Shown here piece after piece: positions 1 to 64,000 of a stretch of 64,000 nucleotides of DNA. Source of the DNA: Odontocerum albicorne (Eukaryota; Arthropoda; Insecta; Trichoptera; Odontoceridae); contig OX463859.1 in the NCBI GenBank assembly GCA_949825065.1, positions 23,391,847 through 23,455,846 of the forward strand, given 5' to 3'. The notes beneath the pieces were generated by a model that saw nothing but the letters and a program-made list of their open reading frames with translations, was not told where the DNA came from and made no database searches. The position numbers and the translations under genes are program-made. Numbering within the stretch: position 1 is the stretch's first letter; every line of letters starts with the position of its first letter.

Positions 1-871
1 CAATAATAATGAGAACTTGGAAAGATATCGAATTGTTCAAACAATTAATGTAATCACAAGATTTGTCATAAACTTTCCAAAATAGATTTATTCTTGTCAA
101 AAGTATATCATTTCTTGATGTTTTTAATTCTTTTAAAATATTTTCTTGTCTCGCAATCGACTTTTTTGGAGATTTAAAAAGTTTATTGATAAGTTTTTCT
201 GATTTTATTCCATAGTGCAACAGTTCAATCTCTGCGTTGATTATGTGGAAATTATTTCTACAATTGCCCACATAGACAGTGTATGTCATAAGAATTATTG
301 TGGCTACATAACTTGGAAAGTGAGCGGCAAGAACTAGTGAAAATGTTGTATTTTTTACAAAACTTCCCATGTAAGAGTTTATAATTAAAAGAATCACATA
401 AAATAAGTGTTGTAAAATAACCACATACAAAGTTAATTTTTTTATTTCTGTGTAGTTTTTAACTATATCATAGCTACCCCATATTTGATCGATTTCATGT
501 AAATTTTGCAAAAAGCTATGTTTTTCATCAAATTTAAAGATTGTCGTGATGTACAATAAATTCATAGACATAAAACCTATGCAGAATTTTAGTTTATCGC
601 CATATTTTAAGAGTTTTGATCCTCCAATAATTCCGACGCCAGTTTCTGATGATTTCAAAACATAAAATGATATTAAAATCGCAGTAAAACTCAATAAAGT
701 CGAATACACCAATAACGTTTTACTTAAATGTCTTTTAATTTGGTTTTTGTTTATGTCTAACTTATAATAATACGGAAATCCAATTAAATTTAAACCAAGT
801 GTAGTGGGATTAATAGATTCAGCAATATCTCTGGCTGTAAAAAGCTCTTTTATAAATTTTTGAAAGAACAT
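1..871 (-). CDS. Gustatory receptor, partial first exon (runs off left edge)
   Basis: An open frame of 290 codons begins at the ATG at 871 and leaves the window without a stop. It is a predicted 7-transmembrane chemoreceptor of the insect gustatory receptor family, expected in the dendritic membrane of taste neurons. Seen directly: an N-terminal INPTTLGLNLIGFP segment, matching the INPMIVSARFAGIAPF segment of the gene at 22.9 kb, several long hydrophobic stretches, and an FWKVYDKSCDYIN motif that matches the IWKLYDMCCD motif before TM6 in the neighbours. First exons of the complete neighbours are 337-358 codons, so about 50-70 codons of this exon plus three small exons should lie to the left. 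It is the most diverged of the five receptors here. The ligand cannot be inferred. Confidence 0.82.
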   Translation of the reverse strand, partial: MFFQKFIKELFTARDIAESINPTTLGLNLIGFPYYYKLDINKNQIKRHLSKTLLVYSTLLSFTAILISFYVLKSSETGVGIIGGSKLLKYGDKLKFCIGFMSMNLLYITTIFKFDEKHSFLQNLHEIDQIWGSYDIVKNYTEIKKLTLYVVILQHLFYVILLIINSYMGSFVKNTTFSLVLAAHFPSYVATIILMTYTVYVGNCRNNFHIINAEIELLHYGIKSEKLINKLFKSPKKSIARQENILKELKTSRNDILLTRINLFWKVYDKSCDYINCLNNSISFQVLIII

Positions 872-1840
872 TTTCTTTTTTTATGACTGTTTGTTTAAAG
901 AGATAAAGAACTTTTTATTTTTATGACTGTTTAAAGATATTGAAAAAGCGTATATGAAGAACAAGTATTTTCAATGGTATAAATGAAAAATTAAGTAATT
1001 ATATTAAAGAAATAATTTAAAAGAGTGGTTGAATTGCTAAATCCAGTGGTGTAGTTTTTTTAAATATTAATAATAAAATCGGTATTTACCTGCCCTTGGA
1101 GTGATATTAGTTACAAAATGTGTGAGAAATAAATAAGTTATTTCTCTCTCTTGAAATACGAGCGTTAACTCATTAAGCTGTTTACACCAGTATAAGTCCC
1201 CTTAGTGAAGTCGAGAACTCGAAATCTAGCTGTTTTCATCCATCCTCCATTGAGGATGATTAGCTAATTCTGAGCAACAGAATTGTGGAGTATACGACCT
1301 TGTCCCAGGATAGTAAAAATTCAACAAGTCTCTTTGGATATTTGGACAAAGATCATAAAAAGATTAAGGGATAGCGAGGAGGACCTTAACTCTTACAGTG
1401 ACGAGAGATGAATACTGGGATGGTGATGATCAAATTAAATGTTTTGTATGTCGAGAATAATAATAACTCGATGATACTATTTGTAGAACTGCAACAGCTG
1501 CCAGTGTTAATTTTTTAAGATCTCACACCAGCATTTGAAACTGATCTGTGTAGTGTGCAATCAGAATGGAAACATTATTTCTGGCTCCAAGTTTATGAAG
1601 AAGAGATGGAATGAGTATTTTGAGAACATCCTTCTCATATCTGTTCTTATGATATAACGAATCAACAGACGTAGGAATTGTCCAGGTAACTGTTAAAGGC
1701 TTGAATCTGCCTACTTATAACAAGATGCTGGCAGCTATGAAGAAGCCCTAAAATTTCAAGACTCCTAAATATGATGACATTCATGTCGAGTTTCTCAAGT
1801 GTAGAATCATTGCTCAAGTATGAAAGATGAAGTGTTTGGT

Positions 1841-1935
1841 GCTTACATCCTGTCTATTTTACTGTACGGTGCTGAATCTAGGCATATTACCAAGGTCAAG
1901 CACTATTCAGTTTTGAAAACAGATCTCTTAGGAAG
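1841..1935 (+). pseudogene. Non-LTR retrotransposon fragment (C-terminal RT region)
   Basis: The plus strand reads AYILSILLYGAESRHITKVK and continues for about ten residues. The LLYGAESxxxTK pattern is typical of the region after the reverse transcriptase core in RTE-like LINEs of animals. Flanking sequence from about 1200 to 2330 has scattered short matches but many stops, so the element's limits cannot be set. Confidence 0.5.
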
Positions 1936-2345
1936 ATGATGGATATCAAATAGTACAACCATGTTACAAAAAAGATGGTTCATCTTTGAAAGCAGCCTAT
2001 AATCACTACAATAATGATAAGGCATTAAACGTGGTTACATCGTACACTATACGAGTACACTGGTGTTATAATAAGGAGATTCACAATCTCTGTCTGACAG
2101 AGAGAGAAGCAGAGTTGTGAACAAATCTTGATGGAGGGGCTTATTGGCATCCTTGTGTCAAGTTTTATCTATTTCATAGGAAATTAATGCGAGTTCACAT
2201 GGACAAAATATTTGCAAACTTAAGTAGCTGAGACTTTAAATGGTATTTTCTAATCAGCACTGTGCTTGACAGATAGTCTGTAGTGTTAAGACTATGTTTG
2301 AAAAGTTGAACTATTAAAACTATAGACAAAGAATGCCTTATTTAA

Positions 2346-2971
2346 CCTTCCGTCGAGTGCAATATGTTGACCGCTGAGTTCGGGTGCAATGTGATTGATG
2401 GGCACACATTCAAAATTTTAATGAAATTTATGACGTACTATCAAATACCGCAATTAAAGTAAAGTTAGAGAATCGTAAAGTTAGAAAATAGTTTAAAAAC
2501 GTTCACAGTATTAATGTCTATTCATTCTTCGGAGAGGGGGTCTGTACTCGTACCTTCTTCAGTAAAGCACCGATCCGATCGCATACCATATTTCCATGGG
2601 ATAAGCAGATATAGGAGTCTCGCATTTCTTGCATTTGTGATTTGTCAGCCTTCTCAAACCGGTTTCGCTGGTACATGTTAAGCATCGTATTCTTTTAGGG
2701 GGTGAGGGAAAACTTTTTTCTTCTTCCTGGGAAGGAAGACGTTCAAAATCTTTAAAAAATGTGACGAGTTCGGGCGCAATGAGCTTCTCTGAACAAAACT
2801 TGAACAAATTCCCGTGGTGAAGGTTAAGGACAAACTATGTGGGAAAGTCGCATAGAACAGGTCAAAAGATGCAGCTACTAAGTGCGCCAGTTGCCAACCC
2901 CACCTAGCGGTGGGGTGAGGTGACGAAATGTCCGGGCTGTGCCTGTCAGATCCAATGTGCCCGACGGAAGG
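2346..2971 (-). mobile_element. Internally deleted piggyBac-type element
   Basis: The element is bounded by TTAA at 2342-2345 and 2972-2975, the piggyBac target duplication. Its ends are inverted: CCTTCCGTCGAGTGCA on the left and, read inward from the right, CCTTCCGTCGGGCACA. It is 626 bp, about a quarter of a full element. A remnant transposase C-terminus lies inside on the minus strand (2559-2807). Confidence 0.7.
2559..2807 (-). pseudogene. Transposase C-terminal zinc-finger remnant
   Basis: This 82-codon minus-strand frame contains cysteine pairs (CLTC, then CKKC) separated by a basic stretch, resembling the cysteine-rich domain at the end of piggyBac transposases. That domain binds element ends in the family. 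There is no catalytic region. Its position inside TTAA-flanked inverted ends supports the assignment, although the domain match alone would be weak. Confidence 0.5.
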
Positions 2972-2975
2972 TTAA

Positions 2976-3545
2976 TTAAAAACTGATAGAGCTATGCCAC
3001 TGTCAAAATCAATAAGATAATCAAAGGAATTGATTCCTAATGATAGAAATAATATACATATTAAATATAATGTTAGAAAAATAAACAGGTATCTACTTAC
3101 TTAATTAATTTCTTTAAATATAGATAAGTCATTTTTCAACTATTGATTTTATATTCTGTATTAATTATGATTGAAAAAAAATTTGTAAACTCTTTGTTTT
3201 CCAAACTATGGTGATAAACATGATATACTCGTATACTATAAGACCATAATGATATCTAATAGGGGTGGGCATACATGAGGTCAACGAGATCCACATTCTG
3301 GATTTTCATATATATAAAGAGCCACACCATAGTCACGTTCTCACGTAGTATTTAATACACAAAATCAAATTTATTTCATATTCTACACAAATCTTAATTG
3401 CTATATAAAGTATAAAAAATACACATAAGAAAATATAAAAATAGCTCAGAATACGGTTTCCGTGGTTTGCGTACATAAAGAGGCAGGAGATGCACGCGCA
3501 CACTACACATTGAAATCACTGCACACACGTATACACCAATACTTG
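2976..3545. other. AT-rich stretch, no gene recognised
   Basis: Low-complexity AT-rich DNA. Nothing recognisable on either strand apart from short homopolymer and dinucleotide runs. Confidence 0.5.
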
Positions 3546-3758
3546 TGTAGGATACCTACCTAAATAATTGTCAAAATAAATAAGTGAATTGTTAAACATA
3601 ATTAAATTAAATTAATTATTGTTAAAATAGTAAACATACAGGGTCAATGACCGATGAAGTACTTATAGATTGTCACACGCCAGGAACGTCAAAAATGTTT
3701 ACTATTTTATAGTATTTGCGACCTGTCTAGCCGTCTGCAAATACAAATAAATATCTAC
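3546..3758 (+). mobile_element. Diverged partial LTR of the H2B-carrying element family
   Basis: It starts TGTAGGATACCTACC and follows the left 213 bp of the 586-bp LTR at 28052-28637 with substitutions and small indels, sharing for example AAACATACAGGG and AATGACCGATGAAG. It runs straight into an assembly gap, so the rest of this copy may be hidden or collapsed there. Confidence 0.85.
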
Positions 3759-3958
3759 NNNNNNNNNNNNNNNNNNNNNNNNNNNNNNNNNNNNNNNNNN
3801 NNNNNNNNNNNNNNNNNNNNNNNNNNNNNNNNNNNNNNNNNNNNNNNNNNNNNNNNNNNNNNNNNNNNNNNNNNNNNNNNNNNNNNNNNNNNNNNNNNNN
3901 NNNNNNNNNNNNNNNNNNNNNNNNNNNNNNNNNNNNNNNNNNNNNNNNNNNNNNNNNN
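3759..3958. other. Assembly gap (200 N)
   Basis: Exactly 200 N, which suggests a gap of estimated rather than measured size. It abuts a partial LTR and so may hide a repetitive element. Confidence 0.99.
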
Positions 3959-4489
3959 AACTATCAAAAGGTCTGAGCTTATCTCATAACACCCCTGTCA
4001 TTTGATAGAGAGATGTTATGAGATGAGTAACTTTAATACTATGTTACAATGCCTACATCATTCTCCTCACCCCTGACTTTATTTATAACATCATCATAAG
4101 AAGAAAAAAGGTGAGTACAGAACAATAAGATATTTTGAGATATAGAGTCAAGATTATGACAGGTTGTTTTACAGTGTGTGGCATTCTATAATAAAACTTT
4201 TTGATTTAGTTTTTGATTATCTGCGAAGCGAAAAATAATTTAAAAAGTGACTGATTATGTCACATCTTTATTAATATTAATTTAAAGTCCATATAAATTA
4301 CTAATATAATTTTAAAAACCAAAACTTTCTTGCGAAGATATGTGAAATATGAAAGTCTGTTCCTACGCTCATCCCGTTTGAGAATCGAAGTGATGTTATG
4401 ATGGCACATAATATCATGATTTTCTAAAACATTCAAGAATGTAAAATATTGAATTCTTACAATAATATTGATTTTTTTTTATCATTTAA

Positions 4490-5090
4490 CCCTTCCTGTC
4501 CTGTGATGTGTAACTAGTACACATTGCTTCTAAAAACTTTAATATCTTTATAAATATACTTAATACTGGGTTCAGATTTTAGATATTCCTCCTTAATACA
4601 TTTACGCATTGAATGAAAAAAAAATATTAATAATAATTAGCACTTATCGGCCACATCAGAGATATTTTGTGAAAATCGGGAATAAATTCACCAATACAAT
4701 CAAACGTGGGCCAGTGTGTGACATATGTACTCGTATATTCATTTTAAAAACCGCTATGGGTGAGGAAGTGACGCTATTCACGTCTCACTCTACTTCGGTA
4801 TATGGGAACGCAAGAAATAGAATCTCAGTTCGCTTGCTTCTCTCGCTCAGTAGCCAGTGGGCTTTCGTTTGAGGTGGTCGCTTCGCCCATTTTATGAACG
4901 TCGTCCGATGTTTTTTTTTTCATGTTTTCAGCAATTAAATTTCAATTATTATCACTTTTGACTTCAAATTTAATAAATTTAAGCGATTGGCTATGAATAT
5001 TCTTATTTTTTCAATTTTAAATAGCTCATTTTTACATGTGTATTGAATACACAGCACAGGAACGCATGGATTTTTTTAGCACAGGAAGGG
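4490..5090. mobile_element. piggyBac-like MITE, degenerate
   Basis: The left end reads TTAA then CCCTTCCTGTCCTGTG. The right end reads CACAGGAAGGG, an inverted match. TTAA is kept on the left only (4486-4489). The terminal CCCTTC is reminiscent of the element at 2346-2971. The internal 87-codon plus-strand frame at 4609-4872 resembles nothing I know. Confidence 0.45.
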
Positions 5091-5119
5091 AAAGGTTCAA
5101 GTAAAAGATATGACTAGAG

Positions 5120-5262
5120 TAAAAGGTGTATTTATACCCCTGAATATTAGATAGAAAAAATGGCTGTGTCATTCAAGGGGAGTAGCACAGCACGGGGCTT
5201 AAACCAGTGACCTTCCATATGGAAGTCCAATGTATTACTGCGCCGCCATGCACCTCTAATTA
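5120..5262 (-). repeat. tRNA-derived SINE, family A
   Basis: Read on the minus strand, the head starts GAGGTGCATGGCGGCGCAGT and carries A-box-like and degraded B-box-like pol III promoter sequences. The body matches the copy at 41411-41680. Other copies are at 9690, 21415, 41411 and 43645, with a tail fragment at 46745. Confidence 0.75.
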
Positions 5263-6030
5263 TTAATCTTACTGTAGCTCTGTAATATCAATCTGAATTT
5301 ACTATACTTTTATGAATATTAAATTTATTTATATTTTGGAGATCGAAATTCTAGTGAAACAGTTGCAATCATATATTTTTCAATTTTTCAAATCTGGTAC
5401 ATTTATTAGCATTGTAGCCCAATCATTAACCTGCTTGCTTAGAAACCTGGTATATCTGGTTCGATTTCCAGTGATTCGTGGATCTAAAATTATAGTTTTC
5501 CTTACACATGTATCTGCCTAGCATAAATACTTAGAGCACTATTTTAAGGAACTGGTGTTACCAAGTAGTGTTATACAAAATTTGTAGGTTTTTTTACATG
5601 GCGATACAACTAAGGTACTATCTTTTAAATGTTTATGTAAAAATTTAAGTTTACTTATTACACTCAGTAAACTAATGGCTCTTTTAATTCCACATTCCAT
5701 TTTTACACCATGGCGGAACTATCATAACACTCCTCAAATCTTTCCGTATGGAGTCAGATTCCCAACATTTGTTGAAAAACAATTTACAATAGAAAAAGGC
5801 AAACCCAGGACAAGTAATAAAAAAATTTACTCATAATTTGCTTAATTCATCCTGGCAAGAATGACTTCTTTTTTTATTTTTATATATAGTTAAAGTATTG
5901 TATTATATACATACACATGTCCTGCACTTTTGTTCTATGCAATAAAATCTGGTGGATTTATTGCCATTTAAACAAACAAAAAGATGTCTAAGAGGTCTAA
6001 AGGGAAAACATACTGGAATCCTTTTAAAAA
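5263..6030. other. No gene recognised
   Basis: AT-rich DNA with short open frames on both strands that look like chance. No repeat boundary could be fixed. Confidence 0.4.
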
Positions 6031-6035
6031 AATCT

Positions 6036-6444
6036 TTAGGAGAATGGTTCTTATTGGAAGAGATGATGATGGTTGTTGATAAATAAATAAACTCGTTAAA
6101 TCGCAATGCGGAAAGAGAGAGTGGAATTTTATTAGTAACGTAAGTATTTATATCTTTTTAGAATGTGCGCAAGAATGCGCTCGCGATATGCCTGCGTCTC
6201 GTTCTGTAAATGCAAAAACGATAAATTGTTGTATGTAGGTAACAATCTATTTACGGAACCGGCGAGACAGCGTGGTGCGTTCTCTCTCTAGTATGGAGTG
6301 TGGTCCGCTCGGCTATGGGATGAATGTCCGGCGGGTGACCTTCGGACTTGTTTACTTAGATTTATCGAGGAATCCGGAGGTCATTTCATCGGTCATTGAC
6401 CGTATGTATGAATGCCCACAGTATTCGAGTGGGCGACCGCCACA
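6036..6444 (-). mobile_element. Solo LTR, copy 1
   Basis: This 409-bp sequence is repeated at 44554-44966 with few differences. Both copies begin TTAG, end CCACA and have perfect but different 5-bp target duplications, here AATCT (6031-6035 and 6445-6449). Read on the minus strand it begins TGTGGCGG and contains a TATA-like GATATAAATAC and an AATAAAA signal in the order expected of an LTR. There is no internal region or second LTR, so it is a solo LTR. The superfamily is unresolved; the 5-bp duplication fits Gypsy, BEL or Copia. Confidence 0.75.
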
Positions 6445-6449
6445 AATCT

Positions 6450-6525
6450 GTTACCAATGGGAATCAAACTTAAAACTCCCGAGTCCTAAGACCACAAGGC
6501 CTCTAGGTCATTATATGGAGCTCCA
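6450..6525 (-). repeat. tRNA-derived SINE, family B, fragment
   Basis: On the minus strand it reads GAGGCCTTGTGGTCTTAGGA, then a GATTCCCATTGGTAAC B-box region. This is similar to the better copy at 35878-36060. The solo LTR lies directly against it. Confidence 0.5.
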
Positions 6526-6982
6526 CACAATACCCACACTGATTGCCCAATCTATGCAGTATTGTTATACAGGTATTATACAAATAAATCATTGTAAAAT
6601 AAAATATTTTGCCGAATGGTCCTACAAGGAATGTGTAACCTGACCAATTAAAATTATTATGGACAGTTGAAATATGAGCTGACAATCTTGTATGGTATGT
6701 TATAAGATCAAACATTTTTCTTCTGTCTGACAATGTTGTAGGGATCATCACTTCCAATAACAGACTGCAGTCCAACTCAGCTTTTGAGATTTGCAATTTG
6801 AAGTTTATAAAATATATAAACACTTTTGCTGAATGCATTGTTAATTTATATGGAAATTTAAATGGGAAATGTTTTAAGTGAAACAAAATTACATGTAACA
6901 AGTAAGATTTATTATTATTTATTTTATTTTATTAAGTATGTTAAACTAATCATTTATATGAATATCAAAACACAATTTAGAT

Positions 6983-7191
6983 ATTGTAATTTGTTTTATC
7001 AAACACTGTTTATTCCATTTTTTGTAATGGTATAACCCTACCGGTTTCAAGGCTTTCACCTCATCTTCAGGGGAGCACAAACAAGACTCTTGCTTGTGTT
7101 CTCCTGAAGATGAGGTAAAAGCCTTGAAACCGGTAGGGTTATAGCGTTACAAAAAGTGGAATAAACAGGGTTTGATAAAACAAATTACAAT
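6983..7191. repeat. Fold-back repeat (about 100-bp inverted arms)
   Basis: The sequence from ATTGTAATTTG to CAAATTACAAT is an almost perfect palindrome with a loop of only a few bases near 7085. Each arm contains ACCCTACCGGTTTCAAGGC or its complement. No coding content. It may be a fold-back or MITE-type insertion or an inverted duplication. Confidence 0.85.
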
Positions 7192-8333
7192 GTCTTTAAA
7201 CCTCCACAATGTTAATGCCTTAAATATAAACAAACAATTTAGATAATTATGAGTATTGCATCTAATAAAAGAAGGTTTGAAACAATGAGTAAACAAAATA
7301 AGGATCCAAGTACACCATTGACATTCCTTGAAGTACTATGTGATATTTCTAAGAGTGTAGTTCCATGAAAACATTTATATATAGTGCTTCAAACGTTTCC
7401 AAGCTTTGAAAGCACATAGTTTAACACGCTCATAGTTTACCTAAAAGTATTGAATTATCCCCATGGCCGACTTGCTCTTTGCTATTAGTGTCGTATATTT
7501 TATGTATAAATAATGAAAAATAAAATACTAGCTATTCATCAAAAATATTTGGTGACAGTCTTAATACCTGTAATAGTTCTCTTAGAGTGTTTTTGTTTGC
7601 CTGAACCATAAATCCAATGCCACACCATGACTCTCCTTGTTTTTTTTTCTCTCTTTCAGTTGACTTTAGTTTCTCTCAAAATTTTTCACATATTTATAAA
7701 TGATCATTTTGATGTTACAATATATATTTTCTTTGGTATTAGAGTAGATATATATGTATATAATTTATTTTTATTTATTTTACACATTACAAGAAATATA
7801 CATAATTAAAAACAACAGGTAATTTAATTCGGACACATAATTTTAATGGATCTGGGTTTGTTGCCTTTCATTTGTTGTGTCCCCAGTAAACTAGGCTTTT
7901 GCCTGTATCTCACATAAGAATGCATATTTTTATTATTTTCTTAGATTTTTTTTTTGTCCTCGTAAGACCTATAGGCCTTATACTTCTATATGATTACCTG
8001 AGCCTTCACCTGTCTCAAATTTATAATATATTTTATGTGTGGTAGATGGTATGCATGTGCGTACTGCTTTTTAATATTTCTTTTGTATATTATTCATGCA
8101 GATGTTTTTAATTTTTGTGACAAGTTGTATATGTATGCACACTCTAAATTCTAATTTAAATATTACTCTGGTAACCTTTTTTTAATGGTTGATAAAAGAT
8201 CGACATTGAAATTAAATTAAATAAATAAAAAAGAAACACTTTAAACCAGATATAATGAATTTTAATGATGGCTAACTAAAGCACTCTTTTCAGCAAAAAA
8301 AATTATAAATTAACAAAAATATAAATACTATTA
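7192..8333. other. No gene recognised
   Basis: AT-rich DNA with homopolymer tracts. No protein similarity, RNA gene or clear repeat boundary was seen. Confidence 0.4.
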
Positions 8334-8761
8334 CCGTATTTTACGGACTATAAGACGCACACTTTTCTTCAAAAAATTGCCTCCAACATTCAGGTGCGTC
8401 TTATACTCGAAATTCATATAAAAATGTCCAGTTTGATTTAAAATTCCCGCCAGTCTTAAAAATGGCCGTATATTCGATGCTGCGGGAAACTACAAATTGA
8501 AAGTAATAGCATATGCAGAACATGGAAACAGAGCAGCTGAGCGGCATTTCGGTTCTCCACAAATAGAGGGCTGAATGCAAAATGGCCAAAACTAGAAGAT
8601 GACGTATTGAAATGGATTCAAGAACACCGTCAAAATGGCATTGGAATTAATACAAAAATGATATTTTTTTTTGTCTGGCTTTGCAATCTAATAATAAAAA
8701 TGTTATTTTTTTTTTAAATTGCCTAAAAATTAAGGCGCGTCTTATAGTCCGTAAAATACGG
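8334..8761 (+). mobile_element. Deleted DNA transposon with CENP-B/pogo-type transposase remnant
   Basis: The terminal inverted repeats are CCGTATTTTACGGACTATAA and its complement, flanked by TA at 8332-8333 and 8762-8763. These facts fit the Tc1/mariner/pogo group. The interior encodes, in broken plus-strand frames, an N-terminal DNA-binding region (8462-8665). At 428 bp no catalytic domain remains. Confidence 0.8.
8462..8665 (+). pseudogene. CENP-B/Tigger-like helix-turn-helix remnant
   Basis: Two plus-strand frame segments read YKLKVIAYAEHGNRAAERHF and then KWPKLEDDVLKWIQEHRQNG. The second looks like the CENP-B-type DNA-binding helix of Tigger-like proteins. A stop and a frame shift separate them, so this is a relic. 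Confidence 0.7.
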
Positions 8762-9229
8762 TACAGACAATACGACTCATACAAATTACTGTAGCTTTCA
8801 ACAGTATATTGAGTGGGTAACCCTAGTGTTCTCGTTACACTAGGTGATATCATCGCATGATCAGCACTGAATATGTTAAGACTATATTACTTATGATATA
8901 AACTCCTGCAGAGATTTAGCCTCCAGATCAATGCTTCTCTATTTGGGACGATCTTGAATATTTTGCGCCTTTGTTTCCCTTTTCTCAATTTCTCCAGATC
9001 AACTAGCAATTGTCTTTGTAGTGCTGTCTGGGTATTCCTAAGTGTCGTTTTCCGCTTCATTTAAAATTAAGATGGATTGGTCACTACCTATCTGACATAC
9101 GGAGAACTACAGGACACTACCATTAGGAGAAAAAAGCCTGTATATTTGCTGTAACATATTTGTTTAATTAAATTGAAAGTTGCAACACTTATGACTGAAT
9201 CCGGAGATGACATGCAAATGCATCATTGA

Positions 9230-9640
9230 AATATTATATAAGTATCTCAGTCAATAAGACAATCTCGAACAATATCTGGAGAATCGGTGAGATGCAAGAC
9301 AGAAATAAAAGGCAAGATCAATTGATGTATTTTAAATATCTTGGAGTGAATCTAAATGGCCACAATAACTTATAAAATGTAATTACAAGACAGGTGGACA
9401 AAACCTCTAGTAGTACTAGATGTCTCAAGTATATGAAAAAATAAGTTGGTAACAACAAGTAAAGTGAGGATCTATAAAACATGTGTTAGATCTGTAATGA
9501 CATATGCTATTGAAACTAGACCTAATACAATACGATTGAAGGCACTGCTTAGAACATCGGAAATGAAGATCTTACAAAATAATCTGATAAAACACTCAGA
9601 CAGAATAATAAATACAGAAATAACAAGACTGTAAAACTGA
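9230..9640 (+). pseudogene. RTE-like LINE fragment (RT C-terminal region)
   Basis: Broken plus-strand frames contain YFKYLGVNLNG, then VRIYKTCVRSVMTYAIETRP and LLRTSEMKILQ. FKYLG, KTCVRPVMTYA and LRTxEMK are characteristic of reverse transcriptase C-terminal regions in RTE-like LINEs of insects. Stops interrupt the frame. Confidence 0.7.
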
Positions 9641-9689
9641 AGACATCATAAGACGGGGAAGGCAGAGGCGTTATCGATAGGGCCACATT

Positions 9690-9786
9690 AAAAAAATGTA
9701 TTCGAGGGGAGTAACACAGTGCGGGGTTCGAACCGACGACCTTCCGCACGGCAATCCAGTGCGTTACCGCGCGGCCATGCACCTCT
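9690..9786 (-). repeat. tRNA-derived SINE, family A, best-preserved head
   Basis: The minus strand reads GAGGTGCATGGCCGCGCGGT, then AACGCACTGGATTGC and the B box GGTTCGAACCC. These are recognisable pol III A and B boxes. The cloverleaf is not a functional tRNA. Confidence 0.85.
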
Positions 9787-9793
9787 CGGTTAA

Positions 9794-12109
9794 CTATAGT
9801 TAAAATTATGGATTGTATGGATAACTATAGTTAAAATGATTTATTATTTTTTAAATTAGAGGATTTACTGTCGAGTTACAGCATTTATTATTTTGAGGCT
9901 CTGGAGACATGTAAAATTGTACCAAAATGATCAGGTATGTTGTTGTTGCTCCAACAATCTAAAAATAAAGAAATATACAACAATCTAAAAATAAATAAAA
10001 ACTCAGAATTATTTACGATTATGAAATAAAAATCAAAATTGTTTATTTTTCAATATTTCTTTTTCTCGTGGTATGCCCTGAAGCATGGTTGGAAACACAA
10101 CGGAACATTGCACTCAGAACACATAAATTTAGTCATTTTACGCACTTTCATATTTATTTTAGTTTTAGCACAGACATGACACCTTCGACGTGGATTTTTG
10201 CACTTTGGCGTAGATGGAATGTTTATCTTTTCATGATTTAAATATTTTTTCGGTATAAATCTTGTAGGGTTATCCGCAGAAGTAGTGGGGCGTTGAACTT
10301 TGTTGACAATTACTTTTTTTGAATTTTTCTCAATCAATTGCCGAATAACAGCTAGCTGAAATTCAGCCAGACTAACCGATTTGGATGTAACAAGTTTGTA
10401 CAAAATATGGGCGTTGAGCAAATACAAATCTATTACATGGAAAAACACCTTCTTGTACCATTTGACGGGCTTTCTCATGCAACTTAATCCACTTAGCATC
10501 ATGTCCGCTTTGTCTACCAAACCCATACATTTGTTGTAATCGATTACGCACTTGGGTTTTTGTATGGCTTCACCGGTTGACCTATTTACTTTTCCAGTAC
10601 AATCTTTTGAATCGTCATGAAGAGTGGTAAGCATGTGCACGTCGCGCCGATCACACCATTTCAGCGCCAGCAATTTTCCATTGTTAAAAGATTCCATTTC
10701 TCCCTCTTTCAATTTTTTAAAACTTGGCATGCCTTTTCGGTTTTCACGCACTGTTCCACAAGCATTTGTTTTGTTTTCATATAATCGTTTAAAGAGTTCA
10801 GGGCTAGTGTACCAGTTATCACAAAACAAACTGTGTCCTTTTCCGATATAATTATTTAATAGAGTTGTGACCACTGAACCAGATATACCGAGTACCATTT
10901 CATTAACAATTTCAGTTTCAGATCCTGTATAAATTATGAAATCTAATATATATCCAGTCATCACGTCACAGAGTACAAACATTTTAATTCCAAATCTATG
11001 CCGTTTTGACGGGATATATTGTTTGAAAACCAAGCGCCCTTTGAAAGCAATTATGCTTTCATCTATGCAGAGATTCTGAAAAGGTGCGAAGGTTTCTTTA
11101 AATATTTTTCTGGTAAAATCAATCACTATTTTTATTTTATGCAGTCTATCTGATGATTGTGATGCATTGTCACTAAAATGTAGCATCTGTAAAATGAGCT
11201 CAAATCGATCCCTAGACATTGTTTGCCCGAAAATAGGACTCAGCAGAAAAGGATCTGTTGACCAGTGCTCCTCGATGGTAAGATGACGATTCCTCGTCAT
11301 TAACATTGTAACTGCTATAAATATGTACATTTCGTAAATAAATGTATCATACCATCTTCTTATCCTTGATTTGTCTCCAAAACTTTTATTATAAATTTCA
11401 TGTTGATAAAAACTATTCGTTTCGTCAACAATTTTGTTAGTTATATCTACATTGAGAAAATGTTCAAAATAGTCAAGTTCGGTGGAGTTTTCAGAAAACG
11501 TAATGTCTGGATTCACTCCTGAAAATGCGTTGAAATTATGAATAACCGGAATATGTGGACCCGAAAGCCACGAAGATGAATACGTTTCTGTAGACGATTC
11601 GCCGCCAAATCCAACATTTTCATCATTATCGGAATCAATAACATCACTAAGGTTCGAAATATTATCGTCTTCACTAACACTTGATCTGTAATTTGACCCA
11701 AGTTCACATACGTAATCGACAACTTCTTCACTTACACCACGTTTAGCCATAATGAAAGATGACGTATTAAAAATAATAACACAGAAAATTTATTGATTTC
11801 AAATACAAATATCAAATTTCAAATCAAAACACTAAAAACTGACAATAACTAAACGAATCATATACAATTATACAGTCTCTCTTTCTCTTTGAATAATGGC
11901 CGTGAACTCTTATATATGAAGGAGTATACGCCAGTGTCAAGTGATGTCAGCTTCATAGTATTTAGGTAGTTCTATTCACATGGGCGACATGGCACATCAA
12001 GCATTCGGCCCGGGACTACTGTTATCTAGTGAGATACTATGGAGTTAAACTATTTTATAACTAAACTACATAGTTTACAACTAAATGCATATTTACAATA
12101 AGATGATAG
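9794..12109 (-). mobile_element. piggyBac element, ends tentative
   Basis: The intact transposase ORF at 10050-11750 lies between TTAA at 9790-9793 and 12110-12113. Reading inward, the left end begins CTATAGTTAAAATTATGG and the right CTATCATCTTATTG, so only CTAT and scattered bases agree. The true ends may be different nearby TTAA sites, and the locus could be a domesticated gene without ends. Confidence 0.4.
10050..11750 (-). CDS. piggyBac-type transposase, intact 566 aa
   Basis: This is a DDD transposase of the piggyBac family (DDE_Tnp_1_7 domain), a nuclear enzyme that cuts and inserts at TTAA. Visible are an acidic N-terminus (about residues 1-60) and the catalytic core with the three aspartates in LCIDESIIAFKG (near 230), LFCDNWYT (near 310) and KCMGLVDKADMM (near 410). 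A C-terminal cysteine-rich zinc domain follows (about 525-560: CHVC, CSEC and a final CFRAYH). The length is normal for the family and there is no frameshift or internal stop. It sits between a SINE and a decayed LINE, probably in the last intron or 3' flank of the receptor gene at 22.9 kb. Its intactness among broken elements suggests recent activity or selection. Confidence 0.93.
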   Translation of the reverse strand: MAKRGVSEEVVDYVCELGSNYRSSVSEDDNISNLSDVIDSDNDENVGFGGESSTETYSSSWLSGPHIPVIHNFNAFSGVNPDITFSENSTELDYFEHFLNVDITNKIVDETNSFYQHEIYNKSFGDKSRIRRWYDTFIYEMYIFIAVTMLMTRNRHLTIEEHWSTDPFLLSPIFGQTMSRDRFELILQMLHFSDNASQSSDRLHKIKIVIDFTRKIFKETFAPFQNLCIDESIIAFKGRLVFKQYIPSKRHRFGIKMFVLCDVMTGYILDFIIYTGSETEIVNEMVLGISGSVVTTLLNNYIGKGHSLFCDNWYTSPELFKRLYENKTNACGTVRENRKGMPSFKKLKEGEMESFNNGKLLALKWCDRRDVHMLTTLHDDSKDCTGKVNRSTGEAIQKPKCVIDYNKCMGLVDKADMMLSGLSCMRKPVKWYKKVFFHVIDLYLLNAHILYKLVTSKSVSLAEFQLAVIRQLIEKNSKKVIVNKVQRPTTSADNPTRFIPKKYLNHEKINIPSTPKCKNPRRRCHVCAKTKINMKVRKMTKFMCSECNVPLCFQPCFRAYHEKKKY

Positions 12110-12249
12110 TTAAATGTATGTGAGCGAGCGAATAATTTAAATTTAATTTACTATCGATATTTATCAAATATATTATACATATAATTTATTACTGGTTAAT
12201 TTTATTTTTGTTAATAAAATTAGTGATACTATTCAATATGGAAATTTTA

Positions 12250-15200
12250 TTGGGGCTCAACAGGTGGTGAAGATTTGCGGGGAGTAATAATTTTGTTTGT
12301 GTTTTAAAAGTCAAAGAGAAAGTATTCAGAAAACAGGAGAAAAATATATGTTCAAGATCTCCCTCCTCCTGGCCACACTCACATAAAGAAGAATCCCTTA
12401 TATGGAGTCTGGCCAGGTGGACAGGGGAACAGCAATGTCCAAAGCGTATTCGGCTTATAGTGGTCGCTTCTCTCCGAGTGCTTCTATAATTGGAAAACCA
12501 GGGTTTGACTGGAAAGTAGGGTTGAATTGATGCATATCTTTTTCCCCTGCTGCGGTTCGAGGCATTCCAGTAATTTGTTCACTCTTCCATCATCGAAGAG
12601 CGTGCCAAAGACAACAAGTCTTGTGCAGATGTGTACTTATATTTGTCTGTATTTCCTGAAGATGTTGCCTCTTTAGCTAGAGTATCTGCTTCTTCGTTAC
12701 CCGAAATGCCTCGATGACTGGGAACCCAAGCCAGAGCGACACCAAGGCCCGCCTCTTCAAGGTTGTATATAGTTTCCCTTATGTTGTTATACTATTTGTG
12801 GATCGAAATGGGTTCTTTCCTATTGCTTGAAGGGAACTTAGACAATCGGATACAATTAAAGTGTTTGGGATACTCAATTCTAAAGATGTTTGTAATTCTT
12901 CCAAGATTGCCAATGCCTCACCAGTGAATGTAGTTGAAAATTTGGGTAGTTTAATTTTTTTATTAATATTTAAGCTTTTGCAATATATTGCTATTCCTAC
13001 ATGTTCCTCATTAACAATCTTGGATGCGTCTGTGTAGAAGACAGTCGAGTCACTCCAATGGGTGTTAATGTGGTTGATGAAATCATAATTGGCGTGATAA
13101 TTCGACTTATCAATACCAAGGGATTCAATAATGCGCGGATTTATAATTAAAGCTTGAAACGGGGTGAAGTATAAAGGAGGAATAGGATTTTTTTGGACTA
13201 CCACATTCAAGGATGAGAACTTACGATAACTTTGTATTAAATGGGGGCGTGTTTTATTTCTCCAAAATATGTTTATGGGAATGAGATCTGAAAGTGATTT
13301 CGATTTACGCAGAAGGGGATGGGATTTTGTTTTGTATATATTGAGGAAGTATCGGGTACCTAAGAACTGTCTTCGGAAGCAGAGCGGTGGGTCCACACAT
13401 TCAACCCGTAGGGCATTTGTCGGCGTAGATTTCATAGCTCCAACTATAATTCGAAGGGCCTGAAATTGAATAAGGTCTAGTTTATGGAGGATATATTTGA
13501 AGGTAGGGTCCAATAAAAATAAACCATAATCAAGGTGGCTTCTGATGAGGGCGGTGTATAGAAGTCTCAAAGTGGTTGGGTGTGCTCCCCACCAGACTCC
13601 TGATACCGCGCGAAGAATATTTATGTTTTTTTGGCAGGTTGATGTTATGTGTTTAGCGTGATTTTTCCAAGATAACCTGGAGTCGAATGTCATTCCAAGC
13701 AATTTGTGTGAACTGTGGTTAAGATTAGGGACATTGTCAATATAAATATTAGTGGTAAGCAGTTGTCTTTTCCGCGAGAATACGACAATAGAACTTTTGG
13801 AGGGGGAAATATCTAATCCATGATTTTCGAGCCACTTGGAAAGAGTGGAGGGAATTATTTAATATTTTTTCTGCTATTTTAAATGATTCATTGGACGTTT
13901 AAGCCACGATATCATCTGCATATTGTAATACGACGGTATTGAGGGGAACCGGGTGAGCAAGATCTGCCGTATAAATGTTATAAAGGAGGGGGCTAAGGAC
14001 TGATCCTTGCGGAAGACCCCTCCAAACTGTTCTTGTGAAAGACATCTCATCCACGGAGAGAAAGATGGAGCGTTCTGATAAAAGGTTAAATATGAGGTGG
14101 GTGATTTTGTTGGGTATTTTTTGTGTAACATCTTTTGTTTTAAAATATGTAAAATGACATTGTCATAAGCTGAGGTAATATCTAACAAAGCGGCTATAAG
14201 TGGTTATAAGTAAATTCGGAATGAATATCAGTAGTGAGAATAGCTAAATTATCCATAGCACTACGTGATTTACGGAAACCAAATTGATTAATTTCCAGAA
14301 TTTTATTGTGTTCTACAAACCATTCAAGGCGGTTTTTAATAAGATGTTCTGTGATTTTTCCCAAAGTTGATGCAAGGACTATTGGTCTATAGGAATTTCC
14401 GTCTGAAAGATCTTTATCCATTTTAGGTATTGGTATAATTTTAAATACGAGTATTTTCCAGGACCTGGGAATTTTTCCTGTGTTGAAAATACAATTGACC
14501 AGTGTTAGGTAATATTTCCTGGTGTAGGGTAGGGTTTTCACTAAAAAGGAATAAGGGATGTTATCCAACCCTGGGGAGGAGTCCTATAGGTTGGACAGAA
14601 CCATGTTAAGTTCATTTTCTGTGAAGGGCGCATCTAGAGGATGATTATGAGAGGTGAGAAAGTATATATATATGGTACGTCATATTGGGTTGGAGATGAA
14701 GAAGGAGCAATTTTGTTTAAAAAGGTGTGAACCCAACACTCCTTTGGTATTTTGTGTAAGCGGTTTGAGTAGACGGACCTAAATTTCTTCACATTCTCCC
14801 ACACTGTCGATATTGGAGTTTCTGGCGAAAGGGTGTGACAAAACCGTATCCATCCATATTTCTTCTTCTTAGAAAGCAAGTGTTTTGTGACGGCTTGTAC
14901 TTTACGAAGAAGGAGGAAGTTTGTCTTTGTCATGTTATTTTTATAGGATTGATACACTTTTTTCCGGGATTTAATTGCATTTGAACACTCTTCATCCCAC
15001 CATGGAGAGGGTTGTGGCTTAAAAAAGCGAGGTTTTTAAGGGGGATCGAAGAGTGAGCCACCTGGATCAACTCCACGAATTTATCAAACAGAGTATGGAC
15101 ATTTTTATGTGTCAGCCATTCTAGTTGTTGTATTAAGGCATCGATGGAATGGGAGAATTTGTTCCAATTGGCTTTACCGGTGTTAAATTTATTACAAGTG

Positions 15201-15889
15201 GGGTAAATAAATGGGGGGTGAGGTGATGGAAATGTAATGATTATGGGGAGGTAATCACTCCCATGGGGATCAGGCACTACATTCCACGATAGCGTAGGGG
15301 CTAATGTGGCTAAACATATGGATAAATCTATTGCGCTTGAATTTTGATTCGGCGCTGTCAAGCGGGTGGGTGATCCGTCATTCAGTACACAGAGTTCAAA
15401 ATCGTCCTGAATATTCATAAGTTCGGATCCAAATCTACATGTTCTTGGCGATCCCCATAGCGTGTGACGGGAGTTCATATTCCCAAATAAAATTATGGGA
15501 TGAGGTAGTGTTGTTATTATATTTCTAAGTTATGAGATGATGATGGATGATGGGTGCGGGATATAAACTGACATATACGTAATATTCTGGACTCTCGCAG
15601 CGACTACATTGAAGCTGGTGTCACGAGAACCCAGAACCACTTGCGTAAATGGAATGGATGATAAGATGAAAAGGGCTGCTCCACCCCTTCCATCCGCCCT
15701 ATCGTCCCATAGCCACGAGTACCCGGGAATATTAAATAATGCCCCCGGAGATAACCATGTATCCGAGACGGCGGCCAAAGATGGGCAGAACTCACCTAAC
15801 ATCAGAAGAAATTCAGCTTTGTTGGAGGGGTGGCTACGACTATTCCATTGCAATATTCTTGATGATAGGTGGGATCTTCTTTCAGCCAT
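12250..15889 (-). pseudogene. LINE ORF2: endonuclease, reverse transcriptase, RNase H
   Basis: ORF2 starts near 15889. Endonuclease landmarks are ILQWNSRSHPSNKAEF, SAIDLSICLA and PHGSDYLPIII. Reverse transcriptase landmarks are NSYRPIVLASTLGKITEHLI, FRKSRSAMDNL, LDITSAYDNV and the catalytic LQYADDIVA near 13900-13926. RNase H landmarks are VFYTDASK, TGEALAILEEL and LIVSDCLSSLQAI, followed by GISGNEEADTLAKEA near 12660-12710. The frame is broken at least near 15530, 14930, 14190 and 13870, and a stop follows YADDIVA. The family normally uses this protein to nick DNA and prime cDNA synthesis at the target; this copy cannot. Confidence 0.85.
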
Positions 15890-16031
15890 TTTTAATATTT
15901 AATTAAGGGAGGTCGGTCCGGACCTTCCTTGTATTGTATCTGTTTCTTCAGGTGTGTTGATTTGGTAGGTTAAATTTTGTGTTTCGTTTAGTATAGTATT
16001 TCTTTGGCAACGTTGGACGGTATGTGAGGAT

Positions 16032-16191
16032 AATTGAATGGTTGAATTAAAATAGGCACTAAGTATCAAAAAAAAAAACTAAAAAAAACTAAGTATGCAG
16101 TTTCGTTCTATATGTCATATACGAGCATAATGAAACTGCATACTTAGTTTTTTTTGGTACTTAGTGCCTATTTTAATTCAACCATTCAATT
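16032..16191. repeat. 160-bp palindrome inside the LINE
   Basis: AATTGAATGGTTGAATTAAA on the left is matched by its complement ending CCATTCAATT on the right, with CTAAGTATGCAGTTTC repeated inverted nearer the centre. The loop is about 20 bases around 16100-16125. It lies between ORF1 and ORF2 of the LINE and may be a fold-back insertion or a local inverted duplication. Confidence 0.85.
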
Positions 16192-16254
16192 GTATAAGAA
16201 ACCAGAGATGAGTGATATGAGTTTATGTAATGTTTTTGAAATGTTTGCATCTAG

Positions 16255-17547
16255 TTATTGTACAGTGATTGGAGTGTCTCGAGGGAGGCCACATCCATTA
16301 GGAAGGTTTGTGTTTGGACGCCATAAGAGGCCCTCAATCTCCCTCTTCGTCGAGGGAGTGATATGAGGGCGAAAGGTGGGACCCGAGGGTTTGGTGGCAT
16401 TTAGCATTTTTGGTTTCCAGGATTTATAGTGGTTAGCAGAGGGTGTATTTTGGGAAAGTTGGTGCGAGATTTGTTCACCGTGTGCCGTAACTTCGGCGAA
16501 GGATTTCACAGAGGTTGGGGTGGATTTTGATGCTTCCTGGTAAGACATGTTCTGGTCAGTCATAAGGCGTTTTATGTTAATTTCTCTAGTGAATTCCGGG
16601 CAGGATCTATCCACTGCCGTATGGCGCCCACCGCATGTAATACATGTTGGAGCCGTTACGGAACAGGCTTCACCGAGGTGAGATTGGCCACATTTGAAGC
16701 AACGTGCAGATGATCTGCATTGTTGCTTTGTGTGTCCAAAACGGAGGCACTGGTAGCACTGTATGGTTGGGAAATAGTATTTTTCTACCTCTAAAGAGTT
16801 GTAGAAAGCATAGACCCTCTGAGGTAGAACCTGTCCGTCAAATGTTAATACAACTGTTTGTGTAGGGACCCATGTCACACCATCTGAGTTGGTTATTTTG
16901 CGGTTAAGTCTTCTGGTTTTCTGGACTCTTCCATAGCCATCCGGTACTTCCAGGTTTTCTCGAATTTCCTCCTCCTTCTATTCAACCGGAATTCCTCTTA
17001 CGAGGCCCATTTTGGTGACCATGAAAGAAGGAATAAATTATTTAAAACCATACTCGGCAAGGGCTCCATTTTGAAGGAAATTATTAGCTGATGGGAATTT
17101 ATCAAAAGCTACAGCCAATCTATTTCGGCCCATTAATTTTATGCCGTTTCTTGGCGAAATGTCCAGATTTTAGTTTTAAGAAACATCCCAAAGGAAATCG
17201 AGTTGGTGGATGTTCCTGGTGACTCTGAAGCTTTTTGTACATGTATCACGTAAGGGGATCGGTCATGTTTGCCGTATTCCCTTACCTGGGGAGGAGACAG
17301 GGGGTATAGGGTAGGATGTTGTAGGGGCTGTAACTGTTTGAAGTATTTCAGATGGTACAGTAAGAGGGGTTACTTTTCTTTCCGGTGATTCCTGACGGCT
17401 CCCAGGCTTTAGGTTCCTCGTTCTCTTTCGTTTGGTTTTATTTTTCACTTATGTGAAGGACGAGACCGGGATTTCCTCTTCAGTTAATAGTTCGCTATCA
17501 GAGTTTAAATCTGGGGGTTTGGGATCAGGAGGTTTGTATGGAATCAT
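16255..17547 (-). pseudogene. LINE ORF1 (gag-like, three zinc knuckles)
   Basis: ORF1 appears to start at the ATG at 17547 (MIPYKPPDPKPPDLNSDSE). After an early stop, 17448-17263 encodes a basic proline-rich stretch, and 16878-16255 encodes the nucleic-acid-binding part. This has three knuckles: CYQCLRFGHTKQQC, CFKCGQSHLGEAC and CITCGGRHTAVDRSC. The family protein coats the element RNA. The frame is broken twice. Confidence 0.8.
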
Positions 17548-17900
17548 TTTACCTACGTACTAAAAAAAGAAAGAGAAAAATAAGACGACACGAGGGGAAA
17601 AAAATTAAAGAGAAAAAAAAACTACCTACCTTTAGATCTACGATGAAATTAACCACAAATATGTACACAATCTAAGTTATAATATAATACATATATAAAT
17701 AATGGTAGTATGAACGGTTATTTGTTATATGATCTAAATTAAAATGAATTTAGTGTAAAAAAAGTTTGATTTTCTAACCGACAATGGCACAACCTTCCCG
17801 GGCCGACGACCAGAGAGAAAAAAAACTAAGAAAGACTATCGCAGGACTCTAAATGCGACAGCTCGTTATGTGTGCGTCACACATATAGTACATAAGGTAC

Positions 17901-18724
17901 ATACTCGCGCGATGGCGGGAAATATTGAGTACGTCACAAAATCGGTACTCTGTTTATTCAACAATATCTATCTTTAAAAATAAATATTTCTCATATGTTG
18001 AATTCTCAGTTTTATGATATTTCCCCCCTATCATCGACAGTGGGTTGAAGTTTTTATAAATGACGTATATAGTTTATTTCAAGCACATAATGAAGAACTT
18101 ACAAACATAGAAAAAAGCTAAATCTCCTATTCGTTCATTTGTACTTTATAGTTTCGAAGACATTTTAAAATCTCAAAAAGTTATTTAGATTTTTGAATCT
18201 CAAACATTAAATTTTGAGCAAAGCTGTAAAGTAAACAGTGACTAGAAAATGCTTTTGCTTACATGAATTCAATGTTATAAAGAAAAATAAAAAGAAATCA
18301 CTATTAAAGCTTTCCAGACATGTCTCGCCTAGATTCAAGAATACCATTTATCAGTACTAAACTATAGTACTTCTCTAAATTCACCACAAACACTGTCTCC
18401 TTTTTATGAAGATCAGCATTATTCTATTAGGTTGTCTATTTGATTTAATCATCTTCACAAAAATGTTAAAAATTCAACACGCATTTCTCTTTATGAAAGC
18501 ATTGTGGAACAGTTCCAAAATACATTGTATTGTATAACACTTTAATTGTTTATAGTAAAATCTGGCCAATTTATTGTCATTTTGCAATCTGTTTTAACTG
18601 ATTAAAAAGGTGTTAAACAAATATTGTATTATATGTAAACCAGCCTCGAATCCTTTTTAGAAATCAGGTACCAACATTAATAAAATCTGCAACCCCCAGA
18701 TTAGTTGACAGATGTCTTAGCAAC
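17901..18724. other. No gene recognised
   Basis: AT-rich sequence. I searched it for the missing last exon of the receptor gene at 22.9 kb and did not find one. Confidence 0.4.
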
Positions 18725-18726
18725 TA

Positions 18727-18941
18727 TAGTTCAGAAAATGTAGGATGAGTCCTGTGACAGCTCACAAATTTGTCCCAATACAACCTTGTAACGATGTTCA
18801 GTAATTTTATTTATTTTATCAACTTTAATATAAGCCTCAATTCTAATAAATAGCAAGTTATTTAGGTAAATACATTACATAAGGTTGTATTGGGGCAAAT
18901 TTGTAAGCTGTCACAGGACTCATCCTAGAATTTCCGAACTA
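18727..18941. mobile_element. 215-bp MITE, copy 1
   Basis: Ends are TAGTTC(A/G)GAAA and the complement TTTCCGAACTA, flanked by TA on both sides. The inverted repeats extend about 65 bases inward (GGATGAGTCCTGTGACAGCT and so on). The interior is AT-rich and non-coding. Other copies are at 24060-24273 and 27990-30517 (interrupted). TA duplication and long inverted ends fit a Tc1/mariner-type MITE. Confidence 0.9.
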
Positions 18942-19172
18942 TAGGTAACAGAATTCATCATAATTCCAGCATGAAACAAAATATAAGTTTATCGTGTATT
19001 TTTTTTTAAAATTCATTTAGTTAGTCAACAATTAAATTCTTTTAATACCTATTAAATAAATAAGTTAAAATATTATGATCGCTAATTTACAGCTACTATT
19101 AATAGAAATCAACTCGTTAAAGTGTGTCTCTTAACAGCGCTGAATATTTGAAGAATGTTTATTTAAACTTAC

Positions 19173-22100
19173 AGTGAATAACAATGTGTTGTCAACGTTG
19201 AACCAGCCCATAGTCGAAAAATTTGGTCTTCGATGAGACATGTAAGTCGAAAATCGATGAAGCTGAAACAGGTATTCAATAAAACAATAAATATTTATTA
19301 TAAAAATTACAAAACATAACATATTATAATATAATAAAAGTATATGTCTTTAAAGAGGAAGAAAAAATATAAGCTGCGGTATATAAGAGTGTCCACAGCG
19401 TACAGCCCTGGACCTTCTGAGACCTGGTATGTCGTAATCTGGTGGGCTTATTGCCGGGTGGCAATCTCTTCCAACCAACAAGACAAAAGTAAATAAAAGA
19501 AGTTACATGATTTAAAAAAAATATCCAAATTATTCACTTTTACAAAATTCATGAACAATACACATAGTAAAAATAAAGGTGAGATACAGGCTATACATAC
19601 ATACCATCACGCTATTTCCCTATTGGTGAAAACAGAGAGGACAGAGTGCCGAACTTTCCTATCTCGACACGCATTGTTCATCACTTCTACATCCATACAC
19701 TTCCTCGTGAAATTGCTATGATTTTTCTGACTGTCAACATTTCCCTTATATCAGCCTTATATTCCAATTCGCCACTCATCACTAATTCCATATTCTTTCG
19801 TACATTATCCACCCTGTGTATGTTTCTCATATGCATTTATTCAGCTCCTTTCAGGTCTTAAGTTATGTCAATATAAACTCTATAAAATTAATAAATAAAG
19901 CTTAATTGATGTGTTCAAAAATAATATAACACCCTGGCCATGAAGTTTAACATCTTTCCTTCACCATTCGGAATTATTAAAGAGTAACATTGAATGAAAA
20001 AATAAGCAAATGTTTGAATTCAGTTCCGGTTTACTAAAACAAATGAATATTAGTTTAACACTTTAAGACTTGATCAAAATCATAACAACCTTTCTCAGTG
20101 CCCGGCTTGTTTTTGAGGAATTTTAATTTTTGAGAAGGAATTACTAAAATTTCTATATCTAAGTGAATTTTAAGAAGATTGTAATGAAACTTTGTATGAT
20201 AATTATGCCAACATTCTTCTTTGTGAACAGCTGCATCACACTCCTTACGTATATAGTATGTATACCGGGTCTCACTTCTTTTCTTGAGCTTAGCACATAC
20301 CTAACAAATTATACAGGGTTTTTCTTTTACATAATTTGATAGAATACATTGACAACCTATTTAGATGATCCTGCAAATTCCTTATTCTATTTGGATCTGG
20401 AATTGGTTTCCAAATTCATATGTTAAGATCTGATACTTCGCTGCACATTGATGATGCGACCCTAGAATCTCCATCATATATCAATTCAGGCATATTTTCA
20501 TTATCTAGTATTGTCCATGTTAAAAAAAATAACTATAATTAAAAGGTGTAATTGTTTACAAAAATATTTGCTAGATGTCAATAATACCTTTTTTTTGGAA
20601 GAGTTATTGATCACGTGAAAACACGGGACCGAGTTTCAATACAATTCTAATTTATCCCATTAAAACACGGGATCGGGACACAAAATGGTAATGTTGCAAA
20701 TTTATTTTTATAAATGTTAGTCATATTACATGAGAAAAATATACCTCATCACTCACGTCTTCCAAATCCTCTTCAATTAAAAGTTTATTGATGAGTGTTG
20801 CAGTATCATCAGCCTGGAATGTTGGTTTAAAAATTTATTAACACTGCAACTACTAACTTTAATATTTCTTATTGGTTTGGGTGAGCATAAAGTAGTATCA
20901 AAATTGAATATAAAGTAGAATCATTTGAATATAAAGTAGATTCATTTGAATATAAAGTAGAATCATTTGAATATAAAGTAGAATCAAAATTAGATGGTCT
21001 AATAAAAAGACTAAAATTCATGATATAATTTCTGCTAACATTGAGATATAGGTGACATGTGCAGCTTAAGGAAGTATTTGAAGAAAACCCTTTTTGAGAA
21101 GTCTCATAAAAAATTATGATTATATATGAACACTACACACATTGAAGTGTATTAAATATATTATATGCATATTATGTTGTTATCAATAAACCTATATTTA
21201 TTTATTTATAATCAAATATCGGAAGATCAACCAAGTATTTATAATTAATTTTTCTTGGTAAGTTTTCTGCGTTTAAACATTTGCTAATGGAGAGAAGTTT
21301 TTAATCCAATGGCCACAACCATCACCTTCTTTTAAGGGCACTTAAAAACATTTTTTGTTTTTTTTTTATCATATTTTTTATCTGTTTATAATAGTGGATT
21401 ATTATCCCCAGTTAGAGGACCTTGATATTTGGCGGAAAAAATACCTGCGTCATTCGAGGGGAGAAGCACAGCGCAGAGTTCGAACTGACAACCTTTGCAC
21501 GGAAGTCCAGTGTGTTACTGTGTCGCCATGCACTTCACAAATATGATACCAAAAAAACACTCAATCAATTTGGATATACAATGGCCAAAAACAATGCGCC
21601 TTACTAAACCTTTCATAATAATATACATTCAGGATATTTGGAATGAAGCTAGCAATGCAAATTATGTCCAAAAAATATCTTAGAAATGTGAAACGACTTC
21701 CTAGATAGCATATATCAGTGGAAAATTCTAAATCTGTGTAATAAGATGTGTTACTTAGCTTGGTCGCTAAATAATCAAAAGGTTTTTTTTTGTGATTTTG
21801 TATCATTTGATAAACATATTTTCTTTTTAATTTCAATTTATTCTTGTTACTTAACATTAATTTTCTGAGTGGCCTTGGTTTTCTTTTTACTTTGTAAAGT
21901 AATGAAATGATAAGTTACTTACCATGTTTTTGCATCCTTCACACATGGCAATGGTAAAAATAACATAAATTGCATGAAAACCACACTGATTTACAGATTG
22001 TATGAGAAACTCGTAGGTAATGAGGGAATCCCCTTCTCCTTTGTACATTAATATGGCAACACTCAATATGTAAAAGAGATTAAAAACAATAGAAACAAAA

Positions 22101-22975
22101 CTGTATAATAAGTTAGAAAGCAACTTCAAGGAAAATGACTCTCCGATAATTTCGGCAGAATCACAACACATATCATATAGTTTCCAAATATTATTTATCT
22201 TTGTCACCATAGTATTCTGCCTTAATTCTTTATGCAAACCTTTTAATCTATCTATAAACAATATGTTCTTATCTAAAGTTTTATATTCTTCTTTTATACC
22301 AGTTTCAAAAGTATTTTTACACAAATTTGCAAGTTCCTTGTTGACAATCATCATATCTTGTTTTACAAAGTATACAAAATATCCATAAATAATCATAATC
22401 AAGCTAGCAATATACGATGGAATATTAATAACAACAATCAGCTCTAATGATGTATTGTTTTCCCAATAATACAGGTTTAATAAATTGAAAGATACAAACA
22501 AAATATTTATAGCTTGAGTGAAAAAAACCAAACCGAGTGATTTCCTTAATAATAATGTGTGGTTTTTTCTGGTTCCCAAATTTTTTACAAGCTCATCCGA
22601 GATAATTAAAGTCTTTAAGACTCTAGCATATCTATTGATATCATAGACAGTTTCAAAGATTTGAAACATAATGCTTGATAATCCAATATAGACACGAAAT
22701 TTTTCAGCAATTTTTAATATCATAATTGAGTTTAAGCTTGACATCAAATACTCGTCCTTTAAATTAACTTGAACAATGCAATATATAAAGATAATGTCCA
22801 TTAATATTGAGTTAAAAATGTTTCGATAAGAAAAATACGTTTTGGGATCATCTCCTAAATCAAATTTAAATGGTGCGATTCCAGCGAAGCGAGCACTAAC
22901 TATCATTGGATTTATGCATTCCTGAAAACTATTGGCACTTGTCGAACTTTTTAATCTTTTTTTTAATTCAAACAT
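19173..22975 (-). CDS. Gustatory receptor, exons 1-3 found, last exon missing
   Basis: Exons on the minus strand are 22975-21923 (351 codons, donor GTAAGT), 20813-20745 (23 codons, ADDTATLINKLL to EDVSDE, donor GTATAT) and 19262-19173 (30 codons, LHRFSTYMSHRRPNFSTMGW to LLFT, donor GTAAGT). All junctions are phase 0. The protein is a predicted 7-transmembrane receptor of the insect gustatory family. Several hydrophobic segments, the IWKLYDMCCD motif before TM6 and the FSTMGWFNVDNTLLFT segment before TM7 are visible. The final TY-x5-QF exon should lie below 19173, but I could not identify it; the DNA there is full of elements (piggyBac, LINE, solo LTR). The gene may be complete with a distant exon or may have lost it. 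Intron 1 contains a SINE. Confidence 0.85.
19385..19480 (-). repeat. SINE family B body fragment
   Basis: The minus strand contains GGTTGGAAGAGATTGCCAC, shared with the body of the SINE at 35878-36060. No tRNA head is present. It lies in intron 2 of the receptor gene. Confidence 0.45.
19585..19880 (-). repeat. RTE-like LINE 3' end fragment
   Basis: It shares with 25985-26270, 34545-34990 and 50745-50995 the run CCATCACGC..TTTCCCTATTGG, then GAGGACAGAGTGCC and ACATCCATACAC. In the 34.5-kb copy the minus strand of this block is the end of an RTE-like ORF2, so these are antisense LINE 3' ends. Confidence 0.6.
20905..20990 (+). repeat. Short tandem repeat, about 21-bp unit
   Basis: About four copies of GAATATAAAGTAGAATCATTT in intron 1 to the right of... 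the 22.9-kb receptor exon 2, next to its acceptor side. Confidence 0.8.
21415..21540 (-). repeat. tRNA-derived SINE, family A
   Basis: The minus strand begins GTGCATGGCGACACAGTAAC and carries a B box like AGTTCGAACTC. It sits between exons 1 and 2 of the receptor gene at 22.9 kb. Confidence 0.75.
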
Positions 22976-23180
22976 TTTTTTACTTTTTATCTACTCAAAG
23001 CTTAAGTGTTTTATATTTTGATATAATAAATCGACTCTCATGTTGTCATGACTAAATAGACAGGAAAAAATGAATGCCTTTGAGTAATATAGTATATTCG
23101 TTTTGATAATTAATTCATACATAATTACTCTAATGTAGAAATGAACTTTTTTTCCATTAAGTTAATTTTGTTTACATTTA

Positions 23181-23522
23181 CAGTAGGTCCTTGGTTATCC
23201 GGACCTCAAATATACGAATTTTCGATAATCCGGATAGAACAAAATAAGCTAAAAAAAAAAACAGAAATAGCAGAATAAACAAGCATGTTGTAATTACGAA
23301 AAAGAACAATTTTTTAAGGAAAAATCATTTGTAAAATTTCGAAAAAACCATTTTCTGTGTGTATTTTATTTGTCTTTATTATTTGAAGATGTGTAATAAC
23401 ATATATGTAGTTACTAGATAATATTGTATGATAAACTTTTTTCTCCGTACCAATCACTAGGATCTTTCTTTATCTGGCTTGTCTTCATCCCCATTTAGTT
23501 CTGATAATCGAGGTTCTACTGT
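23181..23522. mobile_element. pogo/Tigger-like MITE
   Basis: It starts CAGTAGGTCCTTGGTTATCC and ends GATAATCGAGGTTCTACTG, inverted and imperfect, preceded by TA. This terminal sequence type is characteristic of pogo/Tigger elements. The interior is AT-rich with no coding. Confidence 0.7.
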
Positions 23523-24059
23523 TGATACAAAAATTTAATGTTTGTTTATTTATTCACTATAATTAGGGTATATTGATTTATTAAAAGGTTCAAATGATTA
23601 CATTGTTCCATTTATTTATTTTCTTCAAATGAAAAATATAAATACAAACAGCCCTCAACTTACGTGCAGTTGATTGTTATATAATTCGCAATTTTGAACA
23701 TATTTAATAATTGTACATTTGATTTTGACTGATTAAGTTATAAACATTCAAATAGCTATTTTTTATTCATTACAACGGAAATAGCCAATCGAATGAATTA
23801 ATTAAATATGGATACCAACAATAAAGATTGAATTTCATTGAAATATTTCAGAACGAGCTGATAATAAAGAATCCATTTTTATAAATTTGAAAAATTCTTG
23901 AATATCACGGAAAAATGTGATCCCAATGGACAGTGTATATCACAAGTAAGTTGAACAATTCATAGAGATACAGTAGATCTATCTATCAAGAAATTAAAAA
24001 TAAGAATAATATTCAACTGAAAAGTTAACTATAAAAAAAATACCTGAACTAAAGTACTA

Positions 24060-24273
24060 TAGTTCAGAAATTGTAGGATGAGTCCTGGACAGCTTACAAA
24101 TTTGCCCCAATACAACCTTGTAACGATGTTCAGTAATTTTAATTGTTTTATAAACTTTAATATTAGCCTCAATTCTAATAAATAGCAAGTTATTTAGGTA
24201 AATACATTACATAAGGTGGTATTGGGGCAAATTTGTAAGCTATCACAGGACTCATCCTAGAATTTCCGAACTA
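24060..24273. mobile_element. 215-bp MITE, copy 2
   Basis: Same family as 18727-18941. Ends are TAGTTCAGAAATTG and the complement TTTCCGAACTA, with TA on both sides (24058-24059 and 24274-24275). The interior matches closely apart from small indels. Confidence 0.9.
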
Positions 24274-24879
24274 TAAGTACTAATATACCTCCTTAAACTG
24301 TATTGATGATACGAGTATGTCTCAGTTACACTTTTGTATTTATATTTTACATTCACGAATTCTTTAAAACACACTTTTCTATTTTTTTTATATTGATCGA
24401 CTTTTACAAATAATGTTATTTAGAGAATTCAAGATTCTCAATGTCAGACAAAACACATGAAGGAGAATCAAGAACTAGAAATCAGTAGCAAAAGCAAAAA
24501 AAAATTGGTTTTACTAATTTGGTAGTTTTCTTAACTTTAAAGTTTTAATAACCAGTTTAATGAATTATTCCAAAATTTAACAACCGGTTTATGCAAACCT
24601 GTGTGAACTGGCTTAATGACACTACTGGTTATGCGAGTTATGTAACTTTGTTAAGTTTGTCTTTTATTTGTGTCTTAATCATAATGCCAGATTATAGATT
24701 TGAGGTGCAAGTTGGTTTTCACTTAATTGTTTGAATTATGTGAAGTACTATTAAGCGTAATTCCAGTTGAATTTATTTAATATCTCTTACGATATGTCTT
24801 TCATAAATTAAAAAATAATACACTCACAAAGGGATAATTTAATAAAGAAACAATGCCATAAAAGTAATATTTTTATTAT

Positions 24880-25240
24880 TATTATTGAATGCCAAAAGAT
24901 ACATCATTAATTTGTTTTTTTTTTGTCACAATTCATTGAGATATTTTGAGTTGGTTGACCACCATGGTTTGGTCAAGTATCTCGAGGTAGTTGTGACCAA
25001 GACATTAAATTGCACACAAAGCAAAACCCAGTGGAACAATGCACTGGAAGTCTTAGAGAACTGGAGGAAAGGAAAGGATTGAAGCTGAAAATACGAGAAC
25101 TTTCAAGATGAAGGATTTAGAAATTGTATGGCCATCGGTAGTAAGAAAGTTGAGGAAAAAATATATCTTGCCTACTTACAAGTTGAAGAATAGTGATGGC
25201 ATTATCGGAGTATTTTCATTATAACCTCTTCAGATCTGAT
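24880..25240 (+). other. Unidentified coding-like stretch
   Basis: Composition is less AT-rich than its surroundings, with open plus-strand segments such as LVKYLEVVVTKTLNCTQSK and DLEIVWPSVVRKLRKKY in different frames. It looks like a decayed coding sequence or transposon fragment, but I do not recognise a family. Confidence 0.25.
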
Positions 25241-25466
25241 AAATTCTTAAGTTTTAAAAAACATTCTCACTTATGAGTGTATTATTTACACTAAAATAAC
25301 ATTATGATGTATTAGTTTAGATACATGGTGCCCAAAATGTTTGAAGTCATACAGTATCCTACACTTTATTTGTTATCAGAAAACAGAAATATACCACAAA
25401 GTTATTTACAAAGTGCATATGAACTCTGCGTCCATTAAAATGGACGACAGGTCTAAAGAGATTTAA

Positions 25467-28400
25467 CTATACTGATAGAGCAAACTGGATAAGAATTATC
25501 AACTGAGTTGTAATAGCCCCAATAACCTGAAAAAAATATTTTAAAATTCATTTCAATAAGTTAAAAAAAAAACAAGTTGAATTATTCATATATGTGGTAA
25601 TTTCATAATACAGTGGAACCTCGGTTTTCAAACTTAATCTATCCTGGAATGCTGTTCAAAAACCGAACCAATTTTTCCCATAAGAAGTAATGCAAATTGC
25701 GTTAATCCGCTCCAAACTCTCAATTGAAAATTTAACGGCGGTGAAGAGGAGAGATGTTATTGTTTGGAAAGGGACTCACCTTGCATAAATATATATTTAT
25801 CCTTCTAGGTCTCTTTATCAAATGAAGTTTGTTTATGCCTGCATTTAAAAAAAACTCTGAAGTGAGGCATCTCATTGTCATTAAAAATGTATGTTCAAGA
25901 ACCAAATTGTTGAAGATGAGAGACGTTCGAGAACAAAGGTTCCACAATATTTAAATATTTATTGGATAGCCATACAATACAAGAGGATGGTTGCACGTGC
26001 ATACATACATATGTTACCATCACAATGTTTCTCTGTCGGGATAGGTGAGAGGAGAGAGTGCCAGACTTTTCTATCGCGATATCCATCTTTAGCATTTTTT
26101 ACATCCAAACGCCTTCTCATATAACTCCAACGATTTCTCTTCCTTTTAACATTTCCTTCTTTAAAAATATTATTCACGTGGTGCATTTTATTCTTTCAAA
26201 ATATAATTTACAAAATTAATTCAAACTATGCTTTCCTTGGTCTTCCTTTACCATGCTCTTCACTCACATTAGCACTATATACAATATTTGTTTTGTTAGT
26301 ACGAGGCATATCCAGAAAGTAAGTGTACTGAATTTTTGTAGGTTACAATTTTTTTTATTTAAACAAAAAAATTACGTGGTTACCGTAGTACATATGTAAG
26401 CTATTTTTCGACATAGTCGCCATTCCTCTCAATGCAGGTGGTGAAGCGGAGTATCAACTTTTTTATGCCTTCCTCGAAGTAGTTTCCTGCTAACCCCTCC
26501 GTCCACTTCTCCACCTCCTTCTTTACCTCCTCGTCGGTTGAAAACCTTTTTCCACCCATGTGCAGCTTCAGGGAGGTAAAAAGAACGTAATCAGAAGGTG
26601 CTAGGTCAGGGGAATGCGCGGGATGGTTCAGGACATCCCATTTAAACGAGGCGAGCAGTTCCTTCGTGTGTGGTCTGGCATTGTCGTGCAGCAGGCAGAC
26701 TCCCTTTGTCAGCATGCCTCTCCTCTTGTTCTGAATCGCCCTCCGCAATTTTTTTAGGGTCTCACAGTATCTTGCAGAGTTGATGGTCTCCCCTTGAGGC
26801 ATATATTAAATTAAAATTATGCCTTGACAGTCCCAAAACCGGATGCCATGATTTTCTTGGCTGAAATTGTGGTTTTTTCCACAATTTCGTCAGTCACAAT
26901 TGAAGGTCTTCCGCTCCTCTGATCATGCACAGACGTACAACCGTTTTTAAACTCGCGACACCACTTGTACGATTCATAGCTTTATCACCATATGCAGTTT
27001 TCACCTCATTATAAACCTCAACCGGAGGTTTCCCTTCCGAACGAGATAACGGATGACGCCGCGTATTTCGCACTTGGCGGGAGATTGGATTGACATTTTT
27101 CACGAAACGTGTTGTCGCGTCGACACTTCTCAACGTACTGACCTCGAACCGGTCTCATTGCGGAGGGGAAGGGTCAGGCTACACGGAAGTGTAGCCAATA
27201 TGTCGAAAATAAAATCCATCCGGTCGTGAGAGCCTCAGTACCCTTACTTTCTGGATACGCCTCGTATTTCTTCATTTATTGATTCTACATGCCCAAACCA
27301 TTTCAGAGTGCTCTTTGTCATCTTACTCAACACATCAACCTTAAGTTCACATTCATCCCTAATCATGTCATTTCGTATTACGTTATACGTTGTCACCCCA
27401 TGTATTCTTCTTAACACATGTAACTACAGCATTTAATCATGTAATTTCGTATTATGTTATACGTTGTCACCCCATGTATTCTTCTTAACACATGTAACTA
27501 CAGCATTTAATCATGTAATTTCGTATTATGTTATACGTTGTCACCCTGTGTATTCTTCTTAACACATGTAACTACAGCATTTATTCATCTCGATTAAAAA
27601 ATAATTGTGTGTGAAGTTTTGAATAATCATAATGGCTGCTCAAGATCTTATACTTAATCAATAAAATAATGTATACCTTCACTTCTCTATTTTATTAGGA
27701 AGAATAAAAGATGGTATATTTTACGAATTCACAACTCAAATCTCCTTAAAATGAGGGGCAATGATCTTTATCAATGAGGTGTAATGTTCATGTGTTGCTT
27801 ATCAAAGTCTTGCGAACAATCAAGAACTAATGTATTGCATACCAAAGTCTTCCGAACAATCAAGAACAAATGTATTGCATACCAAAGTCTTCCGAACAAT
27901 CAAGAGCTAATGTATTATATGCCAAAGTCTTCTGAACAATCAAGAACTAATATATTGCATACCAAAGTCTTCTGAACAATCAAGAACTATAGTTCGGAAA
28001 TTCTAGGATGAGTCCTGTGACAGCTCACAAATTTGCCCCAATACAACCTTGTGTAGGAATACCTACCTAAATAAATAAATAAATAAATAATTGTCAAAAT
28101 GAATAAGTGAATTGTTAAACACAATTAAATGAAATTAATTATTGTCAGATAGTAAACATACAGGGGCAATGACCGATGAAGAATTCAATGATTGTCACAC
28201 ACTATGAACAACAACAATATTTACTATTTACAACGTCTGCGAATTGGCTAGCCATCTCCAAATATAAATAATTAACCTACCGCCAGTTCATTCGCTAGAG
28301 CAAGGCAGATATGTATCGCGAATGTATTCACTCATTGGTATAAATTACTCGGACGCCGAGAATTAAAGATATTATTATTGTCATTCATTCAACTGTCAAG

Positions 28401-31400
28401 ACTTGTTATTTATTTTACCCGCTGTCCACTTATCGTTTTATATCCGCATTCCTGAGTCTATATTCATTGAATACAAATCAAGATCATCATGACTTATCAA
28501 GATAAGCAATCCGCTATATTGATGACTCTCAACGAGAAGTAACGCAGAATCAACTAAAACGAAGAGCGATGTCGATATCAAAATCATCAGCACGTCCTAA
28601 TAGGACACACGCTACATTGATAACGACCATCGTTACATTGGTGACCCCGAACGAAAACCGAACACGTACATCGACGAACTACACCATCGTTACATTGATG
28701 ACCCCGCACGAAAAAAGAACACCGCTACAAAAACTGAATACGTATTCCGACTAAATCGAATATCGCCGACTCGATAAACAGGAGGGGTAATCGCTACATT
28801 GACGACCCCGCACGAAAACTGAATACGTATCTCGACTATATCGAGTGTTGCTAACTCGATAAACACCGAACAAGTGCAACTTGACACCGCCATCATCAGC
28901 AGCAACGCAATGAGCATCATGAACAGTTTCGTCAACAAGATTTTCGAGCGCAACGCCGCCAACGCCAACCGCCTCGCCCACTACAACAAGATGAGCATCA
29001 TCACCAGCAGAGAGATCCAGACCACCGTCAAGATTCTACTCCCCGGCGAATTGGCCAAGCACGCCGCCAGCAAGGACACCAGAGCCGTCACTCAGATACA
29101 ACACAACATCTGATGTGGACGAGCCCGACGCCAGCTCATGTGAGGTCAGTTCTGGCGATCAGCCACACGATTTACAGGATTGCCTCCCTCGACGAACTAC
29201 TGACCGACAAAATGCTGGAGCAGACAAGCATCGATACAACCACGGACATCGATACAACCACGATACAACCACGCTACAACCACGCTGCAGCAACGAGCAC
29301 CGCAGACTCCACCATCATCAAGCCACCGCAGATCAACCTTCCACATCGGAAGCCATCTGCAACTTGATCTACATCATCACCACCATCATCAAGCCACCGC
29401 AGATCAACCTTCCACATCGGAAGCCATCTGCAACTTGATCCACATCATCACCACCATCATCAAGCAACCGCAGATTAACCTTCCACATCGGACGCCATCT
29501 GCAACTTGATCCACACAACCAATCATCGACGATCAACGCAACGACCAACCAAGCACCGCAGACAATTCAAATTTAGTGAGAGACGACCAAACCTACCCCC
29601 CGTTCCCGCATCACCCATCTGAACGACAGACCTGGGAAAAAACGCCACGCGCTGCTGTTATCCACGTACCTACTTCACAACGGGAAACGGATAACCAGTC
29701 CAGGCGTCAGATGCACTGGAAACCTAACGTTCACGCAGGACACGCGCTCTCTGCGTTCACTAGGAAGGGAGCTATGTAGGAATACCTACCTAAATAAATA
29801 AATAAATAAATAATTGTCAAAATGAATAAGTGAATTGTTAAACACAATTAAATGAAATTAATTATTGTCAGATAGTAAACATACAGGGGCAATGACCGAT
29901 GAAGAATTCAATGATTGTCACACACTATGAACAACAACAATATTTACTATTTACAACGTCTGCGAATTGGCTAGCCATCTCCAAATATAAATAATTAACC
30001 TACCGCCAGTTCATTCGCTAGAGCAAGGCAGATATGTATCGCGAATGTATTCACTCATTGGTATAAATTACTCGGACGCCGAGAATTAAAGATATTATTA
30101 TTGTCATTCATTCAACTGTCAAGACTTGTTATTTATTTTACCCGCTGTCCACTTATCGTTTTATATCCGCATTCCTGAGTCTATATTCATTGAATACAAA
30201 TCAAGATCATCATGACTTATCAAGATAAGCAATCTGCTATATTGATGACTCTGAACGAGAAGTAACGCAGAATCAACTAAAACGAAGAGCGATGTCGATA
30301 TCAAAATCATCAGCACGTCCTAATAGGACATACGCTACATTGATAACGACCATCGTTACACTTGTAACGATGTTCAGTAATTTTAATTATTTTATCAACT
30401 TCAATATGAGCCTCAATTCTAATAAAAAGCAAGTTATTTAAGTAAATACATTACATAAGGTCGTATAAGGGTAAATTTGTGAGCTGTCACAGGACTCATC
30501 CTATAATTTCCGAACTACGAGGCATATCCAGAAAGTAAGTGTACTGAATTTTTGTAGGTTACAATTTTTTTTATTTAAACAAAAAAATTACATTTCAGTT
30601 ATCGTAGGTAGTACATATGTAAGCTATTTTTCGACATAGTCGCCATTCCTCTCAATGCAGGTGGTGAAGCGGGGTATCAACTTTTTGATGCCTTCCTCGA
30701 AGTAGTTTCCCGCCAACCCCTCCGTCCACTTCTCCACCTCCTCCTTTACCTCCTCGTCGGTTGAAAACCTTTTTCCACCCATGTGCAGCTTCAGGGAGGT
30801 AAAGAGATAGTAATCTGAAGGTGCTAGGTCAGGGGAATGCGCGGGATGGTTCAGGACATCCCATTTAAACGAGACGAGCAGTTCCTTCGTGGCGTTGGCC
30901 GTGTGTGGTCTGGCATTGTCGTGCAGCTGGCTGACTCCCTTTGTCAGCATGCCTCTCCTCTTGTTCTGAATCGCCCTCCGCAATTTTTTTAGGGTCTCAT
31001 GGTATCTTGCAGAGTTGATGGTCTCCCCTTGAGGCATATATTCAATTAAAATTATGCCTTAACAGTCCCAAAACACGGATGCCATGATTTTCTTGGCTGA
31101 AATTGTGGTTTTGAACTTTTTGGCGGAGGGTGAAGAGGTGTGACGCCACTGTTGAGACTGCCTTTTGGTTTCAGGCGTGTAGTGTGCAACCCAAGTTTCA
31201 TCTCCAGTAACAGTGGAGCGGAGAAATTCATCTCCATGGAGTTTGCAGCGCCTCAAAAACTGTTGCCCGGCCTCCACTCGATTCAACTTGTGTTGGTCTG
31301 TCAGCTTTTTTGGGACCCACCTCGCGGACAGTTTCCGATATTCGAGGGTTTCTGTGATGGTTTCGTGTAGTAGAGATCTGGAGATTTGCGGAAACATCGC

Positions 31401-34400
31401 AGAAAGTTCATCCACAGTCAATCTACGATCGTCACGGAGCGCATTTTCGATTTTTTCCACAATTTCGTCAGTCACAATTGAAGGTCTTCCGCTCCTCTGA
31501 TCACCATGCATAGACGTACGACCGTTTTTAAACTCGCGACACCACTTACACTCGTACGATTCATAGCTTTATCATCGTATGCAGTTTTCACCTCATTATA
31601 AACTTTAACCGGAGGTTTTCCCTTCCAAACGAGATAACGGATGACGCCGCGTATTTCGCACTTGGCGGGAGATTGGATTGACATTTTTCACGAAACGTGT
31701 TGTCGCGTCGACACTTCTCAACTTACTGACCTCGAACCGGTCTCGTTGCGGAGGGAAAGGGTCAGGCTACACGGAAGTGTAGCCAACATGTCGAAAATAA
31801 AATCCATCCGGTCGTGAGAGCCTCAGTACACTTACTTTCTGGATACGCCTCGTATAATGTATTGCATACCAAAGACTTCCAAACAATCGAGATATTGTAT
31901 AATAGGAGTTACATAGCCATCAATAGTATGATCCAAGAGAGATATTGATACCCTTAATATGAATAAGCTGTTAAGTGAGGCTGCACACTAGAAAATTTAA
32001 AAGACTGTTATATGGATAACTAAGTTAAACAAACAGAATGTTATTTTACTCACCGTAAATAAGAAAGCGTTATCAAGATAGAACAAACCCATGGCACTGA
32101 AAACTGGTTTCCGATGGAGCATGTGCGTGGAGAATCGATGCAGCTAAAATAAAATGACAGTAAATCAATCAATCAATGTGTTTCTTTAAATAATAAATAA
32201 ATAAATAATAGGTTTATTGATAGCAACATAGTATGTACAGATTATATTTGAATAACACTTCTAAAACACATAAATTGCAGATAATACATTAAATACAGAA
32301 GCTATCAAAAGGTCTGGGCTCATCTAATAGCATCCCCTCGGCCAAGATACACCCCACCAATATAGGGCGAACCCAGCCACTTTCTCAATTTGGAACCAAA
32401 AATATTAGGCGCATGGAAAAAAATAATAATAAATTATTTCCGAATATAATTTTTTCAAGTTCTATAGAAGGAACAATAATTTTAGATAACTCTTTCAAAA
32501 TGTGGATAGACCCAATCAATTAAATTTTGAAAGGGAGAAAAAACTGAGGTACATTCTCAAGGAAAAAAATAATAATAAATTATTTCCAAATATAATTTCA
32601 AAGAAAAAAATAATAATAAATTATTTCCAAATATAATTTTTTCAAGTTCTATAGAAGGAACAGTAATTTTAGATAACTCAAAGAAAAAAATAATAATAAA
32701 TTATTTCCAAATATAATTTTTAGATAACTCAAAGAAAAAAATAATAATAAATTATTTCCAAATATAATTTTTCAAGTTCTATAGAAGGAACAATAATTTT
32801 AGATAACTCTTTCAAAATGTGGATAGACCCAATCAATTAAATTTTGAAAGGGAGAAAAAACTGAGGTACATTCTCAAGGAAAAAAATAATAATAAATTAT
32901 TTCCAAATATAATTTCAAAGAAAAAAATAATAATAAATTATTTCCAAATATAATTTTTTCAAGTTCTATAGAAGGAACAGTAATTTTAGATAACTCAAAG
33001 AAAAAAATAATAATAAATTATTTCCAAATATAATTTTTAGATAACTCAAAGAAAAAAATAATAATAAATTATTTCCAAATATAATTTTTCAAGTTCTATA
33101 GAAGGAACAGTAATTTTAGATAACTCAAAGAAAAAAATAATAATAAATTATTTCCAAATATAATTTTTTCAAGTTCTATAGAAGGAACAGTAATTTTAGA
33201 TAACTCAAAGAAAAAAATAATAATAAATTATTTCCAAATATAATTTTTAGATAACTCAAAGAAAAAAAAAAAAAAATTATTTCCAAATATAATTTTTCAA
33301 GTTCTATAGAAGGAACAGTAATTTTAGATAACTCAAAGAAAAAAATAATAATAAATTATTTCCTAATATAATTTTTAGATAACTCAAAGAAAAAAATAAT
33401 AATAAATTATTTCCAAATATAATTTTTCAAGTTCTATAGAAGGAACAATAATTTTAGATAACTCTTTCAAAATGTGGTAAGATCAAATCAATAAAATTTT
33501 GAAAGGGAGAAAAACGAAAAGTGTTTTAAAGGATGCTTGACAAATAATATAGACTTGGCAAAAGATGAAAAAGTTTGTCAGAATAGAAATTTTAATAGTA
33601 TGATGAATAGTTAGAAATGTAAACTACTTGACGTGAGATTGATGAATAAATTGGAGAAAGTCAATATAAATTGAGAAGCAGTATTCCAACAAGATTCTGC
33701 TCCATGCTACAAATCTAAGATGATGATGATTAACTATTTCCAAGAAAACAGTTTTACCCTCTCCTGATATAAATTCGATTGAAAATTTATGGGCTATTTG
33801 TAAAGCCAGGATCCAGAAAACAGATTGTATAACGAAACAGAATATGATTGAAGCAACAATTAATGTAACATATGTTTTCGGGATGAGCAAATATTGAAAA
33901 ACTGCAAAAACTTATTCAATCCGGGGCAAAATGCATACAAAAAGTTATAAAAGCTAAAACAGCATATTCTTTTTATGGCTACTAAATACTTATTTCATTA
34001 TTTTATCCTTATTCATATTAATTCACACACTACTTACGTTTCATGTGCTGTATCTCGTACCCATGAGAAAATATCACTGTTGAGAAAATATCTCTGTCTT
34101 TGGCAGCATAGAACTGCTCTTCTATGAGAAAATATCACTCTTGAGAAAATATCTATCTTTGGCAGCATAGAACTGTACTAACTAACCTTTCACTGATTCC
34201 TCGTTGACCTTAGATTATGCTTCTGCCTTCCTCGATTGGGACAGAATGTAATAGGAATGATTATGGAGAGAACGGGATTGCTGTGACTAGGAAACTCAGC
34301 AGCATTTTGGTTGAGGAACTTTACTTACGTAGCTAGCTGCTGATTCTTGAAGTTAGCTTTTTATTTTTGTCACAAAATATATAAATACTGGAATATACTT

Positions 34401-37400
34401 TAATACCACAGTAGTCAATAAATACATGGTCGATTCGAGATTCAATAAATGGAGGAAATTGCGGCCAATGGCAAGGACAGTAAATGGAAAACAAATGTTT
34501 ATCCCAACTAAGGATCCATAATTTTATCTTTGTTGCAGAATACACATACATACATACCATTATGTAATTTCTCTGTTGGGGTAGGTAAAGAGGATAGAGT
34601 GTCAGAATTTCCTATTTTGACATACGAGTACATTCTTCACCTTTGCCACATTCATATGCATTCTCATACAACTTCTATGATTTCTCTGTCTTTCCATATT
34701 TCCTTTTTTCAGAATATTATGTTATTCACTTGATCCAACCATACTTTCCTTGATCTTTCTCTCACATGCCTTCCATTCATATTTGCACTGCATATCTTTT
34801 TAGTTTGCCTTTCTTCAGTAATTCGTTCCACGTGCCTAAACCATCTCAGCATGCTCTTCTTTATCTTTCTTAACACATCAGCTTTAAGTTTGCATTCATC
34901 CCTTGTCACTTCATTCCGTATTCTGTTAATCAATGTCACTCCATGTATTATTTATTCTCAATGCGGATAGGAGCCAAATAATGTCTACAGCATTTATTTG
35001 GCTTCTATCAGTATTTTTCCACGTCCAGATTTCTCTACCATACATCAAAGTTGTAGAGTAGTCAATTTCATTAAACAAAGTCTATCTTCATAAGTCAGAT
35101 GTCTTGGAATTTGTAGTGCGTGTCTTAATACCCGATCAAGAAGATCAATGCCCTTTCTATTATAGTGCATGTCTTAATACCCGATCAAGAAGATCAATGC
35201 CCTTTCTATTATAGTGCATGTCTTAATACCCGATCAAGAAGATCAATGCTCTTTCTATTATAGTGCATGTCTTAATACCCGATCAAGAAGATCAATACCC
35301 TTTCTATGATAGTGCATGTCTTAATACCCAATCAAGAAGATCAATGCCCTTTCTATTATAGTGCATGTCTTAATACCCGATCAAGAAGATCAATGCTCTT
35401 TCTATTATAGTGCATGTCTTAATACCCGATCAAGAAGATCAATACCCTTTCTATGATAGTGCATGTCTTAAAACCCGATCAAGAAGATCAATACCCTTTC
35501 TATTATAGTGCATGTCTTAATACCCGATCAAGAAGATCAATACCCTTTCTATTATAGTGCATGTCTTAATACCCGATCAAGAAGATCAATGCCCTTTCTA
35601 AAATAAGGGTTCTATATTTGGTTATCAAATTCTAGTCAAGATCTTACATAGGTCTAAAAGACTAATAAAAACAAAATAGAACCAAAAATATTAAATTTTT
35701 TAAACAAGCTCAAAGAATTAACTTACCAAATCACAGATGTCATCTGATTGTTCTTGCATTAATAGTTTATTAACTAATATTGCAGTTTCCTCTGTCTACA
35801 AGAAATTAAAGGAATTGGTCAAGGTTCAAAACTTTTATTGATAAAATTATACCTTAAGGACTCTTTAACATAAAACAACCTCCGTGGCCTAGTTGGTAAG
35901 ATGTCTGTCTTACAATTCAGAGGTTGCAGATTCGATTCCCGTTGGTGACCCTTTTTCAAAAGGGTTCAAGTATAGTTTTCATATTTCTGGGTGGTTGGAA
36001 GAGATTGCCACATGACTTTAAACATCTTGGTACAATAATAGCATAATAATATACAGTTCAATGATGTTGACAAAAGTGCTTAAAACATATTAATGAATTA
36101 AGCTTTCATAAAAGTAAATTTTTCCATGATCTTAAATTAAAGAGTTTTAAAAACATAAAACAGTACTTATTGACATACGAGGGTCATCCAGAAAGTAAGG
36201 TTACAACATTTATGTAGGATCGAAAAATGTTTGTATTTAATTGAAATTCACAGGATACTTCACAAATATATTAAACTATTTTTCAACGTAATCGCCGTCG
36301 AGATCAAGACATTTCTGTAGTCGGGGCACCAGCTTTTGTATGCCAGTGTCATAGACCTCCGCCGCCAGCTCTTTCAGCCACTTCTTCACAGCTTCCTCGA
36401 CTTCCTGATCGTTGGAAAATTGTTAGGGTATAGTGACACACCTATGTCTCATCCGCCGTCACGATAGAGTTCAGAGAAGCTTCTCCCTCCTGTGCAAAAC
36501 GATCCAAAAATTCCCGCGCGGCTGTCGCGCGATTTTGACGGTGCTCCGATGTGAGCATTCTTGGCACCCATCTCGCACACAACTTCTTAACTTCTGGCAC
36601 CCATCTCGCACGCAACCAAGTTTTTCCGACACAATATCACCAAGGAGATTTCGAGAAATGTCAGGGAATTCTTCGTGAAGGTCGTCAAGCGTCACACGGT
36701 GGTCATTTCGCACTTGTTCTTCAATTTTTTGCACAAGTTCGTCAGAAATCACTGCCTTGCCTCGTCGTATCAGTACGGCCTTCTCTGAACAACCTAACCC
36801 ACTTCGTGAAATGTTGTCGACTCATCACATCACTACCATAAACTTCCACGAGCTTCCGATGGATATTCGCGGTGGTATTGTTCTGCGAAGTCAAAAACCG
36901 GATGACCGCGCCGATCTCGCACGGATGGGAGGTGGCGGGAGCGCGCGACGACCTCTTCATCCGAAGAATTTACTGGGACTGAACGAAATGGCCGACAAAC
37001 AAACTAACCGTTAGGATCCCCCCTACACGCCAGGTGTGCCAACTTCGAAACAAAAAATTTCCCTCGGAGCCATTGTAACCTTACTTTCTGGATGATCCTC
37101 GTACTTTTGTCGTACAGTAGTCCCCCCTTATCCACGGAGAATATGTTCCAGGACCCCCAGTTGAAATCTGAAACTGCGGATTGAACCATACGCTATATAA
37201 ACATGCTATGTTTTTTTTTCCTATACACACATTTCTATGATAAAATTTAAATAATAAATTTGACACAGTAAAAGATTAACAACAATAAATAATGATAAAA
37301 TAGAAAAATTATGACAATATACTGTAATTAAAATAATTACACCAAAGCAAAGTTAGTCCGAACTCGAATTTTTTATTTATACTTGTACAGTACTGAAACA

Positions 37401-39328
37401 TGAACAATAAAAACCCAAGAACGAGAAGTGCGAGAATCAATTTCTTTAAGATGTTCAATTAATGTCGGATGCTGATCAGAAGAATTAATGTCTTCATACT
37501 CCACATGTTAAATGTGATGGTACAATTGTTCTAATATGCTTCTAGAGTATCTTGTCATTCTTTAGGCATATTTTCAGATATGACGTAGATAACCAGGAGA
37601 AATTGGTGGTCATGTGAAGTGTGCTCAATATATCCGAATTGTGTTTCGGACATGGCTAGAAAATAATATTGTCTTTGGTCCCAATAAACGAGCCTTTCGG
37701 TTTAGAGCCTCTGGAGTAGGCACGGAGCTTGTATTTCATAATTGAACGTGTTGGCAACATTACCAGTGTGTGTGAGTATTGTTACTAAATAAACTCTTTT
37801 ATTAGACTGGCACCACCATTAAACCAGAAACCTCCAGAAATATTATCACTGGGCTATGGAGGTTATTTGTTATTTGCCTGTCTCTCAAAATATCTTATTG
37901 TACTGAACTCAACCTTTTTGTGATGATGTGATAAATAAAGTAAGGTAAATGGGGTATGCATTGGGATATAGCTGTATCGGATGTATTGCCTCATGGAAAA
38001 ATAGAAAAAAATGTCACCTACTGGAACGTCGACTGTGTTTTTATTTTGACAAACTTATACTTGCCAAAGAGGAATCTTTACCCTGCTCTTCACCGTAAAC
38101 ACAAGAGCGGCAGCCATCCACTTATTTTAGGGTCTTTCTACAGGTGCTGTACAACAGCATTAAGCTTTTATTGATCTTAAGTTTCATTAAAATATTTCAC
38201 TCACTGAAATTATGGATAAAAAGGTACGACTGTATTTCAATGTTAACAATTATCAAATATATGGTATATACAAGAATAACTCACCGCATCGTTGCAATTT
38301 TGGCCTGTTTTGATAATATAGAACATAAAAATTGATTTGTCAAATAATTGATGAAATGAGAAATACAAAAGGGCAAGTAGTCTATCTGATTGCTTTCCAG
38401 AGTATATTAAACTGATCGTGCTAAGTGCATAAAATATATTCAACACAATGGAAACAAAAGATACGGAAAAAATCAAGAGCATTTTAAAAGAATATGCTAT
38501 ATACATATATCCTGGTATATCACATAAGTGGTCATATGTCTGCCATATCTTATTGATCTTATTGATCATTGTTTGTTTTCTAAGTTCTGTATTTGCTTCT
38601 TTATTCTTAGGCTTAACTTTGTTTTTCTCAATTTTTATGTACTTCTCTATCACACCTACAACAACACTATATTTGCACATTTTTGCTAGTTCTTTATTGA
38701 CACATTTCAAATTATCCGTCAACATTTTCATATATAAACTGAAAATCATCAAAGCTATATTGGTCATAAAACTTGGAACATACAAAGCTATAACCATTTG
38801 AATAGAAGGTCCGTGATTGAAAGATTTTATTATTATTAAATAGTTTCCAAATAATAATATAATATATATTAAAGGGGTTATGAATAATATTAAAAAATTA
38901 TTACGCTGCATATTTTTATAATTTCTTTTAACTCCCATTTTGACTAACATATCATCAGCGTCAATAAAGGCTTTAACTGCTACTGCATATCGGTCGATGT
39001 TTGTAAAGTTTTCCATGCTAATAATACATAAAGTTATCAAGCCTTGGTACAGTTGAAATTTTTCTGTAATTTTATAAATAAGTGACAAATTGATCAGAGA
39101 AATACTTGTTTCTTCTGAAAAATGAACTTTTATAACGCTTAATATATAAAGAATCGATACGATGATTGTGTAAACAAAATAAGATTTCAAAATTTTTGTC
39201 TTGGCAACCTCTTTCCCCACTACATAGTAAAATGGTGCCAGATTATAAATGTTGCAAAAAAAAAAAACAGTATTTAAACTTTCAGTAAAGTTTTTTGGCT
39301 TAAAATACTTTTCAATTATTTTTGACAT
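25467..39328 (-). CDS. Gustatory receptor, four exons, very large introns
   Basis: Exons are 39328-38285, 35795-35727 ([20 protein letters not shown] and three more codons, donor GTAAGT), 32143-32054 ([20 protein letters not shown] to FLFT, donor GTGAGT) and 25526-25467 ([19 protein letters not shown], stop TAG). All introns are phase 0. The protein is about 420 aa: an N-terminal cytoplasmic start, seven predicted membrane segments, the [10 protein letters not shown] motif before TM6 and the [10 protein letters not shown] tail that defines the GR family. An upstream ATG at 39358 in the same frame would add ten residues; MSKIIEKYF is preferred by match to the neighbours. Introns of about 2.5, 3.6 and 6.5 kb carry several transposons, tandem arrays and the H2B-bearing LTR element. 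No break was seen in the exons, so the gene may still be spliced. Confidence 0.88.
25611..25947. mobile_element. pogo/Tigger-like MITE
   Basis: It begins CAGTGGAACCTCGGTTTTC after TA and ends near GTTCGAGAACAAAGGTTCCA, an imperfect inverted match. CAGTGGAACCTCGG is a classic pogo/Tigger terminus. It lies in the last intron of the receptor gene, 85 bp from the last exon. Confidence 0.75.
26302..27264 (-). mobile_element. mariner element, family 1, internally deleted (963 bp)
   Basis: Terminal inverted repeats are CGAGGCATATCCAGAAAGTA and its complement, with TA at 26300-26301 and 27265-27266. Minus-strand frames: 27133-26894 holds part of the N-terminal DNA-binding region; 26802-26401 holds the second half with HDNARPH and [12 protein letters not shown]. 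The middle, including the first catalytic aspartate, is lost; the junction near 26875 lies in a repeated AATTGTGG-like microhomology. Not functional. Confidence 0.92.
27363..27590 (+). repeat. About 79-bp tandem repeat, 3 copies
   Basis: The unit contains TTTCGTATTATGTTATACG and CACATGTAACTACAGCATTT. It starts inside the LINE 3' end, so a piece of the LINE was amplified in tandem. Confidence 0.85.
27795..27985 (+). repeat. About 40-bp tandem repeat, 5 copies
   Basis: The unit is CATACCAAAGTCTTCCGAAC then AATCAAGAACTAATGTATTG. One further copy resumes at 31858-31895, so the 3.87-kb block 27990-31852 is a nested insertion into this array. Confidence 0.85.
28052..28637 (+). repeat. 5' LTR
   Basis: It starts TG and ends CA. 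A TATA-like GGTATAAATTAC near 28338 is followed by GAATTAAAG (polyadenylation-like) near 28360, consistent with U3 then R order. The three differences from the 3' LTR that I see are near 28510, 28530 and 28606. Confidence 0.93.
28639..28650 (+). promoter_or_regulatory. Primer-binding site, with repeated copies downstream
   Basis: TGGTGACCCCGA follows the 5' LTR after one base and would pair with a tRNA ending TCGGGGTCACCA. Similar units follow: TGATGACCCCGC near 28696 and TGACGACCCCGC near 28799, each preceded by a copy of the LTR end (CGTTACAT or CGCTACAT). The tRNA partner is not identified. Confidence 0.65.
28868..29113 (+). CDS. Histone H2B-derived ORF captured in LTR element (C-terminal two thirds)
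   Basis: The frame is open from about 28823 to the TGA at 29111-29113. From 28868 it follows histone H2B: an EQVQLDTAI segment (H2B KQVHPDTGI), then [39 protein letters not shown] and AVT plus five residues and stop, exactly the H2B end. About 70% of roughly 66 aligned residues agree with a typical animal H2B as I recall it. This covers histone-fold helices 1-3 and the C-terminal helix; the basic tail and first part are absent. Changes include R to M in the HYNKR loop and loss of the lysine normally ubiquitinated near the end (AVTK to AVTQ). The first in-frame ATG is 28910; a GTG at 28874 is in frame. Codons end mostly in G or C. Whether it is translated is unknown; it is not a normal histone gene. 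Confidence 0.9.
29114..29774 (+). other. Interior of LTR element downstream of H2B frame
   Basis: GC-richer DNA with short overlapping frames of low-complexity composition (His, Pro, Thr, Ser). It includes ATCGATACAACCACG-type repeats near 29230-29285. No retroviral-type domain was recognised. The polypurine tract AGGAAGGGAG at 29762-29771 directly precedes the 3' LTR. Confidence 0.7.
29310..29515 (+). repeat. About 71-bp tandem repeat, 3 copies
   Basis: The unit contains CCACCATCATCAAGCCACCG, AGATCAACCTTCCACATCGG and AAGCCATCTGCAACTTGATC. It lies inside the LTR element and could encode repeated residues if translated, but no known domain. Confidence 0.85.
29775..30360 (+). repeat. 3' LTR
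   Basis: The same length as the 5' LTR and about 99.5% identical by eye. Followed by CTTG, the target duplication. Confidence 0.93.
30518..31852 (-). mobile_element. mariner element, family 1, near full length (1335 bp)
   Basis: Same terminal repeats as 26302-27264, with TA at 30516-30517 and 31853-31854. Minus-strand frames at 31684-31472, 31511-31059 and 31037-30624 cover the whole transposase: N-terminal HTH region, SRSLLHETI linker region, catalytic [20 protein letters not shown] and [12 protein letters not shown] (DD34D spacing). Two frameshifts separate them, so the copy is broken although all domains remain. It sits at the edge of MITE copy 3, in the last intron of the receptor gene. 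Confidence 0.93.
32215..32400 (-). repeat. LINE 3' end fragment, antisense
   Basis: Read on the minus strand it resembles the 3' end of the LINE fragment at 39990-41290: a GGGGATGCTATTAG run and a GGTGTATCTTGGCC run correspond to GGGATGTTATGAG and GTGTATCTCAGCTG there. A similar piece follows the gap at 3959-4000. Confidence 0.5.
32395..33520 (+). repeat. Complex nested tandem array
   Basis: Repeats of AAAGAAAAAAATAATAATAA then ATTATTTCCAAATATAATTT alternate with TTCAAGTTCTATAGAAGGAAC and TTTTAGATAACTC. Short units are nested in longer blocks of about 290 bp that recur. It is in intron 2 of the receptor gene, close to the acceptor of exon 3. No coding. Confidence 0.92.
33665..33965 (+). pseudogene. 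Tc1-like transposase C-terminal fragment
   Basis: Plus-strand frames read [16 protein letters not shown], then [20 protein letters not shown] and, further on, [21 protein letters not shown] sequence. QDSAPCHK and SPDINPIENLWA hold the second aspartate and the glutamate of the DDE triad in Tc1 transposases. Frames are shifted between segments and no ends were found. Confidence 0.8.
34067..34175 (+). repeat. About 60-bp direct repeat, 2 copies
   Basis: The unit ATGAGAAAATATCACT..TTGAGAAAATATCT..TTTGGCAGCATAGAACTG occurs twice in a row. Confidence 0.85.
34545..34990 (-). pseudogene. RTE-like LINE ORF2 C-terminus and 3' end
   Basis: The minus-strand frame at 34939-34709 reads [20 protein letters not shown], then [20 protein letters not shown] and [36 protein letters not shown] and GRPRKxWxDQ are signatures of the end of RTE-like LINE proteins in insects. 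This is the most intact of four copies of this 3' end in the window. Confidence 0.85.
35112..35600 (+). repeat. 49-bp tandem repeat, about 10 copies
   Basis: The unit is GTGCATGTCTTAATACCCGA, TCAAGAAGATCAATGCCC and TTTCTATTATA, with few changes between copies. It lies in intron 2 of the receptor gene, just downstream of exon 2. The unit is related to the adjacent LINE 3' sequence. Confidence 0.93.
35878..36060 (+). repeat. tRNA-derived SINE, family B
   Basis: The head CCTCCGTGGCCTAGTTGGTA carries an A box, and AGATTCGATTCCCGTTGG a B-box-like region, followed by a non-tRNA body with GGTTGGAAGAGATTGCCAC. The tRNA-like part cannot fold into a sound cloverleaf, so it is a SINE and not a tRNA gene. 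Confidence 0.75.
36178..37101 (-). mobile_element. mariner element, family 2, internally deleted (924 bp)
   Basis: Ends are CGAGGGTCATCCAGAAAGTA and its complement GAGGATCATCCAGAAAGTAA-like, with TA at 36176-36177 and 37102-37103. The minus strand encodes the N-terminal HTH region ([20 protein letters not shown], 36960-36742), the linker ([18 protein letters not shown], 36752-36471) and a C-terminal tail near 36290-36410. The catalytic middle is missing, and a 36-bp stretch near 36560-36610 is duplicated. It is in intron 1 of the receptor gene. Confidence 0.88.
37115..37985. mobile_element. pogo/Tigger-like element, decayed
   Basis: It begins CAGTAGTCCCCCCTTATCCA after TA, then GGACCCCCAG and AACTGCGGAT. 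At 37881-37960 CTCAAAATATCTTATTGTAC and TTGTGATGATGTGATAAA recall, from memory, the interior of vertebrate Tigger-type elements. The right end was not found and 37330-37880 is unexplained. A related fragment starts at 59870. Confidence 0.55.
38016..38165 (+). repeat. Dispersed repeat, shared with 56265-56430
   Basis: Both copies contain TGCCAAAGAGGAATCT, CCCTGCTCTTCAC and GCGGCAGCCATCCAC..TATTTTA, then GGTGCTGTACA. No coding or terminal structure was recognised. The copy at 56 kb has 25 extra bases. Confidence 0.7.
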
Positions 39329-39358
39329 GATTACTTCACAAGAAGTAAAATGATACAA

Positions 39359-39985
39359 TAATTCGTTTTAAAAATTCTTGTCATGTTTGATATTTGTATT
39401 AATTCTGATAAAATCTTAATGATCTCTGAAATAATCAGTTAAGTGTTATTTATTTTCAATTACATTCATTAATTTCTGATTATACCTTTTAAGTAATAAA
39501 CTTAAAAGATTATTTCATTAATTCACTGAAGATATTTTCTTCACATTCTTTTTAATTATTGTTATTTTAATTTTATTTTGTTATTTCTTAGCTTATTTTT
39601 TTATGCATATGGCATATGCATTCAAAGCATTAGTACTCAAAGACCAACAAAAGATTCTCAGCTCCAAAAACTGAATTCTACGAAGGATACTTATCCTAGA
39701 GCAGGCTGCAGAAGAATGGAAACAGAGATATGATGAAGAAACTCCAAAATGAACCAGACCATGAAATGTTTTTAGATAATTGTGCAGTAGGATCTTAGGA
39801 AGCTGAAAATAAATTAAGACAACTTTTCTCCAAGCCGAACAGTAGAATCGGCTTGAAGATCCCTTTCTGGGCTCTCAGAGAACACATGCCAGTGGCTAAA
39901 AAGTTTTCTAACTGGTTGGAGTCTATTAGTTACCACTAGAGACCATGCTTGATTATGGGTGCTTTCCCACCCCACGAGCCTTAAA
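39359..39985. other. 5' flank of receptor gene, no gene recognised
   Basis: AT-rich upstream region of the receptor starting at 39328. I could not pick a promoter element with confidence. Confidence 0.35.
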
Positions 39986-39989
39986 AATG

Positions 39990-41290
39990 GATGCCCCCAA
40001 AGGTCAATACTGAGTCCCTTACTCTTTAGCCTATATATAGTATGTTACATCCAATCTTCCAGATATTATAAAAAATTGTAGCTACCATATGTATGCGGAC
40101 GATACTCAACTTTATTATTCAGTCTGTCACTTAAAACATACATAAATTATGATCTTGAGCGGCTGATGATGTGGTCTGAGAGGCATGCACTTCTCTTAAA
40201 CTCTTCGAAGTCGGTCATAATTGTTATGGGTACAAGACAACAAGTCAAAAAGTTGATGGAACCTTCAGAAATAAAGAATGGTAATGCGATTGTACCTACA
40301 GAAAGCGTGGTGCGCAATTTAGGTGTGTACAGAAATTTGACTTGAAATTCGAGGCTCACTTTAAAACTAAATTACAATGGGTTTTTTTTGCGGCTTAAAA
40401 ATATTTCTCGCATCTATCAAAATCTATTGAAGCTAAACATAAATTAACCAATGTACTCATTATCCCAATAGTTGAAAATGGTGTTTGTATCTATGTAGCG
40501 TATGCTTTTAGAATACGGAAAAGAAGTTGCAAAGTTTACAAAATGCTTTGTGTAGGTATTGTTTCAACATCCGTTCCAGAGGATGTATCTCCCCTTTTAT
40601 GAGAGCTTTTAAAATTATTGACATGAAACAGAAACGGTTTCTTCACTTAAACGTACTCACGCATAAAATTATCAAGGTAAAAATGCCACTTTATCTCTTC
40701 GAAAAACTGAATTGGGCTAGAGATTTTCACGGCTGTGACACTAGAAGCAGAGAAACTCTTTTAATCATCCCGAGTCATAATGTAACATTATTCGAAGGAT
40801 CCTTTTCATACTCAGCCAGCAAATGGTAAAATGAGTTGCCTCTGTGTTTTTTTATTTTGTGATTTTGGCTCGTATTGGCTTTTCTCTGTTTTCGCTGGAG
40901 GTAAATAGGGGGTTGTGTGTGTGTGTTTTTTTTGTTATCTTCTCATTCATTTTTATATTACTGCTTATTTATTTTCATCTTGTATGAACGTGTTTGTATG
41001 TATGAACATCATTTTCCATATGGGATTTTATTTTGATAAAATTTGGACTCCTATCAGCTTTTCTCTTTTTATGCTGACAGTTAATCATATGTGGTATTTG
41101 TGGGTTCACTTTTTTTTTTCTGCCATATATTAATTTTTTGTTTTGTTCTTAGTCTATGTGTACAAGGGCTGTAAAACATCTGATATCCTCGCGGCTAGGC
41201 TCCCCTTGTATTAGTGTGGTGTATCTCAGCTGAAGGGATGTTATGAGAAAAATGCAAACTATTTAATGCTATATAAATCTCTGGGAATAA
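39990..41290 (+). pseudogene. Jockey/CR1-like LINE fragment (RT to 3' end)
   Basis: Plus-strand pieces in different frames: a PKGQY-VPYSLAYI segment near 39995-40035 (from a GxPQGSxLxPLLF motif), MYADDTQLYYSV at 40087-40122 (the RT catalytic box), then DLERLMMWSERHALLLNSSK and VRNLGVYRN. 40527-40829 ends SYSASKW before NELP, like the SFSxxxxRLWNxLP tail of Jockey/CR1 ORF2. The 3' region ends near GGGAATAAATATT. Multiple stops make it a relic. Confidence 0.8.
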
Positions 41291-41410
41291 ATATTTTGTT
41301 AAAGTAATAATTTTAAATTTATTTATAAAATTGTTTTCTGGGAAATTTAGAAAGTTAAACAATATTTTCAATATTTATTTATAGATTCATTATTTTCTTA
41401 CATGATTTGG

Positions 41411-41680
41411 GTGCATGGCTGCATGGTAACACACTGGACTTCCATGTGGAAGGTTGCCGGTTTGAACCTCGCACTGTGCTACTGCCCTCTAATGACACAG
41501 GCATTTCATTCCGCCTAGTATTCGAAGTTATAAAGATACCTATGACTTCGATCATATCTATTCTTTCAAAAAATAAGAGGAAAAAACATGACAGTGTGCT
41601 TCAATCATCTCACTTCTGTGTGCCATTGGATCCAGTACAGCTGTGTGATATACTCATGTTACCAAAATCATAAAAAAAGA
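41411..41680 (+). repeat. tRNA-derived SINE, family A, longest copy
   Basis: The head GTGCATGGCTGCATGGTAAC and B-box-like GGTTTGAACCTCG are followed by a body with GATACCTATGACTTCGATCA and a tail with GTGTGCCATTGGATCCAGT. This copy defines the family body; the copy at 43645 shares the body and the fragment at 46745 the tail. Confidence 0.88.
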
Positions 41681-41689
41681 TTCCTTACA

Positions 41690-43268
41690 GGAATCACTCT
41701 AAGTGTATTTTAATCAAAATGCACTTTATTTCCATTTGTTTATTTTAAAACATTCTCATCCACCCTCTATTAACCTACTAACCGATTATCCAAGTATACC
41801 ACAAATGCCGCGAAATAATCCACCCCCAACCATTTAATTAAGCAGTTAATTCTCCTTTCAAAATGTAAATAAATAAATCTATGAAACAACCGTGTAATCG
41901 AGATGTAACAGTCAGGAGTCACACGTGTCAACTTTGTTTATTCCAGGTTGACCAATGGCCAATGAATCATCTTCCACATAAATGTGCCAGTCATCTACCT
42001 ATCCAATAAAGAGTCATCCTTCAGCCTATTCATCATCACATCAGTATACATTTTTGTAGTATCTTTACTTATGTGATGGGGTGTAGCAAGATGGTAAGCA
42101 ATAGTACCTTACGGACAATACTAGCCCAGTCTAGGGTCACCTAGAAAGTACTCGGCCTCTGGTCTACTGACATTTTGATTTCAAATTCTTCACCTTTTAC
42201 TCCAAATAGCTGTCAGTGCACTACAGCGGCCACACCCCGGAAGCTGCGTGGGCCTGCAGACTAAACTTGGTGAAAGAGCACATAGATTGGCTTCTGTGTT
42301 TTCCCTATCCTCTCGCCTAATCCTTGTAACTCTTGTCCACTTTAGTATATCTCAAAACATTTCTATAACACTCCTGCTTCTATAGTACAACTGCACATTT
42401 TATCTTGGACCTAATACTATACCTCAAAATACTGCGTGTTGGCAGCAGGTCTCACAATATATACAACATGTATACAATTTCTATAATATCTATAGGATGC
42501 TGAAGGTAATGAGAAACCACTCTATTTTTCCCAAGAAATCCACATGAATATGCTCAACCGTTTGTGGATCACGTTCCTCAACCTTGAGGTCAGGATGAAG
42601 AAGATTTATGTGATCTATGTCTTAACATTTATAGTATTAAACCAACTAAATTGTAGGATATCCCAATGAAAAATCTTGAGAAAAAACCTGTAATTCTTGT
42701 ATTCTATGACTAAATACAATTTAGTTTAAACAAATTAATCTTGGGATGTAGAAATAAAATTATTAGTTTTACTATTCTTAAGGATTTTTTTAAAATTTCC
42801 ATTAAGTATTCTTAATAAGTACAGCAAAAAAAAAAAAATATTTTTTTATACATAATGGTATTTAAAGAAAATATTTTTTTAAACAAGTCTCACATTTGAA
42901 CTTAACGTCAAATAAATTTGTTGATTTTAATCAAGAAAAAAATACATAATATTTAGTTAATGAAATTGAAATGACGGGTATTGGGCCATCAAAATTTGTT
43001 GCCTCTTTTAGTAAATTTAATCACTTAAATTCCTATGGAATTTTAGCTAATCGGTTTGTTATTTAATCATCATCATCATCACCACTATGCATATGTTCCT
43101 ATTAGTGTAGGCAGTGAGCACAGAACAGCACTTCATCTTCTTCTGGCATACATATTTCACTTCTAGCATGTCTGTACACCTCGTTATGTATACTCTCTTA
43201 TTATAAAGGCTATTTACTTAGCGCTGTATCAGAGTTTCATTCATGAGATAATTTAATCAGATTAACTG
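41690..43268. other. No gene recognised
   Basis: AT-rich DNA with homopolymer runs (for example near 42825). Nothing supported on either strand. Confidence 0.4.
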
Positions 43269-43400
43269 TGAACTGACCACAGTATGACAGGACTTATCAT
43301 GTGATATTACGACAGAACTGACCATAGTACGACAAGACTTGTCATGTGATATTACGACAGAACTGACCACAGTACAACAGGACTTGGCACATGCCAACGG
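43269..43400 (+). repeat. About 52-bp tandem repeat, 3 copies
   Basis: The unit contains GAACTGACCACAGTA, GACAGGACTTATCATG and TGATATTACGACA. The third copy is truncated. Confidence 0.85.
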
Positions 43401-43644
43401 TACGACGGGACTTGTATATATTGTAATTTTCTAACTGTGTCAAGTTTGAGTTTTAGGTTACTTGCCTGCAGAGTTTTTTGCAATTTGTTGATCTTTGAGA
43501 AGTTCGTACAAAAAAGCTTGTAGTATGGCTATATTCAAACAGAAATTCAGGTTTATAAGTTTGAAAGCTAGGAGATACCATAAAGTTGAATAGAACATAC
43601 TAGAAAGACTAAAAATTGTTCAACATATAGATTCAATTATAATT

Positions 43645-43840
43645 GAAGTGCACTGCCATATGGAAGGTCTATACTTCGAATCCCATGCTATCATATTCCT
43701 GTAGAATGATACAGAATTCTTTTCCATTTAGTGTTCGGGGGTTTAAAGATACCTATGACTTCGATCATATCTATTCTTTTAAAAAAAATATGCCGGTATG
43801 CTTTGGAGTGCCATTCATTCCAGTAAGTTCATTGATAACA
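43645..43840 (+). repeat. tRNA-derived SINE, family A, deleted head
   Basis: GTGCACTGCCATATGGAAGG retains the edges of the head with an internal deletion. The body GATACCTATGACTTCGATCA is almost identical to the 41.4-kb copy. Confidence 0.8.
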
Positions 43841-44049
43841 TCACCGTAATATCTTAAATGATATTATAGTGATATTATAAATTTCTTTTTCGCAAATTGC
43901 GAAATTGAAAATTTGAGAATATTTTTTGACAACTTCTATGTCACTTTCATTTCAATGCCTTTTTGTCTTGAGCCCTTTGCCTGTGCACCTGTTATATCTG
44001 CCTAGTTATGCCACTGTATTTTAACATCTGTTCAAACACACTGCAATAA

Positions 44050-44337
44050 CTAGGCAGGTCACAAACACTTTTAGTTTAGGAAAGAAAAATAACACCAAGG
44101 AGATATAGTAGTCATCGTGGACGGGGTTCCACCGAGAAATATGTGGTCTCACAGACAAGCCCTCTAAACCATGCCGGGGAAGGATCGTCAAGTAAGATTG
44201 ATACGAGTGCCGATGGTGACGAGTCTATATGTGATGAAGATACTAATCTTCCCTGCAGAGTGAATAACGTATACGTCCATATCAACCATGAGGTAGTATA
44301 TCGGATGTATGCGTCACATAGATTAAAAATTATCATT
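44050..44337 (+). other. Unidentified open stretch
   Basis: A plus-strand frame at 44143-44352 reads IDTSADGDESICDEDTNLPC and then a hydrophobic end running into a minisatellite. A shorter, similar junction (GATGTATGC(A/G)TCACA then the AT-rich repeat) exists at 55765-55800, so it may be part of the duplicated receptor block. No family recognised. Confidence 0.3.
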
Positions 44338-45125
44338 ATATTATTGTTGTAAAATTATTGCTTGTAATATTGTTTTATTGTTTGTAATATTGTTGTATTG
44401 CTTAGAATATTGTTTTATTGCTTGTTAAATTGTTGTATTGCTTGGAATATTGTTGTATTACTTAGAATATTGCATTGCTTGGAATGTTGATGTATTGTTT
44501 GTAATATTGTTGTATTGCTTGTAATATTGTTGTATTGCTAGTAATATTGTTGTTTAGCGGATTGGTTCTTATGGGAAGAGATGATGATGGTTTGTTGATA
44601 AATAATAAAACACATTAGATCGCAATGCGGAAAGAGAGTCTGTCGTATTTTATTAGTAACGTAGGTATTTATATCTTTTTAGAATGCGCGCGAGAATGCG
44701 CTCGCGATATGCCTGCGTCTCGTTTCTGTAAATGCAAAAACGATTAATTGTTGTATGTAGGTAACAATCTATTTACGGAACCGGCGAGACAGCGTGGTGC
44801 GTTCTCTCTCTAGTATGGAGTGCGGTCCGCTCGGCTACGGGATGACTGGCCGGCGGGTGACCTTCGGACTTGTTTACTTAGATTTATCGAGGAATCCGAA
44901 GGTCATTTCATCGGTCATTGACCGTACGTATGAACGCCCACAGTATCCGAGTGTGCGACCGCCACAGTTGTATTGCTTGGAATATTGTTGTTTTGCTTGT
45001 AATATTGTTGTATTGCTTGGTATATTGTTGTATTGCTTGTAATATTGTTGTATTGCTTGTAATATTGTTGTGTTGCTTGTAATATTGTTGTATTGCTTGA
45101 AATAATATTGTGTTGCTTATAATAT
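44338..45125 (+). repeat. 20-bp minisatellite, interrupted by a solo LTR
   Basis: The unit is TTGTATTGCTTGTAATATTG, with about 10 copies before 44554 and about 8 after 44966. The interruption is the solo LTR copy 2. The array lies just past the last exon of the receptor gene at 50 kb. Confidence 0.92.
44554..44966 (-). mobile_element. Solo LTR, copy 2
   Basis: 413 bp, nearly the same as 6036-6444 and with the same TTAG and CCACA ends. The flanking 5-bp duplication is GTTGT (44549-44553 and 44967-44971), although the minisatellite host makes that match less telling alone. No internal sequence remains. Confidence 0.75.
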
Positions 45126-45206
45126 TTAAGGTGTTTGTTAAATAAATCTTTTGTTGTTGAGTACAAATATTTATTTAATCATTATTTCACACAAATACAA
45201 TATTAT

Positions 45207-48200
45207 TTAAGTTATCACTGAATCCGTACTGTTCAAAAAAGTAGTTTCTTTTATCAGATAGAACATACGAGTCAAAGAAAACTGAATGACGATGATCAGA
45301 TAGGTAACAATTGCAGCTGTCATCTGAAATTATATCAAATATACTTTTATTAATTCTTAATATAGGATCCACTGAATTAATTTCACATACCAATTGCTTA
45401 GAAGCAGTGCGAATAAATTCCATTGTGATCAATGTGATGGTGGGTGATGGGCATCTTTAATTTATTTGATTAATTATTTAAAAATTAGTCCCCATCTAGC
45501 GCGATCTACTTCCAGTGTAGATCGCGCTAGATGGGGACTAATTTTGTTCCCCATAATAGCGTGGGTGCTGGTGGGATCAAACAGAAATCTGCACAATATT
45601 CCGTTTTTTTCTAATTTTCTTTAGTCAAAAACAGTGTATTTTTCAAGATTTTAAGGTGTTTATATTTTTATTACAAGTCATATTATTGCGTAATGTTTTG
45701 TGAATGTATGTTATCATATGATCTTTATTTTTGGTTAATGTTTGGTTTTCTTGTATAAAATTTAATAAGATCGATATTTTTATTATTTTAAAATGTCAAG
45801 TAGCAACAAAACCAGTGTTATCAAAATGCATGATTATATATGAACACTACGCTCCACCTAAAGACGAATGTGTTACCATCACATCTTGGAAAACCTACAA
45901 GGGTTTCTCGGTAGTTTGTCTTCCTTGGTATGTTTTCTGTTGTTTCTTTACCAAATATATTGTTCTAAGAATATGCAAATGCGGGTAAGTTTCTAATCTA
46001 ATGACTGCAGCCACAACCTTCATATCCTTACAGTTAACTTGTTTATTTTTTGTTGTTTTTAATCTGTTAATATTAGGTTTGAATCCTATTTTAAATATTT
46101 GATTTGTTCATACTCACAGTAAACAAAATAGTGTTGTCCAAGTTGAACATCCTTAGAACTGAGACTCCAGGTTTGCGGTGCCAAGTGTAGACCAGAAATC
46201 GTTGTAGCTAGAAAGAACTGAATCACATTAGGAGAATGAAGCAAATATAAGACTATAAGCTATTGTGAGACTTAAGACTAAAATAATGAATGGAGGATAT
46301 GAAAGACTTCTTAAGTAAGACTACACAACTATTCAATTTGAAAATAAAATGATGACATTCGTGTTAAAAGATTTGAAGCAACAAGTAATGAATTTATTAT
46401 ATATTTACAATTTTAGTGTCTTTTTAGCGAGTATCTTCTGTACACAGGGACAACATACAAAATCTACACCCTCTTGCACAAAGAGTATGTTAAGTATGTT
46501 TGGAAATAAGGTAGAAGGCCAACTGCCAAGGTAAAGTCTGAAGATGTAATAGGTAACCAAAAAAATTGTGCAGTTTTCAATCACCATCATCAACTCCGCC
46601 TCCGTACCTAGATGAATGCCCTTTATCAAACGACGGAACTGGTCCCAAGCCGGGATAAAGGAGGAGGGACTCCTTTCCTTATTTATTTCCCCTCCCTATA
46701 ATGTTACCTGTACTTATTCATTTCATTTTTGCCCCATCCTTATCCATAATGGTACTCAACATGCCGGTGTGCTTTGATCATCCCACCTTGGTGTGCCATC
46801 AGATCCAGTACAGAGGTGTGGCCAGTGAGTTTGCTGGTGTGCACTGACTCACTCACTTAAAATAATCTCCATGGCACAGCTTTGCTTTCCAACTGAATGA
46901 GCGAACCTTAAATGCAAAAACCTCACAGCGATGATACTGTCAGCGGTGGTGGCAGTCCTGGCAGGCTGGAAGCTCTTAGTCAGCGTCTTTCAGTAGAGTT
47001 CGGTGCAACAACTTGTATCTTGTTGTAACTTACAGAACCCAAGTTTTTATGCATGTATATCATTTAGCACAGATATGCATCAGTCAGTCAGTATGCTTCA
47101 ACTTAGTATGTACTTTTTAACTGTGATTTTAAACCCTTTTAAAATATCAGTTAATTCTAGTGTAATCTGAGCGTACTTGCTTTATAAATTTAAACTTGGT
47201 TCAAAAGCTGCGGAAGCATGCCTTAAGATATGTATGGTATTTGGAGAAGATGTAGAAAATGTACCACACAAAAAAGGTTTAAAAAAAATCTTTTGGTGAT
47301 GAATCATTTGAACAATCTTGCATTATTGATAAAATAAGTACTAGTTTCATTGTTACAAATACTTGTATCAAGTACTTTTACTGTAGTTTTCATGTGTTTT
47401 TTTTTTCTGTTATTTCCACAAAAGCAAAAATAAAAGACTTTGTTCAGAATTTTGTATGAAAAAGTCTGACTCCAGAATGTAGCTAAATTAAGGAAAAGCA
47501 TGAAAGAAAGTTACTTTTCGTCCTAGACTCTGCCCCCTTGAGTTCAGTGTCCAGGTTTAGATATTCTGAAAGGGATCCACTTTATGTTCAAGCTGTGTCT
47601 TGCGATTTAAATGCATATTTTTTAGTTTATTTGAAATTTGCCTCTTCGTGTCCAAAATTAGAATCGATTTCTCGTCATCCTGAACAATTCCATGCTCTGA
47701 TCTTATTCCAGTAACTGATGTTCGAAGCCAAGAAAATAATTCCCCAAACATTCCCTTCTTTTCACTTTATCCTCCATTTTAACTTGAAATGGGTGGTATT
47801 TTGTGCCACAGATGAAGTAACTGAGATTGACAATGCTTGATGATGTTGAGAAATAGTTGAGTGTCCATATCATGTAGCTGCTTATTTATGTTTCAAGTTT
47901 TAGCTGTTTTAATACATATTCACATACATTTTCAAACGGTTATTTGTATATTATATTTAATGGTTAGATTCAGTCTGAAAAAAATTCTTTATAATTTTGT
48001 ACTTGCTGACACTACACTTCTTCAATTATCTTGGAACAAATAACTCATGAATATATATTTTATTGTATATATAATATTATTAAGGAATGAGACCATTTCA
48101 TCATAGCCCCTGCCTAGTGAAGTGGTTATATATCCACAAAATGGAGGCTTTTTTTTATTGTTATACTGTCTTACCTGTACTGTCTGTCTTAATGTTGGAA

Positions 48201-50017
48201 AATTTGTTACCTGTACTGTCTTGATGTTGGAAAATTTGTTACCTGTACTGTCTTAATGTTGGAAAATTTGTTACCTGTACTGTCTTGATGTTGGAAAATT
48301 TGTTACCTGTACTGTCTTAATGTTGGAAAATTTGTTACCTGTACTGTCTTAATGTTGGAAAATTTGTTACCTGTACTGTCTTGATGTTGGAAAATTTGTT
48401 ACCTGTACTGTCTTGATGTTGGAAAATTTGTTACCTGTACTGTCTTGATGTTGGAAAATTTGTTACCTGTACTGTCTTGATGTTGGAAAATTTGTTACCT
48501 GTACTGTCTTGATGTTGGAAAAAATATGGAAGAATAGAACTAGAACTATTCCCATCACCATGAAAATGCGTCTAGTTAAGTCACTCGTCTTTGCAATATT
48601 CATGTATAGTACGGAGACCTGAACTTTGAAAGGAAGCAAGAGATGTAGAATAGAGGCATTTGAAATGTGGCACTGAAGAAGGATGTTACGAATTTCATGG
48701 ACAGTAAGAGTCAGAGGCTATCGTGGGAGTCACTTTGCTCAGTCATGAGCTACACGACAGGTTAATAATGATGATTCTTATACTCTATGGTTCCATTTTC
48801 TTTAAAACATTGTAAATGTTTTTCGCAGATAGTAAAAAATATGAAAAATGAGATACAAACCTCGTCACATATATCTTCAGATTCCTCTTGCATTAAAAGT
48901 TTACAAATCAATGTCTTCGTTTTTTCATTCTGAAAAAAAAATTACAATCAAAGAAGTTTCTAAAATACAACATATTACGAAACAAAAAGACAAAATGGTA
49001 TATTACCGCTTGTTTATATCTTTCACACTTAAAGACTCCATAAAGCATGAAGAAGATTTTACTCAAAGTTTGACGCACACCGATATACAACAGTATATAC
49101 AGGATTTCTGAGTTCTCTCCTTGTATTATTGAATTAACAACATTAAGAATATAAAAAATACTCATTGTTATAAATACAAAAGAAGTCAGAACAATATTTA
49201 AAATCTTCACTGTGTAAGCTTCGTAAGCCCTATGCGGCAGGTCACAACACATGTCGTAAGCTTTCCAAATCCATTTTATTCTTTTGATCATCGCTTTTTT
49301 CCTGACTTCACTGTTCATATCCTGAAGTTGTCCTTTTAAATATCCAGGAATTCCTTTGTAACATTTCTTGTGTGTAATTTTTTCAATGGATTCGTATAAT
49401 TTAATTAATTCATTATTAAGATCATCCACATTTCCCGTTACTAAATAAAGATTAAATGCTAAGGAGATTAATTCATGGTTAGTTAAATAATCTGAAAAAC
49501 ACAGAGCTATGATCTTTCCTGGAGATGGCTTTATATTTATGGAAGAAAATAAAATTATATTTTCTAATAAAAAGCATAGATAAAGGGTAGGCGTTAACAT
49601 GAGCGTCATAGCAGATTTTCTAAATAATTTGGAATAGTTTCTTTTCACTCCCAGAGCTGTTATCATAATATCTGTTTCCAAATAGATTTTATACACTTTG
49701 GCATATCTTTTTATGTCAATCAACGCTTCACATCCCATAACAGATATATCTATTATTCCCAAAATGATTCGAAATTTATCTATGATCCTTATAAAAGTTG
49801 AATTTCCGAAATATGAAGTAAGGAAATCTTCGTAAATGCAGACTTTTAAAGCGCAAACTATGTAAATAAGCATAAGTAAATTAGAATAAATAAAAAATGG
49901 AATTGAAAATGAAACGTTTTCAAAGTCTGATGAGAAATTAAATGGACTTATTCCGGTCATTTTCATTCCCATATGAGTATATTTAAAATATTCTGCAAAA
50001 GAGTTAATTTTTAACAT
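45207..50017 (-). CDS. Gustatory receptor, four exons, complete
   Basis: Exons are 50017-49007 (337 codons, MLKINSFAEY to YKQA, donor GTAATA), 48929-48861 (NEKTKTLICKLLMQEESEDI and three more codons, donor GTTTGT), 46207-46118 (LQRFLVYTWHRKPGVSVLRM to ILFT, donor GTGAGT) and 45323-45207 (MTAAIVTYLIIVIQFSLTRM then 18 residues and TAA). All joins are phase 0 and give 428 aa. The protein is a predicted 7-transmembrane taste receptor with inverted topology as in insect GRs; IWKAYDMCCD precedes TM6 and TYLIIVIQF lies in TM7, an exact family signature. It has the shortest first intron (77 bp). Its partner at 55-63 kb is a recent duplicate. Intron 2 holds a minisatellite and LINE and SINE fragments. 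Ligand unknown. Confidence 0.93.
45482..45546. repeat. Perfect hairpin, 29-bp arms, 7-base loop
   Basis: The arm is AAAATTAGTCCCCATCTAGC then GCGATCTAC; the loop is TTCCAGT. The arms match perfectly. It is in intron 3 of the receptor gene, 160 bp from the last exon. Confidence 0.95.
46745..46830 (+). repeat. SINE family A tail fragment
   Basis: CATGCCGGTGTGCTTTGATC and GTGTGCCATCAGATCCAGTA match the tail of the SINE at 41411-41680. No head. Confidence 0.55.
46850..48160. other. Intron 2 of receptor gene, no other gene recognised
   Basis: AT-rich intronic sequence with chance open frames. Nothing supported. Confidence 0.4.
48170..48520 (+). repeat. 32-bp tandem repeat, about 11 copies
   Basis: The unit is TTGTTACCTGTACTGTCTTG then ATGTTGGAAAAT, with T/A alternation at one position (CTTGATG or CTTAATG). 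It begins at the 5' edge of a LINE fragment. Confidence 0.93.
48525..48720 (+). pseudogene. LINE fragment (RT C-terminal region)
   Basis: The plus strand reads IWKNRTRTIPITMKMRLVKS, LVFAIFMYSTET, then KGSKRCRIEAFEMWH and RRMLRISWTVRV. KxRLVKxLVFPIFLYGxETWT and RIDAFEMWCWRRMLRI are typical of insect LINE proteins of the RTE/Jockey type. It is frame-broken and short. Confidence 0.75.
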
Positions 50018-50279
50018 TTTTAATGTTTCCTTAAATATTTTTACAGCACAAAGATAGACAAATATTTGTTACTGGCTTGTGTAAGCTTTTTTCTGAATAT
50101 CTCAAAAGTGCTCATTAGTTTAAAGGAAAGTTCTTAGTTATTAATAAAAATAAGTGATTTCGTTCATTGCTTATTTTTTATCCAATTAGTATAATTAAAC
50201 TGGGTCATACAATGTTATTAAGAGTGCTTGGTAAAATTATTGGAAAATCAATTGTAAAAAAAATAAATTACTAAAGTTA

Positions 50280-50500
50280 ACTGGTTTTAATAGCATTTTT
50301 ATTTGATTAACATTAAATTATATCAACCCTTAAGCTAGATTCTCAGTTGACTACGGTTATATTGATCTCCATAACTATCACTTAACCAAAACATAAAAAA
50401 AACATCAAAAAGTTATAAAAAAGCTGTTGTCCAATTGGCACGATACAACCAGCTCAAGGCCAAATCAAATATAGCTCAGGAAAAGCTCGCGATGTGGTCG
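50280..50500 (-). promoter_or_regulatory. Conserved 5' flank of duplicated receptor gene
   Basis: TTTTTATTTGATTAAC, ATATCAACCCTTAAG and an AACCAGCTCAAGG-like block recur in the same order upstream of the duplicate (63610-63840). Shared descent from the duplication explains this; a regulatory role is only possible. Confidence 0.35.
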
Positions 50501-50744
50501 TAATCAACTGGAAATCCATCCAATTTATTCATAAGATTATGATTTTATCTCAAGAAATAATATTTTAGGGTTCCAATATTATTTTATCATACTTCAAGGA
50601 TTTGAAAGTCAAAACATTACGAATATATACGCTCTACAAAGCCGAAGTTAGCCGATTATGGCCGACAGTCTCTTTCTTAAAGTAAGTGTGTATTACTTAC
50701 CACCGGGTACTGTACTTGTTATTATTAGGAGAAATCGTTATACA

Positions 50745-50995
50745 CATACACACACATATATGGCATTACGCCGTCTCCCTGTTGGGGTAGGCAGAGAAGA
50801 GAGAACACCAGATTTTCCTATCATGACTCACATCTTTCGCCTCTTCTACATCCATACACCTACGATTTCTCTGACTTTTTACTTTTCCTTCTTTCAAAAC
50901 ATCATACACTTGATCCAATCATACTTTCCTTGGTCTTCTACCACATCTCCCACTCACGCCAATAAAATGTCTTTCAAAACGTATTTTCTTTGTTT
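50745..50995 (-). repeat. RTE-like LINE 3' end fragment
   Basis: It contains CCGTCTCCCTGTTGGGGTAG, GAGAGAACACCAGATTTTCC and TACATCCATACACC, the fourth copy of the block at 19585, 25985 and 34545. It lies upstream of the receptor gene at 50 kb. Confidence 0.65.
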
Positions 50996-50999
50996 GTGA

Positions 51000-53270
51000 T
51001 ACATATTTTGTTATTTTTACAAACATATCCTAGTCCACAAATTCTCTGTTATTCTTGAAAACAAATTATTTCAATAAAATTTCCCCGTGATTTTGACAAA
51101 AAAAAGCAATTTTACTTAAATTGAGGCATATATGACAAGATTTTGAAGTTCTTTACACAAAATAGCAAATTTAAAACAATAAACTGATTTTCATAAATAT
51201 TGCTATTATTGACAAATTCACCAGTCTAATTTTTTGACAAAAATTAACCATTTGGTAAAAATACAAGTATTTTATAACATTTGAATATAGCTTTTGACAG
51301 ACAAATTCAGTTCAATTCGATTCTAGCACAGTTTAGATCCATCCATGCTGTTATGGGTTACAAAATATGTCCTCATCCAACACACTAGATGATCAAAATA
51401 TTTTTTATGAGTACGATGTCATATAGTGACGAAACAGAAACTGCTCAAAGGGACTCCTTCTCCATTAGTGACACACCTGAGTGTGAAAATAATAGTAGTG
51501 ACGGCGAACTGAAGGTCCGACATCACTGAGGAAGGATAATGACTCGCAGCGCAATAAATAAACTTGTAAAGCGACTTATGGTCTGTAGTTCAAACAATCT
51601 AGCATGTTATCAGAACTTATACAGAATATTTCAAATGCTGCAAAACTATCCTTTGACGCCACTAGATCGGAGTAACCAATCGACCTGCAGATGAACCTAT
51701 GTAAGACTGAGGGGAGAACCCTTTAGATATTATTATCTTTATTATCACTATACCAGAAAATGTGATCTACGAATTGATCCAGATAGCCACAAAAATTACG
51801 ACAAGACGAAGGGACAAGATTGAAGTTAAAGAGTTTGCCATTAAAGCTCCCATGGCCAGGTAGAAATTAGGTAGTCCAATAGCTTAGGTACACCCATGTG
51901 GATCCAAGGTGCACCCTGGTGCAAGTAACATAATTTAATATCTCTCTTCCCACGGATGATGACATTGTCAACTGGGCCTCTAAGCAGGCTTTAAGAATCG
52001 CATAAGGGGTCATTCTTGGCAAAGGGTGAAGATGGACGTGACCTATACATGCGAGTGGACACTTATCGATAAGAACAATTGCAAGGTGATGCTGGACCTC
52101 CAGATCCAACAGTGCGAGCCCCGTTTTGACTGAGAGTGCTTCCGCCGAGCATGTCTTATAAGCCTAGGCAATAGCCAACAGCGTCCACTGTTGACCGCTA
52201 ATGAGCTTTCTTTTGGTAACTAAGAGCCAACTTCTGTGGTCATATTTTAGTTTTAACATACATATTCTAGTTTTGAGCAATACAACAAACATTTTTGACA
52301 CTAAATATAGCCACTGTTCAAATAAATGTAATTATCTAACATTTCATCGTAAAAATGTAATTATCTAACATTTCATTGTAAAAATGTAATTATCTAACAT
52401 TTCATTGTAAAAATGTAATTATCTAACATTTCATTGTAAAAATGTAATTATCTAATATTTCATCGTAAAAAAATCATTCCATTTGCAAAATTCCTCACAA
52501 TTTTTCTTTGTTTTTGATTTCAATTTTGAACTTTTCTCCAAAAAGTAAACAATGTCCACCAAAAGAAAAGGCATTATTGACAATCGACAATAAAATATAA
52601 TTTTCTAAAATTTCTAAAATGTAATTTTCTAAAATTCAACCTTGGCCAAAACGTAACATTTTGTCACAAAAAGTATTTTGTTCACATTTCCTTATCTTTG
52701 ACATTTGTTTGCTAATTTTTAGCAAAAAGTTACACATTTTCAACATATTATGCTGCTATTTTAGAACAAATCATGATAAAAATGCAATTTCGTGTAACTT
52801 CAGTATAAATTTTCACAAAAATGTACCCTTTTGTCAATTTATAATAATTTGTGACAAAGTATTGTGGTTGACAGTGAATTGCTACTTTGACCAATAAAGT
52901 ATGCATAATCGACCATAAATACTGCTATCATTGACAAAATCACAATGAAAGAGTAATTTTATAATATTTATTTGACAAGCAAATGTATTTGTAAAGTAAA
53001 ATAATTATTTCATTTCAGCAAATTTAATGTTAACACCATCATAGTATAAATAGGCCAAAACCCATACGACGGCTGTCGCCAAAGAAAGAATACGAGAATC
53101 GACTTTTGAATACAAGAGAGCGAGAGAGGAATACTTGGATTCTCTCCGAAAGTAATTCGAAATTTGAATCTCGGTGGGTCCGTGATAAATGAAAAGATGG
53201 AAACTATACTGAACGAATTTTAAATACCTAGCTAACAATTTTTGAACCGGTATAAAAGGGGACGATGTAT
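51000..53270. other. AT-rich region with decayed repeats around an unidentified segment
   Basis: 51060-51300 and 52500-52980 are both rich in spaced TGACAAA words; for example TTGCTATTATTGACAAATTC near 51205 resembles CTGCTATCATTGACAAAATC near 52925. Between them, 51400-52200 has a different, less AT-rich composition with broken plus-strand frames (NVIYELIQIATKITTRRRDK) that recall a gag-like or transposon protein, but I cannot assign it. Confidence 0.4.
52318..52475 (+). repeat. About 29-bp tandem repeat, 5 copies
   Basis: The unit is AAAATGTAATTATCTAACAT then TTCATTGT. Part of the AT-rich region described above. Confidence 0.92.
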
Positions 53271-53276
53271 AAATGA

Positions 53277-53374
53277 TCTATATCTATATAAACAAATTCT
53301 ACATTTATGAATACATATTTTCATAAACGTAGAATTTGTTTTACTTCCGTGAATATTTCACGGATTACAACTAG
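53277..53374 (+). mobile_element. Possible 98-bp mini-Helitron
   Basis: It begins near TCTATATAAACAAATTC after A, contains a hairpin (ACAAATTCTACATTTATGAA and its near-complement), then a short stem CCGTGAA-TA-TTCACGG 7 bases before CTAG, followed by T. The stem plus CTAG-T is the Helitron 3' end pattern. It ends three bases before the next Helitron begins. Confidence 0.4.
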
Positions 53375-53984
53375 TAATCTATATAAATAAAAATGTAAAT
53401 GTTCGTTAATTGAAAACCTCTAATCTCCGAAAGTTCTTCACCGATTGCTTTGAAATTTTGACAAAAGGTTGCATTCGTATACAAGTATGTTTATATATAT
53501 TTTTTTATATACAGTTGCATATAAAATAGACGAAATAATGGGAGCGCCCTATGCAGCAACACACGGAAACTAAACATTGACAGTTATATCACATAGCATT
53601 TTCGACGTTTCGGATTCTTTCATTACGTTTTTTAACTGTTTTACTTATTTTTCAATGCAATTGGCGGTGGATTTGTGATGTGTCGATTGATTTTCATTTG
53701 AATTCAAATTATATCGTGAAATGCATTGGAATTGATCACGCAATACTAAACATTGCTTATTTACAAGTTATGTCGTGTAAGCGAACGAGCGAAACGGCGA
53801 TCGCGTTCTGCAGCTTCAGAACTGCTTCGTTCTCAACACAATGAACGCGACAGGCTGAGAGTGGCTGGAAGACGTCAGTAGGAATATCAAAAGTATCTTT
53901 TTTATATAGAATTTAATTTTATCTCTACGTTTATATTTCAAAATCTATCAAATCGTATGTAGAAATGGATATTTTTTTTAATTA

Positions 53985-54300
53985 CTTCCAATTATCTATT
54001 TGTCTTCCCTTAAGAATTAATTATAAAAGTTACAATTATTTCTCTCTTCCCTTAACATTTAATTAGTTACGATTATCTCTCTGTCTTCCCTTAACATTAA
54101 ATTAGTTACAATTAACTCTTTGTCTTACCTTAACATTTAATTAGTTACAATTATCTCTCTGTCTTTCCTTAACATTTAATTAATTCAAATAATCTCTCTC
54201 TTTTCTTAACATTTAATTAGTTCCAATTATCTCTGTATTTCCTTAACAATACTCCTATTTGACAAATATTTCCTTAACAATACTCCTATTTGAAAAATAT
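53985..54300 (+). repeat. About 40-bp tandem repeat inside the Helitron
   Basis: The unit is CTTAACATTTAATTAGTTAC then AATTATCTCTCTGTCTTCC, about 6 diverged copies. Confidence 0.85.
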
Positions 54301-54307
54301 TTGACAA

Positions 54308-54589
54308 ATGCGTGTCCAGCTGCAAAACGATCGATCAGCAGAGATATTCTCACATCAATTGCTGGAAATTGGGAACGGAAAGGTGCCGGTTGATATGACC
54401 TCAGGACGAATTTCATTGCCTCATAACTTTTGCAATTTAGTGACGTCAAAAGAAGAATCGGTTGAAAAAGTATTTCCCAATATTCAAATCAATTATAAGA
54501 ATCACAATTGGCTGAGTAAACGAGCTATTCTTGCCGCCAAGAACAAAGACGTCTACGAACTTAACAATATTATTCAGTTCCTTTTTTAA
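54308..54589 (+). pseudogene. Helitron helicase (PIF1-like) fragment
   Basis: 93 codons: MRVQLQNDRSAEIFSHQLLE, VPVDMTSGRISLPHNFCNLV and RAILAAKNKDVYELNNIIQ. This is the PIF1-type helicase region of Helitron RepHel proteins. The rest of the helicase and the Rep domain are missing, so it is not functional. Confidence 0.88.
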
Positions 54590-54669
54590 TATTTCGCAAT
54601 TTTATATGTTTTTGTTATAACTTTCTTTCTTCTTTTTCAATGCAATCGATCTGCTTTAGTTTATCAAAA

Positions 54670-54817
54670 TGCCGAGGAAGCAGCAGAGCGACGTGCAGGC
54701 AGACTTGAGGATGTATGGTTGCGAGCACGGCGATTGCGTTCTGAAGCTTCAGATCTGCTTCGTTCTCAACAGAATGAACGCGACAGGCTGAGACTAGCTG
54801 AAAGATGTCAAAAATAG
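54670..54817 (+). pseudogene. Helitron N-terminal arginine-rich coiled segment
   Basis: The plus strand reads EERRAGRLEDVWLRARRLRS-like sequence then RSQQNERDRLRLAERCQK and stop. The same run occurs at 53770-53880. This arginine/glutamate-rich repeat region is common at the start of Helitron ORFs. The segment lies after the helicase piece, so the order is scrambled relative to a complete element. Confidence 0.7.
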
Positions 54818-54921
54818 TGCACACCCACAAGCATTGTGAAATTAAACTATTAGAAACGTGTGCTTTCTCTTTTCCATTTAACCAGACTGAGCCACAGCAA
54901 CGCATGGCCGGGTACAGCTAG

Positions 54922-55371
54922 TAATTAATATATTAAACAATATTCTATTTAATCGAAATTATGAAAGATTTAAATTACGAACTCCACACAGCAGAACACG
55001 ATGGCGAAATTTAAAATTTGAAAATATTATTAAACAGTCGAGTGCCGATTATATGGAGCTCAATTATCCGTGAGTTGAATTAATCATGGTCCTCTGTAGT
55101 ACAAATTTCTTTTAGAAATCCCGAAAAATTATTTTTCATTCAAAGTTTCATTTTAAGGCCTCATATGTCCTTGATCCTGTGCTTGGACCACCACCTTTTG
55201 TACCTATCTAGTTTCAGCATTGTGTTTAAATATCTGTCTCCCGTAAACGAACTTAGTTAAGGCAAATACAGCTAACATCAAAAATATTTCAGGTATATGT
55301 AAAAAAAAACATATTTTAGAATACATTTATTTATTAAATAAATATTTCACACTTATCATAAACACTTTTAA
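54922..55371. other. No gene recognised
   Basis: AT-rich sequence between the Helitron and the last exon of the right-hand receptor gene. Confidence 0.4.
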
Positions 55372-58300
55372 TTAAGTTATCACTGCATTTGTACCGTTCA
55401 TGATCGAAGTTTCTTTTACCAGATAGAACATGCGGGTCAAAGTAAACTGAATGACGATGATCAGATAGGTAAAAATTGCAGCTGTCATCTGAAATTATAT
55501 CAAGAACACTTTTATTGATTCTTAATATTTAATTAATTTGTTTAATTTCACTTGAAATTATTAATAATAAAAGAATTATTAATATTCCGCCATTTAAAAA
55601 CTAAACTGTCCTCAAAGGCACTGTAACTTAAGAATCAAATATATTTGGTAAGAAAACTGTTGAAAAGTTACGAAGACAAGATGAACTCGGAGAATCGGAA
55701 AAACTACAAAGAAACTTCTGTAGCTTTTCCAATATAACACATGCCGCTTTAGATGGAGTGGAGTATGTACCAGATGTATGCATCACAGAAATTAGGAAAT
55801 TTATTTTGTAAAATTGTTTGTGAAATTATTATTGTATTGTATTGTATATTGTTGTATTGTAATGTATCATCTGTGTTTTACCATTACTTGTGACTATATC
55901 TGTACCCTAGAGGATAAACCACGTAAGTCACTCGGCACCCTAGAGGATAAACGTCATATGCGTCATACATGAATTGTATAATGCAACGTCATTTTTCCTC
56001 TAGGGTAAAATGTGACTCCCGTGGTTTATCCTCTAGGGTACAGATATGTTAGACCTGAAAAAATTGTAATAAAATGTTCCTTATGCGTAGCCTTCGCCAA
56101 TAATCACTATGATGATCGGACACCCCCTACACGTGGATAGTGCATGGTATACGTGGTGCTTGCAAGCCATGCCGATATACACGGTCGATCAAGGGGCTTA
56201 CGATAAGCGATAGGCTGAACATAAAGGACGAAAAATGAAAAATATGTATTCTTATTTACGAGTACTAGAACGTCTACTGTATTTTTATTTAGACAAACTT
56301 CTACCTGCCAAAGAGGAATCTCTTCACCCTGCTCTTCACTGAAAATGCAAGAAGCAAACCGGAATTGCCGAGGATTGAGCGGCAGCCATCCACCTATTTT
56401 ACAGTCTTTGTGCCGGTGCTGTACAGAATATATATGTGTGTAGTATTCATACATTCATAAATTTTTATAAAACTTCCAAAAAGGATTGTTTTCAAGTAAT
56501 AGTGGTTTAAGGCACTGTAGATGGAAACTGACCATCTCTCCCTTTTGCATATGTGGTAGGGTGTATATGAATGACAGCTTAATGAACGCACCAATTTAAG
56601 AATTGAGGGAGTTGTGTATTCTTTTGTCAGGTGCGGACTGCTCGTTAAACCTAACCGTTTAAACGTGTAAGCCCCAACAAAAGAAAAACACGATCATCAC
56701 AATGTTAAAAAATTTCAAATATTATAAAAGCGTTCAGTTTTATTTATTCAGACATTTGGTTCTAAAATATAATACATAATGATTAATTTATTTCCAAACT
56801 GTTTCAACCAATCGGATACTTGTAAGAGCTATATAGATTAGTACCAATTGGTGAGCAAAAATTTACAATATTATTTTCAGGACACAAAATTAAATCTATG
56901 GAGAAGCATATTTCGTAATTTAAGAGAAATATTATATTTTTTATTCGTTGTTTGAAGCGAGTCAATACGGGTAAAAGTTTTACGACAGCTGGTAACTGGT
57001 TCCAGAGTCTGATGATATTGGCAGTAAAGGATGACATCAGTAGATATCTTGAAACAAAAAAGCAATAGTGGTATGCTTATGTAGCTTCTACAACCTTCAC
57101 TCACCAGAGTCACAAAGTTTTCGTGCGTATATTAATATTTTGTCCCTAATATGAATCTTTAATGTAAGAGTACATACATCAAAGTTGGTTCCAAGATAAC
57201 ATTTTCAAGATCATTCTTGAAGAGTTTCAGATTGAGTTGTTACAGTACTGTACTAAATATATTCGGTGTGAAGGAGACGGTGTGTTCTTCGATCTTATGA
57301 ATATCGTCATATGAAAAGTTCAATACTTTTGTATGTATATATTTGTAACAATATTCATGTTATACATATCGCGGTGGATGATCAACTGCTTCGAGAACAT
57401 GTGCGCATCTCCAGTTCTTGGAAACCTCGACCAAAACCATCGACTTAGGTGTGGTCATGGATGCAGTGCTTACACCTTGCATTGTTAGGTTATTATCGAC
57501 TAACCCCTATGCTCATATAAATTCGTTCATATACTCAGTCACAATGTGGAGGAGTGTCCAATTTATTAATTCCCGGAAAGACTGGAAAAAATCAATCAAC
57601 CTACTCCAGAGGCCGTATCATGAATAAGAATAACACACTATGAGCAAGAAATCATACAAAAGAAAAAATTCTACACCAAATGTACAATTGATCTTGTTTT
57701 CTACCGCACTATGCCTTTTAATGAAGACTCAAAAAATTGATTTGTTTGTACTCACAGTAAATAAAATAGTATTGTCCAAGTTAAACATCCTTAAAACTGA
57801 GACTTCAGGTTTGCGGTGCAAAGTGTAGACCAGAAACCGTTGTAGCTAAAACAACTAAACCACATTAAAAGACTGACTTGAAACTTAGTGACGATGATCA
57901 GATTGTAGAATATGAAAGAAATTATTTTAGAACATGAAAGAAGTCTCAAGTAAGACTACAAACGCAGTTGAATATAAAAATAAAAGGATGGCATTTAATT
58001 AAAAGTATATGGTATAAATGGTATAATTCAAAGTATATGGTATAATTAAAAGTTAAATGGTATAATTAAAAGTATATGGTATAATTAAAAGTTAAATGGT
58101 ATAATTAAGTTTTTTTTTGTTAAGATCTTTAAAAGTTTAATGGCATAATTAATTAAAAGAGTGACTTGACTGAAGGTATAATTAATAAAAATGCTGACTT
58201 GAAACTTAGTGACGATGTAGAATATGAAAAGAATTATTTTAGAATATGAAAGACATCTTAAGTAAGACTACACATGCAGTTGGATATGAAAATAAAACGA

Positions 58301-61300
58301 TGGCATTTACGAGTATCTTAAAAGATTTCAGCGGGTGGCTCAGGACCGTGAGGGGTGGAGAACCGTATGCTCTCGGGCCGATGGCGTCTCAGCGGTTAGA
58401 CGTGTGAGAAACAGTCAGCGCGCTGCGAACATGCATCAGCATGGCCAGGTGGCTCAGCAGGGTTCACATGTCAGGGACATTTGCGGAAGAGAGTGCGCAT
58501 CCAGGATCGGGCTGTTTTCTCACAGAAGATCACATGATCGACGTGGAAGAACGGTTCAAGATTGACGTTGGAGTGGCGAGGAGATCCTCGACTACGAGGC
58601 CCGGCAACGACGATGACGATTAAGTTGACTACTGCAGTCAGTGGCTTAACAAGGGTCTTCAACACCCAGAGAGAAGATAAAAAAGATAAGCCTTTTGCCC
58701 AAAGTATAAGCTAATGTTTGGGAATAAGGTGGAAGCCCAACTACCAAGGCAAAGTCTGCACAAGCACTTTATTGCATATATCTTTTTTCACATACGAGGC
58801 GTATCCAGAAAGTAAGTGTACTGAGGCTCTCACGACCGGACGGATTTTATTTTCGACATGTTGGCTACACTTCCGTATAGCCTGACCCTTCCCCTCCGCA
58901 AGAGACCGGTTCGAGGTCAGTACGTTGAGAAGTGTCGACGCTACAACACGTTTCGTGAAAAATGTCAAACCAATCTCCCACCAAGTGCGAAATTTTGTAA
59001 AAAGGCAAGAGTTTTTGAGGCGCTGCAAACTCCATGGAGATGAATTTCTCCGCTCCATCGTTACTGGAGATGAAACTTCGGTTGCACACTACACGCCTGA
59101 AACCAAAAGGCAGTCTCAACAGTGGCGTCACACCTCTTCACCCTCCGCCAAAAAGTTCAAAACAACAATTTCAGCCAAGAAAATCATGGCATCCGTGTTT
59201 TGGGACTGTCAAGGCATAATTTTAATTGAATATATGCCTCAAGGGGAGACCATCAACTCTGCAAGATACTGTGAGACCCTAAAAAAATTGCGGAGGGTGA
59301 TTCAGAACAAGAGGAGAGGCATGCTGACAAAGGGAGTCTGTCTGCTGCACGACAATGCAAGACCACACACGGCCAACGCCACGAAGGAACTGCTCGCCTC
59401 GTTTAAATGGGATGTCCTGAACCATCCCGCGCATTCCCCTGACCTAGCACCTTCAGATTACTATCTCTTTACCTCCCTGAAGCTGCACATGGGTGGAAAA
59501 AGGTTTTCAACCGACGAGGAGGTAAAGGAGGAGGTGGAGAAATGGACGGAGGGGTTGGCGGGAAACTACTTCGAGGAAGGCATCAAAAAGTTGATACCCC
59601 GCTTCACCACCTGCATTGAGAGAAATGGCGACTATGTCGAAAAATAGCTTACATATGTACTACGGTAACCACGTAATTTTTTGTTTAAATAAAAAAAATT
59701 GTAACCTACAAAAATTCAGTCACTTAGTTTCTGGATATGCCTCGTACATCAAAATTCATAATACTCCTTTTTTAAATGTATTCCCATATGTTACATAATT
59801 GTATACATATGATGAATGCGCTCATAACGAAACAAATGATGAATATAAAATAAAACTCAATTATAAGATACAGTAGTACCACCTTATCCGCAAGGTATCC
59901 ATTGCAAGACCCCCAGTGGTGCTTTTAATTGTGAATGGCGTAGAACCCTGTATTTATTTGTGTTCATAGTATGAAATTGTTTGTTTACATACACAGTCTG
60001 TCCAATGGGAAAAGTGCCTGATTTTATTTTCTCATAACAACCAGCGCCATCTGTATATTAATAATTGAGTTAACTAGTGACACATTTCGATTATCTTCCG
60101 TAAAATTCGTAATGATGTAACAATTTACAGTATCTTCTGAATCTTGGTCGGAAAAGGAACTGTGGAGCAAGGTACCAACATTAAATTTTGTTTTCAATTG
60201 GGTAAAAGGGTCACAGAAACTTTTGAAATGATTCGAATTATTTATGGTAGTGAAGCAATGAGTCGTAAGAATGTTTTCAAGTGGTATACAAGATTTCGTG
60301 ATGGTAGAGGGAGCATTGAAGATGATCCTCGGCCTGGACCATCATTGACAGTTGAAATTCTTCAAAATAATAATTGTGCGTCTACTAGGCTCATCGAGGA
60401 GCTCACTGGAATTTTTAAATCCACTGTTCATCTCCTTTTAATGGAAAATTTGGGCAAACGAAAGGTCACACACTAACTGATGATCAAAAAATTTGCAGAG
60501 TGGAGCACTGCAGGGACAAGAAAAGAGAGGTTGGATCCAGACTTCATGTCAAGCACATTGTAACAGGTGATGAAACATGGTGTTTTCAGTATGAGCAACT
60601 TATAATGCGCCAGAGCTCGAAATGGAAGGGTCCACAATCTCCGATACCAAAAAAAGTGCGCATGCAGAAGAGACGAATCAAGACTCCGCTCATTCTTTGA
60701 TTCCAAAGGAATTATCCATAAGGAATTCACACCAAAAGGTCAAATGGTAAATGTTGATGTGTACTTGGGTGTTTTAAATAATTTATGGACCAGGATTCTT
60801 TGAGTTTAACTCTGACTACCGGGAACAAGGGGCATGGTCCTTGTTGCAAGAAAATGCACCGATGCACAAAATTTTCTTAGACAAAAAAAGTATCGATCAT
60901 CATTTTGGCTTTCAGTTTTTATCAATGTGGCTAGCTATAAGATTTGTCTTAAGTAAGAATTTTCAATTGGTGTTTTGCATATTGTATAGTAAGATTTAAT
61001 CTTGAAAATATCATATTATACAATTGTGCTCTTGCCCAAATTATACTTCTTTATTTTATCTTGGAACAAATAACAGGTAGATTTAGTATTTTTCCATTCA
61101 CTCGTGTATGCCCAAATGATCTGGTGCCATATATTACATGGACATATATGTATATGCAAAAAAATCCCAAACTTTTTTATTGTAACGAAAATTTCTTAAC
61201 ATACAGTTAATATACAGTCTTCAAAATATAAATTTTACAAGACCCAATTTTTTTTAAACAAGATCAAAGTAAATTGATCTCTGTTTGAAAAGAATATTTT

Positions 61301-63381
61301 CTTAAATAAAATATTGAATTGTATAATGATGCAAATTTGCATTGGTTAATTATTTTTCTTAGCTAGATTCCCACTTGACAATGGTTATACTGCAAACTTC
61401 TTTGAGATGAACTGCATTTCGTTCAACAGTAAAATAACCACAGCATTCCTGCGGTAAAACAAAGTTTTCATAATTATTTTTAACCATACTGGATAATAAG
61501 ATTTTTAAGTTGCTTGCCTGCAGTTTATTTGATCATTGTGAAGTTTTTGCAATATGACCGGACTCAAGTGGGAATCCTGCATAAGTCTTCCTAGTACTAT
61601 AGTATAAATTATATACAAACCTCGTCACATATGTCTTCAGATTCCTCTTGCATTAAAAGTTTACAAATCAATGTCTTTGTTTTTTCATTCTGAAAAAAAT
61701 TGACAGTCAAAGAAGTTTTCCTTTATCAAATAAAGGGTCTTTCAAATTGAGCTTTTTTTAATTAACATTTTTTAATTCTTGAATAAGGCACACAATTTTC
61801 TTTGATTTCAAAAAACTTTTTATTGGTCATTGAAGTATAACATGAAATTTAAACACAAAAAACAATATCCGCCAAATGTCTACCTCTTGCAGCTCCACGG
61901 ATGTCCACTCTTTTGTCAAAATTTTCGATGACATTTTGGCATAATTGCGGTTCTAACTCACCAATAACACGAATAATTTCGTCCTTCAGCTCAGGAATTG
62001 ATTGGGGGTCATTCTTATAGACCTGGCTTTTCACGTAACTCCAGAGAAAATAGTCCAACGGTGTCAGATCATATGATATTGGTGGTCAATTAACCTCACC
62101 GTTTCCGGAGATTACATTACATAAAATAATTCAAGAATGTGAACGCGTTGTTGTATTGTATACAACTCCATTTTTATAAATGTCATACATTCACTTCTCA
62201 AATGTCACAAGACCAAGGCAAGTTCGTGACACCATCTGTGTTTTATCCAAGAATTAAAAAAACTGTTCAATTTGAAAGATCCTATACAACATATTACGAA
62301 ACAAAAGGAAAAAATGGTTTATTACCGCTTGTTTATATCTTTCACACTTAAAGACTCCATAAAGCATATATAAGATTTTACTCAAAGTTTGACGGACACC
62401 GATATACAACAGTATATACAGGATTTCTGAGTTCTCTCCTTGTATTATTGAATTAACAACATTAAGAATATAAAAAATACTCATTGTTATAAATATAAAA
62501 GAAGTCAAAACAATGTTTAAAGTCTTCACTGTAAAAGCTTCATAAGCATTATAAGGTAGATCACAACACTTGTCGTAAGCTTTCCAAATCCATTTTATTC
62601 TTTTGATCATCGCTTGTTTCCTGACTTCACTATTCATATCCTGAAGTTGTCCTTTCAAACATCCCGGAATTCCTTTGTAACATTTTTTGTGTGTATTTTT
62701 TTCAATGGATTCATACAATTTTAATAATTCTGTATTAATATCATTTACATAGCCTGTTACTAAATAAATATTAAATGCTAAATGGACTAATCCAAAGTTA
62801 GTAAAATAATCAGGATAACTCAGAGCTATGATCTTTTCTGGAGATGGGTTTTCATTTCTGGAATATAACATAATAATGTTTTCTAATACAAAGCATAAAT
62901 AAAGAATTGGAGTGAACATGATCATAACAGCTGATTTTCTAAATAATTTTGAATAGTTTCTTTTCACTCCCAGAGCCATTGTTAAAGTATCTATTTGCAC
63001 ATAATTATTGTAGACTTTGGCATATCTTTTAATATTAATTAAAACTTCACACCCCATAAAAAACATATCTATTAATCCCAAAAAGGTTCTGAATTTGTCT
63101 ATGCTCTGTATAAAAATTGAATTTCCGAAATAAAAAGTAAGAAAATCATCATAAATGTACACTTTTAAAGCACAAACTGTGAAAATGTTACCGATTACAA
63201 CAGAATATATTAAAAATGGTATCGAAAATGAAATCTTTTTACAATCTGACGAAAAATTAAATGGATTTATTCCAACGATTTTCAATCCCATATGAGTATA
63301 TTTCAAATATTCTGTAAAAGAGTTAATATTTAAAATCTTTAAATTTTTCCTCAACATTTTTGTCAACAAAAAGGTATACAA
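55372..63381 (-). CDS. Gustatory receptor, four exons, complete
   Basis: Exons are 63381-62326 (up to 352 codons, donor GTAATA), 61689-61621 (NEKTKTLICKLLMQEESEDI and three more codons), 57845-57756 (LQRFLVYTLHRKPEVSVLRM to ILFT, donor GTGAGT) and 55488-55372 (MTAAIFTYLIIVIQFTLTRM then 18 residues and TAA). All are phase 0. Length is about 435-443 aa; an in-frame ATG at 63357 (MLRKNLKILNINSF) is an alternative start, closer to the duplicate at 50017. Predicted 7-transmembrane taste receptor with IWKAYDKCCD before TM6 and the TYLIIVIQF tail. Exon 2 is the same at the protein level as in the 50-kb gene. Introns of 0.6, 3.8 and 2.3 kb have taken in mariner remnants. Both copies appear intact. 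Confidence 0.92.
55896..56047. mobile_element. Short inverted-repeat element (152 bp)
   Basis: Ends ATATCTGTACCCTAGAGGAT and its complement, extending about 28 bases inward (AAACCACG). An inner pair repeats ACCCTAGAGGATAAAC and CCTCTAGGGT. No coding. It is in intron 3 of the right-hand receptor gene. Confidence 0.85.
56265..56430 (+). repeat. Dispersed repeat, second copy of 38016-38165
   Basis: It shares TGCCAAAGAGGAATCTCT, CCCTGCTCTTCAC and GAGCGGCAGCCATCCACCTA. Only two copies occur in this window, both in or near receptor introns. Confidence 0.7.
56800..57115 (-). pseudogene. LINE ORF2 C-terminal fragment
   Basis: The minus-strand frame 57037-56804 reads SFTANIIRLWNQLPAVVKLL, PVLTRFKQRIKNIIF. 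The SFxxxxIRLWNxLP motif is the common end of Jockey/CR1 LINE proteins. Preceding sequence is frame-shifted. Confidence 0.75.
57870..58315 (+). repeat. Intronic direct duplication with short repeats between
   Basis: GACGATGATCAGATTGTAGAATATGAAAG-like sequence and AAGTAAGACTACA..GCAGTTG..AAAATAAAA recur at 57890-57990 and 58205-58300; a third, related stretch is at 46270-46345 in the paralogous intron. Short AAAAGTATATGGTATAATT repeats lie between (57990-58110). Confidence 0.7.
58325..58640 (+). pseudogene. GC-rich LINE ORF2 C-terminus (zinc-finger end)
   Basis: The plus strand reads RVAQDREGWRTVCSRADGVS, then HVRDICGRECASRIGLFSHR and RSH, followed in a shifted frame by TRPGNDDDD. A DRxxWR motif followed by CxxCGRxCxSRIGLxSHxRxH closes many RTE-like and related LINE proteins. 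It is markedly GC-rich against the AT-rich intron. Confidence 0.75.
58795..59744 (+). mobile_element. mariner element, family 1, internally deleted (950 bp)
   Basis: Ends CGAGGCGTATCCAGAAAGTA and its imperfect complement, with TA at 58793-58794 and 59745-59746. This is the only family 1 copy on the plus strand here. It lacks most of the DNA-binding half but keeps one continuous frame (58925-59647). It is inserted in intron 2 of the right-hand receptor gene. Confidence 0.93.
58925..59647 (+). CDS. mariner transposase, in-frame deleted, catalytic core kept
   Basis: 240 codons. The first 23 residues correspond to the N-terminus ([14 protein letters not shown]), joined to [16 protein letters not shown] of the catalytic half. 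The triad is present: first Asp in TGDETSVAHY (about residue 49), second in [12 protein letters not shown], third in [12 protein letters not shown], 34 residues after the second, as in mariner transposases. The helix-turn-helix region that binds the element ends is missing, so it could not move DNA normally. The deletion keeps frame, and the two other family 1 copies are frameshifted. Confidence 0.85.
   Translation: MRSVDATTRFVKNVKPISHQVRNFVKRQEFLRRCKLHGDEFLRSIVTGDETSVAHYTPETKRQSQQWRHTSSPSAKKFKTTISAKKIMASVFWDCQGIILIEYMPQGETINSARYCETLKKLRRVIQNKRRGMLTKGVCLLHDNARPHTANATKELLASFKWDVLNHPAHSPDLAPSDYYLFTSLKLHMGGKRFSTDEEVKEEVEKWTEGLAGNYFEEGIKKLIPRFTTCIERNGDYVEK
59870..59955 (+). mobile_element. pogo/Tigger-like terminal fragment
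   Basis: ACAGTAGTACCACCTTATCC, then GCAAGACCCCCAGTGG, similar to the start of the element at 37115. No right end. Confidence 0.55.
60100..60900 (+). pseudogene. mariner transposase relic, family 3
   Basis: 60144-60476 reads IKFCFQLGKRVTETFEMIRI, SEAMSRKNVFKWYTRFRDGR and IEDDPRPGPS, the N-terminal HTH half of a mariner transposase. 60500-60790 continues with IVTGDETWCFQYE (first catalytic Asp) and FDSKGIIHKEFTPKGQMVN, and near 60835 WSLLQENAPMHK replaces the usual DNAPxH. Frames are broken and the C-terminus is missing. It is in intron 2 of the right-hand receptor gene. Confidence 0.85.
61850..62095 (-). pseudogene. Transposase C-terminal fragment (mariner-like)
   Basis: The minus-strand frame 62058-61849 begins MDYFLWSYVKSQVYKNDPQS and ends with a short RGAARGRHLADIVF tail. 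LxPLDYFLWGYxK follows the last catalytic Asp in many insect Tc1/mariner-type transposases. No TIR was found. It lies in intron 1 of the right-hand receptor gene, and the 50-kb duplicate lacks it, so it arrived after the duplication. Confidence 0.75.
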
Positions 63382-63609
63382 TTATTTGTTACTTGCTTGA
63401 GTAATATCACAATAATGACCATTATCTTAAATGAATTTTTTTATAATTAAAGTGTTAAAAAAAAATCATAATTAAATTTGATATTTAATTGCGGTAATTT
63501 TTATTTTTTTGTCCCATTAATACAATTTACCTGGGTAATTTAATGTCATTAGGAGAGCTTAAAATTATTGGAACATCAATTTTTTTTTTAATTTTAAAAG
63601 TTTACTGAG

Positions 63610-63840
63610 TTTTTATGACATTTTTATTTGATTAACTATTAAATCATATCAACCCTTAAGGTGGAATTTCACATGACAACCGTTTTACCCCAAGCTTCAC
63701 AGCAACCCCCTAATGGTAAAATATGCTAATAACCTGACTCAACAAACTGTATGCAAGTTCATTATCCAATTACCATGACACAATCAGCTCAAGATCGACC
63801 CGAAGGCTAGTCAAGAGCAACTCGCAGTGCGATTGCAATT
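63610..63840 (-). promoter_or_regulatory. Conserved 5' flank of duplicated receptor gene (partner of 50280-50500)
   Basis: Same order of matching words as at 50280-50500, about 250-460 bp upstream of the start. It shows the duplication included the upstream region. No specific promoter motif is claimed. Confidence 0.35.
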
Positions 63841-64000
63841 AATGAACCATAATTACAATTACTAAATACAATATTTTGGTTAAATCTTATTGAATTCTTT
63901 CAATAGTTTTCATTGATTAGGCCTAGGATCAATTTAATTTTTATTTCAATAATAATTGTTTGAATAACTAAATAACAAATTTTTCAGTGTATGTTTGTAC

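Follow-up and report, generated by a model that had tools for sequence, protein, structure and literature searches.

A fragment of the host histone H2B gene captured by a multicopy LTR retrotransposon family of Odontocerum albicorne

The window analyzed here, a 64,000-nucleotide stretch of the Odontocerum albicorne genome (assembly GCA_949825065.1, contig OX463859.1, positions 23,391,847 to 23,455,846), contains an LTR retrotransposon with part of its host's histone H2B gene between its LTRs. The capture is real and strongly supported, and the H2B piece recurs in many other copies of the element in the genome. The account as a whole, in which host H2B was captured once, the chimera spread, its LTRs changed and the H2B piece then drifted as a passenger, is likely, with a probability of about 0.8.

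The element is 2309 bp long and reads on the forward strand. Its two 586-bp LTRs (5′ LTR, type W, 28052-28637; 3′ LTR, 29775-30360) have TG...CA ends and differ at three positions (28512, 28530, and 28608), an identity of 99.49% that agrees with the value of about 99.5% given in a preliminary description of this DNA. They are flanked by the target site duplication CTTG (28048-28051 and 30361-30364). The primer binding site TGGTGACCCCGA (28639-28650) starts one base past the LTR and complements what we take to be the 3′ end of tRNA-Trp; priming would then be by this tRNA. A purine-rich tract, AGGAAGGGAG (29758-29774), precedes the 3′ LTR. The hallmarks of an LTR retrotransposon already listed in the preliminary description, namely paired LTRs, a short target duplication, a primer site, and a purine tract, are all present. 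The internal region also holds three copies of a 71-bp tandem repeat (29309-29521). No stop-to-stop frame longer than 160 amino acids occurs on 28638-29774, so the gag and pol genes of an autonomous element are lacking between the LTRs. An older element (27990-30517), bounded by 66-nt inverted ends (27990-28055 and 30452-30517) that are 91% complementary, received the insertion in its left arm.

The open frame at 28868-29113 is a histone, as had been proposed, and H2B is its best match. It was recognized by the Pfam Histone profile (PF00125, E = 8.8e-8), it matched H2B chains in the PDB (E of about 1e-28 for single chains), and it found 3948 matches in the protein database, the best 120 of which were 61-75% identical. 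The named entries among these 120 were core histones or H2B, the remainder being unnamed or hypothetical products. Outside this genome, no relatives of the element were found among the phages and viral contigs searched, and the protein database returned ordinary H2Bs. A separate chemoreceptor frame was assigned by Pfam to the 7tm_7 chemosensory receptors and gave no match in the protein-database search.

Alignment of the DNA to the host gene L041 delimited the captured segment to 28871-29092, from QVH to AVT with one inserted codon. Host homology starts at host CAGGTGCACC and stops after GTCACC (GTCAC(C/T) at the junction), beyond which element sequence encodes the tail QIQHNI and the stop codon TGA (29093-29113). 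The frame had been thought to run to the native H2B stop; this was rejected, since the element itself supplies the final six residues and the stop codon. As the match begins at QV of H2B, the complete histone fold of helices 1 to 3 is not encoded, and the segment lacks both the N-terminal tail and helix 1. In the window copy, no in-frame ATG lies ahead of the H2B part and the first ATG falls inside it.

Two samples of copies were drawn from the genome, every copy being selected by its similarity to H2B. A search with the 246-bp H2B segment gave 389 candidates, of which the best 40 (L001-L040, the window copy included; 97-100% identical) were scored. A search with canonical H2B gave 402 candidates, of which the best 150 were scored; nine of these places are host-type H2B (L041-L048 and the pseudogene L050), leaving 141. 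Of the latter, 81 were read, 21 of them with their flanks and the rest over about 365 bases each. The two sets do not overlap when their places are compared by eye, so that 121 frames were analyzed, and the family comprises at least 181 scored copies, a lower bound as the best candidates alone were scored. Many other copies of the element carry the H2B part and the frame matches H2B best, so neither of the outcomes that the preliminary description named as refuting it was observed. An LTR pair was present in 28 of 30 copies, with an identity of 94-100% and a length of just 121 nt in one case, and inspection by eye showed 4-bp duplications in no fewer than 11 of the 30. An internal segment of host-gene origin is common to several copies, as in a host-gene-carrying non-autonomous LTR element.

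The captured piece comes from the H2B gene of the host itself. The H2B part of one copy, L049, differs from L041, one of four matches clustered at C17:44.81-44.87 Mb, by four synonymous and no nonsynonymous changes in 73 codons. The same 3′ junction pattern was found in 75 of the 81 frames from the canonical-H2B set and in 39 of the 40 DNA-picked frames, and a shared leader motif in 78/81 and 37/40, respectively. The junction was missed in L037, L086, and L105, whose frames are shortened by stops, and in L108, L109, L112, and L119. Given the common 3′ junction of the 75 frames, a single capture is the simplest reading. The capture had been called far older than the insertion because the frame is about 71% identical to H2B. 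It does predate the insertion, but the argument from identity was rejected. Only about 14% of the nucleotides differ from those of host H2B, a modest divergence, and host-to-element dS was 0.02-0.31 (dN 0-0.157) among the comparisons listed. The insertion in the window is young and belongs to a branch that is late and diverged.

The LTRs around the H2B module fall into no fewer than three clearly distinct types. The W LTR was found on at least one side of all 40 copies L001-L040, L005 having also a downstream match to a second type, G. This G LTR, of about 405 bp (TGTGGCGG), was found on at least one side of 20 of the 21 protein-picked loci (L049, L051-L070), L068 having none; in L049, the right LTR is followed by TGGTGACCCCGACGTGAT. 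The LTR pair of L132 is unlike W and G, that of L131 partly matches W, and that of L133 is W-like at 80%. In a fast, host-rooted tree of the H2B segments, built without support values, all 40 W-type copies grouped in a single clade that included none of the G type, and the common ancestor of the G-type copies coincided with that of all 121. The G copies are also nearest to host H2B (mean distance 0.079 versus 0.201). The absence of G copies from the W clade and their proximity to the host indicate that the module switched LTRs after the capture. A unit made of LTR end, primer site and leader occurs three times at 28626-28826 (28626-28665, 28683-28722, and 28787-28826), and alignment with L055, whose internal region is of the G type, begins at 28804. 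The stacked units may reflect a new LTR and leader set before the old primer site, in which case the last unit may be an older primer site left inside after the exchange.

Behind the H2B segment, a second open frame (29113-29367), which differs in phase from that of H2B, begins with a part that by eye resembles the C-terminal part of a Ty3/gypsy-type gag; a gag-like reading that includes LDELALLADKMLE occurs in several G-type copies. The peptide had no match in Pfam, the PDB or the protein database. The earlier statement that gag is absent is doubtful, the remnant being a putative gag. The element may belong to the Ty3/gypsy superfamily on this by-eye likeness, for which the three databases gave no match.

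The H2B piece changes at about the rate of its non-coding neighbor. Its divergence was 5.7, 13.2, and 2.5%, versus 5.4, 12.4, and 3.7% in the next 130 nt (21-nt tail included), and its replacement rate was 0.7-0.9 of that of the adjacent sequence. By parsimony on the 121 copies, internal branches carried 39 synonymous (S) and 87 nonsynonymous (N) changes and no stop, for expected shares of 0.30, 0.676, and 0.024, which gives an omega of about 0.99. Terminal branches carried 100 S, 165 N, and 3 stops, with an omega of about 0.73. Among the 40 DNA-picked copies, 13 distinct S changes stood against 36 others including two stops (p = 0.87 against neutral), 38 frames were intact, and omega was 1.39 on branches other than the stem, the stem itself giving 0.94. 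A passenger drifting with its surroundings fits these data best, and there is little sign of a working new protein.

The frame could also be a working gene of the element, whose short protein, from helix 2 to the C-terminal helix, is kept as an aid, for example in chromatin binding. We regard this as quite improbable, although part of the evidence points that way. Over the aligned codons, 118 of the 121 frames are open and their indels are codon-sized only, while three have an internal stop. Neutral simulation gave a median of 40.5 and a mean of 52.7 stop-bearing frames, with three or fewer in 1 of 300 runs, and the tree holds 3 stop events against about 9.5 expected among 394 events. Codon models, for which stop codons were gapped and the 121 frames collapsed to 113 distinct ones, returned an omega of 0.14, 0.26 or 0.54 depending on the frequency model, and fixing omega at 1 (kappa also fixed) fitted worse. 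The terminal-branch omega and the lack of indels in the H2B part of the DNA-picked copies likewise count against neutral drift. Counts of distinct changes leaned to constraint in the protein-picked G-type copies (S 32, N 46) and in a 19-copy part of the group with a start codon (S 21, N 27); they were S 13, N 31, and stop 1 in L001-L040 and S 35, N 84, and stop 2 in the other short-stretch copies. The evidence for purifying selection is thus mixed, with the internal omega of about 0.99 on one side and, on the other, the codon models and the scarcity of stops in copies picked by H2B similarity. This selection of copies favors intact frames, and in our judgment the codon-model values deserve less trust than the parsimony counts because C-rich third positions were inherited from the host and are off equilibrium. 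For both reasons, more weight is given to the flank comparison and to the internal branches, which, like the absence of helix 1, argue against a working gene. That the frame stayed open through many rounds of copying had been taken as meaningful; the modest divergence from host H2B, the flank-like rate and the neutral internal branches do not bear this out, with the codon models and terminal branches dissenting.

Start codons weigh on both sides of the same question. An ATG directly before the H2B part occurs in 42 of the 121 copies (25 DNA-picked, 17 from the canonical-H2B set; not the window copy), and a further three show an in-frame Met at a greater distance upstream, which brings the copies with an upstream in-frame Met to 45/121. 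In 24 of the 25 DNA-picked copies with the ATG, 83 residues run from it to the stop. In turn, 76 copies, the window's included, have no upstream in-frame Met, about 70 nt upstream having been read for 60 of them. Omega was 1.02 on internal and 0.73 on terminal branches for the 42 ATG copies and 1.05 and 0.73 (terminal p = 0.027) for the other 79, while the DNA-picked ATG copies leaned above 1 on internal branches (1.82, p = 0.11). Since the ATG copies are also neutral on internal branches, the odds for drift as a passenger are unchanged. It is conceivable, if unlikely, that at least the ATG-bearing branch produces, from its many genomic templates, a shortened H2B some 83 residues long, or that the H2B stretches feed small RNAs touching host histone mRNA, in which case drift away from the host sequence would itself be favored.

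Retention of the segment for a role in RNA or DNA, such as a packaging, spacing or expression signal, appears less probable still. The segment is in every copy examined and was retained across LTR exchanges, and the 40 DNA-picked copies show no indel in its 246 bp, versus two in the next 117 bp and five non-terminal ones in the 129 bp beyond; its presence follows, however, from how the searches were built, and its nucleotide rate is not clearly under that of its neighbor. That an H2B pseudogene landed in a single element by chance is extremely improbable: a host-type pseudogene does exist (L050), but the idea was rejected on account of the junctions common to many copies.

In the preferred reading of capture followed by passenger drift, a non-autonomous LTR retrotransposon would have taken up about 220 nt of host H2B once, most likely from mRNA through template switching by reverse transcriptase in a virus-like particle. 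Histone H2B genes generally lack introns, so the absence of introns from the captured piece is no proof of an RNA route. The piece lies ahead of an internal region resembling the end of a gag gene, and the chimera would have spread using proteins from a putative autonomous partner. The module came to sit between LTRs of three or more clearly distinct types, the H2B piece probably drifting as a passenger since then.

Gene capture by an LTR element has precedents in plants, and a review covers the route (PMC4717578, PMC5408686), template switching being described as a retroposition route in section 2.2 of PMC5408686. The gene-fragment-carrying TRIMs of plants (PMC4717578) resemble the present family in being non-autonomous LTR elements of small size, in carrying host fragments made of exons only, and in having target duplications and further copies made after capture. 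The present family differs in its animal genome, its 2.3-kb length, its 586-bp LTRs, its duplications of 4 rather than 5 bp, and in having one fragment in at least 121 copies, a graded series to the donor gene and several LTR types. At 2309 bp, it also exceeds the TRIM limit of <1000 bp in the excerpted text of PMC10886601, members of up to 1263 and 1449 bp being described there and in PMC4717578. In maize, the LTR element Bs1 has likewise taken up exon parts of cellular genes (PMC4717578, PMC5408686), in another host and from other genes. LTR-mediated retroposition by template switching (PMC5408686) is a proposed way of bringing mRNA sequence between LTRs, whereas here the chimera became a many-copy family. 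Helenus and Ajax TRIMs are non-autonomous LTR elements with host-derived sequence, the animal Helenus with 4-bp duplications; their LTRs contain parts of tRNA or 5S rRNA that are likely promoters, whereas here a coding piece is internal (PMC10886601). Searches of open-licence PMC papers, judged mostly by titles and the openings of abstracts, turned up no published LTR element that had captured H2B; in the excerpts of PMC6934838, histone genes serve only as controls for FISH or figure in the reference list.

The histone content is unusual, and so are the number of copies and the graded series leading back to the donor. Within one genome, this series runs from a copy with 98% identity to the donor gene through to copies in which about 20 residues have been replaced, and it spans several LTR types. 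It lets one watch a highly conserved protein sequence evolve once freed from its job, it lets one order an LTR exchange, and it allows a test of whether histone sequence carried by an element disturbs small-RNA silencing or the expression of the host's histones.

An ATG directly precedes the H2B part in 42 of the 121 copies read (some of the W-type loci L002-L040, with L082 and others), and most of these copies have an 83-residue frame. Both kinds of copy, with and without this ATG, occur within the W clade, whose members share the 586-bp LTR type of the window's element. At L049, the G-type copy whose H2B part differs from the host gene by 4 synonymous changes only, an 18-nt primer-site sequence lies directly behind the right LTR and no target duplication was seen; this terminal sequence may have been copied from the primer tRNA, or it may belong to a composite.

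The window holds further LTRs of both types. Two G-type LTRs (6034-6444 and 44565-44966, minus strand), about 82% identical to the LTR of the G-type copy L055, are apparently solo LTRs, with duplications judged by eye as GATT and CAAC. A W-type fragment at 3546-3758 (83% identity over 193 bp) runs into the adjoining 200-N gap at 3759-3958.

Immediately outside the inverted-end element that hosts the LTR element lies a 40-bp tandem repeat (27790-27989). An open transposase frame of 578 aa at 10053-11786 (minus strand), presumably piggyBac-like, matches DDE_Tnp_1_7 (E 3.8e-86). Several mariner-like transposase pieces were recognized by eye at 30624-31568, 26401-26805 (minus strand) and 58886-59647 (plus strand); the one piece tested, 30627-31055, matched Transposase_1. 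Finally, the window has four long frames, at 21890-22987, 38246-39364, 48911-50065 and 62257-63378, that belong to the 7tm_7 family of chemosensory receptors; all of them lie on the minus strand.
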